Shown here piece by piece: positions 1 to 61,727 of a DNA stretch of 61,727 nucleotides; position 1 is the first letter of the stretch; each line of letters begins with the position of its first letter. The notes under the pieces are model-generated. The model searched no databases. It had not been told where the DNA came from and saw only the letters and a program-made list of their open reading frames with translations. The stretch is from a virus. The DNA lies in the IMG/VR virus record IMGVR_UViG_3300020061_000007, positions 1-61,727 of that record; one strand, given 5' to 3'. Position numbers and translations under genes: made by a program.

Positions 1-135
1 GCAAGATGAGAGTTGAATCTGATTTCGGGTATGAGCCGTCGCTGCTTTTCGAGATGGAGCGAGTACAGCCGGAAAAAGATCCTAAGAAAAAACGCGGTTC
101 GTTGTGGATGCACCGGGCAACGATACTGAAAGACC
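1..135. repeat. Left copy of terminal direct repeat
   Basis: Bases 1-135 match 61593-61727 with a single difference (T at 127, A at 61719). The repeat lies inside one gene and keeps its reading frame, so it is best read as the overlap of a circular or circularly permuted assembly rather than a true viral terminal repeat. The mismatch could be strain variation or an end-of-read error. Confidence 0.9.
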
Positions 136-689
136 GCACTGATTTGATGAACGGCAAGGTGATCGATAACCCGAAATTTGAGGACTTCTTGCCGATCATC
201 TCATCGCTCAATCTCGGCGGCAAGCATTTCGTTGTAGATCCAACCCGCAACTCCGACTCACTCATTCACTCACCCGATTACTCCTACGAGGACCGTAAGA
301 AGGCACAGAAGATCGCCGCGGAAGAAATTGAGGGGGAGCTCATCAGCGCGTTTCCCGGCACGACGAAAGAGGAGAAGAAAATCAAGGCCGATATTCTCGA
401 CGCCGTTTTCGAGTCGCGTTCATGGACAAAGATCAGCGATCTGCGCGCGGAGAGGCTTCAGAACGGACTGTACGACATCAAGTATTTGCTTGAGCAGATA
501 AAGGCCACCGACGAACTACCACCGGGAGATGTTGTGCCGTGGCTGCGCCGGTTGTTGACCAGTCGGCCGACGACTGTCATGGACGATGCGCCGGCAGTTG
601 ATCAATCCGATGATATTCCAGATTTTTTGCCTCTGTCGGAAAGTGTACGCCAGTCGGAAGCGGCGGTAGCAGAAAAGAGCGCAAAGTGA
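1..689 (+). CDS. RecA-like AAA ATPase (Sak4-like), C-terminal part
   Basis: This is the C-terminal 228 or so residues of the ATPase that begins at 61064. The frame is continuous across the terminal overlap, and Met179 of the joined 405-residue protein is the ATG at position 6. The part seen here has the ESDFGYEPSLLFEME segment and the RGSLWMHRATILKDR strand typical of phage AAA_24/RecA-like NTPases, then a charged helical tail. In other phages such proteins act as single-strand annealing or recombination ATPases (Sak4 group) beside replication genes. The stop overlaps the next ATG by 4 nt, indicating coupled translation. The family call is from the fold motifs; the exact recombination role is inferred. 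Confidence 0.8.
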   Translation, partial: KMRVESDFGYEPSLLFEMERVQPEKDPKKKRGSLWMHRATILKDRTDLMNGKVIDNPKFEDFLPIISSLNLGGKHFVVDPTRNSDSLIHSPDYSYEDRKKAQKIAAEEIEGELISAFPGTTKEEKKIKADILDAVFESRSWTKISDLRAERLQNGLYDIKYLLEQIKATDELPPGDVVPWLRRLLTSRPTTVMDDAPAVDQSDDIPDFLPLSESVRQSEAAVAEKSAK

Positions 690-1099
690 AATGGCGGATT
701 TGTGAGCACGGCAAAAGGCCGTCTTTTTGTAAAGATTGCCAACGGCAATACGATAAGGATCGAGCAAATTTGAGCCATCGGGTCACAGCGCGGGAGGTGT
801 ATCGACAAACTGCGGCCGGTAAGGACGCAGGGAGGCGTGCGCACCTAGCCTATGTTGAGAAAAACAAAGACCGTCGCGCTGCGCATGTTGCTGTTGGCAA
901 TGCCCTAAGAGATGGGCGGCTGTTTCGAAAACCTTGCGAAGTGTGCGGCGCAACCAAAGTTCACGCTCATCACGACGATTACGCAAAGCCATTAGAGGTT
1001 CGGTGGCTTTGCAGACGGCATCATGTCGCTCATCACAAGGAAGCGAGTGCGAAGCAGACGAGCGGACGCAAGGGGCAGCAGGCGGAGCAGGGTGCGTGA
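686..1099 (+). CDS. Small HNH-type zinc protein
   Basis: A 137-residue basic protein. An N-terminal CEHG..FCKDC zinc knuckle is followed by a helical region and a C-terminal HNH-like core: CEVCG, HAHHDDY, then WLCRRHHVAHH. The same core occurs in the proteins at 59529-59951 (plus strand) and 13244-13681 (minus strand), so the phage holds at least three paralogous copies. These small proteins are usually annotated as phage HNH endonucleases; activity is not proven. It overlaps the upstream ATPase by 4 nt and the next gene by 1 nt. Confidence 0.75.
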   Translation: MKWRICEHGKRPSFCKDCQRQYDKDRANLSHRVTAREVYRQTAAGKDAGRRAHLAYVEKNKDRRAAHVAVGNALRDGRLFRKPCEVCGATKVHAHHDDYAKPLEVRWLCRRHHVAHHKEASAKQTSGRKGQQAEQGA

Positions 1100-1413
1100 T
1101 GAAAGACGCCTGGGGCAAAGAAATGACGGTGCGGCCGTTCTCGAATGGGACACAGTACCTGGATTGGCAGGCATCAAATTGTGATCGATGTACCAAGGCG
1201 GCGACTGAAGCGGACTATTACGCTGGAAAGTTTCCCTGCGATATCGAGAAGGAATTGGCTTACGCGGCAGTTGGCGACGGCACCATCAACGATGAGATCG
1301 CCGCCCGATTGAAGCCGGACCCAGAAAGCTACGTTTGGCCGTGCGGGGAGTGGGAGCCAACCGAGGCGTGGAAGGCGGAGTACGCAGCCAAGCAGGGAAA
1401 AGCGCGGGAATGA
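1099..1413 (+). CDS. Hypothetical protein with cysteine pair
   Basis: A 104-residue protein of the type MKDAWGKEMTVRPFSNGTQ; no known family recognised. It contains CDRC and later single cysteines (FPCD, WPCG), which may bind metal. The ATG at 1099 overlaps the preceding TGA, and the stop overlaps the ATG at 1410, so it sits in a tightly coupled early operon. Confidence 0.65.
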   Translation: MKDAWGKEMTVRPFSNGTQYLDWQASNCDRCTKAATEADYYAGKFPCDIEKELAYAAVGDGTINDEIAARLKPDPESYVWPCGEWEPTEAWKAEYAAKQGKARE

Positions 1414-1829
1414 CCGACCGCCACCGATGGGACCAGACCTGGGGCGGGCGCTTGTACCATGCTGAGTACAACGCACAGATCCGCAACACCGCCTTTGCGC
1501 CGCACCCGCCGGTGAAGGTGACTCACTGCGGGGCGTGCATGCGGTTTTTTAAGCGGGAGGGGATGCGGAGAAAGAGGAGAGAAGCCAATGAATCGAGAGG
1601 AGAGAAGCCAATGAATCGAGCGGAACATTTAGCGTGGTGCAAGCAGCGAGCCCTGGAATACTGCGATGCGAACGATCCGAATCAGGCGTGGGCGTCGATG
1701 GCGTCAGACCTGGGGAAGCATCCGGAGACGGAGAATCATTCAGCCATCGCGTTGGGCATGATGATGATGGTAGCGGGCTTGCTGCGAACGGAACCGGAGA
1801 TGCGGAAATTTATTGAAGGGTTCAACTGA
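1410..1829 (+). CDS. Hypothetical protein, possible fusion made by a short duplication
   Basis: The frame is open from ATG 1410 (139 residues). Its first part has CGAC and a basic stretch (FFKREGMRRKRRE); the second part from ATG 1611 (72 residues, MNRAEHLAWCKQRALEY) looks like a separate small helical protein ending with a hydrophobic MMMMVAGLL segment. The two parts meet exactly at a 23-bp tandem repeat carrying a ribosome binding site and start codon, so translation may begin at 1410, at 1611, or at both. The second half resembles small phage proteins of unknown function. Confidence 0.55.
   Translation: MTDRHRWDQTWGGRLYHAEYNAQIRNTAFAPHPPVKVTHCGACMRFFKREGMRRKRREANESRGEKPMNRAEHLAWCKQRALEYCDANDPNQAWASMASDLGKHPETENHSAIALGMMMMVAGLLRTEPEMRKFIEGFN
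1575..1620 (+). repeat. 23-bp tandem duplication of an RBS and start codon
   Basis: Two identical 23-bp units (1575-1597 and 1598-1620), each containing AGGAGAGAAG followed by ATGAATCGAG. The ATG of unit 1 (1588) opens an 8-codon frame that stops at TGA 1612-1614, overlapping the ATG of unit 2 (1611). This makes a mini-ORF directly coupled to the downstream start. Confidence 0.9.
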
Positions 1830-1981
1830 TGGCAAATGATGATCTGGCAATGCTGACAATCCACATGGACCGCAAATGCACGAGCTGCGGACAAAAGGGC
1901 GCCACCGACGGCGGGCTGTGTCTTGAGTGCGTGTCAAAACTCGCGGCTCTAAAAAAACTGACAGGAGGTAGCAAAGCATGA
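1829..1981 (+). CDS. 50-residue zinc-ribbon-like protein
   Basis: A short protein with two Cys pairs, CTSC near residues 17-20 and CLEC near residues 31-34, spaced like a minimal zinc ribbon. The start overlaps the previous stop (TGATG) and the end overlaps the next ATG by 4 nt. GGAGG inside its last codons is the ribosome binding site of the next gene. Function unknown; DNA or RNA binding is possible. Confidence 0.65.
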   Translation: MANDDLAMLTIHMDRKCTSCGQKGATDGGLCLECVSKLAALKKLTGGSKA

Positions 1982-2361
1982 CGGAAATATTACCGAACGA
2001 AACTGTGGTGAGTCTCACCACTCTAAACCAGGGAGCGGCGATCGATCTATTCGATGTCGAGCTCCGCAAGGTGCTCGCCGACATCGCCGATCCGAACGCC
2101 TCGGCGCGGACCAAGCGCGAGATTACCCTGAAGGTAGTCTTCGCGCCCGACGAGGACCGCGGCATGGCCATGGTCGGCATCGATTGCAAGTCGAAGATCG
2201 CCGGAAGGCGCGGCAGCGCAACGCGGATCTTCTTCGGCGTGATGGACGGACAGCCGGTCGCCGTTGAGGCGATCCCAAACCAGGGACGGTTATTCGACAA
2301 ACAACCCGGCAAGTTAAAAACCGTGCCCATGCGCACTAAGGAGAGTGGCAATGTCGATTGA
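1978..2361 (+). CDS. Conserved phage hypothetical protein upstream of DUF2303-like gene
   Basis: A 127-residue protein with a helical N-terminus (LFDVELRKVLADIADPNA) and a mixed alpha/beta body (EITLKVVFAPDEDRGMAMV). No motif identifies it. The GGAGG at 1964-1968 is a strong ribosome binding site. Genes of this size and composition often sit directly before DUF2303/YfdQ-like genes in phage recombination regions; the functional link is inference. Confidence 0.65.
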   Translation: MTEILPNETVVSLTTLNQGAAIDLFDVELRKVLADIADPNASARTKREITLKVVFAPDEDRGMAMVGIDCKSKIAGRRGSATRIFFGVMDGQPVAVEAIPNQGRLFDKQPGKLKTVPMRTKESGNVD

Positions 2362-3067
2362 CGGAGAATTTATCACAACCCTATTGGAGAACGTCACGCC
2401 AAAAACTTTCGAGGTAGCCGGCAAGACGTACTCCAGCGAGGCGCTTCACAACCTGCCCTTACCCACGGAGCCGCCGTTTCCCACGGTTAAGCTCGAAACC
2501 CTGGACAGCCTGGTCGACTACATCAAAAGCAACCGGGACGGACAATTTGAGGCGGATAGCTGTCAAATTCTTTGCGGTCACGCGGTGGTGCAACTCTTCG
2601 GCAAGCCACAAGGGGAGAACCGCCGGCGCGATATCCTCGTCGACGTGCACAGCGGCGCGCAGGGCTATTCGTTCGGGAGTTTCTTCGATCTGGAGCAGTT
2701 CCGGATCCAACTACTGACTCAGTTCGAGCCGACGCCCGACCGCGACAAGATTCTCCAGTTCATCGCCAAGGTCACCGACGAGCACGTCAAAACCTCGCAG
2801 GATGACGGTGTATCGCAAACCGTGAACGTGAGGGTGGGAATCGCCACGGTCGCCAGTCAAACCGTGCCCTCGCCGGTCCTGCTTCGCCCAATACGGACTT
2901 TTATCGAGGTCGAGCAGCCCGGCGGTCAATTCCTATTCAGGATGCAGAGCGGCAAGGAACTGCCCCAGGCTGCGCTGTTCGAGATTCATACCAACTGGAA
3001 GCGCGAGGCGGCGGTGCTGGTGAAGGATTATCTCGCGGCGAAGCTTGAGGCGACGATCCTGGCGTGA
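2351..3067 (+). CDS. DUF2303 (YfdQ)-like protein
   Basis: A 238-residue protein. The C-terminal half has the pattern LRPIRTFIEVEQPGGQFLFRM, then ALFEIHTNWKREAAVLVKDYL, which I recognise as the conserved core of the DUF2303/YfdQ phage family; its biochemical role is unknown. The ATG at 2351 is preferred over the in-frame GTG at 2345 because GGAG at 2340-2343 is well spaced for it. It lies in the early recombination/replication operon after the AAA ATPase. Confidence 0.6.
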   Translation: MSIDGEFITTLLENVTPKTFEVAGKTYSSEALHNLPLPTEPPFPTVKLETLDSLVDYIKSNRDGQFEADSCQILCGHAVVQLFGKPQGENRRRDILVDVHSGAQGYSFGSFFDLEQFRIQLLTQFEPTPDRDKILQFIAKVTDEHVKTSQDDGVSQTVNVRVGIATVASQTVPSPVLLRPIRTFIEVEQPGGQFLFRMQSGKELPQAALFEIHTNWKREAAVLVKDYLAAKLEATILA

Positions 3068-3137
3068 TCTGGGACGAGGTGCGCGGGTCACCGGATTAGA
3101 ACGCGAGATAAACGAAGAGGAAGCGGAGGGAGAAAGA

Positions 3138-3773
3138 ATGCAATACCCGAAAATTGAAACCCTGTATGAACGTAACATGGATACGTTCAAAGTCGATCCG
3201 TCTAAACTTAAAAATCGGACTTACTCCCTCCTGAAGTCGTGGCAATGGAGTGAAAAAATCGACGGCACAAATATCCGCTGCATCTGGCAAGGCGATACGC
3301 TCAGCTTTGGCGGCAAGTCTGACAATGCCCAAATTCATGCCGACTTGATCAGGTGGCTTTATGAGAACGTGACGCCGGACAATATGGCGAAAGTATTTCC
3401 CGAAACGAATGCGGTGATCTATGGCGAGGGTTACGGCGCGGGGATTCAAAAGAATGGTGGAGCATACAGTCCGGTAAAGAAACTCATCGTGTTCGACGTG
3501 TTGGTTGCCGGTCAATGGTGGCTGAGTTGGGAGAACACCGTTGATGTAGCGCAGAAGCTTGGTTTGGACACCGTGCCATTCATCGGAGCCATGACGCTTG
3601 AGGATGCAACAGAGATGGTGCGCGCCGGCTTTCAATCGCGTCTTGGCGACGGTTCGCACGTAGCGGAGGGAGTCGTTGGGCGACCCGCCGAGACTCTATT
3701 TGACAAGAAAGGTCATCGGCTAATCGTGAAGCTAAAGACCTCTGATTTTCCCCGAAAAGGAGAACAGCCATGA
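3138..3773 (+). CDS. RNA ligase, Rnl2-type nucleotidyltransferase
   Basis: A 211-residue ligase core. Motif I is SEKIDGTNIR with nucleotidyl-accepting Lys40. It is followed by motif III-like VIYGEGYG, IIIa-like FDVLV with WW, motif IV EGVVGRP and motif V LIVKLKT. The set fits ATP-dependent RNA ligases of the T4 Rnl2 / phage RNA-ligase-like group, which join nicked RNA through an AMP-ligase intermediate. The ATG at 3138 follows GGAGGGAG; earlier in-frame codons lack a ribosome binding site. A role in repairing tRNAs cut by host anticodon nucleases is plausible, since the phage also carries a tRNA gene, but is inferred. Confidence 0.82.
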   Translation: MQYPKIETLYERNMDTFKVDPSKLKNRTYSLLKSWQWSEKIDGTNIRCIWQGDTLSFGGKSDNAQIHADLIRWLYENVTPDNMAKVFPETNAVIYGEGYGAGIQKNGGAYSPVKKLIVFDVLVAGQWWLSWENTVDVAQKLGLDTVPFIGAMTLEDATEMVRAGFQSRLGDGSHVAEGVVGRPAETLFDKKGHRLIVKLKTSDFPRKGEQP

Positions 3774-4096
3774 ACGAAGAACTAAACCGGCTTTGGCAGC
3801 AGGCAGAGGAACAGGGCGAGGCCGATATCGGCGAGATCGTGGTGTGCGATTTTTGCGACCGGGAGTACACCAACAGCGAAGAAAAGGGCGGGCTGTTGTT
3901 TCAGTCGAGAGGGATCTGTCCGGTCTGTACGCCAAAAATGCTGAAGGACGCCGAGCTCTACGGCGAAGAGCGGTTTATTCGGGCGGTGGCCAACGACGGG
4001 GAGACCTTTAAGGCATTTATCCTCCGTATCCGCGGCGGGAATAACAAGATCAAGATTGGACCTATCAGTAAGAAGACTGTTTTTGAAAGAGAATAG
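3770..4096 (+). CDS. Zinc-ribbon hypothetical protein
   Basis: A 108-residue protein with CDFC (about residues 26-29) and CPVC (about 50-53), a typical treble-clef or ribbon spacing. A helical acidic segment and a basic C-terminal tail (NNKIKIGPISKKTVFE) follow. It overlaps the RNA ligase stop by 4 nt, so the two are co-translated. No family assigned. Confidence 0.6.
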   Translation: MNEELNRLWQQAEEQGEADIGEIVVCDFCDREYTNSEEKGGLLFQSRGICPVCTPKMLKDAELYGEERFIRAVANDGETFKAFILRIRGGNNKIKIGPISKKTVFERE

Positions 4097-4109
4097 CGCG
4101 GAGAGCAGG

Positions 4110-4946
4110 GTGCCTAGAATCCGTCATTGGTTTCACGTTACGCACGATATAAACGGCGATCCAGAAATGTGGGAGCTAAGGGACAAGTTTGGTGACCGCG
4201 CGGGGTTCGTTTGGATGGAGATTTTGAGCATATCAGACCGCAACGATGGGCTAGTTGGACACAACCTCGATCAGCTTCGGAATCAACTCGCGTCCAAGTG
4301 CCGCACCAGTCGGGTTAAGGTAGACGCGATAATTAACTGGTGTAGAGACAGGTCCTGGTTGCTTCCCGACCGCGTCCCGATGCCGTCCCAACCCCAACCC
4401 GATGCCAACCCGACTGCAACCCGGTTGGAACCCGGTTCAAGTCGGGATGACATTGAGTTGGTGTCGCGAGATGGCTTGAGAACACGTAGCCATGCGGAAT
4501 ATCACCCTTCTCGGGATGCTAAAAAGAATGGTGGAGCATCCCCTCCTCCCTCCCCTCCCATCCCATCCCTCCCAAAGAGTAAGAATAAGAGTAACCCGCC
4601 TCCTACGGAGGCTGTAATGTGTGCTCAACTTCTCTCAGATAAAATCTTTGAAAACTTCCCGAATCGGACAGCACCAACCGAAGCGCAGTTGATGTCTTGG
4701 GCCTGGGATGCCGAGAAGATCAACCGTTTGGACAACCATTCGTGGGCCGAGATATGCGAGCTGATCGAGTGGGCGCACGCTGACTCATTTTGGCGGGCGA
4801 ATATTTTATCGATGAGTAAGCTTCGAGAAAAATGGAATCAGCTAACGGCGAAAAAGGAGTCATCCGATGAGCGACATCGTGAAGCGGCAGAGCCGAAAGG
4901 AAATGCAGGTCTCAGGGATTTCCTCAGGCATCAGGACGAGCGCTGA
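4110..4946 (+). CDS. Phage replisome organizer / DnaD-like replication protein
   Basis: A 278-residue protein. The N-terminus (HWFHVTHDINGDPEMWELRDKFGDR) matches the Lin1244/Lin1753-type winged-helix N-domain of phage replication initiators. A low-complexity Pro/Ser linker lies in the middle (PPPSPPIPSLPKSK). The C-terminal block SWAEICELIEW, then SFWRANILSMSKLREKWNQL, is typical of replisome organizers that bind the origin and recruit helicase loaders. The GTG at 4110 is chosen because GGAGAG lies just upstream and the conserved domain begins right after it. It overlaps the downstream loader-like gene by 80 nt. Confidence 0.7.
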   Translation: MPRIRHWFHVTHDINGDPEMWELRDKFGDRAGFVWMEILSISDRNDGLVGHNLDQLRNQLASKCRTSRVKVDAIINWCRDRSWLLPDRVPMPSQPQPDANPTATRLEPGSSRDDIELVSRDGLRTRSHAEYHPSRDAKKNGGASPPPSPPIPSLPKSKNKSNPPPTEAVMCAQLLSDKIFENFPNRTAPTEAQLMSWAWDAEKINRLDNHSWAEICELIEWAHADSFWRANILSMSKLREKWNQLTAKKESSDERHREAAEPKGNAGLRDFLRHQDER

Positions 4947-5388
4947 AAGTTTCGCGTTGCCCTGGGCCAAGTTGTGCGCTGCTTACCCGCGATCCGAGAA
5001 TAGCAAAGCAACCGTGGCTATTTACCATGAGCGGCTAAAAAAGTTTGACGCGGAGCACTTGATGGCGGCGGTAAACATAGCGATCGACCGGTGTAAGTTT
5101 TTTCCAACCGTGGCCGAACTGATTGAAAACATCGCCTCTCTGACTGAGAGCCAGACGTTTTTAGATGAGCCGCGGCCGAGCAAGGAAGAAGCAGGGGCAA
5201 TTTTGGCAGCTCTCCACGAACAGATCCGTCAGTCTGAATCAGCGGACCTGAAGAGCACCGAGAAGCGCATAGCGGATCGAAAGGCGGAATTGAGCCAGCA
5301 GGCAAAACGCCTTGGAGTGACCACGGCTAAAATCAAAGCGGCAAAAGAGACGATGGTCGACGGGAAAGATGAAAGCGAAACCCACTAA
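4867..5388 (+). CDS. Helicase loader/inhibitor-like protein (G39P-like)
   Basis: A 173-residue protein with a compact helical N-terminal domain: WAKLCAAYPRSE, then VAIYHERLKKFDAEHLM and FFPTVAELIEN. This resembles the loader and inhibitor of phage replicative helicase family (SPP1 G39P-like). The C-terminal half is a charged coiled coil. Its position right after the replisome organizer supports a role in bringing host DnaB to the phage origin. The phage shows no helicase of its own. Confidence 0.6.
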   Translation: MSDIVKRQSRKEMQVSGISSGIRTSAESFALPWAKLCAAYPRSENSKATVAIYHERLKKFDAEHLMAAVNIAIDRCKFFPTVAELIENIASLTESQTFLDEPRPSKEEAGAILAALHEQIRQSESADLKSTEKRIADRKAELSQQAKRLGVTTAKIKAAKETMVDGKDESETH

Positions 5389-5758
5389 CGATTTCCGCAA
5401 CATCGCCCGCGGCACCGAACAGATGCAGGACATGATCAAGGCATCGGAAAAAAAGGACGGCTGTGAGCCTAAAATCACCGTCCCTGAACCACTGGAGTCC
5501 GCTACCCTCGCCGTCCAAATCGACTCAACAGTCCTCGGCGCCCCGATCTGGTTCGCGCTGGTCGACGAAAACAGTCCTGAGTTAAAAGTCCTGAGTCCTG
5601 AGTTGGGGGCGGGGACTCAGGACTCATTACTCAGCACTCAGGACTGTTGCGTGTTCTATGCGTCCGAGCTGCCGGCGCTGCGCACCAAGAGCCCGGAGCA
5701 GTTGCGCGAGATATTCAAAGTTAAGACGGCGTTTTGTGGGGGGAGGGTGCGGAAGTGA
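5369..5758 (+). CDS. Hypothetical protein containing an inserted palindromic repeat
   Basis: A 129-residue protein with no recognised family. Its central third is encoded by the 77-bp inverted/heptamer repeat at 5571-5647 and reads as a run of SPEL and TQDS units. The flanking parts (IWFALVDENS; VFYASELPALRTKSPEQLREIFKVKTAFCGGRV) look like an original protein into which the repeat was inserted in frame. The C-terminal segment suggests a small Rossmann-like or viral accessory fold, but nothing firm. Confidence 0.55.
   Translation: MKAKPTNDFRNIARGTEQMQDMIKASEKKDGCEPKITVPEPLESATLAVQIDSTVLGAPIWFALVDENSPELKVLSPELGAGTQDSLLSTQDCCVFYASELPALRTKSPEQLREIFKVKTAFCGGRVRK
5571..5647. repeat. 77-bp palindromic element of heptamer (ACTCAGN) units
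   Basis: It begins ACAGTCCTGAGT and ends with the exact reverse complement ACTCAGGACTGT. The interior holds more AGTCCTG and ACTCAGG/ACTCAGC heptamers in inverted arrangement around a G-rich centre. It lies in frame inside a gene. The same heptamer occurs at 33387-33420. Confidence 0.85.
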
Positions 5759-7410
5759 GCTTCCTGATTCTTCAAGCCGACGCGCGCGCGATACCGATGG
5801 GGGATAAGTCGGTGCAATGCTGTGTCACTTCGCCGCCGTATTGGGGGCTGAGGGACTATTCGATCAAGCCTTCGATCTGGCCTTCTGCGCGTAGCGCTAT
5901 GTGCGAAGGACCGCATTCGTGGGGTGGAGTAATTCCCGGCGACAACCGCGGTGGTAGCGGCACGCCAACAGACAAGAATAATCGAGGCGAAGGCTACGGA
6001 CGTGATCAGGAACGCGGCTCATTTTGCCGCTGGTGCGGCGCCTGGCTCGGTTGTCTCGGGCTCGAGCCGACGCCAGAGCTTTTCGTTGCTCACATCGTAG
6101 AAGTATTTAAAGAAATTTATCGCGTGCTGAAGGATGACGGGACTTGCTGGGTTAATTTGGGGGATAGCTACGCGAGCGCATGGGTATGCAATCGACGCAG
6201 CGAAATTGGCAGCGGATCTCTTGAGAACGGCAAACGCGCAGACCGTCCGAATCGGCTCGTCGGAGGATTAAAAGAAAAAGACCTCGTAGGCATCCCCTGG
6301 TCGGTAGCAAAGGCGCTTCAGGCTCCACAATACACAGGGAAAATTAAAAGCGAGTTAGAAAGGGTCTGGCTTGCCGCGATGATCGACGCGGAGGGAACTA
6401 TTTGCGGGTTTACGCACCTACGCAAAGACAACGGCGACATTCGCCAAGGGATTCACGTTACTATCACGAACAGCAATACGGCTATACTAGATCGATGCTT
6501 TGAGATTTGGGCAACCACGCGGGAAGAGCATAACCAGCACAGCAATGGACATTTAGGCGATCTACCGACTTGGCGCTGGATCGTTCACGGCATGGAACAG
6601 AAATCGAGGTTGCTCGCGGAACTCTACCCGTACTTTGTCGGCAAGAAAAAACAGGCGCTTCTAGCATGGAACTTTCTTGAGATCAGCAAGACGACGCGAG
6701 GCCGCAATAAAGGCGAGGAAGGCCGGGATAACCGCGAAAAGTATGCTTGGATCGTTACGGCGCTGTCGAAGCTGAATCACTTGGAGGCTGTTGATATTCC
6801 CTCGTGGTGTAAAGAGCCTCCGTCGCTTTACGAACCTGGATGGTATCTGCGCTCTGACATCATTTGGTCAAAGCCCAATCCCATGCCCGAGAGCGTCACG
6901 GATCGGCCAACCAAGGCGCACGAGTATATCTTTTTGCTGAGTAAGCAGGAGAGATATTTCTTCGATGCTGACGCTGTGCGCGAAGCACCTACGAGCGTTG
7001 ATAAACGGGCTGGTAGAAACTCAAGCTGTTTAGTCGATAAATCGCCCAATCCGCGTAAGGGCATGAGGTCTAGCGACCCTGAGCGGTTCGGGTTAACGCG
7101 CAATCATGGAGCGCCCAACGAATCATGCACGCATGAAGGCGGCCGCAACATCCGCTCAGTCTGGACCATCGCCACGCAACCCTATGCCGAGGCGCACTTC
7201 GCCACCTTCCCCCAAGAGTTAGCGCGGACCTGCATCAAGGCGGGTAGCCGCAAGGGTGACATCGTGCTCGACCCGTTTGGAGGCGCCGGCACAACTGCGC
7301 TGGTGGCCGACAAGCTCGGTCGCACCGGCATTTCCCTGGAACTCAAAAATGAATATTGCCAGATGGCGCGCAAACGATGCTTCGACGATGCGCCGCTGTT
7401 AACTTTCTAA
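5755..7410 (+). CDS. Beta-class DNA methyltransferase with inserted LAGLIDADG domain
   Basis: A 551-residue protein. Motif IV TSPPYWGLRDY (SPPY at 26-29) starts the enzyme, and the S-adenosylmethionine-binding motif DPFGGAGTT (about 505-512) ends it: the beta-class order used by N4-cytosine or N6-adenine methyltransferases. Between DLVGIPWSVAKALQAP and GWYLRSDIIWSKPNPMPES lies about 170 extra residues (DNA about 6318-6834). The insert opens with WLAAMIDAEGTI (205-216), a LAGLIDADG motif. It lacks intein splice residues, so the domain is probably a nested homing-endonuclease-derived insert. Likely role: modifying phage DNA against host restriction. GTG 5755 follows a GGGGGGAGGG ribosome binding site. 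Confidence 0.85.
   Translation: MSFLILQADARAIPMGDKSVQCCVTSPPYWGLRDYSIKPSIWPSARSAMCEGPHSWGGVIPGDNRGGSGTPTDKNNRGEGYGRDQERGSFCRWCGAWLGCLGLEPTPELFVAHIVEVFKEIYRVLKDDGTCWVNLGDSYASAWVCNRRSEIGSGSLENGKRADRPNRLVGGLKEKDLVGIPWSVAKALQAPQYTGKIKSELERVWLAAMIDAEGTICGFTHLRKDNGDIRQGIHVTITNSNTAILDRCFEIWATTREEHNQHSNGHLGDLPTWRWIVHGMEQKSRLLAELYPYFVGKKKQALLAWNFLEISKTTRGRNKGEEGRDNREKYAWIVTALSKLNHLEAVDIPSWCKEPPSLYEPGWYLRSDIIWSKPNPMPESVTDRPTKAHEYIFLLSKQERYFFDADAVREAPTSVDKRAGRNSSCLVDKSPNPRKGMRSSDPERFGLTRNHGAPNESCTHEGGRNIRSVWTIATQPYAEAHFATFPQELARTCIKAGSRKGDIVLDPFGGAGTTALVADKLGRTGISLELKNEYCQMARKRCFDDAPLLTF
6318..6834 (+). mobile_element. LAGLIDADG homing-endonuclease-like domain nested in methyltransferase
   Basis: The insert interrupts the methyltransferase between its two conserved halves. 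It begins with APQYTGKIKSELERVWLAAMI and ends near EPPSLYEP. One clear LAGLIDADG helix is visible (LAAMIDAEG); a second is not obvious, so a dimeric or degenerate enzyme is possible. The limits are estimated from where methyltransferase conservation resumes. Confidence 0.65.
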
Positions 7411-7429
7411 GCCAACCCAAGGAGCCCGA

Positions 7430-7678
7430 ATGTCGACCAAAAAAAAGACTTTAACGATCACGAAAACCACCGCGGGAAAACGCTGGACGATTCAAGTGTC
7501 CGGAGCCTCCCCCGAGTTGCGAGTTCTGGTTCAGGGCGCGCTACGGACGATCGCCGAGGAGCATAACGTGGCGATACTTAACGGCGTCTCTCCATGGGAT
7601 GAGCCAAAAACCCGCAATGGCAACGCCGCGGCGCCCGATCCGCTGTTGCCGAATCTGGCGGTGGGGCAGCAGGGATAG
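7430..7678 (+). CDS. Hypothetical protein
   Basis: An 82-residue protein with a short beta-rich start (KKTLTITKTTAGKRWTIQVSG) and one amphipathic helix (ELRVLVQGALRTIAEEHN). No family recognised. AAGGAG lies 9 nt upstream of the ATG. It is the first gene after the methyltransferase, in the same transcription direction. Confidence 0.55.
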   Translation: MSTKKKTLTITKTTAGKRWTIQVSGASPELRVLVQGALRTIAEEHNVAILNGVSPWDEPKTRNGNAAAPDPLLPNLAVGQQG

Positions 7679-7686
7679 GAGGCGCC

Positions 7687-8025
7687 ATGGCTAAGGAATA
7701 CAGCACCGGCGACGGCCTGCAGACTATCGAGCTGTTTAACGGCTCCCGAACTCAATGGCCGGATCCCGAGCGCAAGCTGATGGCGCATATCCTGTGGGAC
7801 GCAATCGAGGTTTTGAAGATGGATCCCGCCATCCGCCGGACTCGCGCGCGCAAGCAGAAAGTCTATGGCGATGCGGTGCGCTGGGTCATGAGCGATGACC
7901 AGAGCTGGATTTTTTCGTTCAGCAACATCTGTGAAACGCTCAATTTGGACGCTGGCGCAGCCAGGCTTGCCCTACAGCGCTCGTTTGGGCTGCGGGGGAC
8001 GTTCAGGATCAAGAGGGTGGCGTAA
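7687..8025 (+). CDS. Conserved phage hypothetical protein
   Basis: A 112-residue helical protein. The pattern PERKLMAHILWDAIEVL, then DAVRWVMSDDQSWIFSFSNICETLNLD, is one I recognise from a small family of unknown function in many phages, often near late-gene regulators or nucleases. GGAGG precedes the ATG. Its stop (TAA) overlaps the next ATG by one base. Confidence 0.6.
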   Translation: MAKEYSTGDGLQTIELFNGSRTQWPDPERKLMAHILWDAIEVLKMDPAIRRTRARKQKVYGDAVRWVMSDDQSWIFSFSNICETLNLDAGAARLALQRSFGLRGTFRIKRVA

Positions 8026-8411
8026 TGGGCAGGGGGCGCGGAAGAACGTCATTTGCGGGGCGGTTGAGGCGCCCAAAGAACAAATACGGGGCGATCAAGG
8101 TCAAGGCGGATGGCTATACGTTCGATTCGAAGCTGGAGGCGCGGTGTTACGAGGAATTGAAACTCAGGCAAACGGCCGGCGAAATAAGAATAGAAAAAGT
8201 TCACCCGCGCTATCCGATCGAGATACGCGGAAAGCCGGTATGCGTGGTGGAGCTCGATTTTGCCTATCACGATCTGAAGCAGGACAAATGCCATTTCATC
8301 GACGTGAAGGGGATGGATAACGCGCTGTCTAGGCTGAAAAGAAAAATTGTGTGCGCCGAATATAACATAGAAGTTGAAGTAATTCCGTCCAATGAAAAGA
8401 AATCGCGTTAA
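8025..8411 (+). CDS. DUF1064-type phage nuclease
   Basis: A 128-residue protein with the DUF1064 order: NKYGAIKVKADGYTFDSKLEARCYEELKLRQ, a beta strand (YPIEIRG), acidic VVELDFAYHD, then FIDVKGMDNALSRLKRKIV. Conserved E/D residues and the DVKG motif fit a PD-(D/E)XK-like Holliday-junction or endonuclease fold, although activity of the family is not firmly established. It probably acts in phage recombination. Confidence 0.75.
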   Translation: MGRGRGRTSFAGRLRRPKNKYGAIKVKADGYTFDSKLEARCYEELKLRQTAGEIRIEKVHPRYPIEIRGKPVCVVELDFAYHDLKQDKCHFIDVKGMDNALSRLKRKIVCAEYNIEVEVIPSNEKKSR

Positions 8412-8433
8412 AACACAAGGAGGTGCCCAGAAA

Positions 8434-8514
8434 ATGAAGCTCTTATTAATCGCGGTGACCGTAATCGGGATCGTCGGCATGATTGTAATCCAGCAACTTA
8501 ATTGGGGATTTTGA
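8434..8514 (+). CDS. 26-residue single-pass membrane peptide
   Basis: A tiny frame that is almost all one transmembrane helix (MKLLLIAVTVIGIVGMIVIQ), preceded by AAGGAGG at 8417-8423. A similar 26-residue membrane peptide lies at 8724-8804, and both are followed by the same TGAAAGGCGG motif. Function unknown. Confidence 0.6.
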   Translation: MKLLLIAVTVIGIVGMIVIQQLNWGF

Positions 8515-8547
8515 AAGGCGGTGAGCCGTGGTGGAGGAGAATTCACA

Positions 8548-8727
8548 ATGACCGAAAAAGAATATCTGGAGCGATGTTGGGCCAATAGGAGCAATTCAGG
8601 CACTGGCCCGTCGGAGCCGGAATTAACAAAGGAACAGGTTATTGACTATCTACGCCGGGCAGAGGAGGAAGAGCAGCAGGAAATTTACGAACTGCTGCAT
8701 CGAGAGCAGAACCGGAGGATTCGATGA
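8548..8727 (+). CDS. Acidic helical small protein
   Basis: A 59-residue protein ending in a charged helix (YLRRAEEEEQQEIYELLHREQN). ATG 8548 follows GGAGGAGA with good spacing; the GTG at 8521 is less likely. The stop overlaps the next membrane-peptide ATG by 4 nt. No family recognised. Confidence 0.55.
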   Translation: MTEKEYLERCWANRSNSGTGPSEPELTKEQVIDYLRRAEEEEQQEIYELLHREQNRRIR

Positions 8728-8804
8728 TTCAACTTTTGACTACAATCGGGTTTTTGACTGGCATGGCGTTTCTAATTGGCCTGAGTATTGGCGTTAATTT
8801 GTGA
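8724..8804 (+). CDS. 26-residue single-pass membrane peptide, second copy type
   Basis: One predicted transmembrane helix (TIGFLTGMAFLIGLSIGVNL). The start overlaps the preceding stop (ATGA), and the gene ends with TGA in GTGAAAGGCGGGTGAGCCG, the initiation motif of the next gene. Same size and context as the peptide at 8434; sequence similarity is slight. Confidence 0.55.
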   Translation: MIQLLTTIGFLTGMAFLIGLSIGVNL

Positions 8805-8819
8805 AAGGCGGGTGAGCCG

Positions 8820-8981
8820 ATGACAGACTTAGAAAAAGTAAGGGCCGCTCTGCAAGTGGTATTAGATGCGGTGGATTATACCTCCGGTGCGTGTAGCTTG
8901 ACTGAAAAAGTCGGCGCTGTGCTTTCAAGGGAAGTGCTTGTGCTGGCGAATAAAGCTTTAGCGGAGACGAAAGGCGGGTGA
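8820..8981 (+). CDS. 53-residue helical protein
   Basis: A small soluble-looking protein (MTDLEKVRAALQVVLDAVDY) that starts in the GGCGGGTGAGCCG initiation motif and ends in the next copy of it, so its last residues are ETKGG. This resembles the C-terminus of typical phage helical accessory proteins; function unknown. Confidence 0.5.
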   Translation: MTDLEKVRAALQVVLDAVDYTSGACSLTEKVGAVLSREVLVLANKALAETKGG

Positions 8982-8984
8982 GCC

Positions 8985-9281
8985 GTGGCTAAACTTGAAC
9001 CGCTAAGCGAAGACGAAATTAGTGCATTGGTTGAGTTCCCGTTTGCGCTTGGTGATACCGGCAAGCGGCTAGTGTTGTCATGGGCAGTCGCCAAGGCGGA
9101 AGCGGAGCAGGTAGCGTTTAACGAGCACGAAGTCGTTCTGGAGGAGGACCGACATGGGCAATTGAACGTCAAGACATGCTTGTCTTGTCATGGAGGCGAT
9201 CCACGCCACTCGTGGACTAATGCCGACTGGCTCACTGCAGTCCTGCAACGAATCGGCTGGAAAGAGGTGAGCCGTGGCTGA
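8985..9281 (+). CDS. Hypothetical protein with CxxC motif
   Basis: A 98-residue protein starting with GTG inside GGCGGGTGAGCCGTGG. It has a helical middle and a CLSCHGGDPRHSW motif at about 65-77, a single Cys-His cluster that could bind zinc or, less likely, haem (the pattern CxxCH is present, but no signal peptide is seen). It ends VSRG through the next initiation motif. Confidence 0.55.
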   Translation: MAKLEPLSEDEISALVEFPFALGDTGKRLVLSWAVAKAEAEQVAFNEHEVVLEEDRHGQLNVKTCLSCHGGDPRHSWTNADWLTAVLQRIGWKEVSRG

Positions 9282-9639
9282 TATCGAGGCGGAATTATTA
9301 AAGCGGATGCCGTGCCACCGATTTGGTGTTGTAGGGCATATATGCGATTCGCGCTATTCCGTGTGGTGCGTAATGTGCGAAGCCCGTCCCGCCGTGGCGG
9401 AGTTTTGCCGAGGGCTGGTGGCGAATCAGCATGACGAGGACTGTGACACGCGAGACGCCATGATTCAGGGCAAGCCGTGCAACTGCTATGTGCTCATTGG
9501 CAAAAAGTATCGATCAGCATTAGCCAAAGTTGCCGAGCTTGAGCAGGAAAACAAAATATTGCGGGAAGCCGTCAATCTCAACGCAGAGGAATCAAGGTTA
9601 TGGGCGATGAAATACGCGGAACTAAAAGATGACAAATAA
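9274..9639 (+). CDS. Cys-rich protein with C-terminal coiled coil
   Basis: A 121-residue protein. The first 75 residues contain nine cysteines (for example HICDSRYSVWCVMC and GKPCNCY), suggesting metal binding. The last 45 are a coiled coil beginning VAELEQENKILREAV. The DNA for that coil start (9529-9549) is repeated exactly at 10002-10022 in the next-but-one gene. GTG start from the shared initiation motif. Confidence 0.55.
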   Translation: MADIEAELLKRMPCHRFGVVGHICDSRYSVWCVMCEARPAVAEFCRGLVANQHDEDCDTRDAMIQGKPCNCYVLIGKKYRSALAKVAELEQENKILREAVNLNAEESRLWAMKYAELKDDK

Positions 9640-9790
9640 GCGAAAGCGCAAACCGCCAAGCACGCTCAACCTATGCTGCAATGTCATTTATCACGTCCGC
9701 AAGATGGCGTCGATGGAATCGGGTAAAGCGGCGTTTAAGCATCATTTGGCGTTTGCCAAGAAGTATTTGAAGGAGGTGAGTCGTGGCTGA
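9629..9790 (+). CDS. 53-residue basic protein
   Basis: A small lysine- and arginine-rich protein (MTNKRKRKPPSTLNLCCN) with a helical C-terminus. It overlaps the previous gene by 11 nt and the next GTG start by 8 nt through GAGGTGAGTCGTGGCTGA. It may bind nucleic acid; no family recognised. Confidence 0.5.
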   Translation: MTNKRKRKPPSTLNLCCNVIYHVRKMASMESGKAAFKHHLAFAKKYLKEVSRG

Positions 9791-10244
9791 GCATGGAAAA
9801 ACTTGTGAGAAAGCGCCGCATAAAGGCGATTATTGCGATCCAGCGGGGAAGCATCTAACCCGCGAAGAATTAAAGAAAATTCTGCGTCAACACTCAATTG
9901 CCGAGCTTGAGCAGCGTTGCTCGAATTACGAGAACGAAATAGGCGAGTCATGCCCAGAGGATTATAGCGTGAAAGAGACCGTTGATGCTTTGCGCAAGCG
10001 AGTTGCCGAGCTTGAGCAGGAACTAAAAGAGCTTTATGCGCTCAGCGTGCAAAGGGATCTCTACTATGCGAACCAGCTAGCCGCAGAGCGGGCCTCGCGG
10101 GAGAAGATTTTCGATGATGCGACGATGTTGAACGTGGCCGAGGCGGAAAAGGTGGGCATGCAATATGTCACGATGACATTTAGGACTGAGTTTATTCGGA
10201 AGATGCGCACCGCCGCCCAAGCCGAGAGCGAGCGCAAGGAATGA
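9783..10244 (+). CDS. Coiled-coil hypothetical protein
   Basis: A 153-residue protein with a short N-terminal segment (YCDPAGKHLTREELKKILRQ), then long helices (RVAELEQELKELYAL) and a helical tail. The N-terminal segment is duplicated almost exactly 1308 bp downstream, beyond a minus-strand HNH gene. Its stop codon lies in the stem of a strong hairpin. Confidence 0.6.
   Translation: MAEHGKTCEKAPHKGDYCDPAGKHLTREELKKILRQHSIAELEQRCSNYENEIGESCPEDYSVKETVDALRKRVAELEQELKELYALSVQRDLYYANQLAAERASREKIFDDATMLNVAEAEKVGMQYVTMTFRTEFIRKMRTAAQAESERKE
9828..9896 (+). repeat. Left copy of 69-bp direct repeat flanking an HNH gene
   Basis: It matches 11136-11204 at 67 of 69 bases; the two mismatches are close together in the GATCC(A/G)GC(G/C)GGG stretch. 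It encodes the segment around AGKHLTREELKKILRQ. Between the copies sit the rest of the coiled-coil gene and a minus-strand HNH gene. Confidence 0.9.
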
Positions 10245-10264
10245 TCAAGAAAAACTTGATCATT
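10240..10264. terminator. Hairpin, possibly bidirectional terminator
   Basis: AATGATCAAG, loop AAAAA, CTTGATCATT: a perfect 10-bp stem that includes the stop codon of the plus-strand gene and lies just beyond the 3' end of the minus-strand HNH gene. There is no immediate T-run on the plus side, so termination efficiency is uncertain. Confidence 0.5.
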
Positions 10265-10286
10265 CGCCGTTATAGATAAAAAAATA

Positions 10287-10952
10287 TTAGTGGAATTGCC
10301 CGAGCCATTTGCCTTGTTCGCTCTTTGAGCAAAACCACAGATTACTACGAGCCCCATACTTAGTTTGGCCCGAGTTCCGCGTTAAAGGTTTACCGCAAAA
10401 TGAACAGGGTTTAGTGATCCATAGACACGGCCTGCAAATCTGCTCTTTTCGTTCTCTAGTAAATTCTTTGCCGCATCTTTTGCACATGCCGATTTTGGAA
10501 CATGAGGCGCAGAGGTTCCTATAATCCCGGTGGTTGCGTGGTTTTTCGGCCGCGCAGCGTGGACAACGGGCTAGTCGTCTGCGATTTAGAAGCATTTCGA
10601 TAAATTGACAGTTGCTTAGTTGGTAATTCCCGTCAGGGTCTATGCGGTCGATGGAAGGCTGCGTCATTGAGTCCGCGTTGTCGCGATTCCATAGGTGCTG
10701 TAAGTCGGTTAGGGTGAGCAGGTTTTTAATTCCCCTTCCGCCGTAATTTTCGTATCTATGTGTGCCGGGGTAGTTGCATCGAAGATTGATATTGCTTTGT
10801 ATCTTTTTGAGTTTTCTAAGTGTTGGAGTATTTAGCGAATGGGGTTTGATTTCGATTGTGCCGTTCCTTGCTGCCTGTTGGTAGTGTGATTGGCAGAAGC
10901 CGCGTGCAAAGGGAGGTTTGGAACATTGGGAGCAATGGATTTGCGCAATCAT
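10287..10952 (-). CDS. HNH-family protein with multiple zinc fingers
   Basis: A 221-residue protein on the strand opposite to its neighbours. It opens with CSQCSKPPFARGFCQSHY, followed by YENYGGRGIKNL and the block SIDRIDPDGNYQLSNCQFIE, which is the conserved D-R-D-P-G-Y-N-C-F core of phage HNH/AP2-type endonuclease-like proteins. Three further Cys4 knuckles follow (CPRCAAEK, CKRCGKEF, CSFCGKPL). It has its own promoter (10976-11004) and lies between 69-bp direct repeats, the look of a mobile homing gene. Confidence 0.75.
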   Translation of the reverse strand: MIAQIHCSQCSKPPFARGFCQSHYQQAARNGTIEIKPHSLNTPTLRKLKKIQSNINLRCNYPGTHRYENYGGRGIKNLLTLTDLQHLWNRDNADSMTQPSIDRIDPDGNYQLSNCQFIEMLLNRRRLARCPRCAAEKPRNHRDYRNLCASCSKIGMCKRCGKEFTRERKEQICRPCLWITKPCSFCGKPLTRNSGQTKYGARSNLWFCSKSEQGKWLGQFH

Positions 10953-10975
10953 TATGACCTCATCTTAGTGATAGT

Positions 10976-11004
10976 AGTATAATGATTTTATCTATATAGA
11001 GCAA
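10976..11004 (-). promoter_or_regulatory. Sigma70-type promoter for the minus-strand HNH gene
   Basis: On the minus strand TTGCTC (11004-10999), a 17-bp spacer and TATACT (10981-10976) lie about 25 bp upstream of the HNH start codon. The gap 10953-11123 is AT-rich compared with the rest of the window and otherwise holds no gene. Confidence 0.6.
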
Positions 11005-11123
11005 GAAATGTGTAGACTTCCACCAGTAATAGGCGCAATGGCTTAAAGCTGATGAAGGCACCTCATTTCCTCGTCTGGCTGGCGGGACTCGCCATGTAGG
11101 TGGCGGGTTTCGTTTTTCTCTCC

Positions 11124-11315
11124 ATGAATGAAACAGATTATTGCGATCCGGCCGGGAAGCATCTAACCCGCGAAGAATTAAAGAAAATTCTGCGTCAACA
11201 CTCACACCCTCAGTTCAATTGGTGGAATCCAAAGAGTCGGCGGCTAATTCCCGCGGATGGTCAAGACCGGCCGCCGCCCGGGGTGAGGTCGGGCAGGGAC
11301 ATATCGAGGCTGTGA
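11124..11315 (+). CDS. Truncated or duplicated copy of the coiled-coil gene N-terminus
   Basis: A 63-residue frame whose residues 5-27 or so repeat the N-terminal segment of the protein at 9783 (around KHLTREELKKILRQ), after which it diverges to a Pro/Arg-rich tail. It probably arose when the 69-bp repeat formed around the HNH gene. It may be a remnant without function. Its stop overlaps the GTG start at 11312. Confidence 0.4.
   Translation: MNETDYCDPAGKHLTREELKKILRQHSHPQFNWWNPKSRRLIPADGQDRPPPGVRSGRDISRL
11136..11204 (+). repeat. Right copy of 69-bp direct repeat flanking an HNH gene
   Basis: Matches 9828-9896 at 67 of 69 bases (offset 1308). Immediately after the repeat the sequence is unrelated to that following the left copy, so the right copy is the broken one. 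Confidence 0.9.
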
Positions 11316-11500
11316 CCACCCTCGCCGAAGCGCTCGCGCTATCCGTCCAGTGCGAACACTGCGGCGCGCGTATGTGGCCGGTCGAACAGTTAAAGCTGCA
11401 CATGGCGATTCACGAACTCAAGAAGATGGTCTATGACAGCCAACTGGCGGTGGTGCAACGGATGTTTCGCAGGATGCGGGACAGCGCGGGGTGGGGGTAA
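11312..11500 (+). CDS. C2H2-like zinc finger small protein
   Basis: A 62-residue protein with CEHCG, then LKLHMAIH, giving C-x2-C and H-x3-H ligands spaced like a C2H2 finger, followed by a basic helix (VVQRMFRRMRDS). The frame is open upstream to 11141, but GTG 11312 overlaps the previous stop (GTGA) and starts next to the conserved region. Probably nucleic-acid binding; the start is uncertain. Confidence 0.5.
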   Translation: MTTLAEALALSVQCEHCGARMWPVEQLKLHMAIHELKKMVYDSQLAVVQRMFRRMRDSAGWG

Positions 11501-11506
11501 GTCCCC

Positions 11507-11827
11507 ATGAACGAGTGGGACCAAATCAACAAAGTCCTGGCCAAGCTCGACAAGATCGAGCGGGTCCGCGAACAGCGCTGGCGCAAGATGGAATTCAGCG
11601 CGATGGCGGAAGGGCTCAGCGACGGTGAAGAGTCCGAAGAGCTGACCGAGCGGGAAGCTTGGGACGCCCGGCTGACGCCGATGCAGCAACGAATGAATGA
11701 GCGACGCGGATCGATTACCGAGTTGATGAAGCATGGTACCAACCATTCCCAGATCGCGCGGGTGCTCAGAATTTCCCGTGGGACCGTGGAAAAAGACATC
11801 AAGCGATATCATTTGGCGCGACGATAA
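11507..11827 (+). CDS. Helix-turn-helix protein
   Basis: A 106-residue protein with an N-terminal coiled coil (INKVLAKLDKIERVREQRWRKME) and a C-terminal HTH (ITELMKHGTNHSQIARVLRISRGTVEKDIKRYH) of the sigma-70 region 4 / resolvase type. It could be a late-gene regulator or a terminase-associated DNA-binding protein, since it lies a short way before the packaging genes. A short upstream repeat (GGGGGTAAGTCCCC) can pair around the ribosome binding site. Confidence 0.6.
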   Translation: MNEWDQINKVLAKLDKIERVREQRWRKMEFSAMAEGLSDGEESEELTEREAWDARLTPMQQRMNERRGSITELMKHGTNHSQIARVLRISRGTVEKDIKRYHLARR

Positions 11828-11829
11828 AG

Positions 11830-12177
11830 ATGGCCAAGCGGATTTTAATCAGTATGCTCTTCGTTGTGGCCCTGATGCCCATGGCGCACAGCGGGGAAGG
11901 TAAACGGTTGCAATTTTACCACGTTACTTTTGATTCGCGGATAAGTTCCGCGGCTATGCGCGTGAGAGCGGATGACCGCCTTGATGCCATCTCTAAGATT
12001 GGTTTAACCGCCTGGACAGAGAAAGAGTGGGAAGCATGCGGGGTTTGCAAGGATGTGAAAGTGATTGATTGGATGGCTTCATTCATTACTGAGCACGGTG
12101 GAACTTATCTGGAACCTGTCCCGTTTACCAAGGCACCTAAATTTGAAGTAAAACCCAAAACCAAGGAGAAAGACTAG
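11830..12177 (+). CDS. Secreted hypothetical protein
   Basis: A 115-residue protein with a clear signal peptide (KRILISMLFVVALMPMAHS). The mature part contains an F/Y-rich strand (RLQFYHVTFDSR) and CGVCKD, and ends in a lysine-rich tail. No family recognised. It sits with the next gene as a pair of secreted small proteins in the structural operon. Confidence 0.6.
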   Translation: MAKRILISMLFVVALMPMAHSGEGKRLQFYHVTFDSRISSAAMRVRADDRLDAISKIGLTAWTEKEWEACGVCKDVKVIDWMASFITEHGGTYLEPVPFTKAPKFEVKPKTKEKD

Positions 12178-12444
12178 ATGAAAATCCGAACCGTCCTCGT
12201 CGTTCTAGCAATCATGCTACTCACGACATTTCCAGTATTCGCAGCCGATGCCCCGGCCAAAGCCCCGGCGGTGGATCCAAACGCGCCGATCAGTATAGAA
12301 ACGCTCGCCAACAGCCGGGCGGTGGTGACAGACCGGATTCAACAGTTGCAAGCAGCGCTGGCGCAATTGGAAGGCAACAAGAAGCAGTTGGATGCCGAGA
12401 TCGAGCGCCGGGTGGCTGCGGATAAGGCGAAGGCGAAGAAATAA
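12178..12444 (+). CDS. Secreted coiled-coil protein
   Basis: An 88-residue protein with a signal peptide (MKIRTVLVVLAIMLLTTFPVFA) followed by an Ala/Pro linker and a coiled coil (VVTDRIQQLQAALAQLEGNKKQLDAEIERR). The layout is like small periplasmic spanin or inhibitor proteins, but no motif decides. It starts directly after the preceding stop. Confidence 0.55.
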   Translation: MKIRTVLVVLAIMLLTTFPVFAADAPAKAPAVDPNAPISIETLANSRAVVTDRIQQLQAALAQLEGNKKQLDAEIERRVAADKAKAKK

Positions 12445-12447
12445 GCA

Positions 12448-12669
12448 GTGAGTACGAAACGGAAAACCTCGGCGGCTCTGCTTATGGCGCATCTGTGGGG
12501 TATGTATGGACGCGGGTCACCCATCGGCGACCGGATACTGACCGTCAGGCGCTCAATTAGATCCACTGTTGAGCTTGGGCGCTTTGTTCGAATGTGTCCG
12601 GGCGGTCATCACGCTTGGTTCGAAAGCAATGTTGGGCTGGTAAGAAAGCCGTACTATAGCGAAGGCTAA
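12448..12669 (+). CDS. Hypothetical protein
   Basis: A 73-residue basic protein starting with GTG (MSTKRKTSAALLMAHLWGMYG), with a hydrophobic first helix and single cysteine and histidine residues later (MCPGGHHAWF). Too little to assign. It precedes the terminase-small-subunit-like gene. Confidence 0.4.
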   Translation: MSTKRKTSAALLMAHLWGMYGRGSPIGDRILTVRRSIRSTVELGRFVRMCPGGHHAWFESNVGLVRKPYYSEG

Positions 12670-12695
12670 GGGTAAGTAAAATCAAATAAAACCAT

Positions 12696-12992
12696 ATGCC
12701 ATTCAAGAAGGGCCAGCGTCATCCCAATCAGGGAGGCCCGCAAAAAGGATCAGGCAGACCGACAAATGAGAAACGGGCAAAAGATTTAGCGGCTGCTGAG
12801 ATTGTTCAAAGAGAGCTCGAAAAAGATATTGGGGGATCGGCGCGTCATTATCTCAAGCGGTCACGGAAAAACGACAAGGTTTTAATGCACTTGATCGACA
12901 AATTTATGCCGGCCGCCAAGCAGGAGCTCCAGATAAGCGGCGGGCTAAAGATCGTGCGGGTGGATGCTTTCGATCCGAGTAAGGTTAAATGA
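12696..12992 (+). CDS. Small terminase subunit-like / DUF5681-type protein
   Basis: A 98-residue protein beginning FKKGQRHPNQGGPQKGSGRP, the glycine-rich N-terminal signature of DUF5681-type proteins found before large terminases, followed by a helical DNA-binding-like region (AAEIVQRELEKDIGGSARHYLKR). The large terminase lies 0.7 kb downstream, separated only by a tRNA, a short gene and an inserted HNH gene, which supports a packaging role. There is no strong ribosome binding site. Confidence 0.55.
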   Translation: MPFKKGQRHPNQGGPQKGSGRPTNEKRAKDLAAAEIVQRELEKDIGGSARHYLKRSRKNDKVLMHLIDKFMPAAKQELQISGGLKIVRVDAFDPSKVK

Positions 12993-12994
12993 TG

Positions 12995-13068
12995 GCCTGG
13001 GTAGCTCAATGGCAGAGCCCTCGACCCGTAATCGAGAGATAGAGGTTCGATCCCTCTCGCAGGCTCCA
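12995..13068 (+). tRNA. tRNA-Thr (anticodon CGT), CCA encoded
   Basis: Cloverleaf: acceptor GCCTGGG/CGCAGGC with one G-G mismatch, D stem GCTC/GAGC, anticodon stem CTCGA/TCGAG, loop CCCGTAA, T stem AGAGG/CCTCT with loop TTCGATC, then TCCA. The anticodon is CGT (codon ACG). Position 33 is C instead of the near-universal T, which is unusual. It lies 2 nt after the terminase-small-like gene. Confidence 0.85.
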
Positions 13069-13079
13069 AAGAACTGAAA

Positions 13080-13199
13080 ATGAAAACTAAGGTGATAGTC
13101 GTCCAGACAAAGCCGAGTCCTACCCATTGGGCGGCAAAAGCGCTGAAGACTCAGAAGGTGCAGAGAAAGCGCAAGCTGCGGGTGGTAAAGAGCAAATGA
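13080..13199 (+). CDS. 39-residue basic peptide
   Basis: A short frame (MKTKVIVVQTKPSPTHWAAK) ending in a lysine/arginine-rich helix (QKVQRKRKLRVVKSK). It may be a real small nucleic-acid-binding protein; there is no clear ribosome binding site and no family. Confidence 0.35.
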   Translation: MKTKVIVVQTKPSPTHWAAKALKTQKVQRKRKLRVVKSK

Positions 13200-13243
13200 T
13201 TAGCCAAGCCGTCGAAAACGAAACGCTCATCCGCTATTGGCCG
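13196..13243 (+). pseudogene. Possible severed 5' end of the large terminase gene
   Basis: ATG 13196 opens a frame reading MISQAVENETLIRYWPL before entering the inserted minus-strand HNH gene. The wording resembles the start of the terminase at 13711 (MQATAEQTISYWPGP). One reading is that the HNH insertion split or duplicated the gene start, which was then re-created downstream. The DNA itself is not similar enough to be certain. Confidence 0.3.
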
Positions 13244-13681
13244 TTAATGCCGATGGAGGGCGGCGTGGCAGAAGGAGCAGAGCCAAATCACATCAAGGGC
13301 TTTAGTATAGTCATGATGATGGCCCTGGATCTTTGCTTTCGGAAGCTCTTTGTTGCAGCCGTCGCATTTGGTGGGCTTAATTACTTTGCCAGTTTTAACC
13401 GCATGCCAAAGCGCTTTTTTGGCTTTTCCTTTAAGTGTCTTATTTCGCTTTGCCTGTTCGAGTGCCTCTTTGGCGCGGACCCTGCGGTGGTATTCGGTTC
13501 TGTATCGGAGGCGTTTTTCTCTGAAAACTGGATCGTTGAGTCTTTTATTTCTCTCCCATTCGCTATGGTATTGTTTCCATTTTTCAAGATGGTTGAGTCT
13601 GTATTGTTTAGCGAGTTCGTTGATTCTAACTTTGTTCTTTGCGTAGTAAGCGCGGGACTCTTCAATAGTTCTATTAGGCAT
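13244..13681 (-). CDS. HNH-type zinc protein inserted before large terminase
   Basis: A 145-residue protein on the opposite strand to all neighbours. A highly charged helical N-terminal half is rich in Arg/Tyr (RRVRAKEALEQAKRNKTLKG). The C-terminal core is CDGCNKELPKAKIQGHHHDYTKALDVIWLCSFCHAALHRH, cut short at its stop. That core matches the phage proteins at 686 and 59529. A mobile endonuclease-like gene next to a terminase is a common arrangement. Confidence 0.75.
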   Translation of the reverse strand: MPNRTIEESRAYYAKNKVRINELAKQYRLNHLEKWKQYHSEWERNKRLNDPVFREKRLRYRTEYHRRVRAKEALEQAKRNKTLKGKAKKALWHAVKTGKVIKPTKCDGCNKELPKAKIQGHHHDYTKALDVIWLCSFCHAALHRH

Positions 13682-13710
13682 TCACTAGTAGGGACATAGT
13701 AGACGCTAAA

Positions 13711-15159
13711 ATGCAAGCTACGGCGGAACAAACGATTTCTTACTGGCCCGGCCCCACGGCGCAGAGGGCGCATTGCGGCAATGTTCGGGTCCGTTACGCC
13801 TGGGGGCCGATCCGCACGGGTAAAAGTGTTTGGCTTTGCTGGCGTTTCTTCTACATGGCGGTGGAAGCGGCGAAGCTCGGCATCAGCCTGCGCGGGATTA
13901 TCCTAAGAGATACATACCGCAACTTGAAGGATACGACACTCAACACTTTCGATTCCTGGCTCGGCCCGCTGTGCGAGATCACCGAATCGACGCCGCGCAC
14001 TGTCAGATTGCACATCCCCGACACCGATATCACCGCGGAGCTGCTTTTCCGTCATGGTCAGACGGCCGCGGAAGCCAGCAACTTTCTATCATCCGGCTAC
14101 GGCTTCATCGGCCTCGAGGAAATCGCGCCGGCATTCACACCGAGCGGGATCATGTCGCCGGGTATCAGTGAAGAGATTTTTAACATCGCCTGTACCCGTC
14201 TTGAGCAGACCGGCATCGACAATCCCGAGCTCTGCATGACCTCGAACCCGCCTCCGATGCACCATTGGGCCTCGCGCCTGTTGATCGATGCCCCGGCGGC
14301 GAAGCTCAAAGACTTGAACTGGCGGCACTATTGGTTCCCGCCCGAGGAGAATGCGGAAAACATCCGTGCTGGGTTCTATGACGAACTCTTAAAGATCCTT
14401 CCCGCAGACATGGCCGATCGGTTCATTCGCGGTAAGCGGGTCGCGATGTATCCCGGCCTGCCCGTCTTTCAAAAGGATTTTTCAGAGAGAATGCACGTCG
14501 TCGAGGATTTGAAGCCGATTCACGGATTGCCCCTTACGCTATGCGTGGACAGCTCAGGATGGACGCCAGCAGCTTTGTTTACACAGGTCGACCATAAGGG
14601 CCGGTGGCTCTGGCTGCGCGAGCTGCAGGGCGGCTATGTCGACGGTAAGCTGGTCGAACAGGTCGGGCCGGTCAGATTTGCCGATGAGTGCAAGACCATG
14701 GCGAACGAGTATTTCCCTGGCTTTTCGTTCAAGGTCGGCTGGGGCGATCCGTTCGCGCTGACTGCTAAAGCGTCGACCGGTCCCAACAAGAGCGACGAGA
14801 AGTCTTGGCAGCAGATTTTCAAGGCGCAGGGATTCGAGCTGCAGCCGGGGATACCGGCGATCACCGATCGCATTGAAGGCGTCAGAGAGCGGTTGAATAA
14901 AGTCATTGAGGGCACGCCCGGCATTCAGATCGATAAGCTTGGCTGTCCGATCTCGATCGAGGCGTTGTCGGGCGGCTATCGTTGGGGGTTGGATACGCAC
15001 GCGAGCAAGATTACCGGGACGGAGCCGTTGAAAAATGAGTTTTCGCACGTTTGCGATGCCGCCGGCCACGCCGCCCGCAAGATATTCCCACTTGTGAAGC
15101 TTTACCAACCGGTGAATAAGCCGGCGATGAAACTCCCGCCGAGCGCGATGAGCGCCTAG
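13711..15159 (+). CDS. Terminase large subunit
   Basis: A 482-residue packaging motor. Walker A is GPIRTGKS (32-39), Walker B FIGLEE (about 132-137) with the catalytic Glu pair. The nuclease half starts around LTLCVDSSGWTPAALF and includes VGWGDPFALTAK, giving the expected acidic residues. Length and order fit the large terminases of podovirus-like phages, which cut concatemeric DNA and pump it into the procapsid. There is no ribosome binding site close to ATG 13711, in keeping with the disturbed upstream region. Confidence 0.88.
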   Translation: MQATAEQTISYWPGPTAQRAHCGNVRVRYAWGPIRTGKSVWLCWRFFYMAVEAAKLGISLRGIILRDTYRNLKDTTLNTFDSWLGPLCEITESTPRTVRLHIPDTDITAELLFRHGQTAAEASNFLSSGYGFIGLEEIAPAFTPSGIMSPGISEEIFNIACTRLEQTGIDNPELCMTSNPPPMHHWASRLLIDAPAAKLKDLNWRHYWFPPEENAENIRAGFYDELLKILPADMADRFIRGKRVAMYPGLPVFQKDFSERMHVVEDLKPIHGLPLTLCVDSSGWTPAALFTQVDHKGRWLWLRELQGGYVDGKLVEQVGPVRFADECKTMANEYFPGFSFKVGWGDPFALTAKASTGPNKSDEKSWQQIFKAQGFELQPGIPAITDRIEGVRERLNKVIEGTPGIQIDKLGCPISIEALSGGYRWGLDTHASKITGTEPLKNEFSHVCDAAGHAARKIFPLVKLYQPVNKPAMKLPPSAMSA

Positions 15160-15169
15160 TTGACGAACA

Positions 15170-15562
15170 ATGGAAGCCTGCGCCATAGTTTCGCACATGG
15201 GAAAACGCAATTGGGAACGACCCGAAACAGCTGCCGGATTACGGGCGCAGGGTAAAACATTTAGGGAAGTCGGTTCCGTGCTTGGAGTCTCAAGTGCGCG
15301 CGCCGCGCAGTTGGTTGAATCCTGGCAACGAAGGCAAACGGAGCCGGATTTTGTATCTGTAAGGGCAATGAACGCTTTAGTGAATCTCGGGATAGAAATC
15401 ACCGATCAAACAGACCCTGACACAGTGCGGGATAAAGTTAGAGAGAAGTTTTTAGTGGACCTTTACCCGTTGCTTCACTGCAAGAATTGCGGGGACAAGA
15501 CAATCGTTGAGATATGCAATTGGGCGGGGATCGATCTTCCGGAGCGGCTGACTAACAAATGA
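15170..15562 (+). CDS. HTH protein with RNA-polymerase alpha-CTD-like C-terminus
   Basis: A 130-residue protein. The N-terminal HTH (KTFREVGSVLGVSSARAAQLVESWQRR) resembles sigma-70 region 4. The C-terminal helix-hairpin-helix (LHCKNCGDKTIVEICNWAGIDLPE) resembles the alpha subunit C-terminal domain of RNA polymerase (pattern G-x-K-T/S-x-x-E-I). The combination suggests a transcription regulator that contacts DNA or host polymerase. The start could also be ATG 15197. The stop overlaps the next ATG by 4 nt. Confidence 0.55.
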   Translation: MEACAIVSHMGKRNWERPETAAGLRAQGKTFREVGSVLGVSSARAAQLVESWQRRQTEPDFVSVRAMNALVNLGIEITDQTDPDTVRDKVREKFLVDLYPLLHCKNCGDKTIVEICNWAGIDLPERLTNK

Positions 15563-15735
15563 GATGGAAAGTCTACAAAACTACTTCGACGGTTCTTGCC
15601 GAAGCGGTCTGCGAGTACGAGAAGTTGGTGGAGGCGATTCAGGCCAGGGGCGGGGTGATCGTGCTGGTAAACTTTCTTGGTAGCCAGTGGGTGATTACGG
15701 CGCAGGAGCCGGACGTGGCTCAACTAGATTCGTGA
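15559..15735 (+). CDS. 58-residue hypothetical protein
   Basis: A small mixed alpha/beta protein (MRWKVYKTTSTVLAEAVCEYEKLVEAIQ, then VIVLVNFLGSQWVITAQ). Translationally coupled to the preceding HTH gene. No family recognised. Confidence 0.5.
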   Translation: MRWKVYKTTSTVLAEAVCEYEKLVEAIQARGGVIVLVNFLGSQWVITAQEPDVAQLDS

Positions 15736-15742
15736 GGAAGCC

Positions 15743-15994
15743 ATGAAGTTTAGAAAAAAGCCAGTGGTGATCGAGGCGATGCAATTTGTCGAAAACTCCG
15801 TGGACGGTTGGCCGGCCGGAGTTTTTAGGGATCGCGACTCACCTACGGGGTACGCGATCGATACGCTTGAAGGTCGAGCGCTAAACGTGGAACCCGGCGA
15901 TTGGATTATTACGGGAGTGAAAGGCGAGCAGTATCCGTGCAAGCCAGACATTTTTGAAGCCACTTATGAGCGCGTCGTAGGAGATTCCCAATGA
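15743..15994 (+). CDS. Conserved phage protein of unknown function (PGDWIITGVKGE family)
   Basis: An 83-residue protein. FRKKPVVIEAMQF at the start and EPGDWIITGVKGEQYPCKPDIFEATYE at the end are the hallmarks of a widespread small phage family without known role. AGGAAG precedes the ATG. Here it lies in the head-gene operon. Confidence 0.75.
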   Translation: MKFRKKPVVIEAMQFVENSVDGWPAGVFRDRDSPTGYAIDTLEGRALNVEPGDWIITGVKGEQYPCKPDIFEATYERVVGDSQ

Positions 15995-16293
15995 ACGAAA
16001 ACAATAAACTCTGCCTCGAAGGCGATCTCGCTAAACCTTTCATGGATCGAAAGGTCGGCGACACGGTGCCGATCACGATCGATGCGGTGGTAACCTCGGT
16101 CGGTGTGCCACCGGTTAACGGTGAGCCGGTGAACGGTGAGCCCCAGCAGCAGGGGGATTACATTGAGTTTGCCTTACAATCAGTTAACGGCAAAGGCGAA
16201 GGCGCTGGTGAGGATATGGACCAAGGGCCAGACTATAAAAACATGGAGAGCGCAGAATTCGAGAAGCACGTTGCGAAAAATCGTGGCTACTAA
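15991..16293 (+). CDS. Hypothetical protein with VNGEP repeat
   Basis: A 100-residue acidic protein. A tandem 15-bp DNA repeat (16111-16140, one mismatch) gives the motif VNGEPVNGEP, after which the chain becomes rich in Gly/Gln/Glu. It may be a minor head-associated protein, from its place between terminase and portal. No family recognised. Confidence 0.55.
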   Translation: MNENNKLCLEGDLAKPFMDRKVGDTVPITIDAVVTSVGVPPVNGEPVNGEPQQQGDYIEFALQSVNGKGEGAGEDMDQGPDYKNMESAEFEKHVAKNRGY

Positions 16294-16312
16294 AAAGAAA
16301 AGGAGAAAGACA

Positions 16313-16888
16313 ATGGCAGACGCGAACAAAGACAAAGACATGCATAGTGACCCGCATGCACCGGCACCGAGGGCACCGATGAACGCTCCGGCAGTTCATA
16401 CGATGGCGCCGAAGGTAGAAGCGAAGCCCGCACCGGTCAAAGAAGCCCACGAAATGAGCTTCGAGGAGTTCAAGGCGAGCAAGCGGGGTCAGGCGGTTGT
16501 TAAGGCAACTCTTGACAGCCAATCGAAGGACGCAGGGCCGGAAAAGCTCGATCGTATGGCAAAGGCAGCGGTGAGGACGGAGCACCGGGATTCCGTCAGG
16601 GTCGCGTTTCAGCGCGGCGATGTCGTTGCACCGGCGATTTTGGCCGAGTATCCCGATGCCTTCGACGGGACGGTTGATTTGCCCGCGTCGTTTATCTTTG
16701 GGGATTTGCCCGTTACCGTCCGCAAGGCGTCGGTAGCCGAACAGCTCAAACGCCCCGATCCGGCCGGCGCCGAGCTCTATAGCTGGACCGCGACGATCAA
16801 GGGGAACCAGTGCGGAAGTTTTTCGCCGGTCACGGCTTCGGAGTTGGTGCCGGCGGTGTCGGAGTATTTGAAGAACGCGCACGGGTGA
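16313..16888 (+). CDS. Hypothetical protein
   Basis: A 191-residue protein with a low-complexity Pro/Ala/His-rich N-terminus (about 50 residues), a helical middle (EEFKASKRGQAVVKATLD) and a C-terminal domain with alternating strands (DLPASFIFGDLPVTVRKAS). AAGGAGAAAG upstream decides the ATG at 16313. Family unknown; it could be a head accessory protein. Confidence 0.55.
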   Translation: MADANKDKDMHSDPHAPAPRAPMNAPAVHTMAPKVEAKPAPVKEAHEMSFEEFKASKRGQAVVKATLDSQSKDAGPEKLDRMAKAAVRTEHRDSVRVAFQRGDVVAPAILAEYPDAFDGTVDLPASFIFGDLPVTVRKASVAEQLKRPDPAGAELYSWTATIKGNQCGSFSPVTASELVPAVSEYLKNAHG

Positions 16889-17110
16889 ATGAGCTTCGGA
16901 CTCCGACAGAGTTTCGGCCGGCTGTGCAAGCAAGAAGAGCTTGAATTGCCGGAGTGGGACGAAACGGAACTGAAGCCTAAGTCTAAAATGCCGGATTGCC
17001 CGCGTTGTGGCGAGGATGAGCTTGGAATGCTGCACGCTGAATTAACGATGTGCTATGCCTGCGGATTCAAAATTGGCTCGTGGATCAGCGTGAGCAAGTT
17101 GTTGTCATGA
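16889..17110 (+). CDS. Zinc-ribbon small protein
   Basis: A 73-residue protein with CPRCG (about residues 36-40) and CYAC (about 56-59), a clear four-cysteine ribbon. It starts directly after the preceding stop and overlaps the next ATG by 4 nt. Role unknown. Confidence 0.6.
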   Translation: MSFGLRQSFGRLCKQEELELPEWDETELKPKSKMPDCPRCGEDELGMLHAELTMCYACGFKIGSWISVSKLLS

Positions 17111-17487
17111 GCAAAGCGATCCCCATCCGCCATCGCGTCCGCAGCCTGGTGAAGCCCAAGCGAGACCTCAACGCCGAGAGAGCGCAGACTCTCGTCGATA
17201 CCATGGAAGGTAAATTGAACCCCGCGCCGCGCGAGTTGCCGGTGATGGACTTGAAACAGGCCGTCCAGGCGATCGTTTCCGTCACCTCGAAAGAACCCTG
17301 TTATCTCTGCGAAGGGGCGCCGCACTGCGTTGAAACTTACGTCGTGCCGCACGGACTCGATCGGTTGGGCCAGCACATGATTTTATACACGCTGTGCTTC
17401 GCCTGTAAGGCCGATGTATCTAGTCCGGCGAGGATCGAGTATAAGCTAGTGAAGCACCTTCAATCGGAGAACTCGGTGCTAAATTGA
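17107..17487 (+). CDS. Cys-motif hypothetical protein
   Basis: A 126-residue protein with a basic N-terminus (IRHRVRSLVKPKRD), CYLC (about residues 65-68) and CFAC (about 97-100), with an intervening His-containing strand (YVVPHGLDRLGQHM). It probably binds one zinc ion. No family recognised. Confidence 0.55.
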   Translation: MSKAIPIRHRVRSLVKPKRDLNAERAQTLVDTMEGKLNPAPRELPVMDLKQAVQAIVSVTSKEPCYLCEGAPHCVETYVVPHGLDRLGQHMILYTLCFACKADVSSPARIEYKLVKHLQSENSVLN

Positions 17488-17691
17488 ATGAAGACCGAGC
17501 TTGAAATCATTGATGAGGTTTACGAGGCCGAGGTCTATGGGGCCGTTTTCACGTATTTCAACGAGATGCGAGGCATTGAACACGCAGATAGGTCTCGCAC
17601 GAATGCAGAGAGATTACAGTCCCGCGTAAAGAGTATGCGAGCGATTCGTGACCGCGCCAAGGCGTTGCTCAAAGAGGAATTGAAATCATGA
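17488..17691 (+). CDS. 67-residue helical protein
   Basis: An all-helical, charged protein (MKTELEIIDEVYEAEVYGAVF, then RVKSMRAIRDRAKALLKEE). It overlaps the next start by 4 nt. No family recognised. Confidence 0.5.
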   Translation: MKTELEIIDEVYEAEVYGAVFTYFNEMRGIEHADRSRTNAERLQSRVKSMRAIRDRAKALLKEELKS

Positions 17692-17840
17692 AACCCCCCT
17701 TCAAGAAATCCCCCAAGGGCAAGAGCGCAAAGAAGAATCGCAAATCTAAAGCGACACTGAGCCCCGGCAGTGAATCGACCGGGAGCCCCAAAGGCTTCGC
17801 CATGGGCGGCGGGAAGAAAAAGGGACTCGAAGACTATTGA
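17688..17840 (+). CDS. 50-residue Lys/Ser-rich protein
   Basis: A very basic low-complexity peptide (MKPPFKKSPKGKSAKKNRKS, later GGGKKKGLEDY). It may be a small internal or DNA-associated protein. ATGA overlap with the upstream gene supports translation. Confidence 0.45.
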   Translation: MKPPFKKSPKGKSAKKNRKSKATLSPGSESTGSPKGFAMGGGKKKGLEDY

Positions 17841-17841
17841 T

Positions 17842-18075
17842 ATGTCGCCCTTGATCGATGATCCCGAGACGGCGCGGTTGAAAAATCAGTGGTACAACCG
17901 GCAATTAATGTCAGTACAGCACGCTATGTCCAGCAATGTTTCAGTCTGTAGCAGCCCCGACCCGATACTCACGCTGGACATGATCGAACGAAAACAAAAC
18001 GACCCATGGCAACCCGATCCGCTCAAGGATTTGCAGCGCGAGTTGTCCCGGCGCGATGGATGGAAGCCGCGCTGA
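17842..18075 (+). CDS. Hypothetical protein
   Basis: A 77-residue protein (MSPLIDDPETARLKNQWYNRQ), helical with a Trp/Asp/Pro-rich end (NDPWQPDPLKDLQRELSRR). The open frame extends to 17770, but ATG 17842 right after the previous stop is more likely. Its stop overlaps the next ATG. Confidence 0.45.
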   Translation: MSPLIDDPETARLKNQWYNRQLMSVQHAMSSNVSVCSSPDPILTLDMIERKQNDPWQPDPLKDLQRELSRRDGWKPR

Positions 18076-18263
18076 TGCGCCGGGAAACCGTCATAGAGAT
18101 CCGCCGTCACGTGCGCGCCATCGACATCGCGCTGAAGAAGGATATCGATCAGTCGGGCGAGAAAGCGGAGATAGCTAACTGTGGGCATCTTAGCTGCGAC
18201 CCTAAAATGGGGTGTAAATATACACTTCCGCATGGTGTGGTGCTGACAGGAGCGGAGAAGTGA
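18075..18263 (+). CDS. Small Cys-containing hypothetical protein
   Basis: A 62-residue protein: a helical arginine-rich first half (RRETVIEIRRHVRAIDIALKKD), then CGHLSCDPKMGCKY, a three-cysteine cluster. Starts by TGATG overlap and overlaps the next GTG by 4 nt. No family recognised. Confidence 0.45.
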   Translation: MRRETVIEIRRHVRAIDIALKKDIDQSGEKAEIANCGHLSCDPKMGCKYTLPHGVVLTGAEK

Positions 18264-18514
18264 GCTTAACAAATAGGCGCGATATGATGCGCGAGTTTTT
18301 AGAGCGGGTCGAACCGCTGAATCGCATCAAGTTAAATGCGCTTAATCGGAGTATCCCTAAATATACGCTTTACCCTGATGGCAGATTTGTTGTTGTTCAT
18401 CCGGCGTGGATACAGGCAATTCTGGACCGTTGTGATGCGGAAATTGCGCAGATCGCCAATACATTTAAGGAGGACGCTTCCCCAGATAACGGGTCCGCTA
18501 TCAAAATGACTTAA
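18260..18514 (+). CDS. Hypothetical protein
   Basis: An 84-residue mixed alpha/beta protein starting with GTG (GTGA overlap). Contains YTLYPDGRFVVVHPAWIQAILD. It lies directly before the portal gene. No family recognised. Confidence 0.5.
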   Translation: MSLTNRRDMMREFLERVEPLNRIKLNALNRSIPKYTLYPDGRFVVVHPAWIQAILDRCDAEIAQIANTFKEDASPDNGSAIKMT

Positions 18515-20431
18515 TTGCCGCTTAACATCGACCCCCGCGAACTCGCTTCCCTTCAGAAAGGCCGTCCCGCCTTCCGCGGTCGTGGCGCGCGTGAGAAGAA
18601 CGACGCGCTCCAAAGCAAGGGCTCCGATGTCCTTGACCAGATCACCAAGATCCGCACCTGTACCCAGACCAATTACAAAGCTACCCAGACCTGGCGCGAC
18701 TCCGGCGCCGAATCCTACGACTTCGTTGAGAACAAGCAGTGGGATAAAAAAGACGTTGAATTTCTAGCCTCGCCCGCGGGCGGCATGCGGCCGGCGATGA
18801 CTTTCAACAAAGTCTTGCCGCAGGTCCGCTTGCTCTCCGGCATGGAGCGCCAGAACCGCGAGGAACTGCGCGTCTTCCCCCGGGAGGGCTCCGACACCAA
18901 CGATTCCGACGTGATGACCGGGCTCATCAAGTATTGCCTCGACGAGAATCTCGCGCCTTGGCAGCTCACTCGAAAATCCAACGACGTTTATATTTGCGGC
19001 CGCGGCTGGGTCAAGACCGACATCAGCTATGACGAGAACATCAACGGCGACTGCACGCTGCAGCGGCGAAACCCGTTTCAAATCTTTTGGGACACGATGT
19101 CGGACGATTGGTCCGGCTCCGATATGCGCTGGGTGCAGGACTCGCCATGGATGACCGAGGACGAAGCGAAAGAATTGTGGCCGGAATTTGCCGATCAGAT
19201 CAAGCTGGGCGATTGGCTGTCGGGCTCCACGCCCTACCTAGTGAGCGGAGTCCAGACCGGCGATGTCCAGTGGGAGAATAAACTTTTCTTAGATCAAGAA
19301 ACCAAGCGCGTCCGTTGCTTAGAGCATTGGTACAAAGTGCGCGAGCCGATCCTCCTCGCCGTCAATGTCTCCACCGGCGATGTCCGCAACGCCGAGGAAG
19401 AGAGCTTCATAGAACAATTGGAAGGCATGGACGAGCAACAGCGCTCCGCCTTTCAGTTCGTACGACAAAATAAGACCGTCGTACGTGTGGCGACGGTGAT
19501 GGGCTGGCTCATCGTCCAAGACAAGCCGAGTCCGTTCAAGCACAACATGCTGCCCTTAATCCCTTACATCGGTTTGCAGTTTATGGGCGAACCGTTCGGC
19601 CTCGTTGAATATCTGAAGGATCCGCAGCGCCTCGGCAATAAATCCATCTCCCAGGTCATGGGGCATTTAAACCGCTCGGCCAATTCGGGCTGGCTGAACA
19701 AGGCCAGCGGCGGCGCGAATCAGGAGCAGCTAGAAAAGTTTGGATCGGTTCCCGGCATTGTCATCTCCTATGACGAGGTAGAGCCGCGGAAGATCCTCCC
19801 AACCAACCTCGACACCGCTCATATGACCCTGGCGCAAATGGGCGACGAGTCGATTCGGGAAATTTCCCTGCTCAACGCAGACTTATTGGGTACGGGTACG
19901 CAGAAAACTATCTCCGGCAAAGCCATTGAGGCGCGACAGCGCGGCGGCATGACCGGCAATGAAGACTTCTTCGACAATCAACTCTTGGGCGACAAGATTC
20001 TCGGCTATCAGCTCATCTCGAATATCCAGCAGACATACACGCAGTCAAGAATCATTCGCATCCTCGGTGCACAGAGTGTCAGAAACCCCGACGACATGGG
20101 GGCGAAGACGTTTTTGAGCATGCAGGCCGATCAGAACAAGTTATTTCAGGTCGTCGACCGCTGCTTGAAGGCTGAGTACGACTATGTGGTTGATCGCTCG
20201 CCGCAGTCGGTCACGGTGCGCATGGCGCAGTTCGAAACTCTGCTCAAGGCGGCCAAGGATTTCCCTGGCGCCATCCCGCCGGCCGTGCTGGTGGACATGA
20301 GCGACTTCCCCGAGAACGCCAAGGCGGCGATCAAAGAGCACTTGCAGAAGATGGAGCAGATGGAAGCGATGAAGAGGCAGCTAATAGGGCCGGGGCCGGG
20401 CGGGCCGATGCCGAATGGACCTGTGCAGTGA
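18515..20431 (+). CDS. Portal protein
   Basis: A 638-residue protein of podovirus portal type. The N-terminal region has DSGAESYDFVENKQWDKKDVEFL. The core has RPAMTFNKVLPQVRLLSGME, GRGWVKTDISYDE, NPFQIFWDTMSDDWSGSDMRW and LKDPQRLGNKSISQVM, patterns I associate with P22/T7-like portals that form the dodecameric DNA gate. The C-terminus is helical and Gly/Pro-rich. The start appears to be TTG directly after the preceding stop; the first in-frame ATG is 90 codons in, beyond conserved sequence. Confidence 0.85.
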   Translation: MPLNIDPRELASLQKGRPAFRGRGAREKNDALQSKGSDVLDQITKIRTCTQTNYKATQTWRDSGAESYDFVENKQWDKKDVEFLASPAGGMRPAMTFNKVLPQVRLLSGMERQNREELRVFPREGSDTNDSDVMTGLIKYCLDENLAPWQLTRKSNDVYICGRGWVKTDISYDENINGDCTLQRRNPFQIFWDTMSDDWSGSDMRWVQDSPWMTEDEAKELWPEFADQIKLGDWLSGSTPYLVSGVQTGDVQWENKLFLDQETKRVRCLEHWYKVREPILLAVNVSTGDVRNAEEESFIEQLEGMDEQQRSAFQFVRQNKTVVRVATVMGWLIVQDKPSPFKHNMLPLIPYIGLQFMGEPFGLVEYLKDPQRLGNKSISQVMGHLNRSANSGWLNKASGGANQEQLEKFGSVPGIVISYDEVEPRKILPTNLDTAHMTLAQMGDESIREISLLNADLLGTGTQKTISGKAIEARQRGGMTGNEDFFDNQLLGDKILGYQLISNIQQTYTQSRIIRILGAQSVRNPDDMGAKTFLSMQADQNKLFQVVDRCLKAEYDYVVDRSPQSVTVRMAQFETLLKAAKDFPGAIPPAVLVDMSDFPENAKAAIKEHLQKMEQMEAMKRQLIGPGPGGPMPNGPVQ

Positions 20432-20446
20432 AGACTGAGGTGATCT

Positions 20447-20674
20447 GTGAATCGTAAAAACCCAATGAGCTTTGAAACACTTCAGGAGGCTAAGAATTAC
20501 GCGGTAAGCCACTACACGGCGGTATGGGCCAGGCTAGGGACGCTCGCCGGCGTATTTCATGTTTATCCCGGTGGCAGAGTAGTTCGTTATCATCTTCTAA
20601 CCGAGCGGTGCTGGTGCGAGCCAACCCGCGACCAAAGGGAGCATCGTGTGCTCCTGCACAATGAAGTTCAGTAA
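20447..20674 (+). CDS. Hypothetical protein between portal and scaffold
   Basis: A 75-residue protein starting with GTG after AGGTGA. It has aromatic-rich strands (YAVSHYTAVWARLGTLAGVFHVYPGG) and CWC. No family recognised. Confidence 0.5.
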   Translation: MNRKNPMSFETLQEAKNYAVSHYTAVWARLGTLAGVFHVYPGGRVVRYHLLTERCWCEPTRDQREHRVLLHNEVQ

Positions 20675-20685
20675 AGGGAGGCAAT

Positions 20686-21546
20686 ATGCCCGACGAAACA
20701 GACGAACAATTAGGAACTACGCAGACTGAGCAATCGACCGAGACCACCACGGAGGTCGAACAAGACCAATCGACCGACACGCAAACCGAGTCGACGCAGG
20801 CAAAGCCCGACTGGCGCGTTGAAAAATACGGTCCCGACTACGAGTCGAAGGCCGATTACTGGAAAGACACGGCCAGCTATTGGCGCGGCGAGACCGACAA
20901 GGAAAAGAAGAAGCGCCAGAATCGCGTACCGCTCGAAGACTTCCGGGCGAAGGATGAAGGCATTGCGGCCAAGCCCAACGCAAATGGCAACGCTAACGGT
21001 GCGAACGGTAACACCACCGACGCCGAGGGCAAGCCGAAGTTCGAAGATGTTGAACAACTGCTCGAGCATATCAACAAGCAGAATGCTCAATTCTTCGAGA
21101 AGAACTTCACGGAGAAGCTGACCGAGCGCGAACGCGAATCCAATTTTAAGAATTCGATGCAAAAAGCTCGAAGGGAAAACGTGGGAGATCCGGATAGCGG
21201 TATCCCGTCATTTGCGGAAGTGGAACAAGACGTTCTCATTCCGCTGGTAGAGAGTAACCCGAAGGTGCTGGCGTTGTTAAAGGAACTGCCCGGCGACCCC
21301 GCGGAAAACGCATACACGTTAGGAATCGTCGTTAAGAGCCGCAATATTAACGGCCTTCGCGAACTGTTCCAGCGTCAGGGGCGCGAGTCGTTCGCTAAGA
21401 AAATTGACGACGTAAGCAAACAGGCCGTGCGAGTCAAAGGGGGCCGATCCGGTCCTACGAGCGCGCAGCTCACTCCCGAGGACATATTGAATATGCCCAA
21501 AGCGGAGTACGAAAAACTCGTGGCCAAGAATACGGGTCGAATGTAA
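20686..21546 (+). CDS. Scaffold-like acidic protein
   Basis: A 286-residue protein with an acidic, Thr/Gln/Glu-rich first 40 residues, then WRVEKYGPDYESKADYWKDTASYWRGE. A long helical middle (EQLLEHINKQNAQFFEKNFTEKLTERE) precedes a basic tail that ends with PEDILNMPKAEYEKLVAKNTG. Position between portal and major capsid and the overall charge pattern fit a scaffolding protein needed for procapsid assembly. Inferred mainly from synteny. Confidence 0.65.
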   Translation: MPDETDEQLGTTQTEQSTETTTEVEQDQSTDTQTESTQAKPDWRVEKYGPDYESKADYWKDTASYWRGETDKEKKKRQNRVPLEDFRAKDEGIAAKPNANGNANGANGNTTDAEGKPKFEDVEQLLEHINKQNAQFFEKNFTEKLTERERESNFKNSMQKARRENVGDPDSGIPSFAEVEQDVLIPLVESNPKVLALLKELPGDPAENAYTLGIVVKSRNINGLRELFQRQGRESFAKKIDDVSKQAVRVKGGRSGPTSAQLTPEDILNMPKAEYEKLVAKNTGRM

Positions 21547-21751
21547 AACGCGGTGCGGGCGAAAGATTTTTCGCCCCTACGATTTGTCTTTGGCTCGGCG
21601 CAAGCCTTCCCCTAGACAAAACCCGGACTCGATTGTTTCGGCAATCCACTCCGGGAACGATTAACAGCATCCGTCATATAGCCAGCTCGCCTCGCCACGG
21701 CAAGGTTTCCTGGACGGTTGGGACCACGAGTCCCAGAAGGAAACTTTGCCA
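21547..21751 (+). promoter_or_regulatory. Long 5' leader of the capsid gene with palindrome
   Basis: A 205-bp gap with no gene. At 21557-21576 GGGCGAAA, loop GATT, TTTCGCCC forms a perfect 8-bp stem; no T-run follows, so it is either a processing site or a host-type palindromic repeat. The rest is featureless until AAGGAAAC before ATG 21752. Strong expression control of the capsid gene is expected here, but no certain promoter is seen. Confidence 0.45.
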
Positions 21752-22759
21752 ATGCCTACTACTCTATTTGCGACCATGGAGGCCACAGACCAGGCCTACT
21801 ACGACAGAAAGTTGTTGGAGCGGGCACAGCCCCACCTCGTTCATGCTCAGTTCGGCGACGATCGGCCGCTCAAAGACCGCTCTACTAAATCAATCACGTT
21901 TCGGCGCTGGGAGGCTCTAAGCCCCAACACTACGGCGTTGATCGAGAGCATTACGCCGCTCGGCACCGTGCTCTCGAAGACCGATATCACCGCGACCGTG
22001 GTTCAGTACGGTTCGTTCGTAACTCTCTCGGACATCCTCGAATGGACCTCGCGCGACGAAGTGCTGAACGAAGCCAGCGATGTTTTGGGCGAGCAGGAAG
22101 GACAGTCGCTCGATCAGGTTTGCCGCGACATCATCGTCGCCGGCAGTTCGGTATTTTGTTGCACCGATGACGTGGGCGCCACCTCGGCCACCCGCACCGA
22201 GGTCGACGGGCTCATCAACGCCGTCGCCATCAATAAGGTTCTTCGATTCTTGCAGAACGGCAATGCCAAACCGTTCACCAAGCTGGTCAAGCCCTCGACC
22301 GGGATCGGCACGCAGGCCATCTTGCCCGCCTATTGGGCGATCATCCATCCGTTCACGTTCTATACGCTCCGCGGCGTCAGCGGGTTCGTGTCGGTGAAAG
22401 ATTACCCGGCGCAGCAAGAAGTTATGGATTCGGAAGTCGGTTCCTATCGTGAGGCGCGCTTCGTCATGACCACGTTCGCCAAAGCGTTCCCGAGCGCGGG
22501 CGCCACGGTAACCTCGACCCATTTGACCACGAACACTACTGAGGAAGACGTTTACGCCGACGTGTTCTTGGGGATGCACGCCTACGGCAAGATCCCGCTC
22601 ACGTCCCATGCCTCCGAGATGATCACCCAGCCGTTGGGCTCTGGCGGAACATCCGATCCGTTGAAGCAGCGCGCAACCGTCGGTTGGAAAGCGGCGCAGA
22701 CGTTCAAAATTTTGAACAACGCTTTCATGAGCAGGCTTGAGCACGGCGTTTTAGCTTGA
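21752..22759 (+). CDS. Major capsid protein, N4-gp56 family
   Basis: A 335-residue protein. The start (MPTTLFATMEATDQAYYDRKLLERAQPHLVH) is the signature of the N4 gp56-type capsid family. It is followed by SITFRRWEAL, the ITATVVQYGSFVTLSDILEWTSRDEV segment and a C-terminus with VGWKAAQTFKILNN. It forms the HK97-like shell. ATG 21752 follows AGGAAA and is preferred over TTG 21746. Confidence 0.88.
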   Translation: MPTTLFATMEATDQAYYDRKLLERAQPHLVHAQFGDDRPLKDRSTKSITFRRWEALSPNTTALIESITPLGTVLSKTDITATVVQYGSFVTLSDILEWTSRDEVLNEASDVLGEQEGQSLDQVCRDIIVAGSSVFCCTDDVGATSATRTEVDGLINAVAINKVLRFLQNGNAKPFTKLVKPSTGIGTQAILPAYWAIIHPFTFYTLRGVSGFVSVKDYPAQQEVMDSEVGSYREARFVMTTFAKAFPSAGATVTSTHLTTNTTEEDVYADVFLGMHAYGKIPLTSHASEMITQPLGSGGTSDPLKQRATVGWKAAQTFKILNNAFMSRLEHGVLA

Positions 22760-22824
22760 GTTTTCAATAACTTAGGCTTGTTTTGGGCGTTTATAACTAA
22801 AGTAAGTAACAAGGAGAATTTATC

Positions 22825-23154
22825 ATGGCAGGAACAGCGATTACCAAAAAAGGCGAGTGCAACATGGGCGGGGGACGCCAGGAATGGTGGCAGTGCTCCA
22901 TCGATCCGGCCTCCGTGGCCGCAGCGGCTCAGGGCATTGAGACCATCGCGATTCCCGGCGCACGCGCAGGCGATCCGGTCTTGGCATTGCCCGAAGCGAT
23001 CGAGACTCAGTTGCATCCGCAGGGCGCGAAAGTCACCGCGGATGATGTCGTGTCGGTCTATTTGTGCAACGGCATCAACGCGACCACCGCGATCAACGGC
23101 GGCGCCAAGATCTGGAACATTATCATTCTGAAGCTTTCCATTGGCGGGGCCTAA
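22825..23154 (+). CDS. Probable head decoration or minor head protein
   Basis: A 109-residue mainly beta protein (TIAIPGARAGDPVLALPEAIETQLHPQGAKVTADDVVSVYLCNG) directly after the capsid gene, preceded by AAGGAGAA. Size, position and beta content fit a decoration protein, as in many phages. The 65-bp gap upstream is AT-rich. No direct motif. Confidence 0.55.
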   Translation: MAGTAITKKGECNMGGGRQEWWQCSIDPASVAAAAQGIETIAIPGARAGDPVLALPEAIETQLHPQGAKVTADDVVSVYLCNGINATTAINGGAKIWNIIILKLSIGGA

Positions 23155-23173
23155 GAAAATTAACCAGGCCTCG

Positions 23174-23200
23174 GGGGACTCCTGAAATATGGAGTCTCCC
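23174..23200 (+). terminator. Weak hairpin between head genes
   Basis: GGACTCC, loop TGAAATAT, GGAGTCTCC: a 6-7 bp stem in the 72-bp gap after the decoration-like gene. No T-run follows; it may be an attenuator or mRNA-stability element that favours capsid mRNA. Confidence 0.35.
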
Positions 23201-23226
23201 CTCGCCACTAACCAAGGAGCCGAACT

Positions 23227-23700
23227 ATGCCAAGAGCAGCAAAAAAAGCACCGGTTGAAGATATCACCGAGGAGCGCCATCAGGCGCAGCAATCATTTGC
23301 CAGTGCGCAGGCCGATCAGCGCAAAGAACAGCATTACTGGATCACGTTTCACCAAATGGGCGAGCAGGATCAGCAGGCGCAAGTGGATTTACACCCCAAC
23401 GGCGTCACATACGTCATCCGCAAAGGCGAGAAAGTCCCGTTGCCGCAGTCGGCGATCAACGCGCTCGAAATGGCCCAGCGCGTCGGCTTGGATCACGGCC
23501 ACCCGATCGAGCATAACGGCAAGAAGTTTCTGCGGAAGATAGTCCAGTCCGATTACGGCTACACGATTCACGGCCAATGCAGTCCGGAAGAGGCGGCGGA
23601 ATGGCGGGATGCGGCCAAGCGCGCCGCGGCGGCACACTCTGACATCGTACAGGTCGGCGGACCTCCGGATGAAGATATGGTCGAGGTCGGAAGCGCTTAA
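23227..23700 (+). CDS. Virion-region hypothetical protein
   Basis: A 157-residue protein: charged helical N-terminus (EERHQAQQSFASAQADQRKEQHYWI), a beta region (VDLHPNGVTYVIRKGEKVPLPQ) and an Ala/Glu-rich end. AAGGAG precedes the ATG. It lies between capsid and connector genes; probably structural, no family recognised. Confidence 0.5.
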   Translation: MPRAAKKAPVEDITEERHQAQQSFASAQADQRKEQHYWITFHQMGEQDQQAQVDLHPNGVTYVIRKGEKVPLPQSAINALEMAQRVGLDHGHPIEHNGKKFLRKIVQSDYGYTIHGQCSPEEAAEWRDAAKRAAAAHSDIVQVGGPPDEDMVEVGSA

Positions 23701-24372
23701 ATGCTGAAGAGCGCAATCACTCTAAGGGTTTTGGAGCTCATGCAGGACCAATCAACCGCGGCGCGGACGCTCGTTGGTCACTGGGTCGATATTGTTTTAG
23801 GGGATATCGCCAGCCGCGGTTATTTGCATTCGCTGCAGCGCGAGGAAATGACGGCGCTGCGCGAGGGCTCCGGCACCGACATGAACACGGGGCGCAACTA
23901 TGACCTGCAGCTGGACACTGACAAGGTTTTCAAAGTGTTCCTGCCGGCGGCCGGCTGCGACGGAATTCTAAAGAAGCTCAGCAACGACGAATACCTCGAG
24001 CAGATGCTGCAAGACGGCGTGCTCACCAAGGACCTGCCGCGCTACTACACCGTGTTCGGCGCGCTGACCCTGCGGGTTCATCCGGTGCCGTCGGCGGAAT
24101 GGGCGCCGGCAGAGCCGACCAATATTCAAAAGCTCCACGTCTGGAAATACCGCGACATCACCGCGCTGGCAGAGACCGACGATTTGACCGAGATCACGGT
24201 GAAGGCGACGAACATGCTGATGCTGGGGGCTTATGCCTTCGGCGCGCGGTTCGATTCGTTCGCGGATTATCCGGCGACCATGCAGGAGTACGAAAAGGCA
24301 GTCGGAAGATATTTCTTTCAGCAGAGCGTCGACTTCGATCGACCGGCGCAAGTGCAGTACCGGGATCTGTAA
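23701..24372 (+). CDS. Probable head-tail connector protein
   Basis: A 223-residue protein that starts directly after the previous stop. LRVLELMQDQSTAARTLVGHWVDIVLGDIASRG, then IQKLHVWKYRDITAL and a helical end, resemble podovirus adaptor proteins that bridge portal and tail. Support is mostly positional. Confidence 0.55.
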   Translation: MLKSAITLRVLELMQDQSTAARTLVGHWVDIVLGDIASRGYLHSLQREEMTALREGSGTDMNTGRNYDLQLDTDKVFKVFLPAAGCDGILKKLSNDEYLEQMLQDGVLTKDLPRYYTVFGALTLRVHPVPSAEWAPAEPTNIQKLHVWKYRDITALAETDDLTEITVKATNMLMLGAYAFGARFDSFADYPATMQEYEKAVGRYFFQQSVDFDRPAQVQYRDL

Positions 24373-24374
24373 CC

Positions 24375-25892
24375 TTGGGATTTTTCGCACCAGACGCAAT
24401 CATCGGCCCGTTCAGCGGCGGCGTGAATTCCAGGGATTCGCCGGTTGGCCTCGGTCAAGCCGATCTGACCTCCTGCGTCAACATGATGCCGATCGCCTCG
24501 GGCTCTGTAGTGGGCCGCGGCGGGCAGACCGAACTGTTTGGCACGCACATCGACAGCAGCCCCATTCGCAGCCTCTACCGCTTCTATAAAAACAACGGCG
24601 CGCGCATCACCATTGCAACGTCGGGCACCAAGGTTTACACGGTCACCAGCGCCGGCGCGGTGCAGATCGCTTCCGGTCTTAGCGCAGATAGAAAGTTCTC
24701 CATCGTCAATTGGTCGGTCAAGGATAAGATTTATCTGACCAACGGCGTCGAGCCGCTTAAAACCTACGACGGGACCACGTTCGCCAATGGCGCAGGAAGC
24801 CCGCCGATATTCTCACAAATCGAACTCCACGATGACCGGCTCTGGGGTTTGCAGGACAATCTTCTCTACTTCAGCAATCTAAACACCGACAACGTGTGGC
24901 CGGGCGCCAGCGCGTTGTCACTCTCGGACAAGTACGGCGGCACCGGATCGTTCATCAAATCGTTCGGCCGAGGTCTTCTCGTCGTCGCAAAAGATTCCGG
25001 TCTTTACCGCTTCGAGGGATCACCCCTGCTCGGCGGCAGGCTCACGCGCTTTAGTGACGTGAAATGTATCGCGCCATGGTCGGCAGCCATCATCACCTCG
25101 CAGAAGGGCACGCCGGATAGCGTCGTGTTCCTTGCCCAAGACGGCGTATATGCCACGGACGGCTATAACTGCGCGCCGATCTCGGGAAAGATCGATCCGT
25201 TGTTCAGCGGATTCTTCCGTAACGCGGTGGGCCGGTATTACCCCAAAAAACGCCAATATCTTTTGTCCTTCAATCCGGTCGGCGGGGCTAACGATCAACT
25301 CTGGGTAGGTACTTACGTCGACAGCCCCAACGGCGCGCTTATCTCATGGAGCCCCTATACCGGCTTTCGTGCGGAATCGTTCTCAATCTGGGACGGGCCG
25401 CAGGACCAAGGGGAGCTTTATTACGGCCGATCGGACGACGGCAAGATCCGCCGCGCCGATGTCGGCAACCTGGATCTTGGCGTGGATTACAAGTGCAGTT
25501 TTCAGACTCGCTGGGAGAACTTCGGGACGCTGACGCGGGTGAAACAGATTCGCTGGATGTTCCCGATCTTCGAAGCGCTCCGCCTCACCAGTTATCAAAT
25601 TGGCTACACCTTCGGCGATAAAACCGCCACCGGCCAGGTCGATCAACGAAGTCAGGAAAACATCGAGTGGGGGCCGGGTGTCGTCACTTGGGGACCGGGT
25701 ACGGTGACTTGGTTTCCCGGGAGCGCGATTCAAAGCACCGTCACCTCGGTCCTGAATTTTCACTACGGGCGCTACGCGAGCTTTTACTTCGAGAATACCG
25801 GAGACGGCCCGGATTTTAAATTTCATCAATTGGCAGTCCAGTTGAAACTTAAAGACGCGCGGGTGCGGGAGTTGTTCGCACTGTCGGCATGA
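24375..25892 (+). CDS. Tail protein with beta-propeller-like repeats
   Basis: A 505-residue protein starting from TTG 24375, which directly follows the connector gene; conserved sequence begins at once (GFFAPDAIIGPFSGGVNSRDSP, SCVNMMPIASGSVVGRGGQTEL). Repeating blade-like strands follow (KVYTVTSAGAVQIASG, DNLLYFSNLNTDNVWPG, VVFLAQDGVYATDGYN). This type occurs in podovirus and GTA-like tails as a DNA-stabilising or tail-hub protein similar in place to P22 gp10. The family is inferred, not certain. Confidence 0.6.
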   Translation: MGFFAPDAIIGPFSGGVNSRDSPVGLGQADLTSCVNMMPIASGSVVGRGGQTELFGTHIDSSPIRSLYRFYKNNGARITIATSGTKVYTVTSAGAVQIASGLSADRKFSIVNWSVKDKIYLTNGVEPLKTYDGTTFANGAGSPPIFSQIELHDDRLWGLQDNLLYFSNLNTDNVWPGASALSLSDKYGGTGSFIKSFGRGLLVVAKDSGLYRFEGSPLLGGRLTRFSDVKCIAPWSAAIITSQKGTPDSVVFLAQDGVYATDGYNCAPISGKIDPLFSGFFRNAVGRYYPKKRQYLLSFNPVGGANDQLWVGTYVDSPNGALISWSPYTGFRAESFSIWDGPQDQGELYYGRSDDGKIRRADVGNLDLGVDYKCSFQTRWENFGTLTRVKQIRWMFPIFEALRLTSYQIGYTFGDKTATGQVDQRSQENIEWGPGVVTWGPGTVTWFPGSAIQSTVTSVLNFHYGRYASFYFENTGDGPDFKFHQLAVQLKLKDARVRELFALSA

Positions 25893-25901
25893 AAGAGAAA
25901 C

Positions 25902-26816
25902 ATGGGAATTATTAACAAGCCAGTAGTTTTCACGGGGCAAACGACCCCTCAGTTGCCGATGCTCGATAACGTTGTCGACCCGCTCTACAACGAGATCAAC
26001 GGCAATCTGGACGACGATAATGTCAAGGCCAGCGCCAACATCGCGCAATCGAAGATCGCCGGCCTGTTGGCCAGTTTGGCCAGCAAGCTTACTAACATTG
26101 GCGACACGATCACCGGGGCACTCCTTTTAAAGTTCGTCAATCCATTTGTTCGGTTCATTGGCACTGAGGCAAATGCGGGCGATTGGCGTTTGATCGAGGA
26201 CGCCGGGCATATGTACTTCCAGGCCAATCTCGGCACCGAACTAGAGCCATTTTGGGTTACTCAGTACCTGATCGAGCGCGGCGGCGGCGGCGGGATTGGC
26301 TTTGGCGGCATTGGCCAAGGCGCCGCACTCACGCAAACATTTAGTCTTGCGCCTAAATTTTATGTCGATGATGCGGTCTTCAATCAGACTCGCAGGCTCA
26401 ACTTTAATCAACTCGTTAAAGTCGGCGGCCATTTTAGTACGGGTTCGCTTTCTTTTGTCGCCGTCTCTTTTCTGGGCACCAGCTTTTCAACGGGCGGGGT
26501 GGGCCTGCTCCCGCGGCGGATCAAGGTTTCGTTCACCGGTTCGGTGGAGAACGATACCGTCGATTGCGGCGTGGTGATCGCGGTGCTGGTCGATGGCACG
26601 ATTCTTTGTGGTGTCGATGGCACGTCTAAGTTTATCGCGGCTGCTCCATCGCATTCGGTGCCGCTTTCTCTGACGGTGGTATCGCCGCTTTTAGTGGCGG
26701 GAACGCATGAGGTTGCTATTCACATGCGCGCGGTCAATGGCGGAATCGCTACACTGTTGGCCGATAGCGGGACGGCGGCGGTCATGGTCATCGAAGAATT
26801 GCCTTACGCGATTTAA
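25902..26816 (+). CDS. Tail fibre or virion adaptor protein
   Basis: A 304-residue protein. A helical N-terminus (PMLDNVVDPLYNEINGNLDDDNVKASANIAQSKI) typical of tail-fibre anchors is followed by a collagen-like Gly run (ERGGGGGIGFGGIGQG) and a C-terminal beta domain. The N-terminal motif recurs in phage fibres that dock on the tail. It sits just before the tailspike. Confidence 0.6.
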   Translation: MGIINKPVVFTGQTTPQLPMLDNVVDPLYNEINGNLDDDNVKASANIAQSKIAGLLASLASKLTNIGDTITGALLLKFVNPFVRFIGTEANAGDWRLIEDAGHMYFQANLGTELEPFWVTQYLIERGGGGGIGFGGIGQGAALTQTFSLAPKFYVDDAVFNQTRRLNFNQLVKVGGHFSTGSLSFVAVSFLGTSFSTGGVGLLPRRIKVSFTGSVENDTVDCGVVIAVLVDGTILCGVDGTSKFIAAAPSHSVPLSLTVVSPLLVAGTHEVAIHMRAVNGGIATLLADSGTAAVMVIEELPYAI

Positions 26817-26822
26817 ATAAAA

Positions 26823-28655
26823 ATGCCTGTCGCACCCGTAAACGAACAGCCGTTTCTACCCGATCAATCGGTATCGGACCTGCATCATAGTTTGGTGCCG
26901 GTGCTCGGCAATCACGCCTATACGATCAATCAGCTGATTCAAGGGAATCAACCGATAAGCGAGAAGGGCGAAATCAATGGATATGCCGGGCTCGATAGCA
27001 ATGCCAAGGTTCCCCTCGCGCAACTGCCGGCGCAGTTCGCCAACGTCAAAAATGTTCTGGATTTTATCGAGCCAGGCGACGCCAATGACAGACCGGCCAT
27101 CGTTCGGGCAATTGCGGCGGCGGTCGCGGAAGGCGGGGGCTTGGTTCATCTACCAGGCCCGAGAGTTTATGAGATCGACGCGGAAATATTGGTCGATACT
27201 TCGCTGGTAAGGATTTACGGCGACGGCTTCGGCATAACCGTTGTAAAGGGCATAGGCAATGCCTCGCCGTTTACCGCTTTTCGTTTCGATGGGCCGGGAT
27301 TTGGCGCAAGCCTCGGGCCTCTCACTACCAATTTTCTGCTTGGAACGAGGGTCGCCGCACTCACTAGCGTGGCGGGTTTAGCGGCGGGTGACCTGTTGCG
27401 CATAAATTCGATTGTCACCGTCCCGCCTGGGCAATCGGCGGTTTGTAACCTTATCTCGGAAATTACTTCGATTGCATCGCTCAATGTCACGCTGGAAGCG
27501 CCGGCGCCGATTGATTTTTTGACGGCGGAAACCCCAACGGTGAACGAGTGGACACCGATCGCGGATGTCGGCCTGAGCGATATGACCATAGACATGGGCG
27601 CTGCCACCGGCACCACCCGGCGCGGGGTGTGGATCGAAGACGTGCGCGACGGGATATTTGAGAATCTGCAAATCTTGAATTGTTCGGAAGCGGGCCTCCA
27701 GACCTGGCGCGGCTATGAAAATACCTACGACAATATAAAAACACGCCAATGCGGCAGCGGTAACGAGTCGGACATTCAGTTCAGAGAAGAAACACTTGCT
27801 TCGTTCGGTGTTATCCATTCAACCAACGCGGCGGGCTTTGGGCCGCAGTTCATAGCATGCACCTACAGTGTCAGTGATGGCGTTATTGATTTCGGCGCAG
27901 CGGGGCGCGGTTTCAAAAGCGCAGGCTGTCTGTCCTGCAGCTTCGACAAGATCACCAGCGGCAACTCCGGCTCCACGGGCATAGCGATTACCTTGCGGAC
28001 TCAGCGGTGCCTATTCACCAATCTAACATCGATCGGCAATGTCGCCGGTTCTGGAAATGACGACGGGCTATGGTTCTCGGGCCAATCCAACATCGGCAAC
28101 CGTGTGCACGGCCTGGTGACCTACAACAACACTGACTTCGATATCGCGTTCTTTGCGACCGACTCCGACAACCTGGTATCTGGCGTGCTGTCTCCAGGGG
28201 GACCGATAAAACTGTTCAACAATGGGGGCAATACCAACGCGGTCCTATCGAACAACAGCAGCAATGGCTTTTACGGGCTGATGACTCAGGACGACGGGGC
28301 CAACGGGGAGCCGATTTCGGGATTGATGAAACATTCCGTTAGTCCGGCAGTCTCTGACTTCCTTGGTCGTTACCAGTGGCGCGGGCGCAGTTTGGCGGGA
28401 GCCGAGCGAATCTATGCGGAGCTAGCCGGCGCGATCGCCGACCCAACAGACGCGGCCGAATTAGGATCTCTTGCCATAAACATCAGGGAATTGGGTGTGC
28501 TGGTAAACCATGCCGTGTTTCAGACTCCGGGGACTGGTCAAGTCGGGATGCTGATTCGCTGCAACGACTCCGGGGTAATTACTCTAAAGCAGGTTAAAGA
28601 GGGACCGGCAGACGGCACAGTGGCAGGTCATAAGATTTTGATGGTGGAAAATTAA
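26823..28655 (+). CDS. Tailspike with pectate-lyase-like beta helix
   Basis: A 610-residue protein. N-terminal anchor (DLHHSLVPVLGNHAYTINQLIQG), then the entry motif of phage tailspikes (PGDANDRPAIVRAIAAAVAEGGGLVHLPGPRVYEID), and many short parallel beta-helix turns (for example ENLQILNCSEAGLQTWRGYENTYDNI). The C-terminus is small and beta-rich. Such spikes bind and often cut surface polysaccharide; active residues cannot be named from sequence alone. Confidence 0.75.
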   Translation: MPVAPVNEQPFLPDQSVSDLHHSLVPVLGNHAYTINQLIQGNQPISEKGEINGYAGLDSNAKVPLAQLPAQFANVKNVLDFIEPGDANDRPAIVRAIAAAVAEGGGLVHLPGPRVYEIDAEILVDTSLVRIYGDGFGITVVKGIGNASPFTAFRFDGPGFGASLGPLTTNFLLGTRVAALTSVAGLAAGDLLRINSIVTVPPGQSAVCNLISEITSIASLNVTLEAPAPIDFLTAETPTVNEWTPIADVGLSDMTIDMGAATGTTRRGVWIEDVRDGIFENLQILNCSEAGLQTWRGYENTYDNIKTRQCGSGNESDIQFREETLASFGVIHSTNAAGFGPQFIACTYSVSDGVIDFGAAGRGFKSAGCLSCSFDKITSGNSGSTGIAITLRTQRCLFTNLTSIGNVAGSGNDDGLWFSGQSNIGNRVHGLVTYNNTDFDIAFFATDSDNLVSGVLSPGGPIKLFNNGGNTNAVLSNNSSNGFYGLMTQDDGANGEPISGLMKHSVSPAVSDFLGRYQWRGRSLAGAERIYAELAGAIADPTDAAELGSLAINIRELGVLVNHAVFQTPGTGQVGMLIRCNDSGVITLKQVKEGPADGTVAGHKILMVEN

Positions 28656-29108
28656 ATGGAAGCCGCAGAGCCCTATCTAGATGAACAGCAGGCGCGAACG
28701 CTGTTGGATGCCTACCGGATCATCCGCAAGGCGTTCCCGGACGAGTCGGCGGAAAGCCTGCTCGAACTGCTCGAGCTCTGCCGGCGCAACGACGGGCTTT
28801 TGGTGGCGCCGGCGAGCGAGGTCGTCTTAGGAGTTATCAGGTACAACCCCGGATCTAAGATTGGCGACCGCAGGATGATCGATGTTGTGAAGGACTACGA
28901 CGTGGAAATTTTGAAGATGCTCGATCTTCGTGAGGGGATCGTCGTGCACATTATTGGCTTCGCTTCCCCGTTGGGTGGCGGTTTTCGCGCTATGCGGCCG
29001 ATCCTGCACGCTTTGAATCCACGCGCTGTATCAACCCACAGAATCAAGAATGGCGAGCGCTACTTCGCGCTGAGAAAAAATGTCCGCTTTCGGGAGAATC
29101 CTCTATGA
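28656..29108 (+). CDS. Hypothetical virion-region protein, possibly acetyltransferase-like
   Basis: A 150-residue protein that starts directly after the tailspike stop. N-terminal helices (ARTLLDAYRIIRKAFPDESAESLLELLELC), then alternating strands and helices (VVHIIGFASPLGGGFRAMRPILHALNPRAV). The latter part is reminiscent of small phage GNAT-like proteins found near tail genes, but no acetyl-CoA motif can be pointed to. Confidence 0.5.
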   Translation: MEAAEPYLDEQQARTLLDAYRIIRKAFPDESAESLLELLELCRRNDGLLVAPASEVVLGVIRYNPGSKIGDRRMIDVVKDYDVEILKMLDLREGIVVHIIGFASPLGGGFRAMRPILHALNPRAVSTHRIKNGERYFALRKNVRFRENPL

Positions 29109-29851
29109 AATCAGTTGATCTTTTTGGCAACCCAATCCTCGGTCGCTCGCACCGCCAAAACGTTTCACGTGATGTGCTCGACGGCATCCAAGGCCCACGG
29201 GTGCGCTGGGTCAGCCTTGGTGGTGGCGGCAGTAGCAGCAAGCAGAAGAGCAAGAGCGAGTCTGAATCCGGTGTGAGATACAACGCGGATTTCATGAAGG
29301 AGCTGCAGGACAATGCCCCAAACTTGAAATATTCCGACACGCAAGACGGCGCAAGCGTGAGTGATTGGGAGGGAAAGCAGTCGTTTATGGTTGGCGTGCC
29401 CAAGTTTCAGGGGCTCGAAGACATGGACTTCGCCAAGTTGGAAAAGGGACTGTATAACCGCCAGTTGCAAAACATCGAGCCGGAGTATCAGAAAGCGCGT
29501 TTGCAGACCCGCGAAGAACTGTCGCAGTCGGGCTTGCTCAATTCGCCGGTACAGTACGGCCAGGGCGGCGTGATGGATAACCTGCACCGGAACTATTTTG
29601 ATCAGACACAGAAATCCGCTGCCGACGCTTCGAACAAGACTATCGATTTGAAGCGCCAGGAACTCGCGCGCAAGACCGGTTTCGATATGGATATGGTTAA
29701 GTTGTTTCAAGCCATCCTTGGTCAGTATGCAGATATTGCTTTGCAGGCGGGCCGATACGGGGAGCAATCGAGTTCGGGCAGCGGTAGCAGTAGCGGCGCC
29801 AACGCCAATGCGTCGATATTCACGACCGGCGGCAGCAGTACGTCAAGTTAG
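29105..29851 (+). CDS. Internal virion protein
   Basis: A 248-residue protein. Ser/Gly-rich low-complexity segments at both ends (GGGGSSSKQKSKSESESG and a C-terminal GSGSSSGANA tail) surround a helical core (RLQTREELSQSGLLNSPVQYGQGGVMDNL). The pattern fits small ejection or internal virion proteins encoded before the giant polyvalent protein. Overlaps the preceding gene by 4 nt. Confidence 0.55.
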   Translation: MKSVDLFGNPILGRSHRQNVSRDVLDGIQGPRVRWVSLGGGGSSSKQKSKSESESGVRYNADFMKELQDNAPNLKYSDTQDGASVSDWEGKQSFMVGVPKFQGLEDMDFAKLEKGLYNRQLQNIEPEYQKARLQTREELSQSGLLNSPVQYGQGGVMDNLHRNYFDQTQKSAADASNKTIDLKRQELARKTGFDMDMVKLFQAILGQYADIALQAGRYGEQSSSGSGSSSGANANASIFTTGGSSTSS

Positions 29852-29865
29852 CAGGTGAAAATTTT

Positions 29866-31164
29866 ATGCCTCCTTTCCAAATGAACGATTTTACGCAGCT
29901 CGGTAGCCGGTTAACCGGCGACAGCGCAGAGAAGTATGTCGCGTCTGACGATTTCAAGAACCAAATCATCGAGGGGTTTAGTCAGATGAGCAGCGGCAAC
30001 AACCCCACTGCTCTGATTCAGGCTCAAGGCGAGCTGATGAAACGCGGATGGGGTCCGGAAACTTCAGAGAAATTCTTAAAGAACGCTCTCGGCCATCTCG
30101 AAAAGGCGGCACAACAGAAAAACTTTAACGCAGTACAACAGGAAAATGCGCCAGTTCCCGCCTTCATGCAATCCGTCACCCCCGATCCGCGGGAGCGGGA
30201 TTCGATGGAGCAGGGCGGGTTTGATCCAGCGTTAAACCCGTCCCTGAGCAAGATGATGCCGGCGACTCCGGAAAAGCCGCTCAGTCAGAATCAGGCGATG
30301 CGGATCGCGGGGCCGGGGAAGCATTGGGATAATCTCTCGCAGGTCGGGAGCTTCATGCAGGTGCCACAGCACCAGGAATTATTGCAGGCGCAAGCCGCCG
30401 ACCAAATAGCGCAGACCAGCGAGCGAAAAACCTTGGAGGGTATCAACGCAATCAGGAAACGCGAGCTCGAAGGCATGAACGGGCAAGCACCGGCCGGCGA
30501 GCCGAGCGATCGAGGCTTGGCGCTGTTTCCGTCGCTGGCAAATCGCTTGCCGCAACGGGACAAGGCGGAAGATCCGTTACTTGAGCAGCGGCGCCAACTT
30601 TTGGAAGCGCAAGCGCGGGGCGAAGGTGCAAGGGCAGGTTATTACGATCAGCGCGACCGGTCATCGGGTGGTGGCCGCGATTCGAACGTAACCACGGAGC
30701 AGGAGAAGGCCGACCCGGCCGTCATGACGGGAACTTTTGCGCTAGAGCCAAAGACGGGGGCACTTGGGGCGCTTTGGGGACTGGTCGGGCTTGGTCCAGA
30801 AGCTCCTAAACCACAGGGCAAATTAATCGCTGAGCGTACCATAGCCAGGGCTGCAGAGGATCGCGGCGTTGCAGACTTACCGCTGGAGCAACAAGGGGCG
30901 GCGCTTGCGGATATTGCTGATGAGTTTGGCTTCAAGCTATCCGGCAAGCCGACATTGAGGCCGTCCAGCTCTGCAAGAACGACTAAGACCACGACACGCG
31001 GAAATCAGGGGGGGGTGCCATCTGCGCGTAACACGAAACCGGCAGCGGGCGGGAAACCGCTGGTGCAAAACTCCATGATCAGGGTCAAGGAAAAGGCGTC
31101 CGGCCGCACCGGCTCACTACCGGCCAACGAATTCGATCCGAACGTGTACGAGAAGATTCAATAA
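29866..31164 (+). CDS. Internal virion protein
   Basis: A 432-residue protein, helical and rich in Gln/Ala/Lys, without signal peptide. It includes MNDFTQLGSRLTGDSAEKY at the start and a basic Thr/Arg-rich linker (SSARTTKTTTRGNQGG) near the end. It directly precedes the 2210-residue gene (zero-base gap), which suggests that both are ejected with the genome. Function inferred from position. Confidence 0.55.
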   Translation: MPPFQMNDFTQLGSRLTGDSAEKYVASDDFKNQIIEGFSQMSSGNNPTALIQAQGELMKRGWGPETSEKFLKNALGHLEKAAQQKNFNAVQQENAPVPAFMQSVTPDPRERDSMEQGGFDPALNPSLSKMMPATPEKPLSQNQAMRIAGPGKHWDNLSQVGSFMQVPQHQELLQAQAADQIAQTSERKTLEGINAIRKRELEGMNGQAPAGEPSDRGLALFPSLANRLPQRDKAEDPLLEQRRQLLEAQARGEGARAGYYDQRDRSSGGGRDSNVTTEQEKADPAVMTGTFALEPKTGALGALWGLVGLGPEAPKPQGKLIAERTIARAAEDRGVADLPLEQQGAALADIADEFGFKLSGKPTLRPSSSARTTKTTTRGNQGGVPSARNTKPAAGGKPLVQNSMIRVKEKASGRTGSLPANEFDPNVYEKIQ

Positions 31165-34100
31165 ATGCCGTTCGTTGCAGACACACAGGAAGAATTGCCG
31201 CGCAGGTCGTCGGGGTTTGTTCCCGATCCGCCGGCGCCGAAGAACTGGTTCGACCAGTTGAAGAGCACAGCATCGGACGTCGGTCAAAGCGTGTCGGACA
31301 CAGCGCAGACACTTCGCCCGGTCGCCGAAGCGGTGAAGAACTTTCTATCAGCCGAACCGGCGCGCGAATTCTCGCCATCGGGGGAGGATGTTGCCAGGGT
31401 TATGGGCGGGGTCGCCAAAGACCCGACCGTGCGCGCCGTCGCGCAATCGTTTCCGGATGCGGCTCGTCTCGTGCCCGAAGTTGCCCATAGGATTTTTAAG
31501 CCAGCGATGCCCTTCATGGGCGGCCAGCCACTTCCCGACGTTGTTAGGGTTCCTTTGGAGGTTGCGGCTACCGAACTCAGAAAGATCGATCCTCGCGCAG
31601 CCAACCTATTGGAAGCGGGGCTAATGACCGCAGGTGCCATGCACGGGCAAGTGGGCGCAGCGGTCAAGCAAGCTGCGAATATCCCCAGATATGGACGGTT
31701 CGCCGGTGAGCCGGAAGCCGCCCGGTTTGCCAATGCGCGCGATGTGACACCGGAAGCGCCAAGAGCATTGCCAGCGCCCGGGGAGCCGATAGCCGCTGGA
31801 CCACCGAGGCCAGCCAGGGCGCAACCGATAGCGGAAATCATCAAGCCGAAGGCAGCGGAGCCGGTTAAGAGCGGATTTGTGCCGGATGAGGCGGTGAAGC
31901 CGGGGTTCACGCTGGAACCGGTCGCCAATGCGCCCACGGCAAAAGTTAATACATTCTATGATGATGCAGTAAAAGCTTACACATCTACGACGTTTGATGA
32001 GCGATTCGGAAACATGCACGGAACGGGAGCAACACCGAAAAGTGCCGAGGCATCGTTAAATAAGAATCTAACCGCTGCCAAGGAACAAGGAACATGGCGA
32101 AGCGTGGAACATCCGACGCCAGCGCCCAAAGCAAAGCCTGAAAGGCCAGCGCCCTACGGCATACAGCCAAGGGGATTCGTTCCGGATGAGGCACCGAAAG
32201 GCTTTACGCGCTTTTATCGCGCCGATGTTGAAGGCGCGACCAAACCGGGCGGCACGCATTGGGTTAAGGCTTCGGACGCTGAGCGTAGCGGGTACTTCAG
32301 AGAAGGCGGTGAGTACGGTAAAGCAAATTTATATGTGGATGTGCCTAATTCATATCCTGAAATCGCCAATACTTTAGACCTTAACAATTATATTCCTACG
32401 CGGATCACTATTCCAAAGGATTCAGAACTGGCTCGTCAGGTAAAACCGATAGCGCCACCGCCAGAAACGCCAGCGGTCACGAAACCGCTTGAAGCGCGCA
32501 TAGCCAAGCTCGAAGCCGAAGTGGAGAGGGGGAATGCCGAATTGCGGGGGAAGCCAGCGGCAGCGCCGGAAACTCCACGCGCCGAAGTACCCGTCCCCGA
32601 GCGTTTCCAGCAAACCGCGCCAGCCGAACCGCTCAAAACCAAGCCGCTCCGCACCATTCAAGGCGAGATCGGCGATGCGGTCGAGCGCAATGTCGAGCAG
32701 GTCACGCAGAGCGAAGGCAATCTCGAATACAAGGGCAAAGAGTACGAGGGCGCGGTACGCGAAGGAAAGAAGCTAAGGCTCAAGGATAGCCCGGATAAGG
32801 TCATCGGCAATCCGGCAGAGATGCTGAAGGTCGAGGAGAAGGTGCCGTTTGATATTGCACCGGAAATCGCGCCTGACGCTCCGCAAACAGTGACTTCCGG
32901 CCCAATTGGATCAAAGCCGCCAGAATTAATGACACCGGGAGAAGCAGCCCAAGGACTCCATTTATCAGGCTCTCCTGTGTCGGCTCGTGACGCTCATCGT
33001 TTCACCATTTCCAAGGCCCTTGATGACGGTAAGCCGGTGAACGCTGATGCCATGGTCGTTTACGAAGATCTTCGCGCTAAGGCTGAGGAATTGGGATATA
33101 AGCGCAGCGGCGACCGCTATGTTCTAGGTGAAAAAGCTTCTCCATCCTTCGAGCAAACCCCCGCAGGCCAGCAAGCCGTCATTCCCGGCGCCGAAGCGCG
33201 CAGCGTGCCCGACGCGCCGTTACGTGCCAAGCGTGCGCAGACCGAAAAGCCGTTGGAGTTGGAGCAGCCGGGGATTGCGGCTAAGGAGCCGGGGCTGTTT
33301 GAGCCCAAGCCCATCCCCTCAAAAAACCTCGCCCCCGAAGAGATCGCCGCAGCCGATGAAATGCGCGGGGAGCTGGGGACTCCCAAACTCAGCACTCAGG
33401 ACTCAGCACTCAGCACTGAGAAGCCCCTCGACCCCGTAGCCGAGCGCATTGCGCAACTGGAAAAAGAAAACGCCGAGCTGAGGGAGCGCAAGGCACAAAA
33501 GGAAGTTAGCCAGAAATCCGCGGTGGCAAGCAAGGCACCGGCACTGCGCCGACTTGCTGACGGCATGGATGCGCAGATTGAAGCGAAGATGAATCCGGCG
33601 AGCGCGAACCAGAATCCGACGCATCGACGCGCCGGTATCATTGACTCCATGATGCGTGACGGCGACCGGCTAAAAGCGATTCAAACCCAACTACGCGCCA
33701 TTGCCGACGCATCCGAGGCCGGAACATTGCCGGATAGTTTGCGCGAGGTGTCGAGCCGGGCGGACCTGGAAACAATGAGCGGCAAGTTTTACCGGCCGTC
33801 GGTCCATAACAGCAATCTCAATTCAATTCTTGAAGTGACCAAAAGTAAGCGCGGACTCACCGAGGACAGAGCGCAGGTTGCGCGCGCCAACGGCCGGCTG
33901 ACAAGCCCTGGATCCAGCGCCACGATACTCTACCCGAACGATTTAGACGCTATCTCACGGGTCGCCAAAGCAGCGCAGGACGCCAAACCCTACGACGCCA
34001 AGGGAGTTTTAGAGGACGTAGCCAAGGCGCGCCGAATGGCGAAGCTCGGCATCGAGACCGAGGAAAAATTCAACAAGGCCAAAGCCGATCTTGAGCAACT

Positions 34101-37100
34101 CACCGGACCAAAAACCCAAGCCGATCCAACAGCGCGCCGAATCAGAGAACTCGAATCGCAATTGATCGGCACCCGGGAAGCGGGACGATTCTTTACGCCT
34201 AAAGCCGTTGCCGAGCAAGTCGTCGACGCCGCGGATATTCGACCCGGCATGAAAGTGCTGGAACCGTCCGCCGGTAAGGGCGATCTCGCCGACGCGATCA
34301 AGGCGGCGGAACCCGAGGCCGATCTTTCCACCATCGAAATCAGATCGAACCTGCGCGAGATTTTGGAACTCAAGGGCCACAAGAGCGCCGGGAACGATTT
34401 TCTCGAACTCAAAGACGGCGATTATGACCGTATCGTGATGAATCCGCCTTTCGAGAACGGCGCCGAGATGGATCACGTCCGGCACGCCTACGAGCTACTG
34501 AAGCCCGGCGGCAAGCTGGTCTCGATCATGTCGGAGGGGCCGTTTGGCAGGACGGACAAAAAGGCCACGGAATTCAGGGAATTTTTATCGGAAGTCGGCG
34601 GTGAATCGGAGAAATTGCCGGACAAGAGCTTCACCGGCGCGGGCACGATCACCCAGACCGGTGTCAGCACGCGGCTGGTGACGATCGAGAAGCCCAAAGA
34701 CGCACCCGGCGCCCCCAACGAAGTCGCGGCACTGCTGAGTAAAGAGTCTGCAAAGCCGCAAACACCAACCGAAATCGAAACCTTGCTTCGGTCTGTTTAT
34801 CACGGCTCGCCGCATACCTTCGATAAGTTCGATATCAGCAAGGTCGGCACGGGCGAAGGGGCGCAGACTTACGGGCACGGACTGTATTTTGCCGAAAATC
34901 CAAAGGTGGCCGAGACCTATGCCAAAAAAGACCCTTGGAAAATGGCCGGTCCTGGGCCTCATTTGTTGAAGGGCGAAACCTATTCCGCCAAAATTTCCGA
35001 CGCCACGGTTTCTAAGATGCTCGATTGGGATAAGCCGCTGAGCGAGCAACCGAAAGTCTTGGAGATCGTTAAATCGGTAGCTGGGCCGGGTGGACAACCG
35101 GAGAAGTGGACAGGCGAGGAAGCCTATCACGCGCTGGAAAACATGGTGCACAAGCCCGGCGATGGTGCAGGTGACCGTCAAAGGGTATCGGAACTTCTTG
35201 CTCAACATGGCATCCCCGGAATCAGATACCTTGACCAAGGCTCGCGCAGCGCCGACATGGGCTATCGCATTATTTTTCCTGATGGCAAACCTTCTAATAC
35301 GCGATGGAAAACCAAGGCGGAAGCCGAGACAGCGCTTGGCAACGCAGGGAAACAGGGACGCGATACCAAAGACGCAAAGATCGAATTCATCGACGATGAC
35401 ACGCGCAGCACGCGCAACTATGTCGTCTTCGATCCTGACATCCTCACCGAAGTTAAGCGCAACGGTGGCGAAGTCGCGGCACTGCTGAGCGCGGAGAAGC
35501 CGAAGGCGCAACCGGCGCAACCGTTGACGGACATTCTTGAAAAGCCGACAGACACGACCACAACCGAATATTCCCGACAACTCAGAAAACAAGCGGACGC
35601 ACTTTCTAAAGAATCCATGAAAATGATGGATCGCGTCCCGCCAGGGCAACCCGTATCGTCTACGGCCGACAGGAATCTGCGAGAACGCGCAGCGGATAAG
35701 ATGCGCAAGGCTGGCAATCTAATTAAGCAGGCAGAGAAGCTGGAACAGGATATTTCGGAACCGACCAAGGGCCGGAACCCCATCGACATCCTAAAATCCG
35801 AAAGGGGCTCAATCCGCTTCGGTCCCGTCCGCATGCGCGACGGTAAACCAGTCGAGGCTCCAACCGTGGACGAGGTAAAAGCGGCCGTCGACGAGCTCAC
35901 CAAGCCGGTTTCCTCGAAACGACTCATTGCCGGCGGCCTGTTCGAAGAATCCACCAAGACGCTTTCCAAGACCATGGGCGCGGAAGGTACGGAGTTAGGG
36001 AAATTATCCAAGGCCGTGCGCAACGACTCGGAACTCGAAGCCAGCGCCGCCTATCAGCCGATCAAGGCGCAGTTAAAAAAGATGGACGCCAAGCAGCGCG
36101 CCAACCTGGTCGAGGTGCTCGAAGGCAAATCGGCTCCATTGGATGAAAAGGTCAAAACGCTCGCCACCACAACCCGTATAGCATTGAACAAAGTCGCCGA
36201 CCGCGCGGCACAAGTCGGTCTCGAGATCAAAAACCCGGTGACCGGCGAGAAATATCCGTTTCAGCCGCGCGAGAACTTCTTCCCGCATATGTTCGGCAAG
36301 GAGATGGGCCAGATTGCCCGTGATCCCAAGGGCCGGGCCATGCTCAAAGAGAAGATCAAGGCCAGTCTGGAGCGCGCCGGCAAGGAAGTCGATGATGTGG
36401 CGGTCGAAAAAGCGCTTCAAGGTGCGATCAAGACCTCGCGCACTCGCTACGGTCATTTGGAAATGGCGCGCATCGCCGACCTTGGCGATTATTCCAAGGA
36501 CGCCGGCGCGGTTCTATCGAGATATTTCGCCGACGCTTACCGCCGGGTGAACATTGCCGAGAAGTTCGGGCCGGATCTGGCGAAGGGTGAAAAACTTCTT
36601 AGTGAAATCGGTCTCAACAAGGGCGACAAGGCGGAAAGCTTCGCGCGCAGCTATTTTCAAAAAGTCACTTCCACCGAGCCGGAAGGAAACCTAGCCGTCA
36701 AGGACGCCGTGCGGTTCGCGACTAACTTTCAGGCGGCGACCAAGTTGGGCCAGGCGGTCATTTCGAATCTGTCGCAGCCTGCTTACACGGCGATCGTGGC
36801 GGGAGCGAAGAATGCGGCCAAGGGTTACGGCGCGGCCATGACCAAAGAGGGCCGGACCTTCGCCGACAAGATTATTCTAAGCGACACGATGACGGACTTT
36901 TTGAAAGACACCGGCGAGCATATCGACCGCAGCAAAATGGGCAAGGCGGCGGATACGGTGCTCCGGCGAACCGGTTTTACTGCGGTGGAGCGCATGAATC
37001 GAACGGTCTCGGCCAATGCGGGTAAGTTCTTTGCCGAGGATACTTTCGAGAAGCTTTTAAAGAAGCCCGACAGCGCGCGCCTACGCTATCACCTGGAAAA

Positions 37101-37797
37101 AATGAACGTCGATGTCGAGGCGGCATTGGAACGCGGCGAGCTTTCGGAAAAGGATTTGCTCCGCGCCGGGCAGAACATCGTCAATCGCACGCAGTATAAG
37201 ACCGATGTCACCGAGATTCCGCTATTCTGGTCCAGCGATGCCGGGCGGCTCTTAACGCAGTTCAAGAAGTTTCAGTTCAAGGCCGGGCAAATGATGAAGG
37301 ACGAAGTTTTGGCCGAGATGAAGCGCGGCAATGCCAAGCCGTTTATCAGAGCCGCTTTGATTCTGCCGATCGCTGGTCTTTTGACGGTTACCTTAAAGGA
37401 CTCAGTGCGGTTTGGCGATCAGACGGAACGGGACCGAAACATTGCGGACTATCTTGCCGCGGTCGGCACCTTCGGAGCGTTCACCGACGCCTTTGCAGGC
37501 TCGGGACGCCAGCCGGTCAAGGGACTGCCGTATTTGGCTGGTCCTACGCTCGGCGATGCCGGTTCGTTATGGGAAGCGGCGTTTATCGAAGCTCCGAAGG
37601 GTAATCTTAGACCGGGAGCCAAGTTTGTTGCGCGTCAAGTCCCGGTAGTGGGTCCGTCGATTCGCCAGTTGTTCAATGAGCCGAAGGAACCGAAGTCGAG
37701 CGCGGAGAACAGCCAGCTTTTAAAGGAGCTTGGGATTGATTCGCCGCTGCAAAAAGAGGCGAACCGCAGAATGTTGAAAGATCTTGGGCTCCAATAG
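31165..37797 (+). CDS. Giant polyvalent virion protein with methyltransferase and ADP-ribosyltransferase-like domains
   Basis: A 2210-residue protein. In order: an N-terminal helical region; an ART-like block near 345-430 (FTRFYRADVEGATKPGGTHWV); Pro/Ala/Lys-rich linkers; an N6-adenine methyltransferase domain from about 1007 with MKVLEPSAGKGDLADAI (motif I) and NPPF at about 1093 (motif IV); a second ART-like domain near 1212-1430 beginning VYHGSPHTFDKFD and ending YVVFDPDILTEV; and a long helical C-terminal region with QFKKFQFKAGQMMKDEVLAEM. This is the layout of polyvalent proteins, thought to be packaged and injected to act on host targets early. Confidence 0.8.
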   Translation: MPFVADTQEELPRRSSGFVPDPPAPKNWFDQLKSTASDVGQSVSDTAQTLRPVAEAVKNFLSAEPAREFSPSGEDVARVMGGVAKDPTVRAVAQSFPDAARLVPEVAHRIFKPAMPFMGGQPLPDVVRVPLEVAATELRKIDPRAANLLEAGLMTAGAMHGQVGAAVKQAANIPRYGRFAGEPEAARFANARDVTPEAPRALPAPGEPIAAGPPRPARAQPIAEIIKPKAAEPVKSGFVPDEAVKPGFTLEPVANAPTAKVNTFYDDAVKAYTSTTFDERFGNMHGTGATPKSAEASLNKNLTAAKEQGTWRSVEHPTPAPKAKPERPAPYGIQPRGFVPDEAPKGFTRFYRADVEGATKPGGTHWVKASDAERSGYFREGGEYGKANLYVDVPNSYPEIANTLDLNNYIPTRITIPKDSELARQVKPIAPPPETPAVTKPLEARIAKLEAEVERGNAELRGKPAAAPETPRAEVPVPERFQQTAPAEPLKTKPLRTIQGEIGDAVERNVEQVTQSEGNLEYKGKEYEGAVREGKKLRLKDSPDKVIGNPAEMLKVEEKVPFDIAPEIAPDAPQTVTSGPIGSKPPELMTPGEAAQGLHLSGSPVSARDAHRFTISKALDDGKPVNADAMVVYEDLRAKAEELGYKRSGDRYVLGEKASPSFEQTPAGQQAVIPGAEARSVPDAPLRAKRAQTEKPLELEQPGIAAKEPGLFEPKPIPSKNLAPEEIAAADEMRGELGTPKLSTQDSALSTEKPLDPVAERIAQLEKENAELRERKAQKEVSQKSAVASKAPALRRLADGMDAQIEAKMNPASANQNPTHRRAGIIDSMMRDGDRLKAIQTQLRAIADASEAGTLPDSLREVSSRADLETMSGKFYRPSVHNSNLNSILEVTKSKRGLTEDRAQVARANGRLTSPGSSATILYPNDLDAISRVAKAAQDAKPYDAKGVLEDVAKARRMAKLGIETEEKFNKAKADLEQLTGPKTQADPTARRIRELESQLIGTREAGRFFTPKAVAEQVVDAADIRPGMKVLEPSAGKGDLADAIKAAEPEADLSTIEIRSNLREILELKGHKSAGNDFLELKDGDYDRIVMNPPFENGAEMDHVRHAYELLKPGGKLVSIMSEGPFGRTDKKATEFREFLSEVGGESEKLPDKSFTGAGTITQTGVSTRLVTIEKPKDAPGAPNEVAALLSKESAKPQTPTEIETLLRSVYHGSPHTFDKFDISKVGTGEGAQTYGHGLYFAENPKVAETYAKKDPWKMAGPGPHLLKGETYSAKISDATVSKMLDWDKPLSEQPKVLEIVKSVAGPGGQPEKWTGEEAYHALENMVHKPGDGAGDRQRVSELLAQHGIPGIRYLDQGSRSADMGYRIIFPDGKPSNTRWKTKAEAETALGNAGKQGRDTKDAKIEFIDDDTRSTRNYVVFDPDILTEVKRNGGEVAALLSAEKPKAQPAQPLTDILEKPTDTTTTEYSRQLRKQADALSKESMKMMDRVPPGQPVSSTADRNLRERAADKMRKAGNLIKQAEKLEQDISEPTKGRNPIDILKSERGSIRFGPVRMRDGKPVEAPTVDEVKAAVDELTKPVSSKRLIAGGLFEESTKTLSKTMGAEGTELGKLSKAVRNDSELEASAAYQPIKAQLKKMDAKQRANLVEVLEGKSAPLDEKVKTLATTTRIALNKVADRAAQVGLEIKNPVTGEKYPFQPRENFFPHMFGKEMGQIARDPKGRAMLKEKIKASLERAGKEVDDVAVEKALQGAIKTSRTRYGHLEMARIADLGDYSKDAGAVLSRYFADAYRRVNIAEKFGPDLAKGEKLLSEIGLNKGDKAESFARSYFQKVTSTEPEGNLAVKDAVRFATNFQAATKLGQAVISNLSQPAYTAIVAGAKNAAKGYGAAMTKEGRTFADKIILSDTMTDFLKDTGEHIDRSKMGKAADTVLRRTGFTAVERMNRTVSANAGKFFAEDTFEKLLKKPDSARLRYHLEKMNVDVEAALERGELSEKDLLRAGQNIVNRTQYKTDVTEIPLFWSSDAGRLLTQFKKFQFKAGQMMKDEVLAEMKRGNAKPFIRAALILPIAGLLTVTLKDSVRFGDQTERDRNIADYLAAVGTFGAFTDAFAGSGRQPVKGLPYLAGPTLGDAGSLWEAAFIEAPKGNLRPGAKFVARQVPVVGPSIRQLFNEPKEPKSSAENSQLLKELGIDSPLQKEANRRMLKDLGLQ
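33387..33420. repeat. Heptamer array ACTCAGN inside the polyvalent gene
   Basis: Five consecutive units (ACTCAGC, ACTCAGG, ACTCAGC, ACTCAGC, ACTGAG). They are read as LSTQDSALSTE in a linker between domains. Same family as the palindrome at 5571-5647. Confidence 0.85.
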
Positions 37798-37873
37798 GGC
37801 GAAACAAGATAGAGTAAATTAACACCAAATAATTTGACGCGGTTTGGATTGATCATCTGGACCGTCGCCGAAT

Positions 37874-37931
37874 CCAACGAAAAGGCTCTGCTCACTGTCG
37901 ACAGCAGGAGGGTAGGGCCTTTTTTCGTTGG
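37874..37931 (+). terminator. Strong stem-loop with T-run between polyvalent and fibre genes
   Basis: CCAACGAAAAGGC pairs with GCCTTTTTTCGTTGG (37917-37931), enclosing an inner CTGCT/AGCAG stem. The run of six Ts on one arm and four As on the other would act in both directions. It separates the ejection-protein gene from the next operon. Confidence 0.65.
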
Positions 37932-37951
37932 AGCACGAGGAGAAGCAAGCG

Positions 37952-38173
37952 ATGGCGACGGATTGGAAGTCAACGTGGCTTCATAAGGTCGATCAATTCG
38001 GGGGTCAAGAGCCCATGGGCTCGGGGCCGTTCGGCGCGACCGCATGGGACGACACGAACCTCGCTGCGCCCACGTGGAAATCAACCTGGCTCCACAAAGT
38101 GAACGAATTTGGCGGGCAAGAACCGATGGGAAGCGGGCCGTTCGGGGCCACGATTTGGACTGAGGAAATATGA
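37952..38173 (+). CDS. Small protein made of two tandem repeats
   Basis: A 73-residue protein consisting of two nearly identical 27-residue units, each KSTWLHKV..FGGQEPMGSG and ending in PFGAT(A/I)W, joined by a short Asp/Ala linker. ATG 37952 follows GAGGAGAAG. It overlaps the first signal-peptide fibre gene by 4 nt, so it belongs to that operon. No family recognised; an internal duplication of a small binding unit. Confidence 0.6.
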   Translation: MATDWKSTWLHKVDQFGGQEPMGSGPFGATAWDDTNLAAPTWKSTWLHKVNEFGGQEPMGSGPFGATIWTEEI

Positions 38174-41100
38174 AATCACGAATTGTCGCTCTGCTTGTTT
38201 TGTTGCTCGCGTTCGCTGTGCCGCTCCATGCCGCCGATACCCAGACGCCGCTGTTGGGGCTCACCAAGCCGGACGCACCGGCGAATACATGGGGCTCAAA
38301 ACTCAACACCAATTTTGACATTTTAGACAAAGCCGTCGGCGTCTCGCTCGGCACCGGCACCACCGGCACCGGCGCACTCGTCTTCAACAACTCGCCGACC
38401 TTCGTCACCCAGATCACCTTGCCGAAAATCATCTGGAGCGGCGGGCCGATCGACTTGACCGGCTCCGGCTCGCCCGAAGGCGTCATCACCGCGGCGCGCG
38501 GATCTACTTACCGGCGCACCGACGGCGGCGCCACCACCAGTTTTTACGTTAAAGAATCGGGCGTCTCGAATACTGGTTGGGTCGCCTACGGCAATCCGGC
38601 CGGCACGGGTGCGCCCGCGGAAGCAACCTATATTACTCAGACTCCGCAAGGCGGACTCACCAGCGAGCAGGCGCTATCCTCGCTTGGAACCGGGCTGTTA
38701 AAAAACACCACCTCCACCGGTGTCTTGTCGATCGCCGTAGCGGGTACGGATTATTGGGGCACGGCCACGGCGATTCCGGTGACCGGCGGCGGCACCGGCG
38801 GCATCAACGCGCCGACCGCGCGCGCCAACCTGGGACTTACCATCGGCTCCGATATTCAGGCGCACAGCAACCAATTGGACGCGCTCGCCAGCACGGTTTC
38901 AAGCGCGGATCGCATCCCCTATTACACCGGCGTCGGTACGGCCACGGTCACGGATTTGACCGCGTTCGGGCGAAATCTCATCGGCACCGCCAACTCGACC
39001 ACGGCCGGGGCGCTTCTTGGCCTGGGCACGATGGCGGGTCAGTCGGCGTCGTCCTACCTGGCGCTTTCCGGCGGCACGCTTACCGGTCAATTGATCGCCA
39101 GCAATTTGGGCGTCTACTTTACCGCATCCGATACCAACCCGGCTTGTACGGCGGGGCTGTACGGTATTTACGCCGATCTCTCCGAAACCAAGCTCAAGCA
39201 GTGTCAAAACGGCGTAGCCAGCGACGTTGGTTCGGGCGGCGGCGGTGGGTCCGGCGACATCGAAGGCGTGACGGCGGGAACGGGCCTCACCGGCGGCGGT
39301 GCTTCAGGATCGGTCACTCTCGATGTGGCGGTCACGGCGCCGATCGAAATCATCACTGATACGGTGGGCTGTTCCGATTGCGCGCTGCTCTCCGGCCACC
39401 TCGGACAGTTCGCGGCGACCACCTCGGCACAGTTGGCGGCCAATCTCACCAACGAGACCGGGACGGGAGTCGCGGTCTTTGGCACCAGTCCAACGTTTAC
39501 CACGGGGATTACCACTCCGGCAGTCATCTGGACCGGCACCGTCCGGGACTTGAGCGGCGCGGGAGATCCGGAAAGCGTCGTCACGGCGCCCGTGGGCTCG
39601 GTCTATCGAAGGACCGACGGCGGGGCGACGAGCACGCTTTACGTTAAAGAAAGCGGCGCCGGCAACACCGGATGGGTGCCCTACGGCAATCCTTCGGGAA
39701 CCGGGGCGCCGACCGATGCAACCTATATTTTAGCCACCGCGAACGGCTCGCTTTCAGCGGAATTCGCGCTCGGCTCGCTCGCTACCGGCCTACTTAGAAA
39801 CACCACCACGACCGGCATTCCGACCATCGCGGTCGAAGGAACGCATTACTACGCGCCCGGGGGAACCGATGTCGCGTTAGGGGATGGCGGAACGGGCTCG
39901 AGCACGGCGGCCGGGGCACGCACCAATCTCGGGCTGGGCACCATGGCCACGCAGGCCTCCAGCTCGGTGACGATCACCGGCGGAAGCATTACGGGCATCA
40001 CTGACCTTTTAGTCGCCGACGGCGGCACCGGTCTATCCGCAGGCACCAGCGGCGGCATTCCTTATTTTTCCAGCACAACCACGATGGCATCGTCCGCGGC
40101 GCTCACGGCCAACCGGCTTTTGCTCGGCGGTGGCGCGGGCGTGGCTCCTACGGTTGTCGGGTCATTGGGCACAACGACCACGGTTCTCCATGGCAATGCG
40201 GCGGGAGCGCCCACATTCGGCGCCGTGTCATTGACCGCGGACGTTTCGGGAATTCTGCCCTTTGCCAGCGGCGGCACCGGGCTCGGATCGGGCACGAGCG
40301 GCGGGCTGCTCTACTTCAGCGGTACAACGACTTTGGCGTCCTCTGCAGCGCTCACCGTAAACGAACCGGTCATCGGCGGCGGTGCCGGTTCTCCCCCCTC
40401 GGTGGGAACCCGCTCCGGCAACACCACTCAGTTCGTTACCACGACCGGCGCGCAGACCTCGGGGAATTGCGTCGAGATCGACGGCTTGGGCAATCATATC
40501 GCGAGCTCGGGCGCATGCGCGGAGGGGCTCAATAACGTCACCGCGGCGTCCACCTTTGCGACCGACAACCGGCTACTCAGATCGGACGGCACCGGACGCG
40601 GCGCACAAGCTTCGAGCGCTTCTCTCACCGATGGCGGCGACTTGACCGTCACGTCTCTTTCAGTGGCCGGCGCGCCGACCAGCACTTGCGGCACCGCGGG
40701 CTGCTTTCAGTTGGGCGAAGGCACCGCGCCAAGCTCATTTCCGCCGACCTCCGTCACGGTCTATGTCCCGGCGAGCGTACCGACCTCTTACGGCGTCGTC
40801 ATGCCAAGCGCAGCGGCGACCGGCTTTGTCAAATGGACGAATAGCTCCAACACGGTCACCGAATCGATCGTCCCGGTGAGCGGGGCAGGCGCCAGCGTCC
40901 TGACATCGGACGGCACCATAAATATTGCCAGCGGCAAGACTTTAACCATCAGCAACACGATGACGCAGGTGGCAACCGACGGCAGCACCATTGCTTTCGG
41001 GACCGGTGGAACCGTCGCCTACACCGGAAATAATTTGAGCGTCTTTGCGGCCACGACCTCGGCGCAGCTCGCAACCGTTCTTAGCGACGAGACCGGCTCG

Positions 41101-43299
41101 GGCGGGGGATTTGTCAGAGCCACCGCGCCGGTCATCACGGGCGGAACTCTTACCGCTCTAACGACCTTTGCTCTGCGCGACACCTCGGCGCCGTTCGATG
41201 TGACCATCGCGGCGGTCAGCTCACCGGCGCTTACGGCAGGACGAATTCTAACCCTCGACATGGCCAACGCGGCGCGCTCGATCACGCTCGGCGGAAACCT
41301 GAGTCTTGCGGCGAACTTTTCCACGAGCGGGGCCAATGCCTTAACTCTGACCACCACGGGGACCACCAACGTCACCCTGCCGACTTCGGGAACCCTGGTA
41401 AGCACCTCGACCACTTCGCTGCCCTCGCTCGCTACGGTTGGCACGGTCACGGGCGGAACATGGGGAACCGGCGCGGTCATTGCCGGAGCAACCATGACGC
41501 TCGGCTCTGATGCCACCGGCGATACTTACTATCGAAACGCCGGCGGCGTGCTCACCCGGCTTGCGGCCGGCAGCAACGGCCAGGTCTTGACGCTCGCTTC
41601 CGGCTTGCCTTCGTGGGCGACCGCATCAGGCGGCGGCACGGTCACGGTGGTCAGCTCCGGCAGCTTGACCTCCACGGCGCTGGTCACCGGCGGCGGCACC
41701 ACGACCCTACAAACGCCATCGGCAACTTCGACTCTAAGCTCAGGCGGCGCCTTGAGTTTGGCGGGTGCGGCTTCGGCTTTAACCTCGCTGACCTTGCGCG
41801 GCTCGACTTCGGGAACAGCGGTCATCTCCGTATCGGCAACGGCGGGAACACCGAACACTATCGTACTACCGACCGCCACCGCAGGCGCGGGAACCTATCT
41901 CAAGAGCGACGGCGGCAGTCCGCAAATCCTCTCCTGGGACTCACCGGCAGGCGCGGGCACCGTGACCAACACGGGAGGCAACTTAACCGCGAACGCGGTC
42001 GTGCTCGGCGCCGGCACCGCGGACACCAAAGTCATCGCGGGTCTGACCTCCGACGGAACTTCGAAGATCGTGCTCGGCGTGGCCGGCGCCTCGGTCGGCG
42101 GGGTCGATTTTAAAAACGCTACCTCGGGAACCATTACGGTTTCTCCGACCACGGGCGCGCTCGGAACCATCGCAATCGTTCTACCGGCGGCGGCGGGAAC
42201 CGTCGCAGTAGCGTCGACCAGCGCCACGGCAACCCAAGCCCTGTTCGCCACGACCACCGCGGGGGCGCCGGCTTATCGCGCGATTGCCACCGGAGATCTT
42301 CCGACTGCGCTCGCCAACCAGACCTCAATCAACGGCTTGGCGATCACCGCATCGACCGGAACCCTGGCAGTTGCCAACAGCAAAACTCTAACGGCTAGCA
42401 ATACCCTGACCTTCACCGGCACCGATGCGTCTTCGATCGCCTTTGGCGCCGGCGGGACCGTTGTCTACACCGGCAGCACTTTGGCGGTGTTTTCCGCGAC
42501 CACTTCGGCGCAGCTCGCCAGCGTGCTCTCCGATGAATCAGGCAGCGCCGGCGGATTTGTCCGGGGCACCGGCGCAACTCTGACCGCTCTGGCAGGGCTC
42601 GGCATTCGGTCATCGGGCGGCGGCGCTTTCGATCTGACGATTGTCAACAGTGAAACTTTAAGCGCCGACCGCGCCCTCACCATTACGCTCAACAATGCGG
42701 CGCGGACGATCAACCTTGGCGGCAACTTGACCACGGCCGGGGCGCTCATCACTTCGGGCGCGAACTCTCTGACGCTCACCACGACCGGCACGACCAACGT
42801 CACTCTTCCAACGACCGGAACCCTCGTGGCTGGCCCTGTAGCCACCGCTGACATCGCCGCCAACGCGGTCACATCCGCCAAGCAGCCCGTGTCACTTACC
42901 CGGCGCGCTTGCACGATGGTGATCGGCGCGGATAACGGCGCGGTGCTGGTCAACGGCGATCTCGCTTTAAACCGCCAGTGTTTCATCCCCGCCACTGGCA
43001 CCGTGGTGGAGTTGATCGTCGCAGCCGACGACGGCACGCCCAACGTCGTTGTGCGAAGGAGCCGGGGCGGGTCGACCGCCAACTTGACCGCCTCCGCCTT
43101 TGCGACGGCGGCGGCCGGCGCGCTCGCCTGCGCCAACACGGCGGGATCGGGAACCGCCATCGATGCGGCGACGACTTGCGCAGTGGCGCTGACGAACACG
43201 GGCCTGGTCGCCGGCGACTGGATCGAGCTTGCCAGCGGGACCGCAGGCGGCACGGCAAAGAGAATGTCAATCGCAGTGGTCTACGTCACCACCGACTAA
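38170..43299 (+). CDS. Signal-peptide-bearing giant fibre-like protein
   Basis: A 1709-residue protein. A clear signal peptide (RIVALLVLLLAFAVPLHAA) precedes the fibre-anchor motif LLGLTKPDAPANTWGSKLNTNFDI. The rest is Gly/Thr/Ser/Ala-rich with fibre repeats: GGGTG(G/L), FAATTSAQLA, TTTGTTNVTLPT and LTADVSGILPFASGGTGLG. Two large internal duplications are visible (about 38360-38850 with 39460-39930, and 41040-41400 with 42500-42830). The C-terminus is a compact beta domain (ARRACTMVIGADN type). It looks like a tail fibre or an exported adhesin; the signal peptide is unusual for a virion protein. Confidence 0.7.
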   Translation: MKSRIVALLVLLLAFAVPLHAADTQTPLLGLTKPDAPANTWGSKLNTNFDILDKAVGVSLGTGTTGTGALVFNNSPTFVTQITLPKIIWSGGPIDLTGSGSPEGVITAARGSTYRRTDGGATTSFYVKESGVSNTGWVAYGNPAGTGAPAEATYITQTPQGGLTSEQALSSLGTGLLKNTTSTGVLSIAVAGTDYWGTATAIPVTGGGTGGINAPTARANLGLTIGSDIQAHSNQLDALASTVSSADRIPYYTGVGTATVTDLTAFGRNLIGTANSTTAGALLGLGTMAGQSASSYLALSGGTLTGQLIASNLGVYFTASDTNPACTAGLYGIYADLSETKLKQCQNGVASDVGSGGGGGSGDIEGVTAGTGLTGGGASGSVTLDVAVTAPIEIITDTVGCSDCALLSGHLGQFAATTSAQLAANLTNETGTGVAVFGTSPTFTTGITTPAVIWTGTVRDLSGAGDPESVVTAPVGSVYRRTDGGATSTLYVKESGAGNTGWVPYGNPSGTGAPTDATYILATANGSLSAEFALGSLATGLLRNTTTTGIPTIAVEGTHYYAPGGTDVALGDGGTGSSTAAGARTNLGLGTMATQASSSVTITGGSITGITDLLVADGGTGLSAGTSGGIPYFSSTTTMASSAALTANRLLLGGGAGVAPTVVGSLGTTTTVLHGNAAGAPTFGAVSLTADVSGILPFASGGTGLGSGTSGGLLYFSGTTTLASSAALTVNEPVIGGGAGSPPSVGTRSGNTTQFVTTTGAQTSGNCVEIDGLGNHIASSGACAEGLNNVTAASTFATDNRLLRSDGTGRGAQASSASLTDGGDLTVTSLSVAGAPTSTCGTAGCFQLGEGTAPSSFPPTSVTVYVPASVPTSYGVVMPSAAATGFVKWTNSSNTVTESIVPVSGAGASVLTSDGTINIASGKTLTISNTMTQVATDGSTIAFGTGGTVAYTGNNLSVFAATTSAQLATVLSDETGSGGGFVRATAPVITGGTLTALTTFALRDTSAPFDVTIAAVSSPALTAGRILTLDMANAARSITLGGNLSLAANFSTSGANALTLTTTGTTNVTLPTSGTLVSTSTTSLPSLATVGTVTGGTWGTGAVIAGATMTLGSDATGDTYYRNAGGVLTRLAAGSNGQVLTLASGLPSWATASGGGTVTVVSSGSLTSTALVTGGGTTTLQTPSATSTLSSGGALSLAGAASALTSLTLRGSTSGTAVISVSATAGTPNTIVLPTATAGAGTYLKSDGGSPQILSWDSPAGAGTVTNTGGNLTANAVVLGAGTADTKVIAGLTSDGTSKIVLGVAGASVGGVDFKNATSGTITVSPTTGALGTIAIVLPAAAGTVAVASTSATATQALFATTTAGAPAYRAIATGDLPTALANQTSINGLAITASTGTLAVANSKTLTASNTLTFTGTDASSIAFGAGGTVVYTGSTLAVFSATTSAQLASVLSDESGSAGGFVRGTGATLTALAGLGIRSSGGGAFDLTIVNSETLSADRALTITLNNAARTINLGGNLTTAGALITSGANSLTLTTTGTTNVTLPTTGTLVAGPVATADIAANAVTSAKQPVSLTRRACTMVIGADNGAVLVNGDLALNRQCFIPATGTVVELIVAADDGTPNVVVRRSRGGSTANLTASAFATAAAGALACANTAGSGTAIDAATTCAVALTNTGLVAGDWIELASGTAGGTAKRMSIAVVYVTTD

Positions 43300-43308
43300 A
43301 GGAGAAAA

Positions 43309-43995
43309 ATGACAAGAGGCATCCGGATCTTACTTTTATACTTTTGTACTTTTGTGCCCTTTCACTTCTTGTCGCCTGCCTGGGGCGCGAGCATCCGCAC
43401 GCCGGTGCAGACCGACAACTTCGCCGACAATAACCTGGGTTCGGGAACGGTCACGTGGACCCAGATCAACAACTGTTGCTCGCACATTCAGAACACCAGC
43501 GGAACCGCCAGCAGTGCGCACAGCAGTGAGTCGGTGGTTCAGGCCGACGGCACTTACAGCGCGGATCAGTACGCGAAGTTCAAGATCATCACCCTGCCGA
43601 GTGTTTCCCAAGCCAACGGCGGAATCGGAGTAATCGTCCGCTCCTCCGGCCAACAAGACTCGGCCCGCGACTATTACAAATATTGGGTCGACGGCGCCGG
43701 CAATCCCCTGGCGACAAAGCTCACCAAAGTCATCAACGGCACTCCAACCGATCTCGATTCAACGACTTCTGTTTCGTGGAGCGTCAACGACACCATCGAG
43801 ATCGAAGTCGAAGGAACGACCATCCGAGGTTATCAAAACGGCACTTTGAGAACGACGATAACGGATGCGGCTCTGGCCACCGGCAAGGCCGGGCTCGTGA
43901 TCGGGAACAACGTCGGCGTGGGCGACGATTGGGAAGGCGGCGATGTAACGGCGGGCGCGACGACTCCCATCCGCCATAGGGTGACCAACCAATGA
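43309..43995 (+). CDS. Secreted concanavalin/LamG-like protein
   Basis: A 228-residue protein with a signal peptide (RGIRILLLYFCTFVPFHFLSPAWG) whose hydrophobic core is written by an octamer DNA repeat. The mature part has the strand pattern of a LamG/DUF1080-like jelly roll (DNFADNNLGSGTVTW, GIGVIVRSSG, NDTIEIEVEGTTIRGYQNG, GKAGLVIGNNVGVGDDWEGG). Probably carbohydrate binding. GGAGAA precedes the ATG; overlaps the next gene by 4 nt. Confidence 0.65.
   Translation: MTRGIRILLLYFCTFVPFHFLSPAWGASIRTPVQTDNFADNNLGSGTVTWTQINNCCSHIQNTSGTASSAHSSESVVQADGTYSADQYAKFKIITLPSVSQANGGIGVIVRSSGQQDSARDYYKYWVDGAGNPLATKLTKVINGTPTDLDSTTSVSWSVNDTIEIEVEGTTIRGYQNGTLRTTITDAALATGKAGLVIGNNVGVGDDWEGGDVTAGATTPIRHRVTNQ
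43332..43355 (+). repeat. Octamer repeat within a signal-peptide coding region
   Basis: ACTTTTAT, ACTTTTGT, ACTTTTGT in tandem. The hydrophobic core of the signal peptide (LLLYFCTFV) is read from these units. Confidence 0.8.
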
Positions 43996-46667
43996 AAAAA
44001 ATCTTATCGGCTCTTGTTCTACTCACCTTACTATTGCCGAGAGTGGTTTGGGCAACGACGCTTTCCACGCTCGCCGCTTCCTTGAGTCCCGGCCAGTTTG
44101 CCCAGATTCCCGAAGCTCAAATGAGCGGGTTTGGCAACGGTCTGATCATGACGCCGCAGGGCGCAGGCTGCGCCAATTTTCAAGACACCATCACTCAGTT
44201 CGCCAACAAAGCGGTTTGGAACACGATCTTAAATCAGTTCATGTTTGTCGGCTCGCCGCACGGCAGTTGCAACACCTGGCGCCTGGTCATCTACGACGAC
44301 GCCACCAACACCTGGTCCATCGGACCTTCACCGTCGGCAGGCAATCAGCCGCAACACTCCTACGATCACAACACGATCAACCCGGCCAACGGTACGATGT
44401 ACTGGCGGGATTTTAATTCGCTGAGTTTCCGCACGTTGCCCAACGGCGCTGGTTCGTGGTCGAGCATCGCGTCTTTCAGTTCATCCAATCAATGCTGCGG
44501 CGCGCTGGAATATTTTCCCGATCAAAACCGGCTCATCTTTATCGACGGCGACAACGGCGGGCGGTCGTACAATCCGGCGACCAACGCCTGGACGCAGTTG
44601 TGGTTCGGTTTCAACGGCGGCGGGTCGCCGATCTTGGACGTCGGTCATCACAGCAATTGGGCCGAATACAGCAACCTTGGCCTTCTGGTCTTTGGCGGTA
44701 GCGGCGGCAATTACAAAATGAACGCGGCCGGCACGATCACCACGATGTCGTCGCCGCCGTTTGGCAATTTCACGATCGGCAACGAAGGGTCGTGCTGTTC
44801 GGTCGCAGCCGACCCGGTGACCGGGCATCTCGTCGTTATCTCCGGATCGAATGTCTGGAACTTAAATCCGACAACGGGAACCTGGACTAGCACCGGCACC
44901 ACGGCACCGTCCTATTTCGGCAACGCCGCTCAAGATTTGATCTCCGCGCCGATCTCCGATTACGGCGTCATCATGTACGTCAAGTGCAACCGTTCGTCCT
45001 CCTGCCAGGCTTATCTTTACAAGCATGGGGCGGGCACGCCGGACACCACGCCACCGACCGCGCCGAGCGCTCTGGTTGTAACCCCGATTAGTTTTACTCG
45101 ACTCGATCTGTCCTGGACCGCTTCATCGGATGCGGTCGGAGTGAGCAGTTACTTAATCGAACGCAGTCCGGCCGGCTGCGGCGCGTTCGCACAGGTCGGC
45201 ACGTCGGCGACCAATTCGTTTAGCAACACCGGGCTGACAGCCTCGACGACTTATTGCTACCGAGTTCGCGCCTCGGATGCGGCGAATAATTTAAGCGGAT
45301 ATTCAACGCCCAACGTCTCAGCCACCACGACAGCAGCGGACACCACCGCGCCAACCGTGCCGGCTAACTTGACCGCCACGGCCATCAGTGCGAGCCAGGT
45401 CAACTTGTCTTGGTCGGCTTCTACCGATGCGGTGGGCGTCACGGCCTATTTGCTGGAGCGCTGCGCTGGTGCTGCGTGTGTGAATTTTTCTCAGATCATC
45501 TCTCAGACGGGCATCATTTACAGCGATACGACAGGGCTCTTGGCTTCCACGTTGTATCGCTATCGCGTGCGCGCCACGGACGCGGCGACCAATCTAAGCA
45601 GTTATTCCTCGATCGCTCAGGCCACCACGCCGGCGGGCAGCGGCTCTGATTTTACTGCACGCTGCGCTGCGGCGGGGGTGCTTCGCTGTTTTAGCTTCGA
45701 CACCGATACCGATTTCGCGTTCGGCAGCGGCGGCGCTGAAGGGGGGCGAGGGCTCAACTACGGATATCTCCCGCCAAGCTCGAACGGTGACTTCACGAAA
45801 ATCACCAGGGACACCGCAACAAAAACTTCCGGAGCATCATCTCTTAGGCTGAATATCCCTGGCAGCGGCGGCGCTGATGTAGCGGGAGCCTGGTTTGCCA
45901 ATTTCTCCGCCGATTTATCGCAGCAACTCCAACCTGGTCAGGACATCTGGATACAGGTCCGCTATCGGGTCGATTCTAATTTTCTCAATCAAAATTACGG
46001 CGGGCACGGGTTCAAGATAATGGACATCAGCGGCGGCGACCTGCCGGGATGCGCTCCTGGCCAAGGCTCTGCACTATGTCCGACTACCTGTTGGGCTGGC
46101 GAGAACGTCTTTACTACCGAGAAAACCTCCTCGGGTCACTTGATAATCGCCTACTCAAACTGCACTGGAAACAACGGCTTTAACACGGCCTATGGATTCA
46201 CGAGCAATTTTTCTCCGCAGAACGTCAACAATTGTTTGTATCCAAGTTACGTCGCGCCACCCTGCATTTACATGACCGCGAATGAATGGTGGACGATGAA
46301 AATCCACATTCGCGTCGGCACCTATAACTCATACTCATCGACGTACCAGGTCTGGGTTGGCAGGGAAGGGCAACCGACCAGCTTGATAATAGACTGCGGG
46401 CCAGCTCCTGGCCGTACTTGCCTCAATCGGCAGGGCACAGCGCAGCCTGGGGGATGGTGGATCGAGAAAGATACCGCCTCGCCGATTGTCGTGGGCAAGG
46501 TCTGGCTTCTTCCGTATCAAACGGACGCGACTTTTACCGGCCTTCAACCCGCGCAAATCTGGTACGACGACCTGATTATTTCCCGTTCAGATATCGCCGA
46601 TCCGGGCGGCTCAATCACCCCGCCCGTCGCTCTAGCCGCACCGAGCGTGTCGGTGACAACGCCATGA
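43992..46667 (+). CDS. Secreted multidomain protein: propeller, two FN3 domains, jelly-roll C-terminus
   Basis: An 891-residue protein. Signal peptide (KKILSALVLLTLLLPRVVWA); about 320 residues of Kelch/galactose-oxidase-like propeller (WRLVIYDDATNTWS, RSYNPATNAWTQLW, NLNPTTGTWTST); two fibronectin type III domains (DTTPPTAPSALVV and DTTAPTVPANLTA); then a C-terminal domain with GHGFKIMDISGG and QIWYDDLIISRSD that resembles polysaccharide-lyase/jelly-roll modules. A surface adhesin or depolymerase is likely; enzymatic residues are not evident. Overlaps both neighbours by 4 nt. Confidence 0.65.
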   Translation: MKKILSALVLLTLLLPRVVWATTLSTLAASLSPGQFAQIPEAQMSGFGNGLIMTPQGAGCANFQDTITQFANKAVWNTILNQFMFVGSPHGSCNTWRLVIYDDATNTWSIGPSPSAGNQPQHSYDHNTINPANGTMYWRDFNSLSFRTLPNGAGSWSSIASFSSSNQCCGALEYFPDQNRLIFIDGDNGGRSYNPATNAWTQLWFGFNGGGSPILDVGHHSNWAEYSNLGLLVFGGSGGNYKMNAAGTITTMSSPPFGNFTIGNEGSCCSVAADPVTGHLVVISGSNVWNLNPTTGTWTSTGTTAPSYFGNAAQDLISAPISDYGVIMYVKCNRSSSCQAYLYKHGAGTPDTTPPTAPSALVVTPISFTRLDLSWTASSDAVGVSSYLIERSPAGCGAFAQVGTSATNSFSNTGLTASTTYCYRVRASDAANNLSGYSTPNVSATTTAADTTAPTVPANLTATAISASQVNLSWSASTDAVGVTAYLLERCAGAACVNFSQIISQTGIIYSDTTGLLASTLYRYRVRATDAATNLSSYSSIAQATTPAGSGSDFTARCAAAGVLRCFSFDTDTDFAFGSGGAEGGRGLNYGYLPPSSNGDFTKITRDTATKTSGASSLRLNIPGSGGADVAGAWFANFSADLSQQLQPGQDIWIQVRYRVDSNFLNQNYGGHGFKIMDISGGDLPGCAPGQGSALCPTTCWAGENVFTTEKTSSGHLIIAYSNCTGNNGFNTAYGFTSNFSPQNVNNCLYPSYVAPPCIYMTANEWWTMKIHIRVGTYNSYSSTYQVWVGREGQPTSLIIDCGPAPGRTCLNRQGTAQPGGWWIEKDTASPIVVGKVWLLPYQTDATFTGLQPAQIWYDDLIISRSDIADPGGSITPPVALAAPSVSVTTP

Positions 46668-49600
46668 CCAAAACCCGTGGCTCGTGGCTCGTGGCTCGTG
46701 GCTTCATCGTCAGGCTCCTTCTCGCTCTATTGCCTATTGCCTATTGCCTATTGCCTTCTCCCGCCTGGGGCGCGGCGAACACCATTGCGCAGGCTCCGGC
46801 CGTGGCGACGGCCACCGGCACGACGATCAATAAAGTTTTTGCCGGCGCCACGGTGGTCGGCAGCCGGTTGATTGCGGTCCTTACGGTAGAGGGCGTGGTG
46901 ACATCGCTCACCGTGGCCGACAACGGCAACGCCGGGAATTACACTCAGGACGTGACCGGCAATAGCGGCGGCGGCTCGGTCGGCGCGCGGGCGAGTTACA
47001 TTTTTTCCAAGGTCAACACGGTTACTTCGGCGGTTACGATTACGGCCACCTGGACCGGGGCGTCGGCCGCGCAAATCCAGATCTACGAGCTGAGAAATAT
47101 TGGCGGTACGCCGATTATAGATGTCACCGCCAATGGCGGCGGCACCAGCGGCGCGCCCGTTGTGAATCCCAGCGTGTCGATCACCACCACCACGGCCAGC
47201 GACACGATCATCGTCGGGGCGACGAGTTACCCCCCACCGGCCACGCCGGACACCGGGTTTGTCTTTCGCGGCGGTCCTACTGCGCTCACCAATGCCGTCC
47301 ATACGGTTGAGGATCGCGTCGATGCCGCAGCCGCAGGGGCAACCACGTTGACCCTTAGCGGCCTGGTTCTCGGCGGCGGCAATTCGTACAGCATGGCTGT
47401 GGCGGCGTACAAACCGCCCGCCGTGGCGGACGTGACCCCGCCAACCGTGCCGGGCAGCTTGTCCGTGACTCCGTTCAGCACCACGCAAAATAATCTGAGC
47501 TGGACCGCTTCGACCGATGATGTTGCCATCGCCTGGTACAGCCTGGAGCATTGCACGGGCGCCGGTTGCGTGAACTTCGTTGAGTTCAATACGTCGGGCA
47601 CAACAGCGGGTTCCGATACCGGGCTGCAGCCATCCACCCTTTATCGGTATCGAATCCGCGCTTTCGACGGCACCAACTATTCCGCCTATTCAACCATCGT
47701 CGAAGCGACCACGCTGACACCGGATGCCACGGCGCCGACCGTGCCGACCAATGTGCTCGCAACCGTCGTCAGCACGACGCAGATCAATCTTGCCTGGACC
47801 GCTTCGACGGACAACATCGCGGTCACCAATTACCGGGTCGAGCGTTGTACCGGGGCGGCTTGCGTAAACTTTTCCGAGGTCGGTGCGCCGACCGCAATCA
47901 CGTTTCCCAATACCGCACTGACGGCCGGGACGGTTTACCGCTTCCGGGTGCGCGCCTTCGATGGCGTCAACTTCTCCGCATATTCAACCATCATTCAGGC
48001 GACCACGCTCTTAGCGCGCCAGGCAACTATCAGGTGGACCGATACGGTCAACACGGATCACACCGGGTACACCGTGCAGCGAAAAACCGGCGTCGGCGGC
48101 ACGTTCGCCGATCTCGGCAGCGTCGGGCCAAGCCTGCGCCAACTTATCGATCCGGACTCGCCATCACCGATCGCATGCTATCGCGTGCGCGCGGTGCGCG
48201 CGGGAGAAGACGGGCCACAATCGGGAGAGGCCTGCACGACGACCTCGACACCGACGCCGCCGATCAATTTAGTGCTCGGTGGCAAAATCGCTTTCGGCGG
48301 CGCCAACACTACACGGATCGAGTCGCGCGACAATACCGCGCCGTCAGTTCCTACCAATCTGGTCGCCAACGTCGTCAGCTCGACCGAGATCGATCTTGCC
48401 TGGACAGCGAGCACGGACAACCTTGCGGTGATCAATTACCGGGTCGAGCGCTGCGCCGGCAACACCTGCATCAATTTCGTGGAGATCGCCACGCCGAGCG
48501 GACTGACGCTGGCCGATACCGGGCTGCAATCGAACACGTTTTATAACTATCGCGTGCGCGCATGGGACGGGACGTTGTTTTCCACGTACTCGGCGATCGC
48601 GCCGGCCAGGACCGATACCCAGGCGGCGACCACTTTGGTCAAAAAGAGCGGTGCGGACACCGTTCCCAACTGCACCAACTCCACGGGCGTCCTCACCGTA
48701 CTCTACGCTTTGGAGAACTGCGTCGGCGGCGGCGTAGGAACCGGGGCGGCCAAGGTCGTCGAGGTCGAATCCGGCACTTATGATGCGAGAATTGATGAAG
48801 CGACCGGGTTTACTTATCCCAGCGGCACGAGCAACAGCCGGTTCATCCTAAGAGCGAAGGCGGGTCATGCTGTAGTTCTGAAAGCCACCGGGCACGACAA
48901 CATTATTCGGGTCTGCGGCCGGCGGAGTTACTTCGCAGACATCGGGCCTGGGTTCACCTTCGACGGCACGGGGCACACGGGCAACGGCCAATCGATGATT
49001 TCCCCCGGGTGCGCCGACGATAGTCCAAGCGACATCAAAATCGTCGGCAACAACATCATCAACGGCGGGGTTAATACGGGCGTGGCCGCCGGGCAGTGGA
49101 GTTCACGTATCGATGTCATCGGCAACACCTTTTCAGGCTGGACCGTGGCGTTGGGATGTTTCGCCGGCAATCCGCCCAACTGCGGCTATCCGATGTATTT
49201 CACAGCTTCGGACAGCGAGATCAGCGGCAACACGTTCACGGACTTTGCCGCTTACGGAATCCACATTTATTTGGAATCGATCCACCCAGGCGGCGGCGGT
49301 GCATTCCCGTCACGCAATTTGGTTAAAAACAACGTGTTCAGCGGTCCATGGGGATCGCTCCAGGGCGCGGCGGCGATACTGATTGCGCGCGGCGACTCGA
49401 ACGTGGTCGCAAACAACACGATCCGGGACGGCTACCGCGGCAACTGCGCGGGCGCGGCGACCGGCGGTGTCGTCGTCGATTTCGGCGCGACCAATACCAA
49501 GGCCCTGAACAACTCGGTTTTCAATAGCTGCACCGGCATGTCGTCCTACAATGCCCAGAACAGCACATTTAGTAACAACGCTCTGTACGGGAACAACTTG

Positions 49601-50536
49601 GACTTCGAAGTTGATCCGGTGGGCCGCGACAGCGGACGAATCACCTCTAACAATGGTTGCTCGCAACTGCTGACCGGCTGCAACGCGCTACTGAACGAGG
49701 CATCCGCGGCGGTGTGGACCGACGCGCCGGGCGGCGTGCTTACGCTTAAATCCACGGCTAAAGCGACGACCATTGGCGGCGGCATTGAGTTGTCCGCGCT
49801 TTCCCCATCGATCACCACGGATATCGTGTCCACCTCGCGCAGCGCTCCCTATTCCGTCGGTGCGTACCAGTTCAGCAGCGGCACCTGCCCGGCCACGCCG
49901 ATCCAAATGATCAAGCTGGGCTTTGACGAGGGGACCGGGACCACCGCGGCAGACAGCAGCGGCAACGGCAACAATGTCGTTTCGATCGGCTCGGGAAATA
50001 GTTGGAACGCGACCGGCAAATATGGCAAGGCGCTCACGTTTGGCGGAACGGCGGCGGCGACGGTTGCCGACTCAATATCGCTCTTCCCGTGTACGGCCTG
50101 GACCTACATGGCTTGGGTCAAACCGACGAACACGCCGACCGACTTCGCCGGCATCATCAACAAGGGCGTCAAGCAAAGAATGTACTCGGCTTCGCACCCC
50201 TTCTACGTGATGAACTCCGGGCAATTGGCCGGCTGGAGCCAGGGCGCGGACGTGTTTGCAACTTGGCCGGTGGCGTTCACGGCAGGAACTTATGTCCACT
50301 ACACCGTCACCTACAACAGCGCGCTACCGAGCGCCAACGTAAAAATCAGGATCAACGGCGCCATCGTCGCATCGGCCGACGGCACGACGATACTCGGCAG
50401 CACCACGGACCCGCTGCTGATCGGCGGAAGTTTATTCGGCGAATATTTTGTCGGTGACATTGACGAAGTGAAGGGCTGGAATTCCGAACTCACCGGCGCG
50501 CAAATCATTACCGAGATGAACACGCCGATTAATTGA
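46664..50536 (+). CDS. Secreted adhesin: FN3 repeats, beta helix, LamG domain
   Basis: A 1290-residue protein starting at ATG 46664 (ATGA overlap). The frame is open upstream to 46418, but those residues shadow the preceding gene. The signal peptide (LLLALLPIAYCLLPSPAWG) is partly encoded by heptamer DNA repeats. Then come a beta-sandwich domain of about 190 residues, several FN3 domains each starting DVTPPTVPGSLSV, DATAPTVPTNVLA or similar, right-handed beta-helix turns (RIDVIGNTFSGWTVAL, EISGNTFTDFAAYGIHI), and a C-terminal LamG domain (LGFDEGTGTTAADSSGNGN). Architecture of a bacterial surface adhesin. Confidence 0.68.
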   Translation: MTKTRGSWLVARGFIVRLLLALLPIAYCLLPSPAWGAANTIAQAPAVATATGTTINKVFAGATVVGSRLIAVLTVEGVVTSLTVADNGNAGNYTQDVTGNSGGGSVGARASYIFSKVNTVTSAVTITATWTGASAAQIQIYELRNIGGTPIIDVTANGGGTSGAPVVNPSVSITTTTASDTIIVGATSYPPPATPDTGFVFRGGPTALTNAVHTVEDRVDAAAAGATTLTLSGLVLGGGNSYSMAVAAYKPPAVADVTPPTVPGSLSVTPFSTTQNNLSWTASTDDVAIAWYSLEHCTGAGCVNFVEFNTSGTTAGSDTGLQPSTLYRYRIRAFDGTNYSAYSTIVEATTLTPDATAPTVPTNVLATVVSTTQINLAWTASTDNIAVTNYRVERCTGAACVNFSEVGAPTAITFPNTALTAGTVYRFRVRAFDGVNFSAYSTIIQATTLLARQATIRWTDTVNTDHTGYTVQRKTGVGGTFADLGSVGPSLRQLIDPDSPSPIACYRVRAVRAGEDGPQSGEACTTTSTPTPPINLVLGGKIAFGGANTTRIESRDNTAPSVPTNLVANVVSSTEIDLAWTASTDNLAVINYRVERCAGNTCINFVEIATPSGLTLADTGLQSNTFYNYRVRAWDGTLFSTYSAIAPARTDTQAATTLVKKSGADTVPNCTNSTGVLTVLYALENCVGGGVGTGAAKVVEVESGTYDARIDEATGFTYPSGTSNSRFILRAKAGHAVVLKATGHDNIIRVCGRRSYFADIGPGFTFDGTGHTGNGQSMISPGCADDSPSDIKIVGNNIINGGVNTGVAAGQWSSRIDVIGNTFSGWTVALGCFAGNPPNCGYPMYFTASDSEISGNTFTDFAAYGIHIYLESIHPGGGGAFPSRNLVKNNVFSGPWGSLQGAAAILIARGDSNVVANNTIRDGYRGNCAGAATGGVVVDFGATNTKALNNSVFNSCTGMSSYNAQNSTFSNNALYGNNLDFEVDPVGRDSGRITSNNGCSQLLTGCNALLNEASAAVWTDAPGGVLTLKSTAKATTIGGGIELSALSPSITTDIVSTSRSAPYSVGAYQFSSGTCPATPIQMIKLGFDEGTGTTAADSSGNGNNVVSIGSGNSWNATGKYGKALTFGGTAAATVADSISLFPCTAWTYMAWVKPTNTPTDFAGIINKGVKQRMYSASHPFYVMNSGQLAGWSQGADVFATWPVAFTAGTYVHYTVTYNSALPSANVKIRINGAIVASADGTTILGSTTDPLLIGGSLFGEYFVGDIDEVKGWNSELTGAQIITEMNTPIN
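46676..46754 (+). repeat. Two heptamer arrays in a signal-peptide coding region
   Basis: CGTGGCT four times (46676-46703) and CTATTGC four times (46727-46754). The first encodes the basic start of the protein, the second the hydrophobic core LLPIAYCLLP. Confidence 0.9.
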
Positions 50537-50539
50537 GGA

Positions 50540-50570
50540 AGGCACTAGGCATTAGGCACCAGGCAATAGG
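50540..50570 (+). repeat. Degenerate heptamer array AGGCANN
   Basis: AGGCACT, AGGCATT, AGGCACC, AGGCAAT, AGG between two genes. GGCAATAGG is the reverse complement of CCTATTGCC in the array at 46727, so it is the same family in opposite orientation. Confidence 0.8.
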
Positions 50571-50586
50571 AAGATTAAGGAGATTC

Positions 50587-50982
50587 ATGAAAGTATTATC
50601 GATCATCGTTTTAACACTTCTGCTCGCAGGGGCAGCGCATGCAGTGGACCGTCAAGCGAGCTGGACGGATACATCCAATAACGAAACGGGTTTTATCTTT
50701 CAGAAGTGCTCCGGCGTTTGCACCGCGGCAAGCACCGGATGGGCACAGATCGGCGCAACGCTGCCGGTCAATACAACCTCGTTCCTGATTACCGGGATGC
50801 TCCCCGGCTCTACGACCAGCTACCGGGTTGGCGCCACCAACGCAGGCGGGACGGGATGGAGCTTGATTGTCGTGGATGTTTTGCCGCCTATTCCACCGAC
50901 ATCACCGGGTACGTTTACACTTCCGCCGTGTAAAGTTTTGACCGAGACCGCGCCGGGTAGCGGACTTTATCAGTGCTCGTAA
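50587..50982 (+). CDS. Small secreted FN3-like protein
   Basis: A 131-residue protein with a signal peptide (MKVLSIIVLTLLLAGAAHA) and a single fibronectin III-like domain (VDRQASWTDTSNNETGFIFQ, TTSFLITGMLPGSTTSYRVGATNAGG), ending in a short Pro/Thr-rich tail. ATG 50587 has AAGGAG at ideal spacing. It is the fifth secreted protein in the row. Confidence 0.65.
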   Translation: MKVLSIIVLTLLLAGAAHAVDRQASWTDTSNNETGFIFQKCSGVCTAASTGWAQIGATLPVNTTSFLITGMLPGSTTSYRVGATNAGGTGWSLIVVDVLPPIPPTSPGTFTLPPCKVLTETAPGSGLYQCS

Positions 50983-50988
50983 GAAACT

Positions 50989-51246
50989 ATGTTTAACGCC
51001 TTGGTAAAAAGGGCTACCCGCAACGTATCGAATCTTGTGATTGCCCGAGTCTCGATTTCCCTTCGGAATCTCTTGGCAATTCACAGCTTTGTCCGTCTGG
51101 CCGCAGCGTTTTACCAAGCGGATCCTAACCCCTGGGCCTTTTCGACATCGACGTGTTTCTTCCTGGTCGGCTTGGGGATGAGTGGCATTGCCAGGGCCGT
51201 TCAGCGGCTCGAAAATAGATACCAGGAGACTAAAAAATTGGAATGA
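50989..51246 (+). CDS. Membrane protein, holin-like
   Basis: An 85-residue protein with a basic first half, a membrane-leaning stretch (SFVRLAAAFYQ), one clear transmembrane segment (STSTCFFLVGLGMSGIA) and a charged tail. Size and position at the start of the likely lysis block suggest a holin or pinholin. No family recognised. Confidence 0.45.
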   Translation: MFNALVKRATRNVSNLVIARVSISLRNLLAIHSFVRLAAAFYQADPNPWAFSTSTCFFLVGLGMSGIARAVQRLENRYQETKKLE

Positions 51247-51725
51247 CAGAACAAGGCGTACTCGCTCTCGTTGGTCTGATCGTGACCCTACTGACGGGCG
51301 CCAATGGTTTATTTACGTACCTCTCCAACCGTAAACTAACCAAACAGAACGAAGATCTAGCGAAGCAGAATACCGAGCTCGATAAGCGCGCCAGTGCTGA
51401 CGCGAAAGTGATTCAAAAGCAAAACGCCGAGCAGACCAAGGCGATCACCAAGGTGCAAGAGGCGCAGGAACAGTCCCACGACATGCAGAACAGCCGGTTG
51501 GACGAATGGAAGAAAGAGCACATGCTGCGGGAAAAAGAGGCCATCGAGGCGGCGGTGCTCAGGGGATTGGCGCAGGGCATGGAACTTGAACGGGCGCGCA
51601 GCGAGAAGGCCGCGGCCGAGACCTTAGCGGAGGCCAAGAGGATCGCCGACGACGTGATCGCCACGGCCAAACTGGCGGCGGACAAACTGGTGGCAGTCGC
51701 CGCATCCTTGGGGAAAAGGAAATAA
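51243..51725 (+). CDS. Membrane-anchored coiled-coil protein, spanin- or holin-like
   Basis: A 160-residue protein with an N-terminal transmembrane helix (QGVLALVGLIVTLLTGANGLFTYL) followed by a long coiled coil (LTKQNEDLAKQNTELDKRASADAKV, ALRGLAQGMELERARSEKAAAE type). This is the topology of inner-membrane spanins. Overlaps the previous gene by 4 nt. Confidence 0.55.
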   Translation: MTEQGVLALVGLIVTLLTGANGLFTYLSNRKLTKQNEDLAKQNTELDKRASADAKVIQKQNAEQTKAITKVQEAQEQSHDMQNSRLDEWKKEHMLREKEAIEAAVLRGLAQGMELERARSEKAAAETLAEAKRIADDVIATAKLAADKLVAVAASLGKRK

Positions 51726-51728
51726 AAA

Positions 51729-51998
51729 ATGAAAAGCGAATGGACAGTTTTACTCGTATCGGCTTTCACCGACTTGCTTCTCGCCGTTGGCGCGACTCTG
51801 ACCGCGGCGATGATGGGCGCGGAAGTTGTTGCCGTGCCGAGCACGGGCGTTATGATTCTCGCCGCGATCTCCGGGATAACGGCGGCGGCGCGCACGGTCC
51901 AGCAAGCGTTGAAAATGACGCCGTCGGCAGCGGCCAATCTGCGCGGCTCGCCGTCGATGACTGTGACCGCCGACGTTTCACCGACCACTAAACCGTAA
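51729..51998 (+). CDS. Two-helix membrane protein, holin-like
   Basis: An 89-residue protein with two hydrophobic helices (WTVLLVSAFTDLLLAVGATLTAAMMG and GVMILAAISGITAAARTVQQAL) and a Ser/Thr-rich tail. A class II holin-like topology in the presumptive lysis block. Confidence 0.55.
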   Translation: MKSEWTVLLVSAFTDLLLAVGATLTAAMMGAEVVAVPSTGVMILAAISGITAAARTVQQALKMTPSAAANLRGSPSMTVTADVSPTTKP

Positions 51999-52007
51999 AG
52001 GAGAGAC

Positions 52008-52673
52008 ATGGCTCAACTACAAAGTTTATCCGACCGGGTACGGGCGATTGAAAACAAGATTCCAATGCTCGAGGCCAAAGACGCTGTATTGCGCGATGAA
52101 TTCAGCCAGGCAGACACCGCGTTGCGCAATGCCGACAGCTCGATCCTCGATCGTATCACCAAGCTGGAACAGATGAGCGAGAGCCTGCGCTTGGGGCAGA
52201 TCGAGCGCGACTTGCGCGATATCCAGGGAACGCAGATTGCGATCCTCGAAGTCAATAAAGAGATTCTCGAAGAAGTGGTCAGGCGTCACAACGTCGCGGC
52301 TATATTATTTACGTGCGTAACACTCGATCCCACAAAATGGGAGAAAGGGATAAAAGCCATGCAGTTAAAAAGCAATCAGCAAGCCGTTGCGAGCCTGTCC
52401 GCAGTCGATGCCGAGGGCAACCCGGCGCCGCTCAATTTCGACGCTCCTCCGGTGTGGACAAGCGACACTCCCGGAACGGTGACCGTCGAGGCGTCTCCCG
52501 ATGGGATGACCGCGGTGATCGGATCTCCGAATCCCGGCCCTTTGGGTTCGGCGGTCGTCACGCTTGACGCGATGGCCGGCGGCAAGGCGCTCCAAGCGAC
52601 CCTTGCAGTGGATATCATCGCCGGTGACGCGGTGGCGATCCAGATCACGACCGCAGAACCGACCGACGTTTAG
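52008..52673 (+). CDS. Coiled-coil protein with C-terminal Ig-like domain
   Basis: A 221-residue protein: an N-terminal coiled coil (LSDRVRAIENKIPMLEAKDAVL, ITKLEQMSESLRLGQIERDLRDI) and from about residue 118 a small Ig-like beta domain (NQQAVASLSAVDAEGNPAPLN, GSAVVTLDAMAGG). In other phages the second part is often a separate gene, and an internal ATG at 52361 could start it. Possibly a virion-surface or fibre-associated protein. GGAGA precedes the ATG. Confidence 0.55.
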   Translation: MAQLQSLSDRVRAIENKIPMLEAKDAVLRDEFSQADTALRNADSSILDRITKLEQMSESLRLGQIERDLRDIQGTQIAILEVNKEILEEVVRRHNVAAILFTCVTLDPTKWEKGIKAMQLKSNQQAVASLSAVDAEGNPAPLNFDAPPVWTSDTPGTVTVEASPDGMTAVIGSPNPGPLGSAVVTLDAMAGGKALQATLAVDIIAGDAVAIQITTAEPTDV

Positions 52674-52697
52674 CGAAAGCGCATAGTGAATCATCGT

Positions 52698-52731
52698 CCC
52701 CGGCCCGGTGTGTGGAACGCCCCGGCCGGGG
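52698..52731. terminator. GC-rich hairpin in the 52674-52757 gap
   Basis: CCCCGGCC pairs with GGCCGGGG across an 18-base loop; alternatively GCCCCGGCCGGGGC (52719-52732) folds on itself. No T-run. It separates the fibre/lysis operon from a group of tiny membrane proteins. Confidence 0.45.
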
Positions 52732-52757
52732 CTCGGTGAGCTGATGGAGGGGGTTTT

Positions 52758-52919
52758 ATGAGCATAGGAATGATTCTGCTTATCCTGGTGGTGGTTCTGC
52801 TCGTCGGTGGCGGCGGATACCGCTGGGGCGGGCCGGAATACGGCCATTACTACGGTGGCGGCGGAGTCGGATTAATTTTGATCATCCTCTTGGTCTTATT
52901 CTTACTTGGCAGGATTTGA
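52758..52919 (+). CDS. DUF3309-like two-helix membrane protein
   Basis: A 53-residue protein with two transmembrane helices (MILLILVVVLLVGG and VGLILIILLVLFLLGRI) around a Gly/Tyr/Trp-rich loop (YRWGGPEYGHYYGGGG). This is the layout of the DUF3309 family, small membrane proteins of bacteria and some phages with unknown role. GGAGGGGG upstream. Confidence 0.65.
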   Translation: MSIGMILLILVVVLLVGGGGYRWGGPEYGHYYGGGGVGLILIILLVLFLLGRI

Positions 52920-52925
52920 TGTGAG

Positions 52926-53036
52926 ATGAGAAGCTGGGGCGAAATATTAATCCTTGTAGCCGTTACGGTAGGGCTTGCCTATCTAGTGGTCTGCGGGCTC
53001 ATCGTAACAGTCTTTCTAGTTACGATATGGAACTGA
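52926..53036 (+). CDS. 36-residue membrane peptide
   Basis: A short frame with one long hydrophobic stretch (ILILVAVTVGLAYLVVCG and beyond). The start lies 7 nt after the preceding stop. Function unknown. Confidence 0.45.
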   Translation: MRSWGEILILVAVTVGLAYLVVCGLIVTVFLVTIWN

Positions 53037-53049
53037 CACCGGACGAGGA

Positions 53050-53235
53050 ATGGGCCACTTAACCGAACTTCAGGACCGCGCACGCGCCAAGGTGGACAAT
53101 TTGCCGCGGAGCGAACAACTGATCATTCTTAAATACGTGAGAACGATCACCGGCATGGAAGGGCGCTGCGAGGATTTGGACCACGAGATCAACAAAGCCA
53201 TGAAAGTGGAAAAAGCCAATGAAGGAAAGTCTTAG
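53050..53235 (+). CDS. 61-residue helical protein
   Basis: MGHLTELQDRARAKVDNLPR, then a helix-rich acidic end (LDHEINKAMKVEKAN). No family recognised. It overlaps the following lipoprotein gene by 17 nt. Confidence 0.45.
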   Translation: MGHLTELQDRARAKVDNLPRSEQLIILKYVRTITGMEGRCEDLDHEINKAMKVEKANEGKS

Positions 53236-53503
53236 AGCGATTGCGCTTTCCGCGATGATTTTTTTTCTCTTGAGCATTTCAGGCTGCGCACCTGGAGGTT
53301 TACTTTTGACCGACTCTTCCAACATGACACCCGAACAAATGGAGGCGTACCAGAAGCTCGGCTATGACGCGATTCGCTGCGCCACGGTGCAAGGTCCGCC
53401 GGGCGGCGGGACTGTTACGTCGGTCACGATTCCAAAAAACAGAAAAGCTCTAGTTAAGTTTGTAGGCTGTTTGCCGCAGAGCGTGGAAGTCGGCGGCGAT
53501 TGA
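53219..53503 (+). CDS. Phage lipoprotein
   Basis: A 94-residue protein with a lipoprotein signal (RAIALSAMIFFLLSISGCAP; lipobox ISGC). The mature part is short (TPEQMEAYQKLGYDAIRC, then Gly/Pro-rich and a beta end). Lipidation would place it in the outer or inner membrane; an outer-spanin role is possible but unsupported by motif. Its 3' end overlaps the convergent HNH gene by 50 bp. Confidence 0.6.
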   Translation: MKESLRAIALSAMIFFLLSISGCAPGGLLLTDSSNMTPEQMEAYQKLGYDAIRCATVQGPPGGGTVTSVTIPKNRKALVKFVGCLPQSVEVGGD

Positions 53504-53981
53504 GATTCTGATCGTGGACACTGGCCCATCTACAATTGCCCGGTTCATAGTTCCCGTTGTTGTTCGGATAGCGATCCAGCGTTAATCTCGGCGGACACTC
53601 GCCCATGTAGGAAAGAAAGGCGCTAAAGCTTTCTCGCCATTCTTTGCACATCGTAATCCCGCGGCCACCGTAATCTTTCCACTTTTTATCGTTTGGATTG
53701 GAGCACCGAGTCTTGGCATGAGCCCATGCCGTGTATTCTCTTGATGCTTGCCCGTCTTTGGCGTGACCGTGTTTATGAATGCTGAAGCGTCTACTTCGTC
53801 GGTGGCAACCACAACTCACCGTGTTTCCACATTTGAGGTTGTGCGCCATGACGGTCTTTTCAATTCCGCAATCACATCGGCACAGCCACCTAGTTCCAAA
53901 TCTTGTTGTTTTATCAACTTTGCTAAGTGCCGTAAGCATGTGAAATTTTTGACCGCTCAAGTTTTCTGGTTTTGGTCCCAT
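53454..53981 (-). CDS. HNH/AP2-type endonuclease-like protein
   Basis: A 175-residue protein. N-terminus PENLSGQKFHMLTALSKVD, then RWLCRCDCGIEKTVMAHNL and CGNTVSCGC, a zinc-binding N-domain; later YGGRGITMCKEWRESFSAF, and TLDRYPNNNGNYEPGNCRWA, the D-R-N-G-Y-P-N-C-R-W core of phage HNH proteins that resembles that of the gene at 10287. Fifth HNH/LAGLIDADG-like unit of the genome. It is last in the minus-strand block that begins with the PEP-CTERM gene. Confidence 0.75.
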   Translation of the reverse strand: MGPKPENLSGQKFHMLTALSKVDKTTRFGTRWLCRCDCGIEKTVMAHNLKCGNTVSCGCHRRSRRFSIHKHGHAKDGQASREYTAWAHAKTRCSNPNDKKWKDYGGRGITMCKEWRESFSAFLSYMGECPPRLTLDRYPNNNGNYEPGNCRWASVHDQNLNRRRLPRSAANSLQT

Positions 53982-53993
53982 CGGCGGTGATCC

Positions 53994-54191
53994 TCATTTC
54001 TGTTTCCCGCACTCCCATAGCTCAAATTCTTCCTTAGTCAGTCCGTCGCTCATAGGACGCCCGTTATTTATCAGCGGCGCCGGGACGCGCACGCAACCCA
54101 TACAGGCGCAAGGCCCCTCACACCACCGGCGATGTTCGGGCGGGTATAACTCTACGATCTTGGTTATTTCATCGAGAGTGCGCACTGTCAC
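53994..54191 (-). CDS. Small Cys-rich phage protein
   Basis: A 65-residue protein with WCEGPCACMGCVRVPAP, a four-cysteine cluster, and the end LTKEEFELWECGKQK. The combination is familiar from small phage proteins of unknown function. The start appears to be GTG. It lies 6 nt downstream of the lipoprotein gene on the same strand. Confidence 0.55.
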   Translation of the reverse strand: MTVRTLDEITKIVELYPPEHRRWCEGPCACMGCVRVPAPLINNGRPMSDGLTKEEFELWECGKQK

Positions 54192-54197
54192 CTCATA

Positions 54198-54482
54198 TCA
54201 CTTCCCCTGCCTGATCGTAATGTCCTGCTCAACTCTCTGCGCCGTCGGCTTGGATACCGCCTCCTTTTGCACGGCCGTCAGGTTCTCGGCGCGGACAAAC
54301 CCCAAAGCTTCATATTGGCCGGCGCAGTCCGACGCCTGCCGGCCGTCGATCACGGGATGACCGGTCCTTCCCCGGCAGGTGATCCGCTCACCGGTTTTAG
54401 GGTCAACTAAAAGCAGCGTGGTGCTTCCTAGACAGCCGGAGATCAACCCGGCGAAACTGATGACTGCAAATATTTTCTTCGT
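54198..54482 (-). CDS. Lipoprotein with apparent ACG start, exosortase operon
   Basis: A 94-residue protein if started at ACG 54482: KKIFAVISFAGLISGC is a complete lipoprotein signal with lipobox ISGC, and GGAG lies 6-7 nt before the ACG. The first standard start (TTG 54446) would remove almost all the signal. An ATG-to-ACG change or non-AUG initiation is implied. The mature protein (LLLVDPKTGERITCRGRTGHP, ASDCAGQYEALGF) is small with two cysteines. It overlaps the exosortase 3' end by 40 nt. Confidence 0.55.
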   Translation of the reverse strand, partial: TKKIFAVISFAGLISGCLGSTTLLLVDPKTGERITCRGRTGHPVIDGRQASDCAGQYEALGFVRAENLTAVQKEAVSKPTAQRVEQDITIRQGK

Positions 54483-54958
54483 AAAACTTCTCCTATCAAC
54501 CCCAACAGCAAAAGCGCCAATAAAAAATTAAAGATGCCGGCACCTTGGTGAAACCACCCGTCTATCGCGACCGGCCCGACGTGGTACGCCATCACCGCCG
54601 TGATGACGATTCGAACGACATTGGCGAACACCGCGATCGGCACCGCGCTGGCGATGATCGCCAATCTTAGGACGGGTGACAGCGGCAGCATGTAGGCGTA
54701 GATCAAACTCAAAACTAAAAGCGCGCGAATCGACTCCGTGCCGGCGCATGAGTCGGCAACCTCCAAAGCCATATTCGGCAGATAGATAAAGGTGCCATCG
54801 AGAACGGCCGGCACGCCGAACCAACCGACGATCTTGACGGTCTGCGCCGCGTCAAAGGCTTTGAGCCACTCGATAGCCGGCGCCTGGACGAGATTCCAGG
54901 GAATCGGAATCATCCAGACGATACAGCACACCAGCAAGGTTGTGACTCTGCCGCTCAT
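54443..54958 (-). CDS. Exosortase/archaeosortase family transpeptidase
   Basis: A 171-residue polytopic membrane protein with about five predicted helices. The catalytic signature is intact: Cys71 in EVADSCAGTESIRALL, Arg116 in PIAVFANVVRIVITAV and His137 in GWFHQGAGIFNFLL, the Cys/Arg/His set of exosortases, which cleave PEP-CTERM signals and attach the protein to the cell envelope. It is shorter than typical XrtA proteins, lacking the N-terminal helices and keeping only the core. It overlaps the stop of the PEP-CTERM gene by 4 nt, so substrate and enzyme are co-translated. No other exosortase substrate is seen in the window. Confidence 0.85.
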   Translation of the reverse strand: MSGRVTTLLVCCIVWMIPIPWNLVQAPAIEWLKAFDAAQTVKIVGWFGVPAVLDGTFIYLPNMALEVADSCAGTESIRALLVLSLIYAYMLPLSPVLRLAIIASAVPIAVFANVVRIVITAVMAYHVGPVAIDGWFHQGAGIFNFLLALLLLGLIGEVLRRKYLQSSVSPG

Positions 54959-55617
54959 CGAAGCTTTTTTCTGAACCGCACCACCAAAGCCAGCAGACCG
55001 ACCCCGAAGAGAATCAGAGTAGAGGGCTCGGGCACCTGGCGGATAGTGTAGGTGCCGAACTCAAAACTACGAAAGCCGTTGTCGGCGGAACGGTGAACAA
55101 ATTCGTTTGGGCCGATACTGGTTTTTAACTCAGCCGGAAGGGGCGGTAAATATGGATCGTCCCAAATGTTATTCGTGCTGGCCCTGGTGAACCAACCGTC
55201 AAACGAGAGCTCTTCGAGGATGGGGTGGAAGATACCGCCAAAGACTAATCCGACGATGTGCGGGGTATTACCGAGAAACAGGCCCGCGGCGTCCAGAAGG
55301 TCGAAACAATTCCCCGCGCCGCATAGCGAATGAAAGCCGTTACCGGACTCAACTTGGCTTATGTTACTCAAGGAAGTGGCGGCGCCGAAATCCGAGTCCA
55401 AGAAAAATCGCCCGGTGGTGGTTTGCGACGTTGGACCAAATACCGTGGTGCCGGGGAAATACGGACTCCCGGGCAGATGTACTTGTGTAAAAGTTGTCGT
55501 GTACCTGAACGTCTCGTGGAGCTGAATTTCCCACAAAGTCGGCATCGCCTGCGCACTGTAAGGAATCGCTACAAGTAAACTCAGCACAAAAATTAAAACT
55601 GTCAGCATTCTTTTCAT
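54955..55617 (-). CDS. PEP-CTERM sorted surface protein
   Basis: A 220-residue protein. N-terminal signal peptide of 24 residues (MKRMLTVLIFVLSLLVAIPYSAQA). The C-terminus is a textbook PEP-CTERM signal: VPEPST (from residue 195), hydrophobic LILFGVGLLALVV, then RFRKKLR. The middle is beta-rich with two cysteines (SLCGAGNC) and no known domain. The protein should be exported, held in the membrane by the C-terminal helix, and cut at PEP by the exosortase encoded right after it. It lies next to the phage attachment side of integrase, the usual place of lysogenic-conversion genes. Confidence 0.87.
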   Translation of the reverse strand: MKRMLTVLIFVLSLLVAIPYSAQAMPTLWEIQLHETFRYTTTFTQVHLPGSPYFPGTTVFGPTSQTTTGRFFLDSDFGAATSLSNISQVESGNGFHSLCGAGNCFDLLDAAGLFLGNTPHIVGLVFGGIFHPILEELSFDGWFTRASTNNIWDDPYLPPLPAELKTSIGPNEFVHRSADNGFRSFEFGTYTIRQVPEPSTLILFGVGLLALVVRFRKKLR

Positions 55618-55850
55618 TCTCGGCCTCCTAATTGGTTGTTGTGTGCAGTGCTTGGCAAAAGAGGGGCCGAACCCATGATTGCAATTTCAGTTGCAATTGG
55701 GTGTCATTCAATGCGTTTCTGTGTCCATCCATGTCCATCAGTTTCATAGGTAAAATCGACTTTTGAGATTGCCCAGAAAAGGCGAAACCGGTTTTGAAGA
55801 CCAGCGGCACCACCGGGCACCTTCCTTCTCCGTGTAATAAAATCAGACAC
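55618..55850. other. Candidate phage attachment region (attP)
   Basis: The 233-bp gap between the integrase stop and the PEP-CTERM gene holds no gene. At 55788-55804 the plus strand reads CCGGTTTTGAAGACCAG, the anticodon-arm wording of tRNA-Ser(TGA), followed by GCGGCACCACCGGGCACC like its variable arm; the T-arm is absent. TTCAGTTGCAAT occurs at 55686 and again at 55882 (inside the integrase 3' end), suiting arm-type integrase sites. Core assignment is tentative. Confidence 0.35.
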
Positions 55851-56924
55851 TTAAACGCTAGTACGAAGGCGGCGCGCTTTCTTCAGTTGCAATGCGCTTG
55901 CAATACGCCGTTTCGGAGGCCGGATAAACGCCCTGAGATCCTCGATTGTGGGCCGGGTGTAGCGCGAGAATGCTTTTGCCGTCTTGTGGCCGAGGAACTC
56001 CATGATTATTTTGTCGGGCCATCCAAGGCGCTGTTTCTCGGTTGCGAATGTGGCCTTCAAATCGTAGAGCCATAAATCGTTGATGCCGAGGGCTTTAGCC
56101 GTTCGCATGAATGCGGTGCGAATTCGATGCCGGCTGAACGGAAACAACAGCGCGTGCGGATCTAACCCGTTGGACCGGCGCGATAGGATCGCCCAGGCGC
56201 GAGCGGAGAGCGGCAGCGGGCGCTTGTGGCCGAACTTGCTGCGGATGCGCTTCATGTTGATGGCCTCATTTGCAAAGTCGATATCGGCCGGCGTGATGGC
56301 GTGAATGTCTTTCGGTCGAAATCCCATCTCTCTGATGATCTCGGCAAAGTCCCGATCATCCGGCTTGAGCGCGCGCAAGATTTTGCGGTATTCGATATCG
56401 CTCGCGGTGCGGACCCTCTCGTTGTGCTCTTCTTCAAAAGGGATCGCAGGGATCGCGCCGATCGCGTTATCGGCTTTCGCCAGGTTGAAAATTGACCGGA
56501 GCAAAGCGAGCTCGCGGTTGACCGTGGCGACCGACGCTTTTCGCTGGGCGCGGTATTCGAGCATGCGGCTGTTCATGATGTCTGTTAATGCGCAGTCACC
56601 GAAGAACGCCTTTAATCGCTTGGCGCTGTGAGCATGGCGCTCGGCGATCGGCTTGCCTGCTTTGATTGCCAGCAGTTTGTCGATCCAGGTAAAGAGCGCG
56701 AGCGGCGGCGCCACGGTTACGGCGTCGAAGTCGTGCTTTCGTCGGTTTTGCCCCATGAGCTCATGGTAGCGATCGAGCGCCTCAGCATAATCGTCGCCCA
56801 GCGGAAAGAACCGCCGCTTGTGCGTCCAGTCGGTGAACTGCGCATGATAGAGCGTCCTCTTATACCCGCCGCGGGTTTTATACTGGCGCTGATATAAATT
56901 CGGCGGCAATTTCCGATTAGACAT
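55851..56924 (-). CDS. int: Tyrosine integrase
   Basis: A 357-residue recombinase. N-terminal arm-binding-like region, core SAM-like domain (AKRLKAFFGDCALTDIM), and catalytic domain with Arg203 (EMGFRPKDIHAI), LGHKT His313 and nucleophile Tyr322 (FSRYTRP). Box II reads LYDLKATFAT: Tyr287 in place of the usual His, and Lys290 in place of the usual Arg. The second change is rare and may weaken activity. It should integrate the phage at attP just downstream of its 3' end. It overlaps a 31-residue membrane frame at its start by 8 nt. Confidence 0.88.
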   Translation of the reverse strand: MSNRKLPPNLYQRQYKTRGGYKRTLYHAQFTDWTHKRRFFPLGDDYAEALDRYHELMGQNRRKHDFDAVTVAPPLALFTWIDKLLAIKAGKPIAERHAHSAKRLKAFFGDCALTDIMNSRMLEYRAQRKASVATVNRELALLRSIFNLAKADNAIGAIPAIPFEEEHNERVRTASDIEYRKILRALKPDDRDFAEIIREMGFRPKDIHAITPADIDFANEAINMKRIRSKFGHKRPLPLSARAWAILSRRSNGLDPHALLFPFSRHRIRTAFMRTAKALGINDLWLYDLKATFATEKQRLGWPDKIIMEFLGHKTAKAFSRYTRPTIEDLRAFIRPPKRRIASALQLKKARRLRTSV

Positions 56925-57012
56925 TTAACTCCGACAGCACCAGGACGAGGAAGCCCGCCCACGCCAGCGCCAGAATCAACAGAATGGTTTCTTTGACCGC
57001 GTGCCAGCTCAT
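56917..57012 (-). CDS. 31-residue membrane peptide upstream of integrase
   Basis: A frame reading MSWHAVKETILLILALAWAG and on to VLVLSELNV: one transmembrane helix. It overlaps the integrase start codon by 8 nt and the preceding gene's end by 4 nt, so it fits the operon. Function unknown. Confidence 0.45.
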   Translation of the reverse strand: MSWHAVKETILLILALAWAGFLVLVLSELNV

Positions 57013-57398
57013 GTCTTCCACGGCGCCTTGATGTAATCGCGGTGGCACGGGCCGCTCCTGCGCCAGGTGCGCCGCTCGGTGGGGGACCACTGCGGCCCTT
57101 GGATTAAGCCCTGGAGCTCGGAAAATGCTGGCTCGTGGCGGTGATCGTCGTCGACATCACCAATCGTCGGCATGAGCATGAACAGGGCGACCGCCGCCGT
57201 CGAGGCGAAGGCCGATATTTTGAACGTCGGCGAGTGGCGCTTTTTGAGGATCGGCTCGGGGAGCTCATCCTCGTCGGGTGTTATCAGGTGGATATTTTGC
57301 CGTCGGCTAGCGCCCTCCAGCAGCCTTTTTACGGTTTTCTTTTGGTCGAGGCTGAGTCTTTTTAGAAGGATCTTTAAAGTCGTCAGGTCGTGTAACAT
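57009..57398 (-). CDS. Membrane protein between repressor and integrase
   Basis: A 129-residue protein: a helical basic N-terminus (TTLKILLKRLSLDQKKTVKRLLEG), one transmembrane segment (FKISAFASTAAVALFMLMPTIG) and a Trp/Arg-rich end. The open frame extends to 57515, but ATG 57398 lies within the repressor's 3' end (92-nt overlap) and is more likely. No family recognised. Confidence 0.5.
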   Translation of the reverse strand: MLHDLTTLKILLKRLSLDQKKTVKRLLEGASRRQNIHLITPDEDELPEPILKKRHSPTFKISAFASTAAVALFMLMPTIGDVDDDHRHEPAFSELQGLIQGPQWSPTERRTWRRSGPCHRDYIKAPWKT

Positions 57399-57735
57399 CG
57401 GGAAATAGCTCCAAGAACAGATTGATATAGTGCTCCTGCACATCATCGGGCAAGGCGTCGAAAAGTTTTTGGATGTTGCGCGAGAGCTCATCGCTAATTT
57501 CGTCCAACCGCACATGCCCGCGGCCGAACAGAAGCCAGGTGGGGGACACGTTCAAAGCGTGGCAAAGCTTCACTGTGCTTTCGACCGATAAGCCCTGCCT
57601 TCCGTCCTCCATCGCACGCCATTTGAGTCCCAAAAGATCGTGATTGGCTAAAAATTTTTCAACTTGTTGTCCTCCTCTAAGTTCCTTAAATCTGGGAGCA
57701 ATTTCCGCCCAGATTGCTTTATCGAAGTGCGCCAT
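57307..57735 (-). CDS. CI-like phage repressor
   Basis: A 142-residue protein with an N-terminal XRE-type helix-turn-helix (RAMEDGRQGLSVESTVKLCHALNVSPTWLLFGRG). The C-terminal half has short helices (LFDALPDDVQEHYINLFLELF) and a basic tail. No S24 peptidase domain is present, so induction by RecA self-cleavage is not expected. Divergent from the Cro-like gene across an operator-rich gap, which defines the immunity region. AAGGGG precedes the start. Confidence 0.78.
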   Translation of the reverse strand: MAHFDKAIWAEIAPRFKELRGGQQVEKFLANHDLLGLKWRAMEDGRQGLSVESTVKLCHALNVSPTWLLFGRGHVRLDEISDELSRNIQKLFDALPDDVQEHYINLFLELFPDVTRPDDFKDPSKKTQPRPKENRKKAAGGR

Positions 57736-57758
57736 TCAGAACCCCTTCTTTTTTTCTC

Positions 57759-57787
57759 TTGACTTCGTACTACGTAGTAAGTATGTT
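57759..57787 (+). promoter_or_regulatory. Rightward early promoter with embedded operator
   Basis: TTGACT (57759-57764), a 17-bp spacer, TATGTT (57782-57787). The spacer holds the perfect palindrome TACTACGTAGTA (57768-57779), an obvious repressor site. It reads toward the Cro-like gene. Confidence 0.65.
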
Positions 57788-57820
57788 GCGTACATAGTAA
57801 ACAGCTAACTACCTAACTAC
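57768..57820. promoter_or_regulatory. Repressor/Cro operator cluster
   Basis: Palindrome TACTACGTAGTA (57768-57779). TACGTAGTAA (57771-57780) is repeated as TACATAGTAA (57791-57800), exactly 20 bp or two helical turns apart. Then CTAACTAC occurs twice in tandem (57805-57812, 57813-57820). Confidence 0.65.
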
Positions 57821-57835
57821 CGAGGAGACTAGAGC

Positions 57836-58042
57836 ATGACCGGGAGAGAAATCAAGCGAAAACTGACGGAAAAAAACATCAGGCAAGTGGACCTCGCCAA
57901 GAAGTGGCGGCTGAAACGGGCTGTGGTTTCCCAGTTTATCAACGGCGATTTCACGAGCCGACGACTCGACCAGCGCCTCGCCAAAGAGTTGGGCCTCACG
58001 GTTAAACAACTGCGCGGCGAGCAGGAGGTTTCCAATGGATAA
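57836..58042 (+). CDS. Cro-like HTH regulator
   Basis: A 68-residue XRE-type protein: KIRQVDLAKKWRLKRAVVSQFINGD-like helix-turn-helix (residues 15-40), then RLAKELGLTVKQLRGE. It is divergent from the repressor and first in the rightward early operon, the Cro position. GAGGAG lies 8 nt before the ATG. Overlaps the excisionase-like gene by 8 nt. Confidence 0.75.
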   Translation: MTGREIKRKLTEKNIRQVDLAKKWRLKRAVVSQFINGDFTSRRLDQRLAKELGLTVKQLRGEQEVSNG

Positions 58043-58250
58043 TCTCCCTGACGCCATGACGATCAACGAGGCGGCCGCGTTCTTAAAGATCCACCCGCGC
58101 ACGGTGGCCCGGCTGGTGCGGGATCGCCAGTTGCGGTTTTCCAAGATCGGCGGCTCATTGCGGTTCTCGCGGCGGTATCTCACAGAAATTTTGGATTCCG
58201 GCATCGATACAAACCACAAGCCTCGCGCTGTGAGAAAGTTTGTCGGCTAA
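58035..58250 (+). CDS. Excisionase-like HTH_17 protein
   Basis: A 71-residue protein with the excisionase/MerR-type winged-helix pattern MTINEAAAFLKIHPRTVARLVRDRQLRFSKIGGSLRFSRRYLTEIL. Such proteins bend DNA at attachment sites and steer integrase toward excision. Its position with Cro rather than next to integrase is common in temperate phages; it may alternatively be a second early regulator. Confidence 0.75.
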   Translation: MDNLPDAMTINEAAAFLKIHPRTVARLVRDRQLRFSKIGGSLRFSRRYLTEILDSGIDTNHKPRAVRKFVG

Positions 58251-58261
58251 AGGAGGGAGCC

Positions 58262-58462
58262 ATGCCGCTACCGAAGTACATGCAATACACAGCCGCCCTA
58301 AGACCCCTTTCTGCATACGTTGCGCTACTCCGTGAAGCCATCGCTCATAACGACGACAACGCGATCCACGATCTGCTTACTTACTACTCCGTCTGTGACC
58401 ACGCAGCCTATCGGATTCAACATGCCAACGAGATCAACACCTGGAGGAATCATCATGGCTAG
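58262..58462 (+). CDS. 66-residue helical protein
   Basis: Helical small protein (LRPLSAYVALLREAIAHNDDNAI, then DHAAYRIQHANEINTWRNHH). GGAGGGAG precedes ATG 58262. No family recognised. Confidence 0.5.
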   Translation: MPLPKYMQYTAALRPLSAYVALLREAIAHNDDNAIHDLLTYYSVCDHAAYRIQHANEINTWRNHHG

Positions 58463-58844
58463 AGTAACCGTGCCAATAGATAAGAGTAAGTGCCTGGACC
58501 AAACTATTTCGTCACGCACCCCTACTACAATCGGACACGCCCCCCGTGTCGAATACGACGGCTTTTGGGATGTCACGATGAAGGCAACGGGGTTTACCAA
58601 TAAGGAAGCTGCCTACGATCTGCACGTCTCGGAAAGCCTCTATAAAATGTGGCGCAGCGGGGAGCGATTCGACCCGTTCTTTAGATCGCGGCTCGCCGTT
58701 GAAATGCTTCGGTGTCGCGGGCGCGCGGACTTAATTCCGTCCGTGTTGATCTATATCGCCGGCGGGTACGACGGCCTGGTACTTACTCGCGAACAATTCG
58801 AGGCGCTCAAAATTCTGCTCGGGGCGGTGAAGGTGAACCCATGA
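58455..58844 (+). CDS. Putative phage regulatory protein with HTH
   Basis: A 129-residue protein with a helical block (GFTNKEAAYDLHVSESLYKMWRSGERFDPFFRSRLAVEMLRC) that looks like a helix-turn-helix of phage CII/CP76-type or transcription regulators, then an amphipathic end (LTREQFEALKILLGAV). The ATG at 58455 overlaps the prior stop by 8 nt; the frame open to 58320 shadows the previous gene. Role inferred. Confidence 0.5.
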   Translation: MARVTVPIDKSKCLDQTISSRTPTTIGHAPRVEYDGFWDVTMKATGFTNKEAAYDLHVSESLYKMWRSGERFDPFFRSRLAVEMLRCRGRADLIPSVLIYIAGGYDGLVLTREQFEALKILLGAVKVNP

Positions 58845-59005
58845 GTCGCAAAGCAACGATCCTATTTTTCTGGTGGTTCATGGTCGCATCCGGCGACGGC
58901 GTGAAGGCGGTGGGTCCGTTCAAGGAGCAGATCGATTGCGACTACGCTCGGCTGTCCACGCTCAAAGGTACGGCGACTTCTACTTGCTGGAACGACGGAA
59001 AGTAA
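58841..59005 (+). CDS. Small secreted protein
   Basis: A 54-residue protein with a short signal-like start (RKATILFFWWFMVASGDGV) and a mature part with two cysteines (DCDYARLSTLKGTATSTCW). The ATG overlaps the previous stop by 4 nt. No family recognised. Confidence 0.5.
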   Translation: MSRKATILFFWWFMVASGDGVKAVGPFKEQIDCDYARLSTLKGTATSTCWNDGK

Positions 59006-59006
59006 C

Positions 59007-59207
59007 ATGACTCCCCCCTGCAAGTTTCATGAATACTTGAACGGCTCGCTGAAGTGCTTTTTTTGCGGATCGCTGAAGCCGATGTTGCCGGGGTGTTGGC
59101 CCGAAAATACCTGGCTTCGTAACAGGATGCGCTACTTACGAGAACAGGAACTCAAGACGGTAATGGCGCAGGTACAGGAAGCGAAAGCGAGGAATGCAAT
59201 CCAATGA
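59007..59207 (+). CDS. Zinc-knuckle small protein
   Basis: A 66-residue protein with CKFHEYLNGSLKCFFCG, a C/H-x-C-x2-C cluster, followed by a basic helix (RNRMRYLREQELKTVMAQV). Probably binds zinc; role unknown. Overlaps the next gene by 4 nt. Confidence 0.5.
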   Translation: MTPPCKFHEYLNGSLKCFFCGSLKPMLPGCWPENTWLRNRMRYLREQELKTVMAQVQEAKARNAIQ

Positions 59208-59380
59208 CCACCGACGAAGACGGCATTACAAAATATTACGACGACAAGCGCCGAGAGGCCAAGGCGTTGATGGTCGAGCTGGAGCTGCACAAGCAGACCT
59301 GCCACGCGGAATACTGGAACTGCCGGACGTGCAGGATACTAGGGAAGCGCTTAGAGATGGCGAGGTACGTAGGCGATTGA
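59204..59380 (+). CDS. Small CxxC protein
   Basis: A 58-residue protein with an acidic-basic helix (DDKRREAKALMVELELHKQ) and CHAEYWNCRTC, three cysteines that may bind zinc. No family recognised. Confidence 0.45.
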   Translation: MTTDEDGITKYYDDKRREAKALMVELELHKQTCHAEYWNCRTCRILGKRLEMARYVGD

Positions 59381-59382
59381 CC

Positions 59383-59529
59383 ATGAAAGTACTCCGCGAC
59401 TACCGCCCGACGCCGGACCAATGGCAATGGATCGAGATCTTCGCCGCGGCCGTGGGCTTCCTCCTGTACATGCTCGTACAGAATCTGCGGGGGGATTTTT
59501 ACCTGCGCTGGCTGGAGCTGCTGAAGTAA
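59383..59529 (+). CDS. 48-residue membrane protein
   Basis: One transmembrane helix (WIEIFAAAVGFLLYMLVQNL) between polar ends. The stop TAA overlaps the next ATG by one base. Function unknown. Confidence 0.5.
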   Translation: MKVLRDYRPTPDQWQWIEIFAAAVGFLLYMLVQNLRGDFYLRWLELLK

Positions 59530-59951
59530 TGAAAAAAACTCATTGCCAGCGCGGCCATAAGTTTAGTGGCGATAATATTTCCTTGATCCACAAAAAAAAT
59601 GGGGAAGTTATTCGTGCGTGTCGGACTTGCGCAAGGGCCAGAGGCCGCAAGTATTATAAAGCCCATTCCAAAAGACTGATGTTGAATCAGAAGTCTCGGA
59701 TGCTTCTAAATTTGAAACAGCGCCGCGCGATACGTCGCCGTTATAGGGCGCGTTACCCAGAAAAGGCCTATGCCTACGGCGCTGTGTCGAACGCCGTTAA
59801 GAGGGGGAAGCTTATTCGCAAACCGTGCGAAGTATGCGGCGATCCGAAGGTCCACGGCCATCACCACAAAGGGTACGACAAGCCTCTTGATGTGAAATGG
59901 CTCTGTGTAAAACACCACCAAGCTATTCATAAAGAGGGGCACCCTCGATGA
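59529..59951 (+). CDS. HNH-type zinc protein, paralogue of gene at 686
   Basis: A 140-residue basic protein. N-terminal zinc knuckle (HCQRGHKFSGDN, CRTCARARGRK), then an Arg-rich helix, and the C-terminal core CEVCGDPKVHGHHHKGYDKPLDVKWLCVKHHQAIH. That core matches the proteins at 686 and 13244. It is in the plus-strand early operon, as is the 686 copy, while the 13244 copy is inverted and looks mobile. Confidence 0.75.
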   Translation: MKKTHCQRGHKFSGDNISLIHKKNGEVIRACRTCARARGRKYYKAHSKRLMLNQKSRMLLNLKQRRAIRRRYRARYPEKAYAYGAVSNAVKRGKLIRKPCEVCGDPKVHGHHHKGYDKPLDVKWLCVKHHQAIHKEGHPR

Positions 59952-60115
59952 GCGCTAAATCAACTGAAATTACCGATGAGCAATTGGCGAAGGCAGAGCA
60001 GGAACTCAAGATAGAACGAAAGATTCTGGTGATACTGCGCAAGGTGGCCGACCCGGTAAAGCGCGCGAGAATCATGCGTGCAGTGGCGGCGTTTTATGGT
60101 CTCGATGAACACTAG
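59948..60115 (+). CDS. 55-residue helical protein
   Basis: An all-helical protein (TEITDEQLAKAEQELKIERKI, then ARIMRAVAAFYGLDEH). It resembles the small helical proteins common in phage early operons; no function known. Starts by ATGA overlap. Confidence 0.5.
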   Translation: MSAKSTEITDEQLAKAEQELKIERKILVILRKVADPVKRARIMRAVAAFYGLDEH

Positions 60116-60137
60116 ACTCAGCAACCAAGAGGAACCC

Positions 60138-60521
60138 ATGAATCAAACAATCATCGATCAACTCCGCGCCCTAGCAAACTTTTTGGAAGCTAACCCCGAT
60201 TTACCTACGCCGAGCTTGCCGGATTTAATAGTCGCGTCCAAAGAACACATGATCGAAGCAGTCCGACTAACCGGCGCGAAAAAACGTTACGACGAAACCT
60301 ATTTCTATGTGGATGTCCCGGTTGGCGATTTCACGCTGCAGTTTTTCTGTAGCCGCGAAACCGTCTGTACTCCCACAAAAACCGTTGAGGAAGTAATCCC
60401 TGCCCAACCCGAGTTCATCAGGCGCAAGGTGGTCGAATGGGAGTGTCATCCGTTGCTCAAGCCGGAAGATTTCGTTGAAACCATCGTCCCCGTGTTCGGC
60501 GAGGAGGGCGCCCATGGGTAG
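60138..60521 (+). CDS. Hypothetical early protein
   Basis: A 127-residue protein: helical N-terminus (TIIDQLRALANFLEANPDLP), a mixed middle (YFYVDVPVGDFTLQFFCSRETVC) and ECHPLLKPEDF near the end. AGAGGAAC precedes ATG 60138; the frame from 60078 has no ribosome binding site. This general form recurs in actinophage and proteobacterial phage early genes of unknown role. Confidence 0.5.
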   Translation: MNQTIIDQLRALANFLEANPDLPTPSLPDLIVASKEHMIEAVRLTGAKKRYDETYFYVDVPVGDFTLQFFCSRETVCTPTKTVEEVIPAQPEFIRRKVVEWECHPLLKPEDFVETIVPVFGEEGAHG

Positions 60522-60690
60522 GTGGTACGAGGACAAAGAAGAACGCTTCGAGCGGATCACCTCGGACAACGAGGAGGCGGCGAGGGATGAGTATTACGAG
60601 AAGCTTGAGGCCGAGCACGAGCGCGGCGAGCATGACGATAGGCGGGTAAAGGATTGCGATCTTTGCGAGGTCCAGGTCGATGACGCCTGA
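60514..60690 (+). CDS. 58-residue charged protein
   Basis: Very charged helix (YEDKEERFERITSDNEEAARDEYYEKLEAEHERG) ending in CDLC. Starts at ATG 60514 with 8-nt overlap. No family recognised. Confidence 0.5.
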   Translation: MGRWYEDKEERFERITSDNEEAARDEYYEKLEAEHERGEHDDRRVKDCDLCEVQVDDA

Positions 60691-61021
60691 ATTCAAAACC
60701 CATACAGTCGCGCCCGACGCCGCATGTCCGCATTGCCACCACACGCTCGATGCAGCCACGGGTGTCGAATCGGAATCGGCGCCATCCGAGGGCGATATCT
60801 CCATCTGTTGGTACTGCGGGAACTGGCTGGTCTTTGACCGGGTGTTGAAACCGCTCGCCAGGACTCAAGACGGCGTGGTTTTCGATCCTCAGTTAACAGT
60901 CCGTCCGATCACCGAGGAAGAGATCGCCGCCTTGCCGCAAGAGACGTTTCTTATGCTGTCGCGCGTCAGTCGCTCGTTTGCGCAGTTCAAAAAGGAAACC
61001 AAAGAAACCGGGGAAGCCTGA
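60680..61021 (+). CDS. Zinc-ribbon phage early protein
   Basis: A 113-residue protein with CPHCHHTLD (from about residue 16) and CWYCGNWLVFD (about 43-53), a ribbon motif, then a helical end with TEEEIAALPQ. This family is familiar from phages as a protein of unknown function next to AAA ATPase genes, as here. Confidence 0.65.
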   Translation: MTPEFKTHTVAPDAACPHCHHTLDAATGVESESAPSEGDISICWYCGNWLVFDRVLKPLARTQDGVVFDPQLTVRPITEEEIAALPQETFLMLSRVSRSFAQFKKETKETGEA

Positions 61022-61063
61022 GTCAAACCAACCAGCCAAGCCAACAAGGATAGGAGCGTAAAT

Positions 61064-61727
61064 ATGTCTCTCTTGAAACCAGCCGAAAACCAATCGGCAT
61101 ATTTGAAAGCTGGCGTACTAGGTTTCGCCGGCAGTGGAAAAACTTTTACCGCGAGCTTACTCGCGCAGGGACTTGCTGTGATTGAAGAAAAGGCCGGAAG
61201 ACCCAAACGGCCGGTTGCGTTCTTCGATACGGAAACTGGCAGCGATTACGTGATCGGATCATTCAGGGAGGCGGGACTTGAGATGGTAGTCGCCAAGACT
61301 CGCGCCTTTGCAGACCTAATAACGGTCGTTAATGAAGCGGAGAAGGACTGCTCTGTATTGATCATCGATTCGATCTCGCACGTATGGGCCGAACTGGTGG
61401 AATCCTACATGCGGAAGAAGAACAAGGACCGGTTGGCAGTGTGGGATTGGAACCCGATCAAGACGGAGTGGCGCCAGTTTACCGACGCTTACCTGTGCTC
61501 GAAAATTCATATCATTCTTTGCGGCCGGGCTGCGAACACCTACGACGAGTGGATGAACGAGCGCGGCGAGAAAGAAATCATCAAGACGGGCAGCAAGATG
61601 AGAGTTGAATCTGATTTCGGGTATGAGCCGTCGCTGCTTTTCGAGATGGAGCGAGTACAGCCGGAAAAAGATCCTAAGAAAAAACGCGGTTCGTTGTGGA
61701 TGCACCGGGCAACGATACAGAAAGACC
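61064..61727 (+). CDS. RecA-like AAA ATPase (Sak4-like), N-terminal part
   Basis: Starts at ATG 61064 and runs off the window; it continues in frame at position 1 (405 residues in total). Walker A is GFAGSGKT (20-27), Walker B is CSVLIIDS with Asp102, and the sensor-like segment CGRA follows the KIHIILCG strand. This is the P-loop core of the AAA_24/Sak4-type phage recombinase group. The window edge, not a mutation, cuts the gene. Confidence 0.85.
   Translation, partial: MSLLKPAENQSAYLKAGVLGFAGSGKTFTASLLAQGLAVIEEKAGRPKRPVAFFDTETGSDYVIGSFREAGLEMVVAKTRAFADLITVVNEAEKDCSVLIIDSISHVWAELVESYMRKKNKDRLAVWDWNPIKTEWRQFTDAYLCSKIHIILCGRAANTYDEWMNERGEKEIIKTGSKMRVESDFGYEPSLLFEMERVQPEKDPKKKRGSLWMHRATIQKD
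61593..61727. repeat. Right copy of terminal direct repeat
   Basis: Same 135 bases as 1-135 apart from A at 61719 (T at 127). Joining the two makes one complete ATPase gene. Confidence 0.9.

Follow-up and report, generated by a model that had tools for sequence, protein, structure and literature searches.

A core exosortase gene coupled to a PEP-CTERM gene next to the attachment site of a temperate phage

In the model proposed for the EpsH family, which is partly inferred, the PEP-CTERM protein is exported through Sec and retained by its C-terminal helix, and the exosortase processes it at the PEP motif (PMC1569441). Six residues are invariant in the family, arranged as Cys-x-Gly, Asn-x-x-Arg and His-x-x-x-Gly, a Cys, Arg and His triad has been proposed, and the hosts usually encode many PEP-CTERM proteins per exosortase (PMC1569441). 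The initial annotation of the locus described here took exosortases to be chromosomal; this is not strictly so, as 23 plasmid records carry one. The locus lies in an IMG/VR virus record (IMGVR_UViG_3300020061_000007) of 61,727 nucleotides, and this whole stretch is referred to below as the window. No exosortase was detected in 50,697 annotated phage records (tblastn with three exosortase queries), in PHROGs, in BFVD (Foldseek structure search) or by four pattern scans of IMG/VR, scans that miss divergent members and from which records very near the window were possibly excluded. Likewise, homologues of the PEP-CTERM protein or of its body were absent from the phage, plasmid and IMG/VR collections searched, and the search of viral databases for the two-gene pair that had been proposed returned no other phage with an exosortase or a PEP-CTERM relative. 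No description of a phage exosortase was found among open-licence papers, and the earlier statement that no phage system of this kind has been described stands for the collections and papers covered. A phage-borne exosortase cargo is apparently without precedent in them.

The first 135 bases of the window are repeated directly at its end (1-135 and 61593-61727, 134 of 135 identical). As this repeat lies inside an ATPase gene whose frame reads across the junction, the record represents a circular genome of 61,592 bp, and the exosortase/PEP-CTERM pair consequently sits inside a complete phage genome and not in a host flank. Read mapping had been suggested to confirm the linkage of the pair to phage genes; that question is largely answered by the terminal repeat together with the phage genes on both sides. 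The contig is classed as 'linear' in IMG/VR despite the circle, a label that may stem from the single mismatch in the repeat. The genome encodes a terminase, a portal, a major head protein, a tail spike, a spanin-like gene and a tyrosine integrase, and further HNH endonucleases, a methyltransferase and a Sak4-like ATPase; defence-gene models gave no match on it. With an integrase, a repressor region, an attP, structural genes and a closed genome, it is a complete temperate, podovirus-like phage, the repressor-like gene being a weak assignment (phrog_8, E 2.5e-4). Fibronectin III, right-handed beta-helix and laminin-G/lectin domains occur in large late proteins encoded at 43992-50536 (plus strand), which are probably carbohydrate-binding tail proteins. 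Moreover, the gene at 31165-37797 (plus strand) specifies a polyvalent protein of 2210 aa in which methyltransferase, DUF3560 and ADP-ribosyltransferase-like domains were weakly matched and which is perhaps injected together with the DNA.

Both open reading frames of the pair were recovered at 54443-55617 on the minus strand, where the initial annotation had placed them: the PEP-CTERM gene (54955-55617) is followed by the exosortase gene (54443-54958), with a 4-nt ATGA overlap at 54955-54958. The 171-aa product of the second gene, the sole exosortase that the phage encodes, scored 124.5 bits against the Pfam family PF09721 (cut-off 25.7, E 6e-36) and 68.2 bits against TIGR04178, the NCBIfam exosortase/archaeosortase signature (cut-off 23), which makes it a member of the family. 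The earlier assignment by profile held for these two models but not for the one that it had named, TIGR02602, which describes full-length EpsH ('8TM'): here the score of 90.8 bits, over profile positions 97-240 only, fell short of the cut-off of 105.55, as the protein consists of the C-terminal core alone. This core corresponds to profile positions 106-253 of 254. The phage enzyme has neither the eight transmembrane helices nor the TIGR02602 score of a full-length EpsH. All six EpsH-defining residues are in place, as C71-A-G73, N113-V-V-R116 and H137-Q-G-A-G141. In an alignment of the phage enzyme with 15 cellular bacterial exosortases (16 sequences), C71, G73, N113, R116 and H137 were invariant, which bears out the intact Cys71, Arg116 and His137 noticed earlier, and G141 was kept in at least 90% of the sequences.

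What is missing are the N-terminal ~115 residues of the bacterial relatives, including a conserved SHG segment, the phage enzyme starting just ahead of the MIPxP helix. Most of the bacterial relatives retrieved have 110-150 extra N-terminal residues, with more helices and the SHG segment; the sole shorter relative frame (L021) has 68, its start perhaps being called too late. The relatives are ~30-37% identical to the phage enzyme, ~37% being the best identity to any cellular protein found, and in the tree the enzyme sits on a long branch (3.1 changes per site) without a settled placement. Of the structure prediction once proposed for the enzyme with its substrate, the part concerning the enzyme was informative: on its own, and with the 16-sequence alignment, AlphaFold2 gave a compact, confident fold (mean pLDDT 89.4, pTM 0.78) with about four long membrane helices, to which nothing in the PDB was similar by sequence or fold. 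The substrate body was modelled poorly, its single-sequence model (pLDDT 43) being too poor to assign a fold. Judged from its sequence, the phage enzyme looks like an EpsH-type exosortase cut down to the core, since it is not close to the short families ArtE, XrtH, XrtK and XrtX.

The first gene of the pair encodes a 220-aa candidate substrate. Its layout agrees with the earlier description: an N-terminal Sec signal peptide (MKRMLTVLIFVLSLLVAIPYSAQA), a novel body and a C-terminal VPEPST motif with a transmembrane helix and a RFRKKLR tail, the C-terminus reading VPEPSTLILFGVGLLALVVRFRKKLR. Hydrophobic segments were found at residues 4-22 and 195-213, and both PF07589 (35.1 bits, cut-off 20.7, residues 194-217) and TIGR02595 (23.5 bits, cut-off 16) matched over their cut-offs, so that signal peptide, PEP motif, helix, basic tail and profile score all mark it as a PEP-CTERM protein. 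A PEP-CTERM domain search of the genome found this signal only here. The gene is preceded by a strong Shine-Dalgarno sequence, TAGGAGGCCGAGAATG, with TAGGAGG as the ribosome-binding site. No promoter was recognised for the pair, and matches to a sigma-54 site 5' of the PEP-CTERM gene, as in Proteobacteria, occurred at chance level only. The neighbours of the pair are int, HNH, lipoprotein and lysis genes, and exopolysaccharide (EPS) genes, EpsI and PrsK/PrsR/PrsT are absent around it; to call it a 'self-contained' module, as had been done, is therefore too strong.

The tyrosine integrase (357 aa; phrog_1 E 9e-33, PF00589) is encoded at 55851-56924 on the minus strand. Between it and the PEP-CTERM gene, 20 nt past the integrase, lies the attP core (55788-55831, minus strand), a 44-nt 5' half of a tRNA-Sec gene (selC), GGAGAAGG...CTTCAAAACCGG, made up of the acceptor 5' strand, a D-arm of 6 bp, the length typical of tRNA-Sec, and an anticodon arm carrying TCA. 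The Rfam tRNA-Sec model RF01852 matched at 55776-55830 (E 1.2e-4 in a 301-base search), its score staying under the gathering score because the 3' half is absent, as expected, and the core aligns to real tRNA-Sec genes found by ARAGORN (L034, L038-L040). The pair had been described as lying in a temperate phage, beyond attP and by the integrase, and the location of attP at the selC 5' half is in accord with this. Within an arm region of 230 bp (55679-55908), the exact 12-mer TTCAGTTGCAAT occurs at 55686 and 55882, one copy on each side of the core, and TTGCAA at 55679, 55691, 55887 and 55898, that is, 4 of the 13 such sites of the window, a density reached in 4 of 20,000 random placements. On sequence grounds, these repeats and TTGCAA motifs are good candidates for integrase arm sites. 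The attP half with the next bases (55775-55831, minus strand) can also be folded into a three-way junction resembling a tRNA-Sec that lacks the variable and T arms; this fold is no better than that of shuffled sequences (z -1.2).

In IMG/VR, neither relatives of the integrase nor another occurrence of the attP 23-mer was found. The nearest selC differed by one mismatch from a 30-base pattern allowing C or T at one place, and the nearest tRNA-Sec genes belong to the phylum that includes an uncultured Desulfobacterium genome, a resemblance that does not suffice to identify a host. In the genomes with the nearest tRNA-Sec, a search run without a positive control did not recover the phage capsid gene, and the classes of these genomes held no close exosortase relatives. 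Given where attP lies, int and the pair would end up at opposite edges of the prophage, and the edge away from int is a classic position for lysogenic-conversion cargo. The half of the tRNA gene that is carried is unusual: in mycobacteriophages with tRNA attB sites it is typically the 3' half (PMC10865867), whereas the 5' half is present in this attP, and after integration the host's own selC promoter would consequently point at the pair; neither attL nor attR was observed.

On its other side, 3' of the exosortase gene, the pair is bordered by a small lipoprotein gene (54198-54479, minus strand), and the next recognisable phage gene outward encodes an HNH endonuclease (53454-53981, minus strand; phrog_374 E 1.8e-54). 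A homologue of the lipoprotein (57% aa) sits just before the terminase in a related circular phage of 59.6 kb with a 99-bp perfect terminal repeat (G001, IMGVR_UViG_3300025324_000002), whose main head genes (terminase, portal, capsid) are ~80% identical at the amino acid level to those of the phage described here. The lipoprotein gene is thus a phage gene at the far border of the cargo. As G001 gave no exosortase or PEP-CTERM match, and no integrase match, the pair looks like an insertion between the lipoprotein gene and attP. Its GC and GC3 are within the range of the adjacent phage genes; together with the long branch and the identity of at most ~37%, this phage-like composition argues that the pair is not freshly acquired host DNA. 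The early region of G001 differs and has no recognisable tyrosine integrase, which suggests that temperate and possibly lytic relatives exchange modules. In the lipoprotein gene, an ACG precedes the natural signal peptide (about KKIFAVISFAGLISGC), a normal start codon apparently being missing, and the open reading frame as listed starts later, at a TTG within the signal peptide; a sequencing error, a mutation or an unusual start may account for this.

Its position and gene order lead us to read the pair as, probably, a lysogenic-conversion ('moron') cassette for the export of a single dedicated protein to the envelope or matrix. The phage would integrate into the host selC by recombination in the anticodon arm, leaving the cassette as the last gene pair of the prophage at the end that does not carry int. 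The host Sec pathway would export the PEP-CTERM protein, its C-terminal helix would hold it in the inner membrane, and the phage core exosortase would cut it at the PEP motif, with Cys71 forming the acyl-enzyme. A host-supplied acceptor would then take the cleaved protein into the envelope or the exopolysaccharide matrix, so that the lysogen would display one phage-chosen surface or matrix protein. The acceptor of the exosortase reaction is still unsettled; with no EPS, EpsI or PrsK/R/T genes near the pair, the host would have to supply both translocation and the final acceptor. The displayed protein may block other phages, aid adhesion or change the matrix, and the superinfection block raised by the initial annotation is no more than a possibility. 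More tentatively, and on balance doubtfully, the exosortase might be a minimal enzyme dedicated to the phage, with one private substrate, and the host selC promoter and 5' half might read into the pair, so that display would occur only in the lysogen. Speaking against the cassette are the missing N-terminal half, the TIGR02602 score below cut-off, the want of EPS, EpsI or Prs neighbours, the absence of a second phage with the pair and of a recognised promoter.

Some of these points would also suit passenger host DNA, brought in through an imprecise excision or a recombination event at the att edge, in which case the exosortase would be what is left of an N-terminally truncated enzyme, inactive and of no use to the phage. 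Mis-excised host genes do land right beyond attP, ~115 N-terminal residues of the cellular relatives are missing and the searches turned up no second phage with the pair. Nevertheless, we consider this origin unlikely: the six family-defining residues, the open frame and the tidy ATGA overlap with a candidate substrate have all been kept, short core-only families exist in their own right (NCBIfam profile lengths: ArtE 153, XrtH 158, XrtK 163, XrtX 168), the low best identity and long branch do not fit it, and a simple one-sided mis-excision fails to explain a position with a phage lipoprotein gene on the far side. A rewiring of existing host sorting, with the phage exosortase serving the host PEP-CTERM proteome or the phage protein using a host exosortase, seems a good deal less probable. 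The VPEPST-helix-RFRKKLR arrangement is a standard PEP-CTERM signal, perhaps acceptable to host exosortases, and hosts usually have many such proteins per enzyme (PMC1569441), but the way in which the two genes are coupled points to a dedicated pair. We give very little credence to a late role, such as that of an envelope or lysis-related factor: spanin-like and lipoprotein genes do lie at 51.2-54.4 kb and the adjoining lipoprotein gene belongs to the phage, yet int and the repressor-like gene share the strand of the pair, the late genes are on the other strand, and the pair has int as its neighbour directly across attP. Finally, a phage/host assembly chimera, conceivable for a metagenomic contig in which the pair occurs once, is highly improbable given the terminal repeat that closes the circle, the phage genes and attP on one side, the phage lipoprotein and HNH genes on the other, and GC and GC3 values within the spread seen in adjoining phage genes.

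If active, the cassette would provide the first exosortase-family protein-sorting enzyme on a phage, as far as our searches show, and a prophage route to place a chosen protein in the host envelope or biofilm matrix. Furthermore, an enzyme of 171 aa that has a single natural substrate would allow the exosortase reaction to be studied in a very small system.

Known surface-altering morons modify the O-antigen or block entry, and we know of none that brings a sorting enzyme together with its sorted substrate. With the P22 genes gtrABC and sieA (PMC10883804), the pair would have in common that it is prophage-expressed cargo altering the envelope or entry. With the exosortases of megaplasmids (Nitratidesulfovibrio pDsulf-L2-1, Roseobacter xrtD plasmids) it shares the extrachromosomal location; the four examined encode full-length enzymes, polysaccharide or other cellular genes lie next to them, and none of the replicons is a phage. 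The short members of the superfamily, the archaeosortases ArtE and ArtF and XrtH, XrtK and XrtX, resemble the phage enzyme in being core-only proteins of ~150-170 aa, but in sequence it is far nearer to EpsH/XrtV (94 bits) than to ArtE (37), XrtH (18) or XrtK (15). The closest likeness is to the EpsH-type exosortases (PF09721, TIGR02602; nearest subfamilies XrtV/XrtA). In contrast to these, the phage pair lacks the N-terminal half of the enzyme (about four helices), the EPS locus, EpsI and the regulators, and it has a single candidate substrate and is borne by a phage; it has in common with them the C-x-G, N-x-x-R and H-x-x-x-G motifs, the catalytic core and a PEP-CTERM partner.
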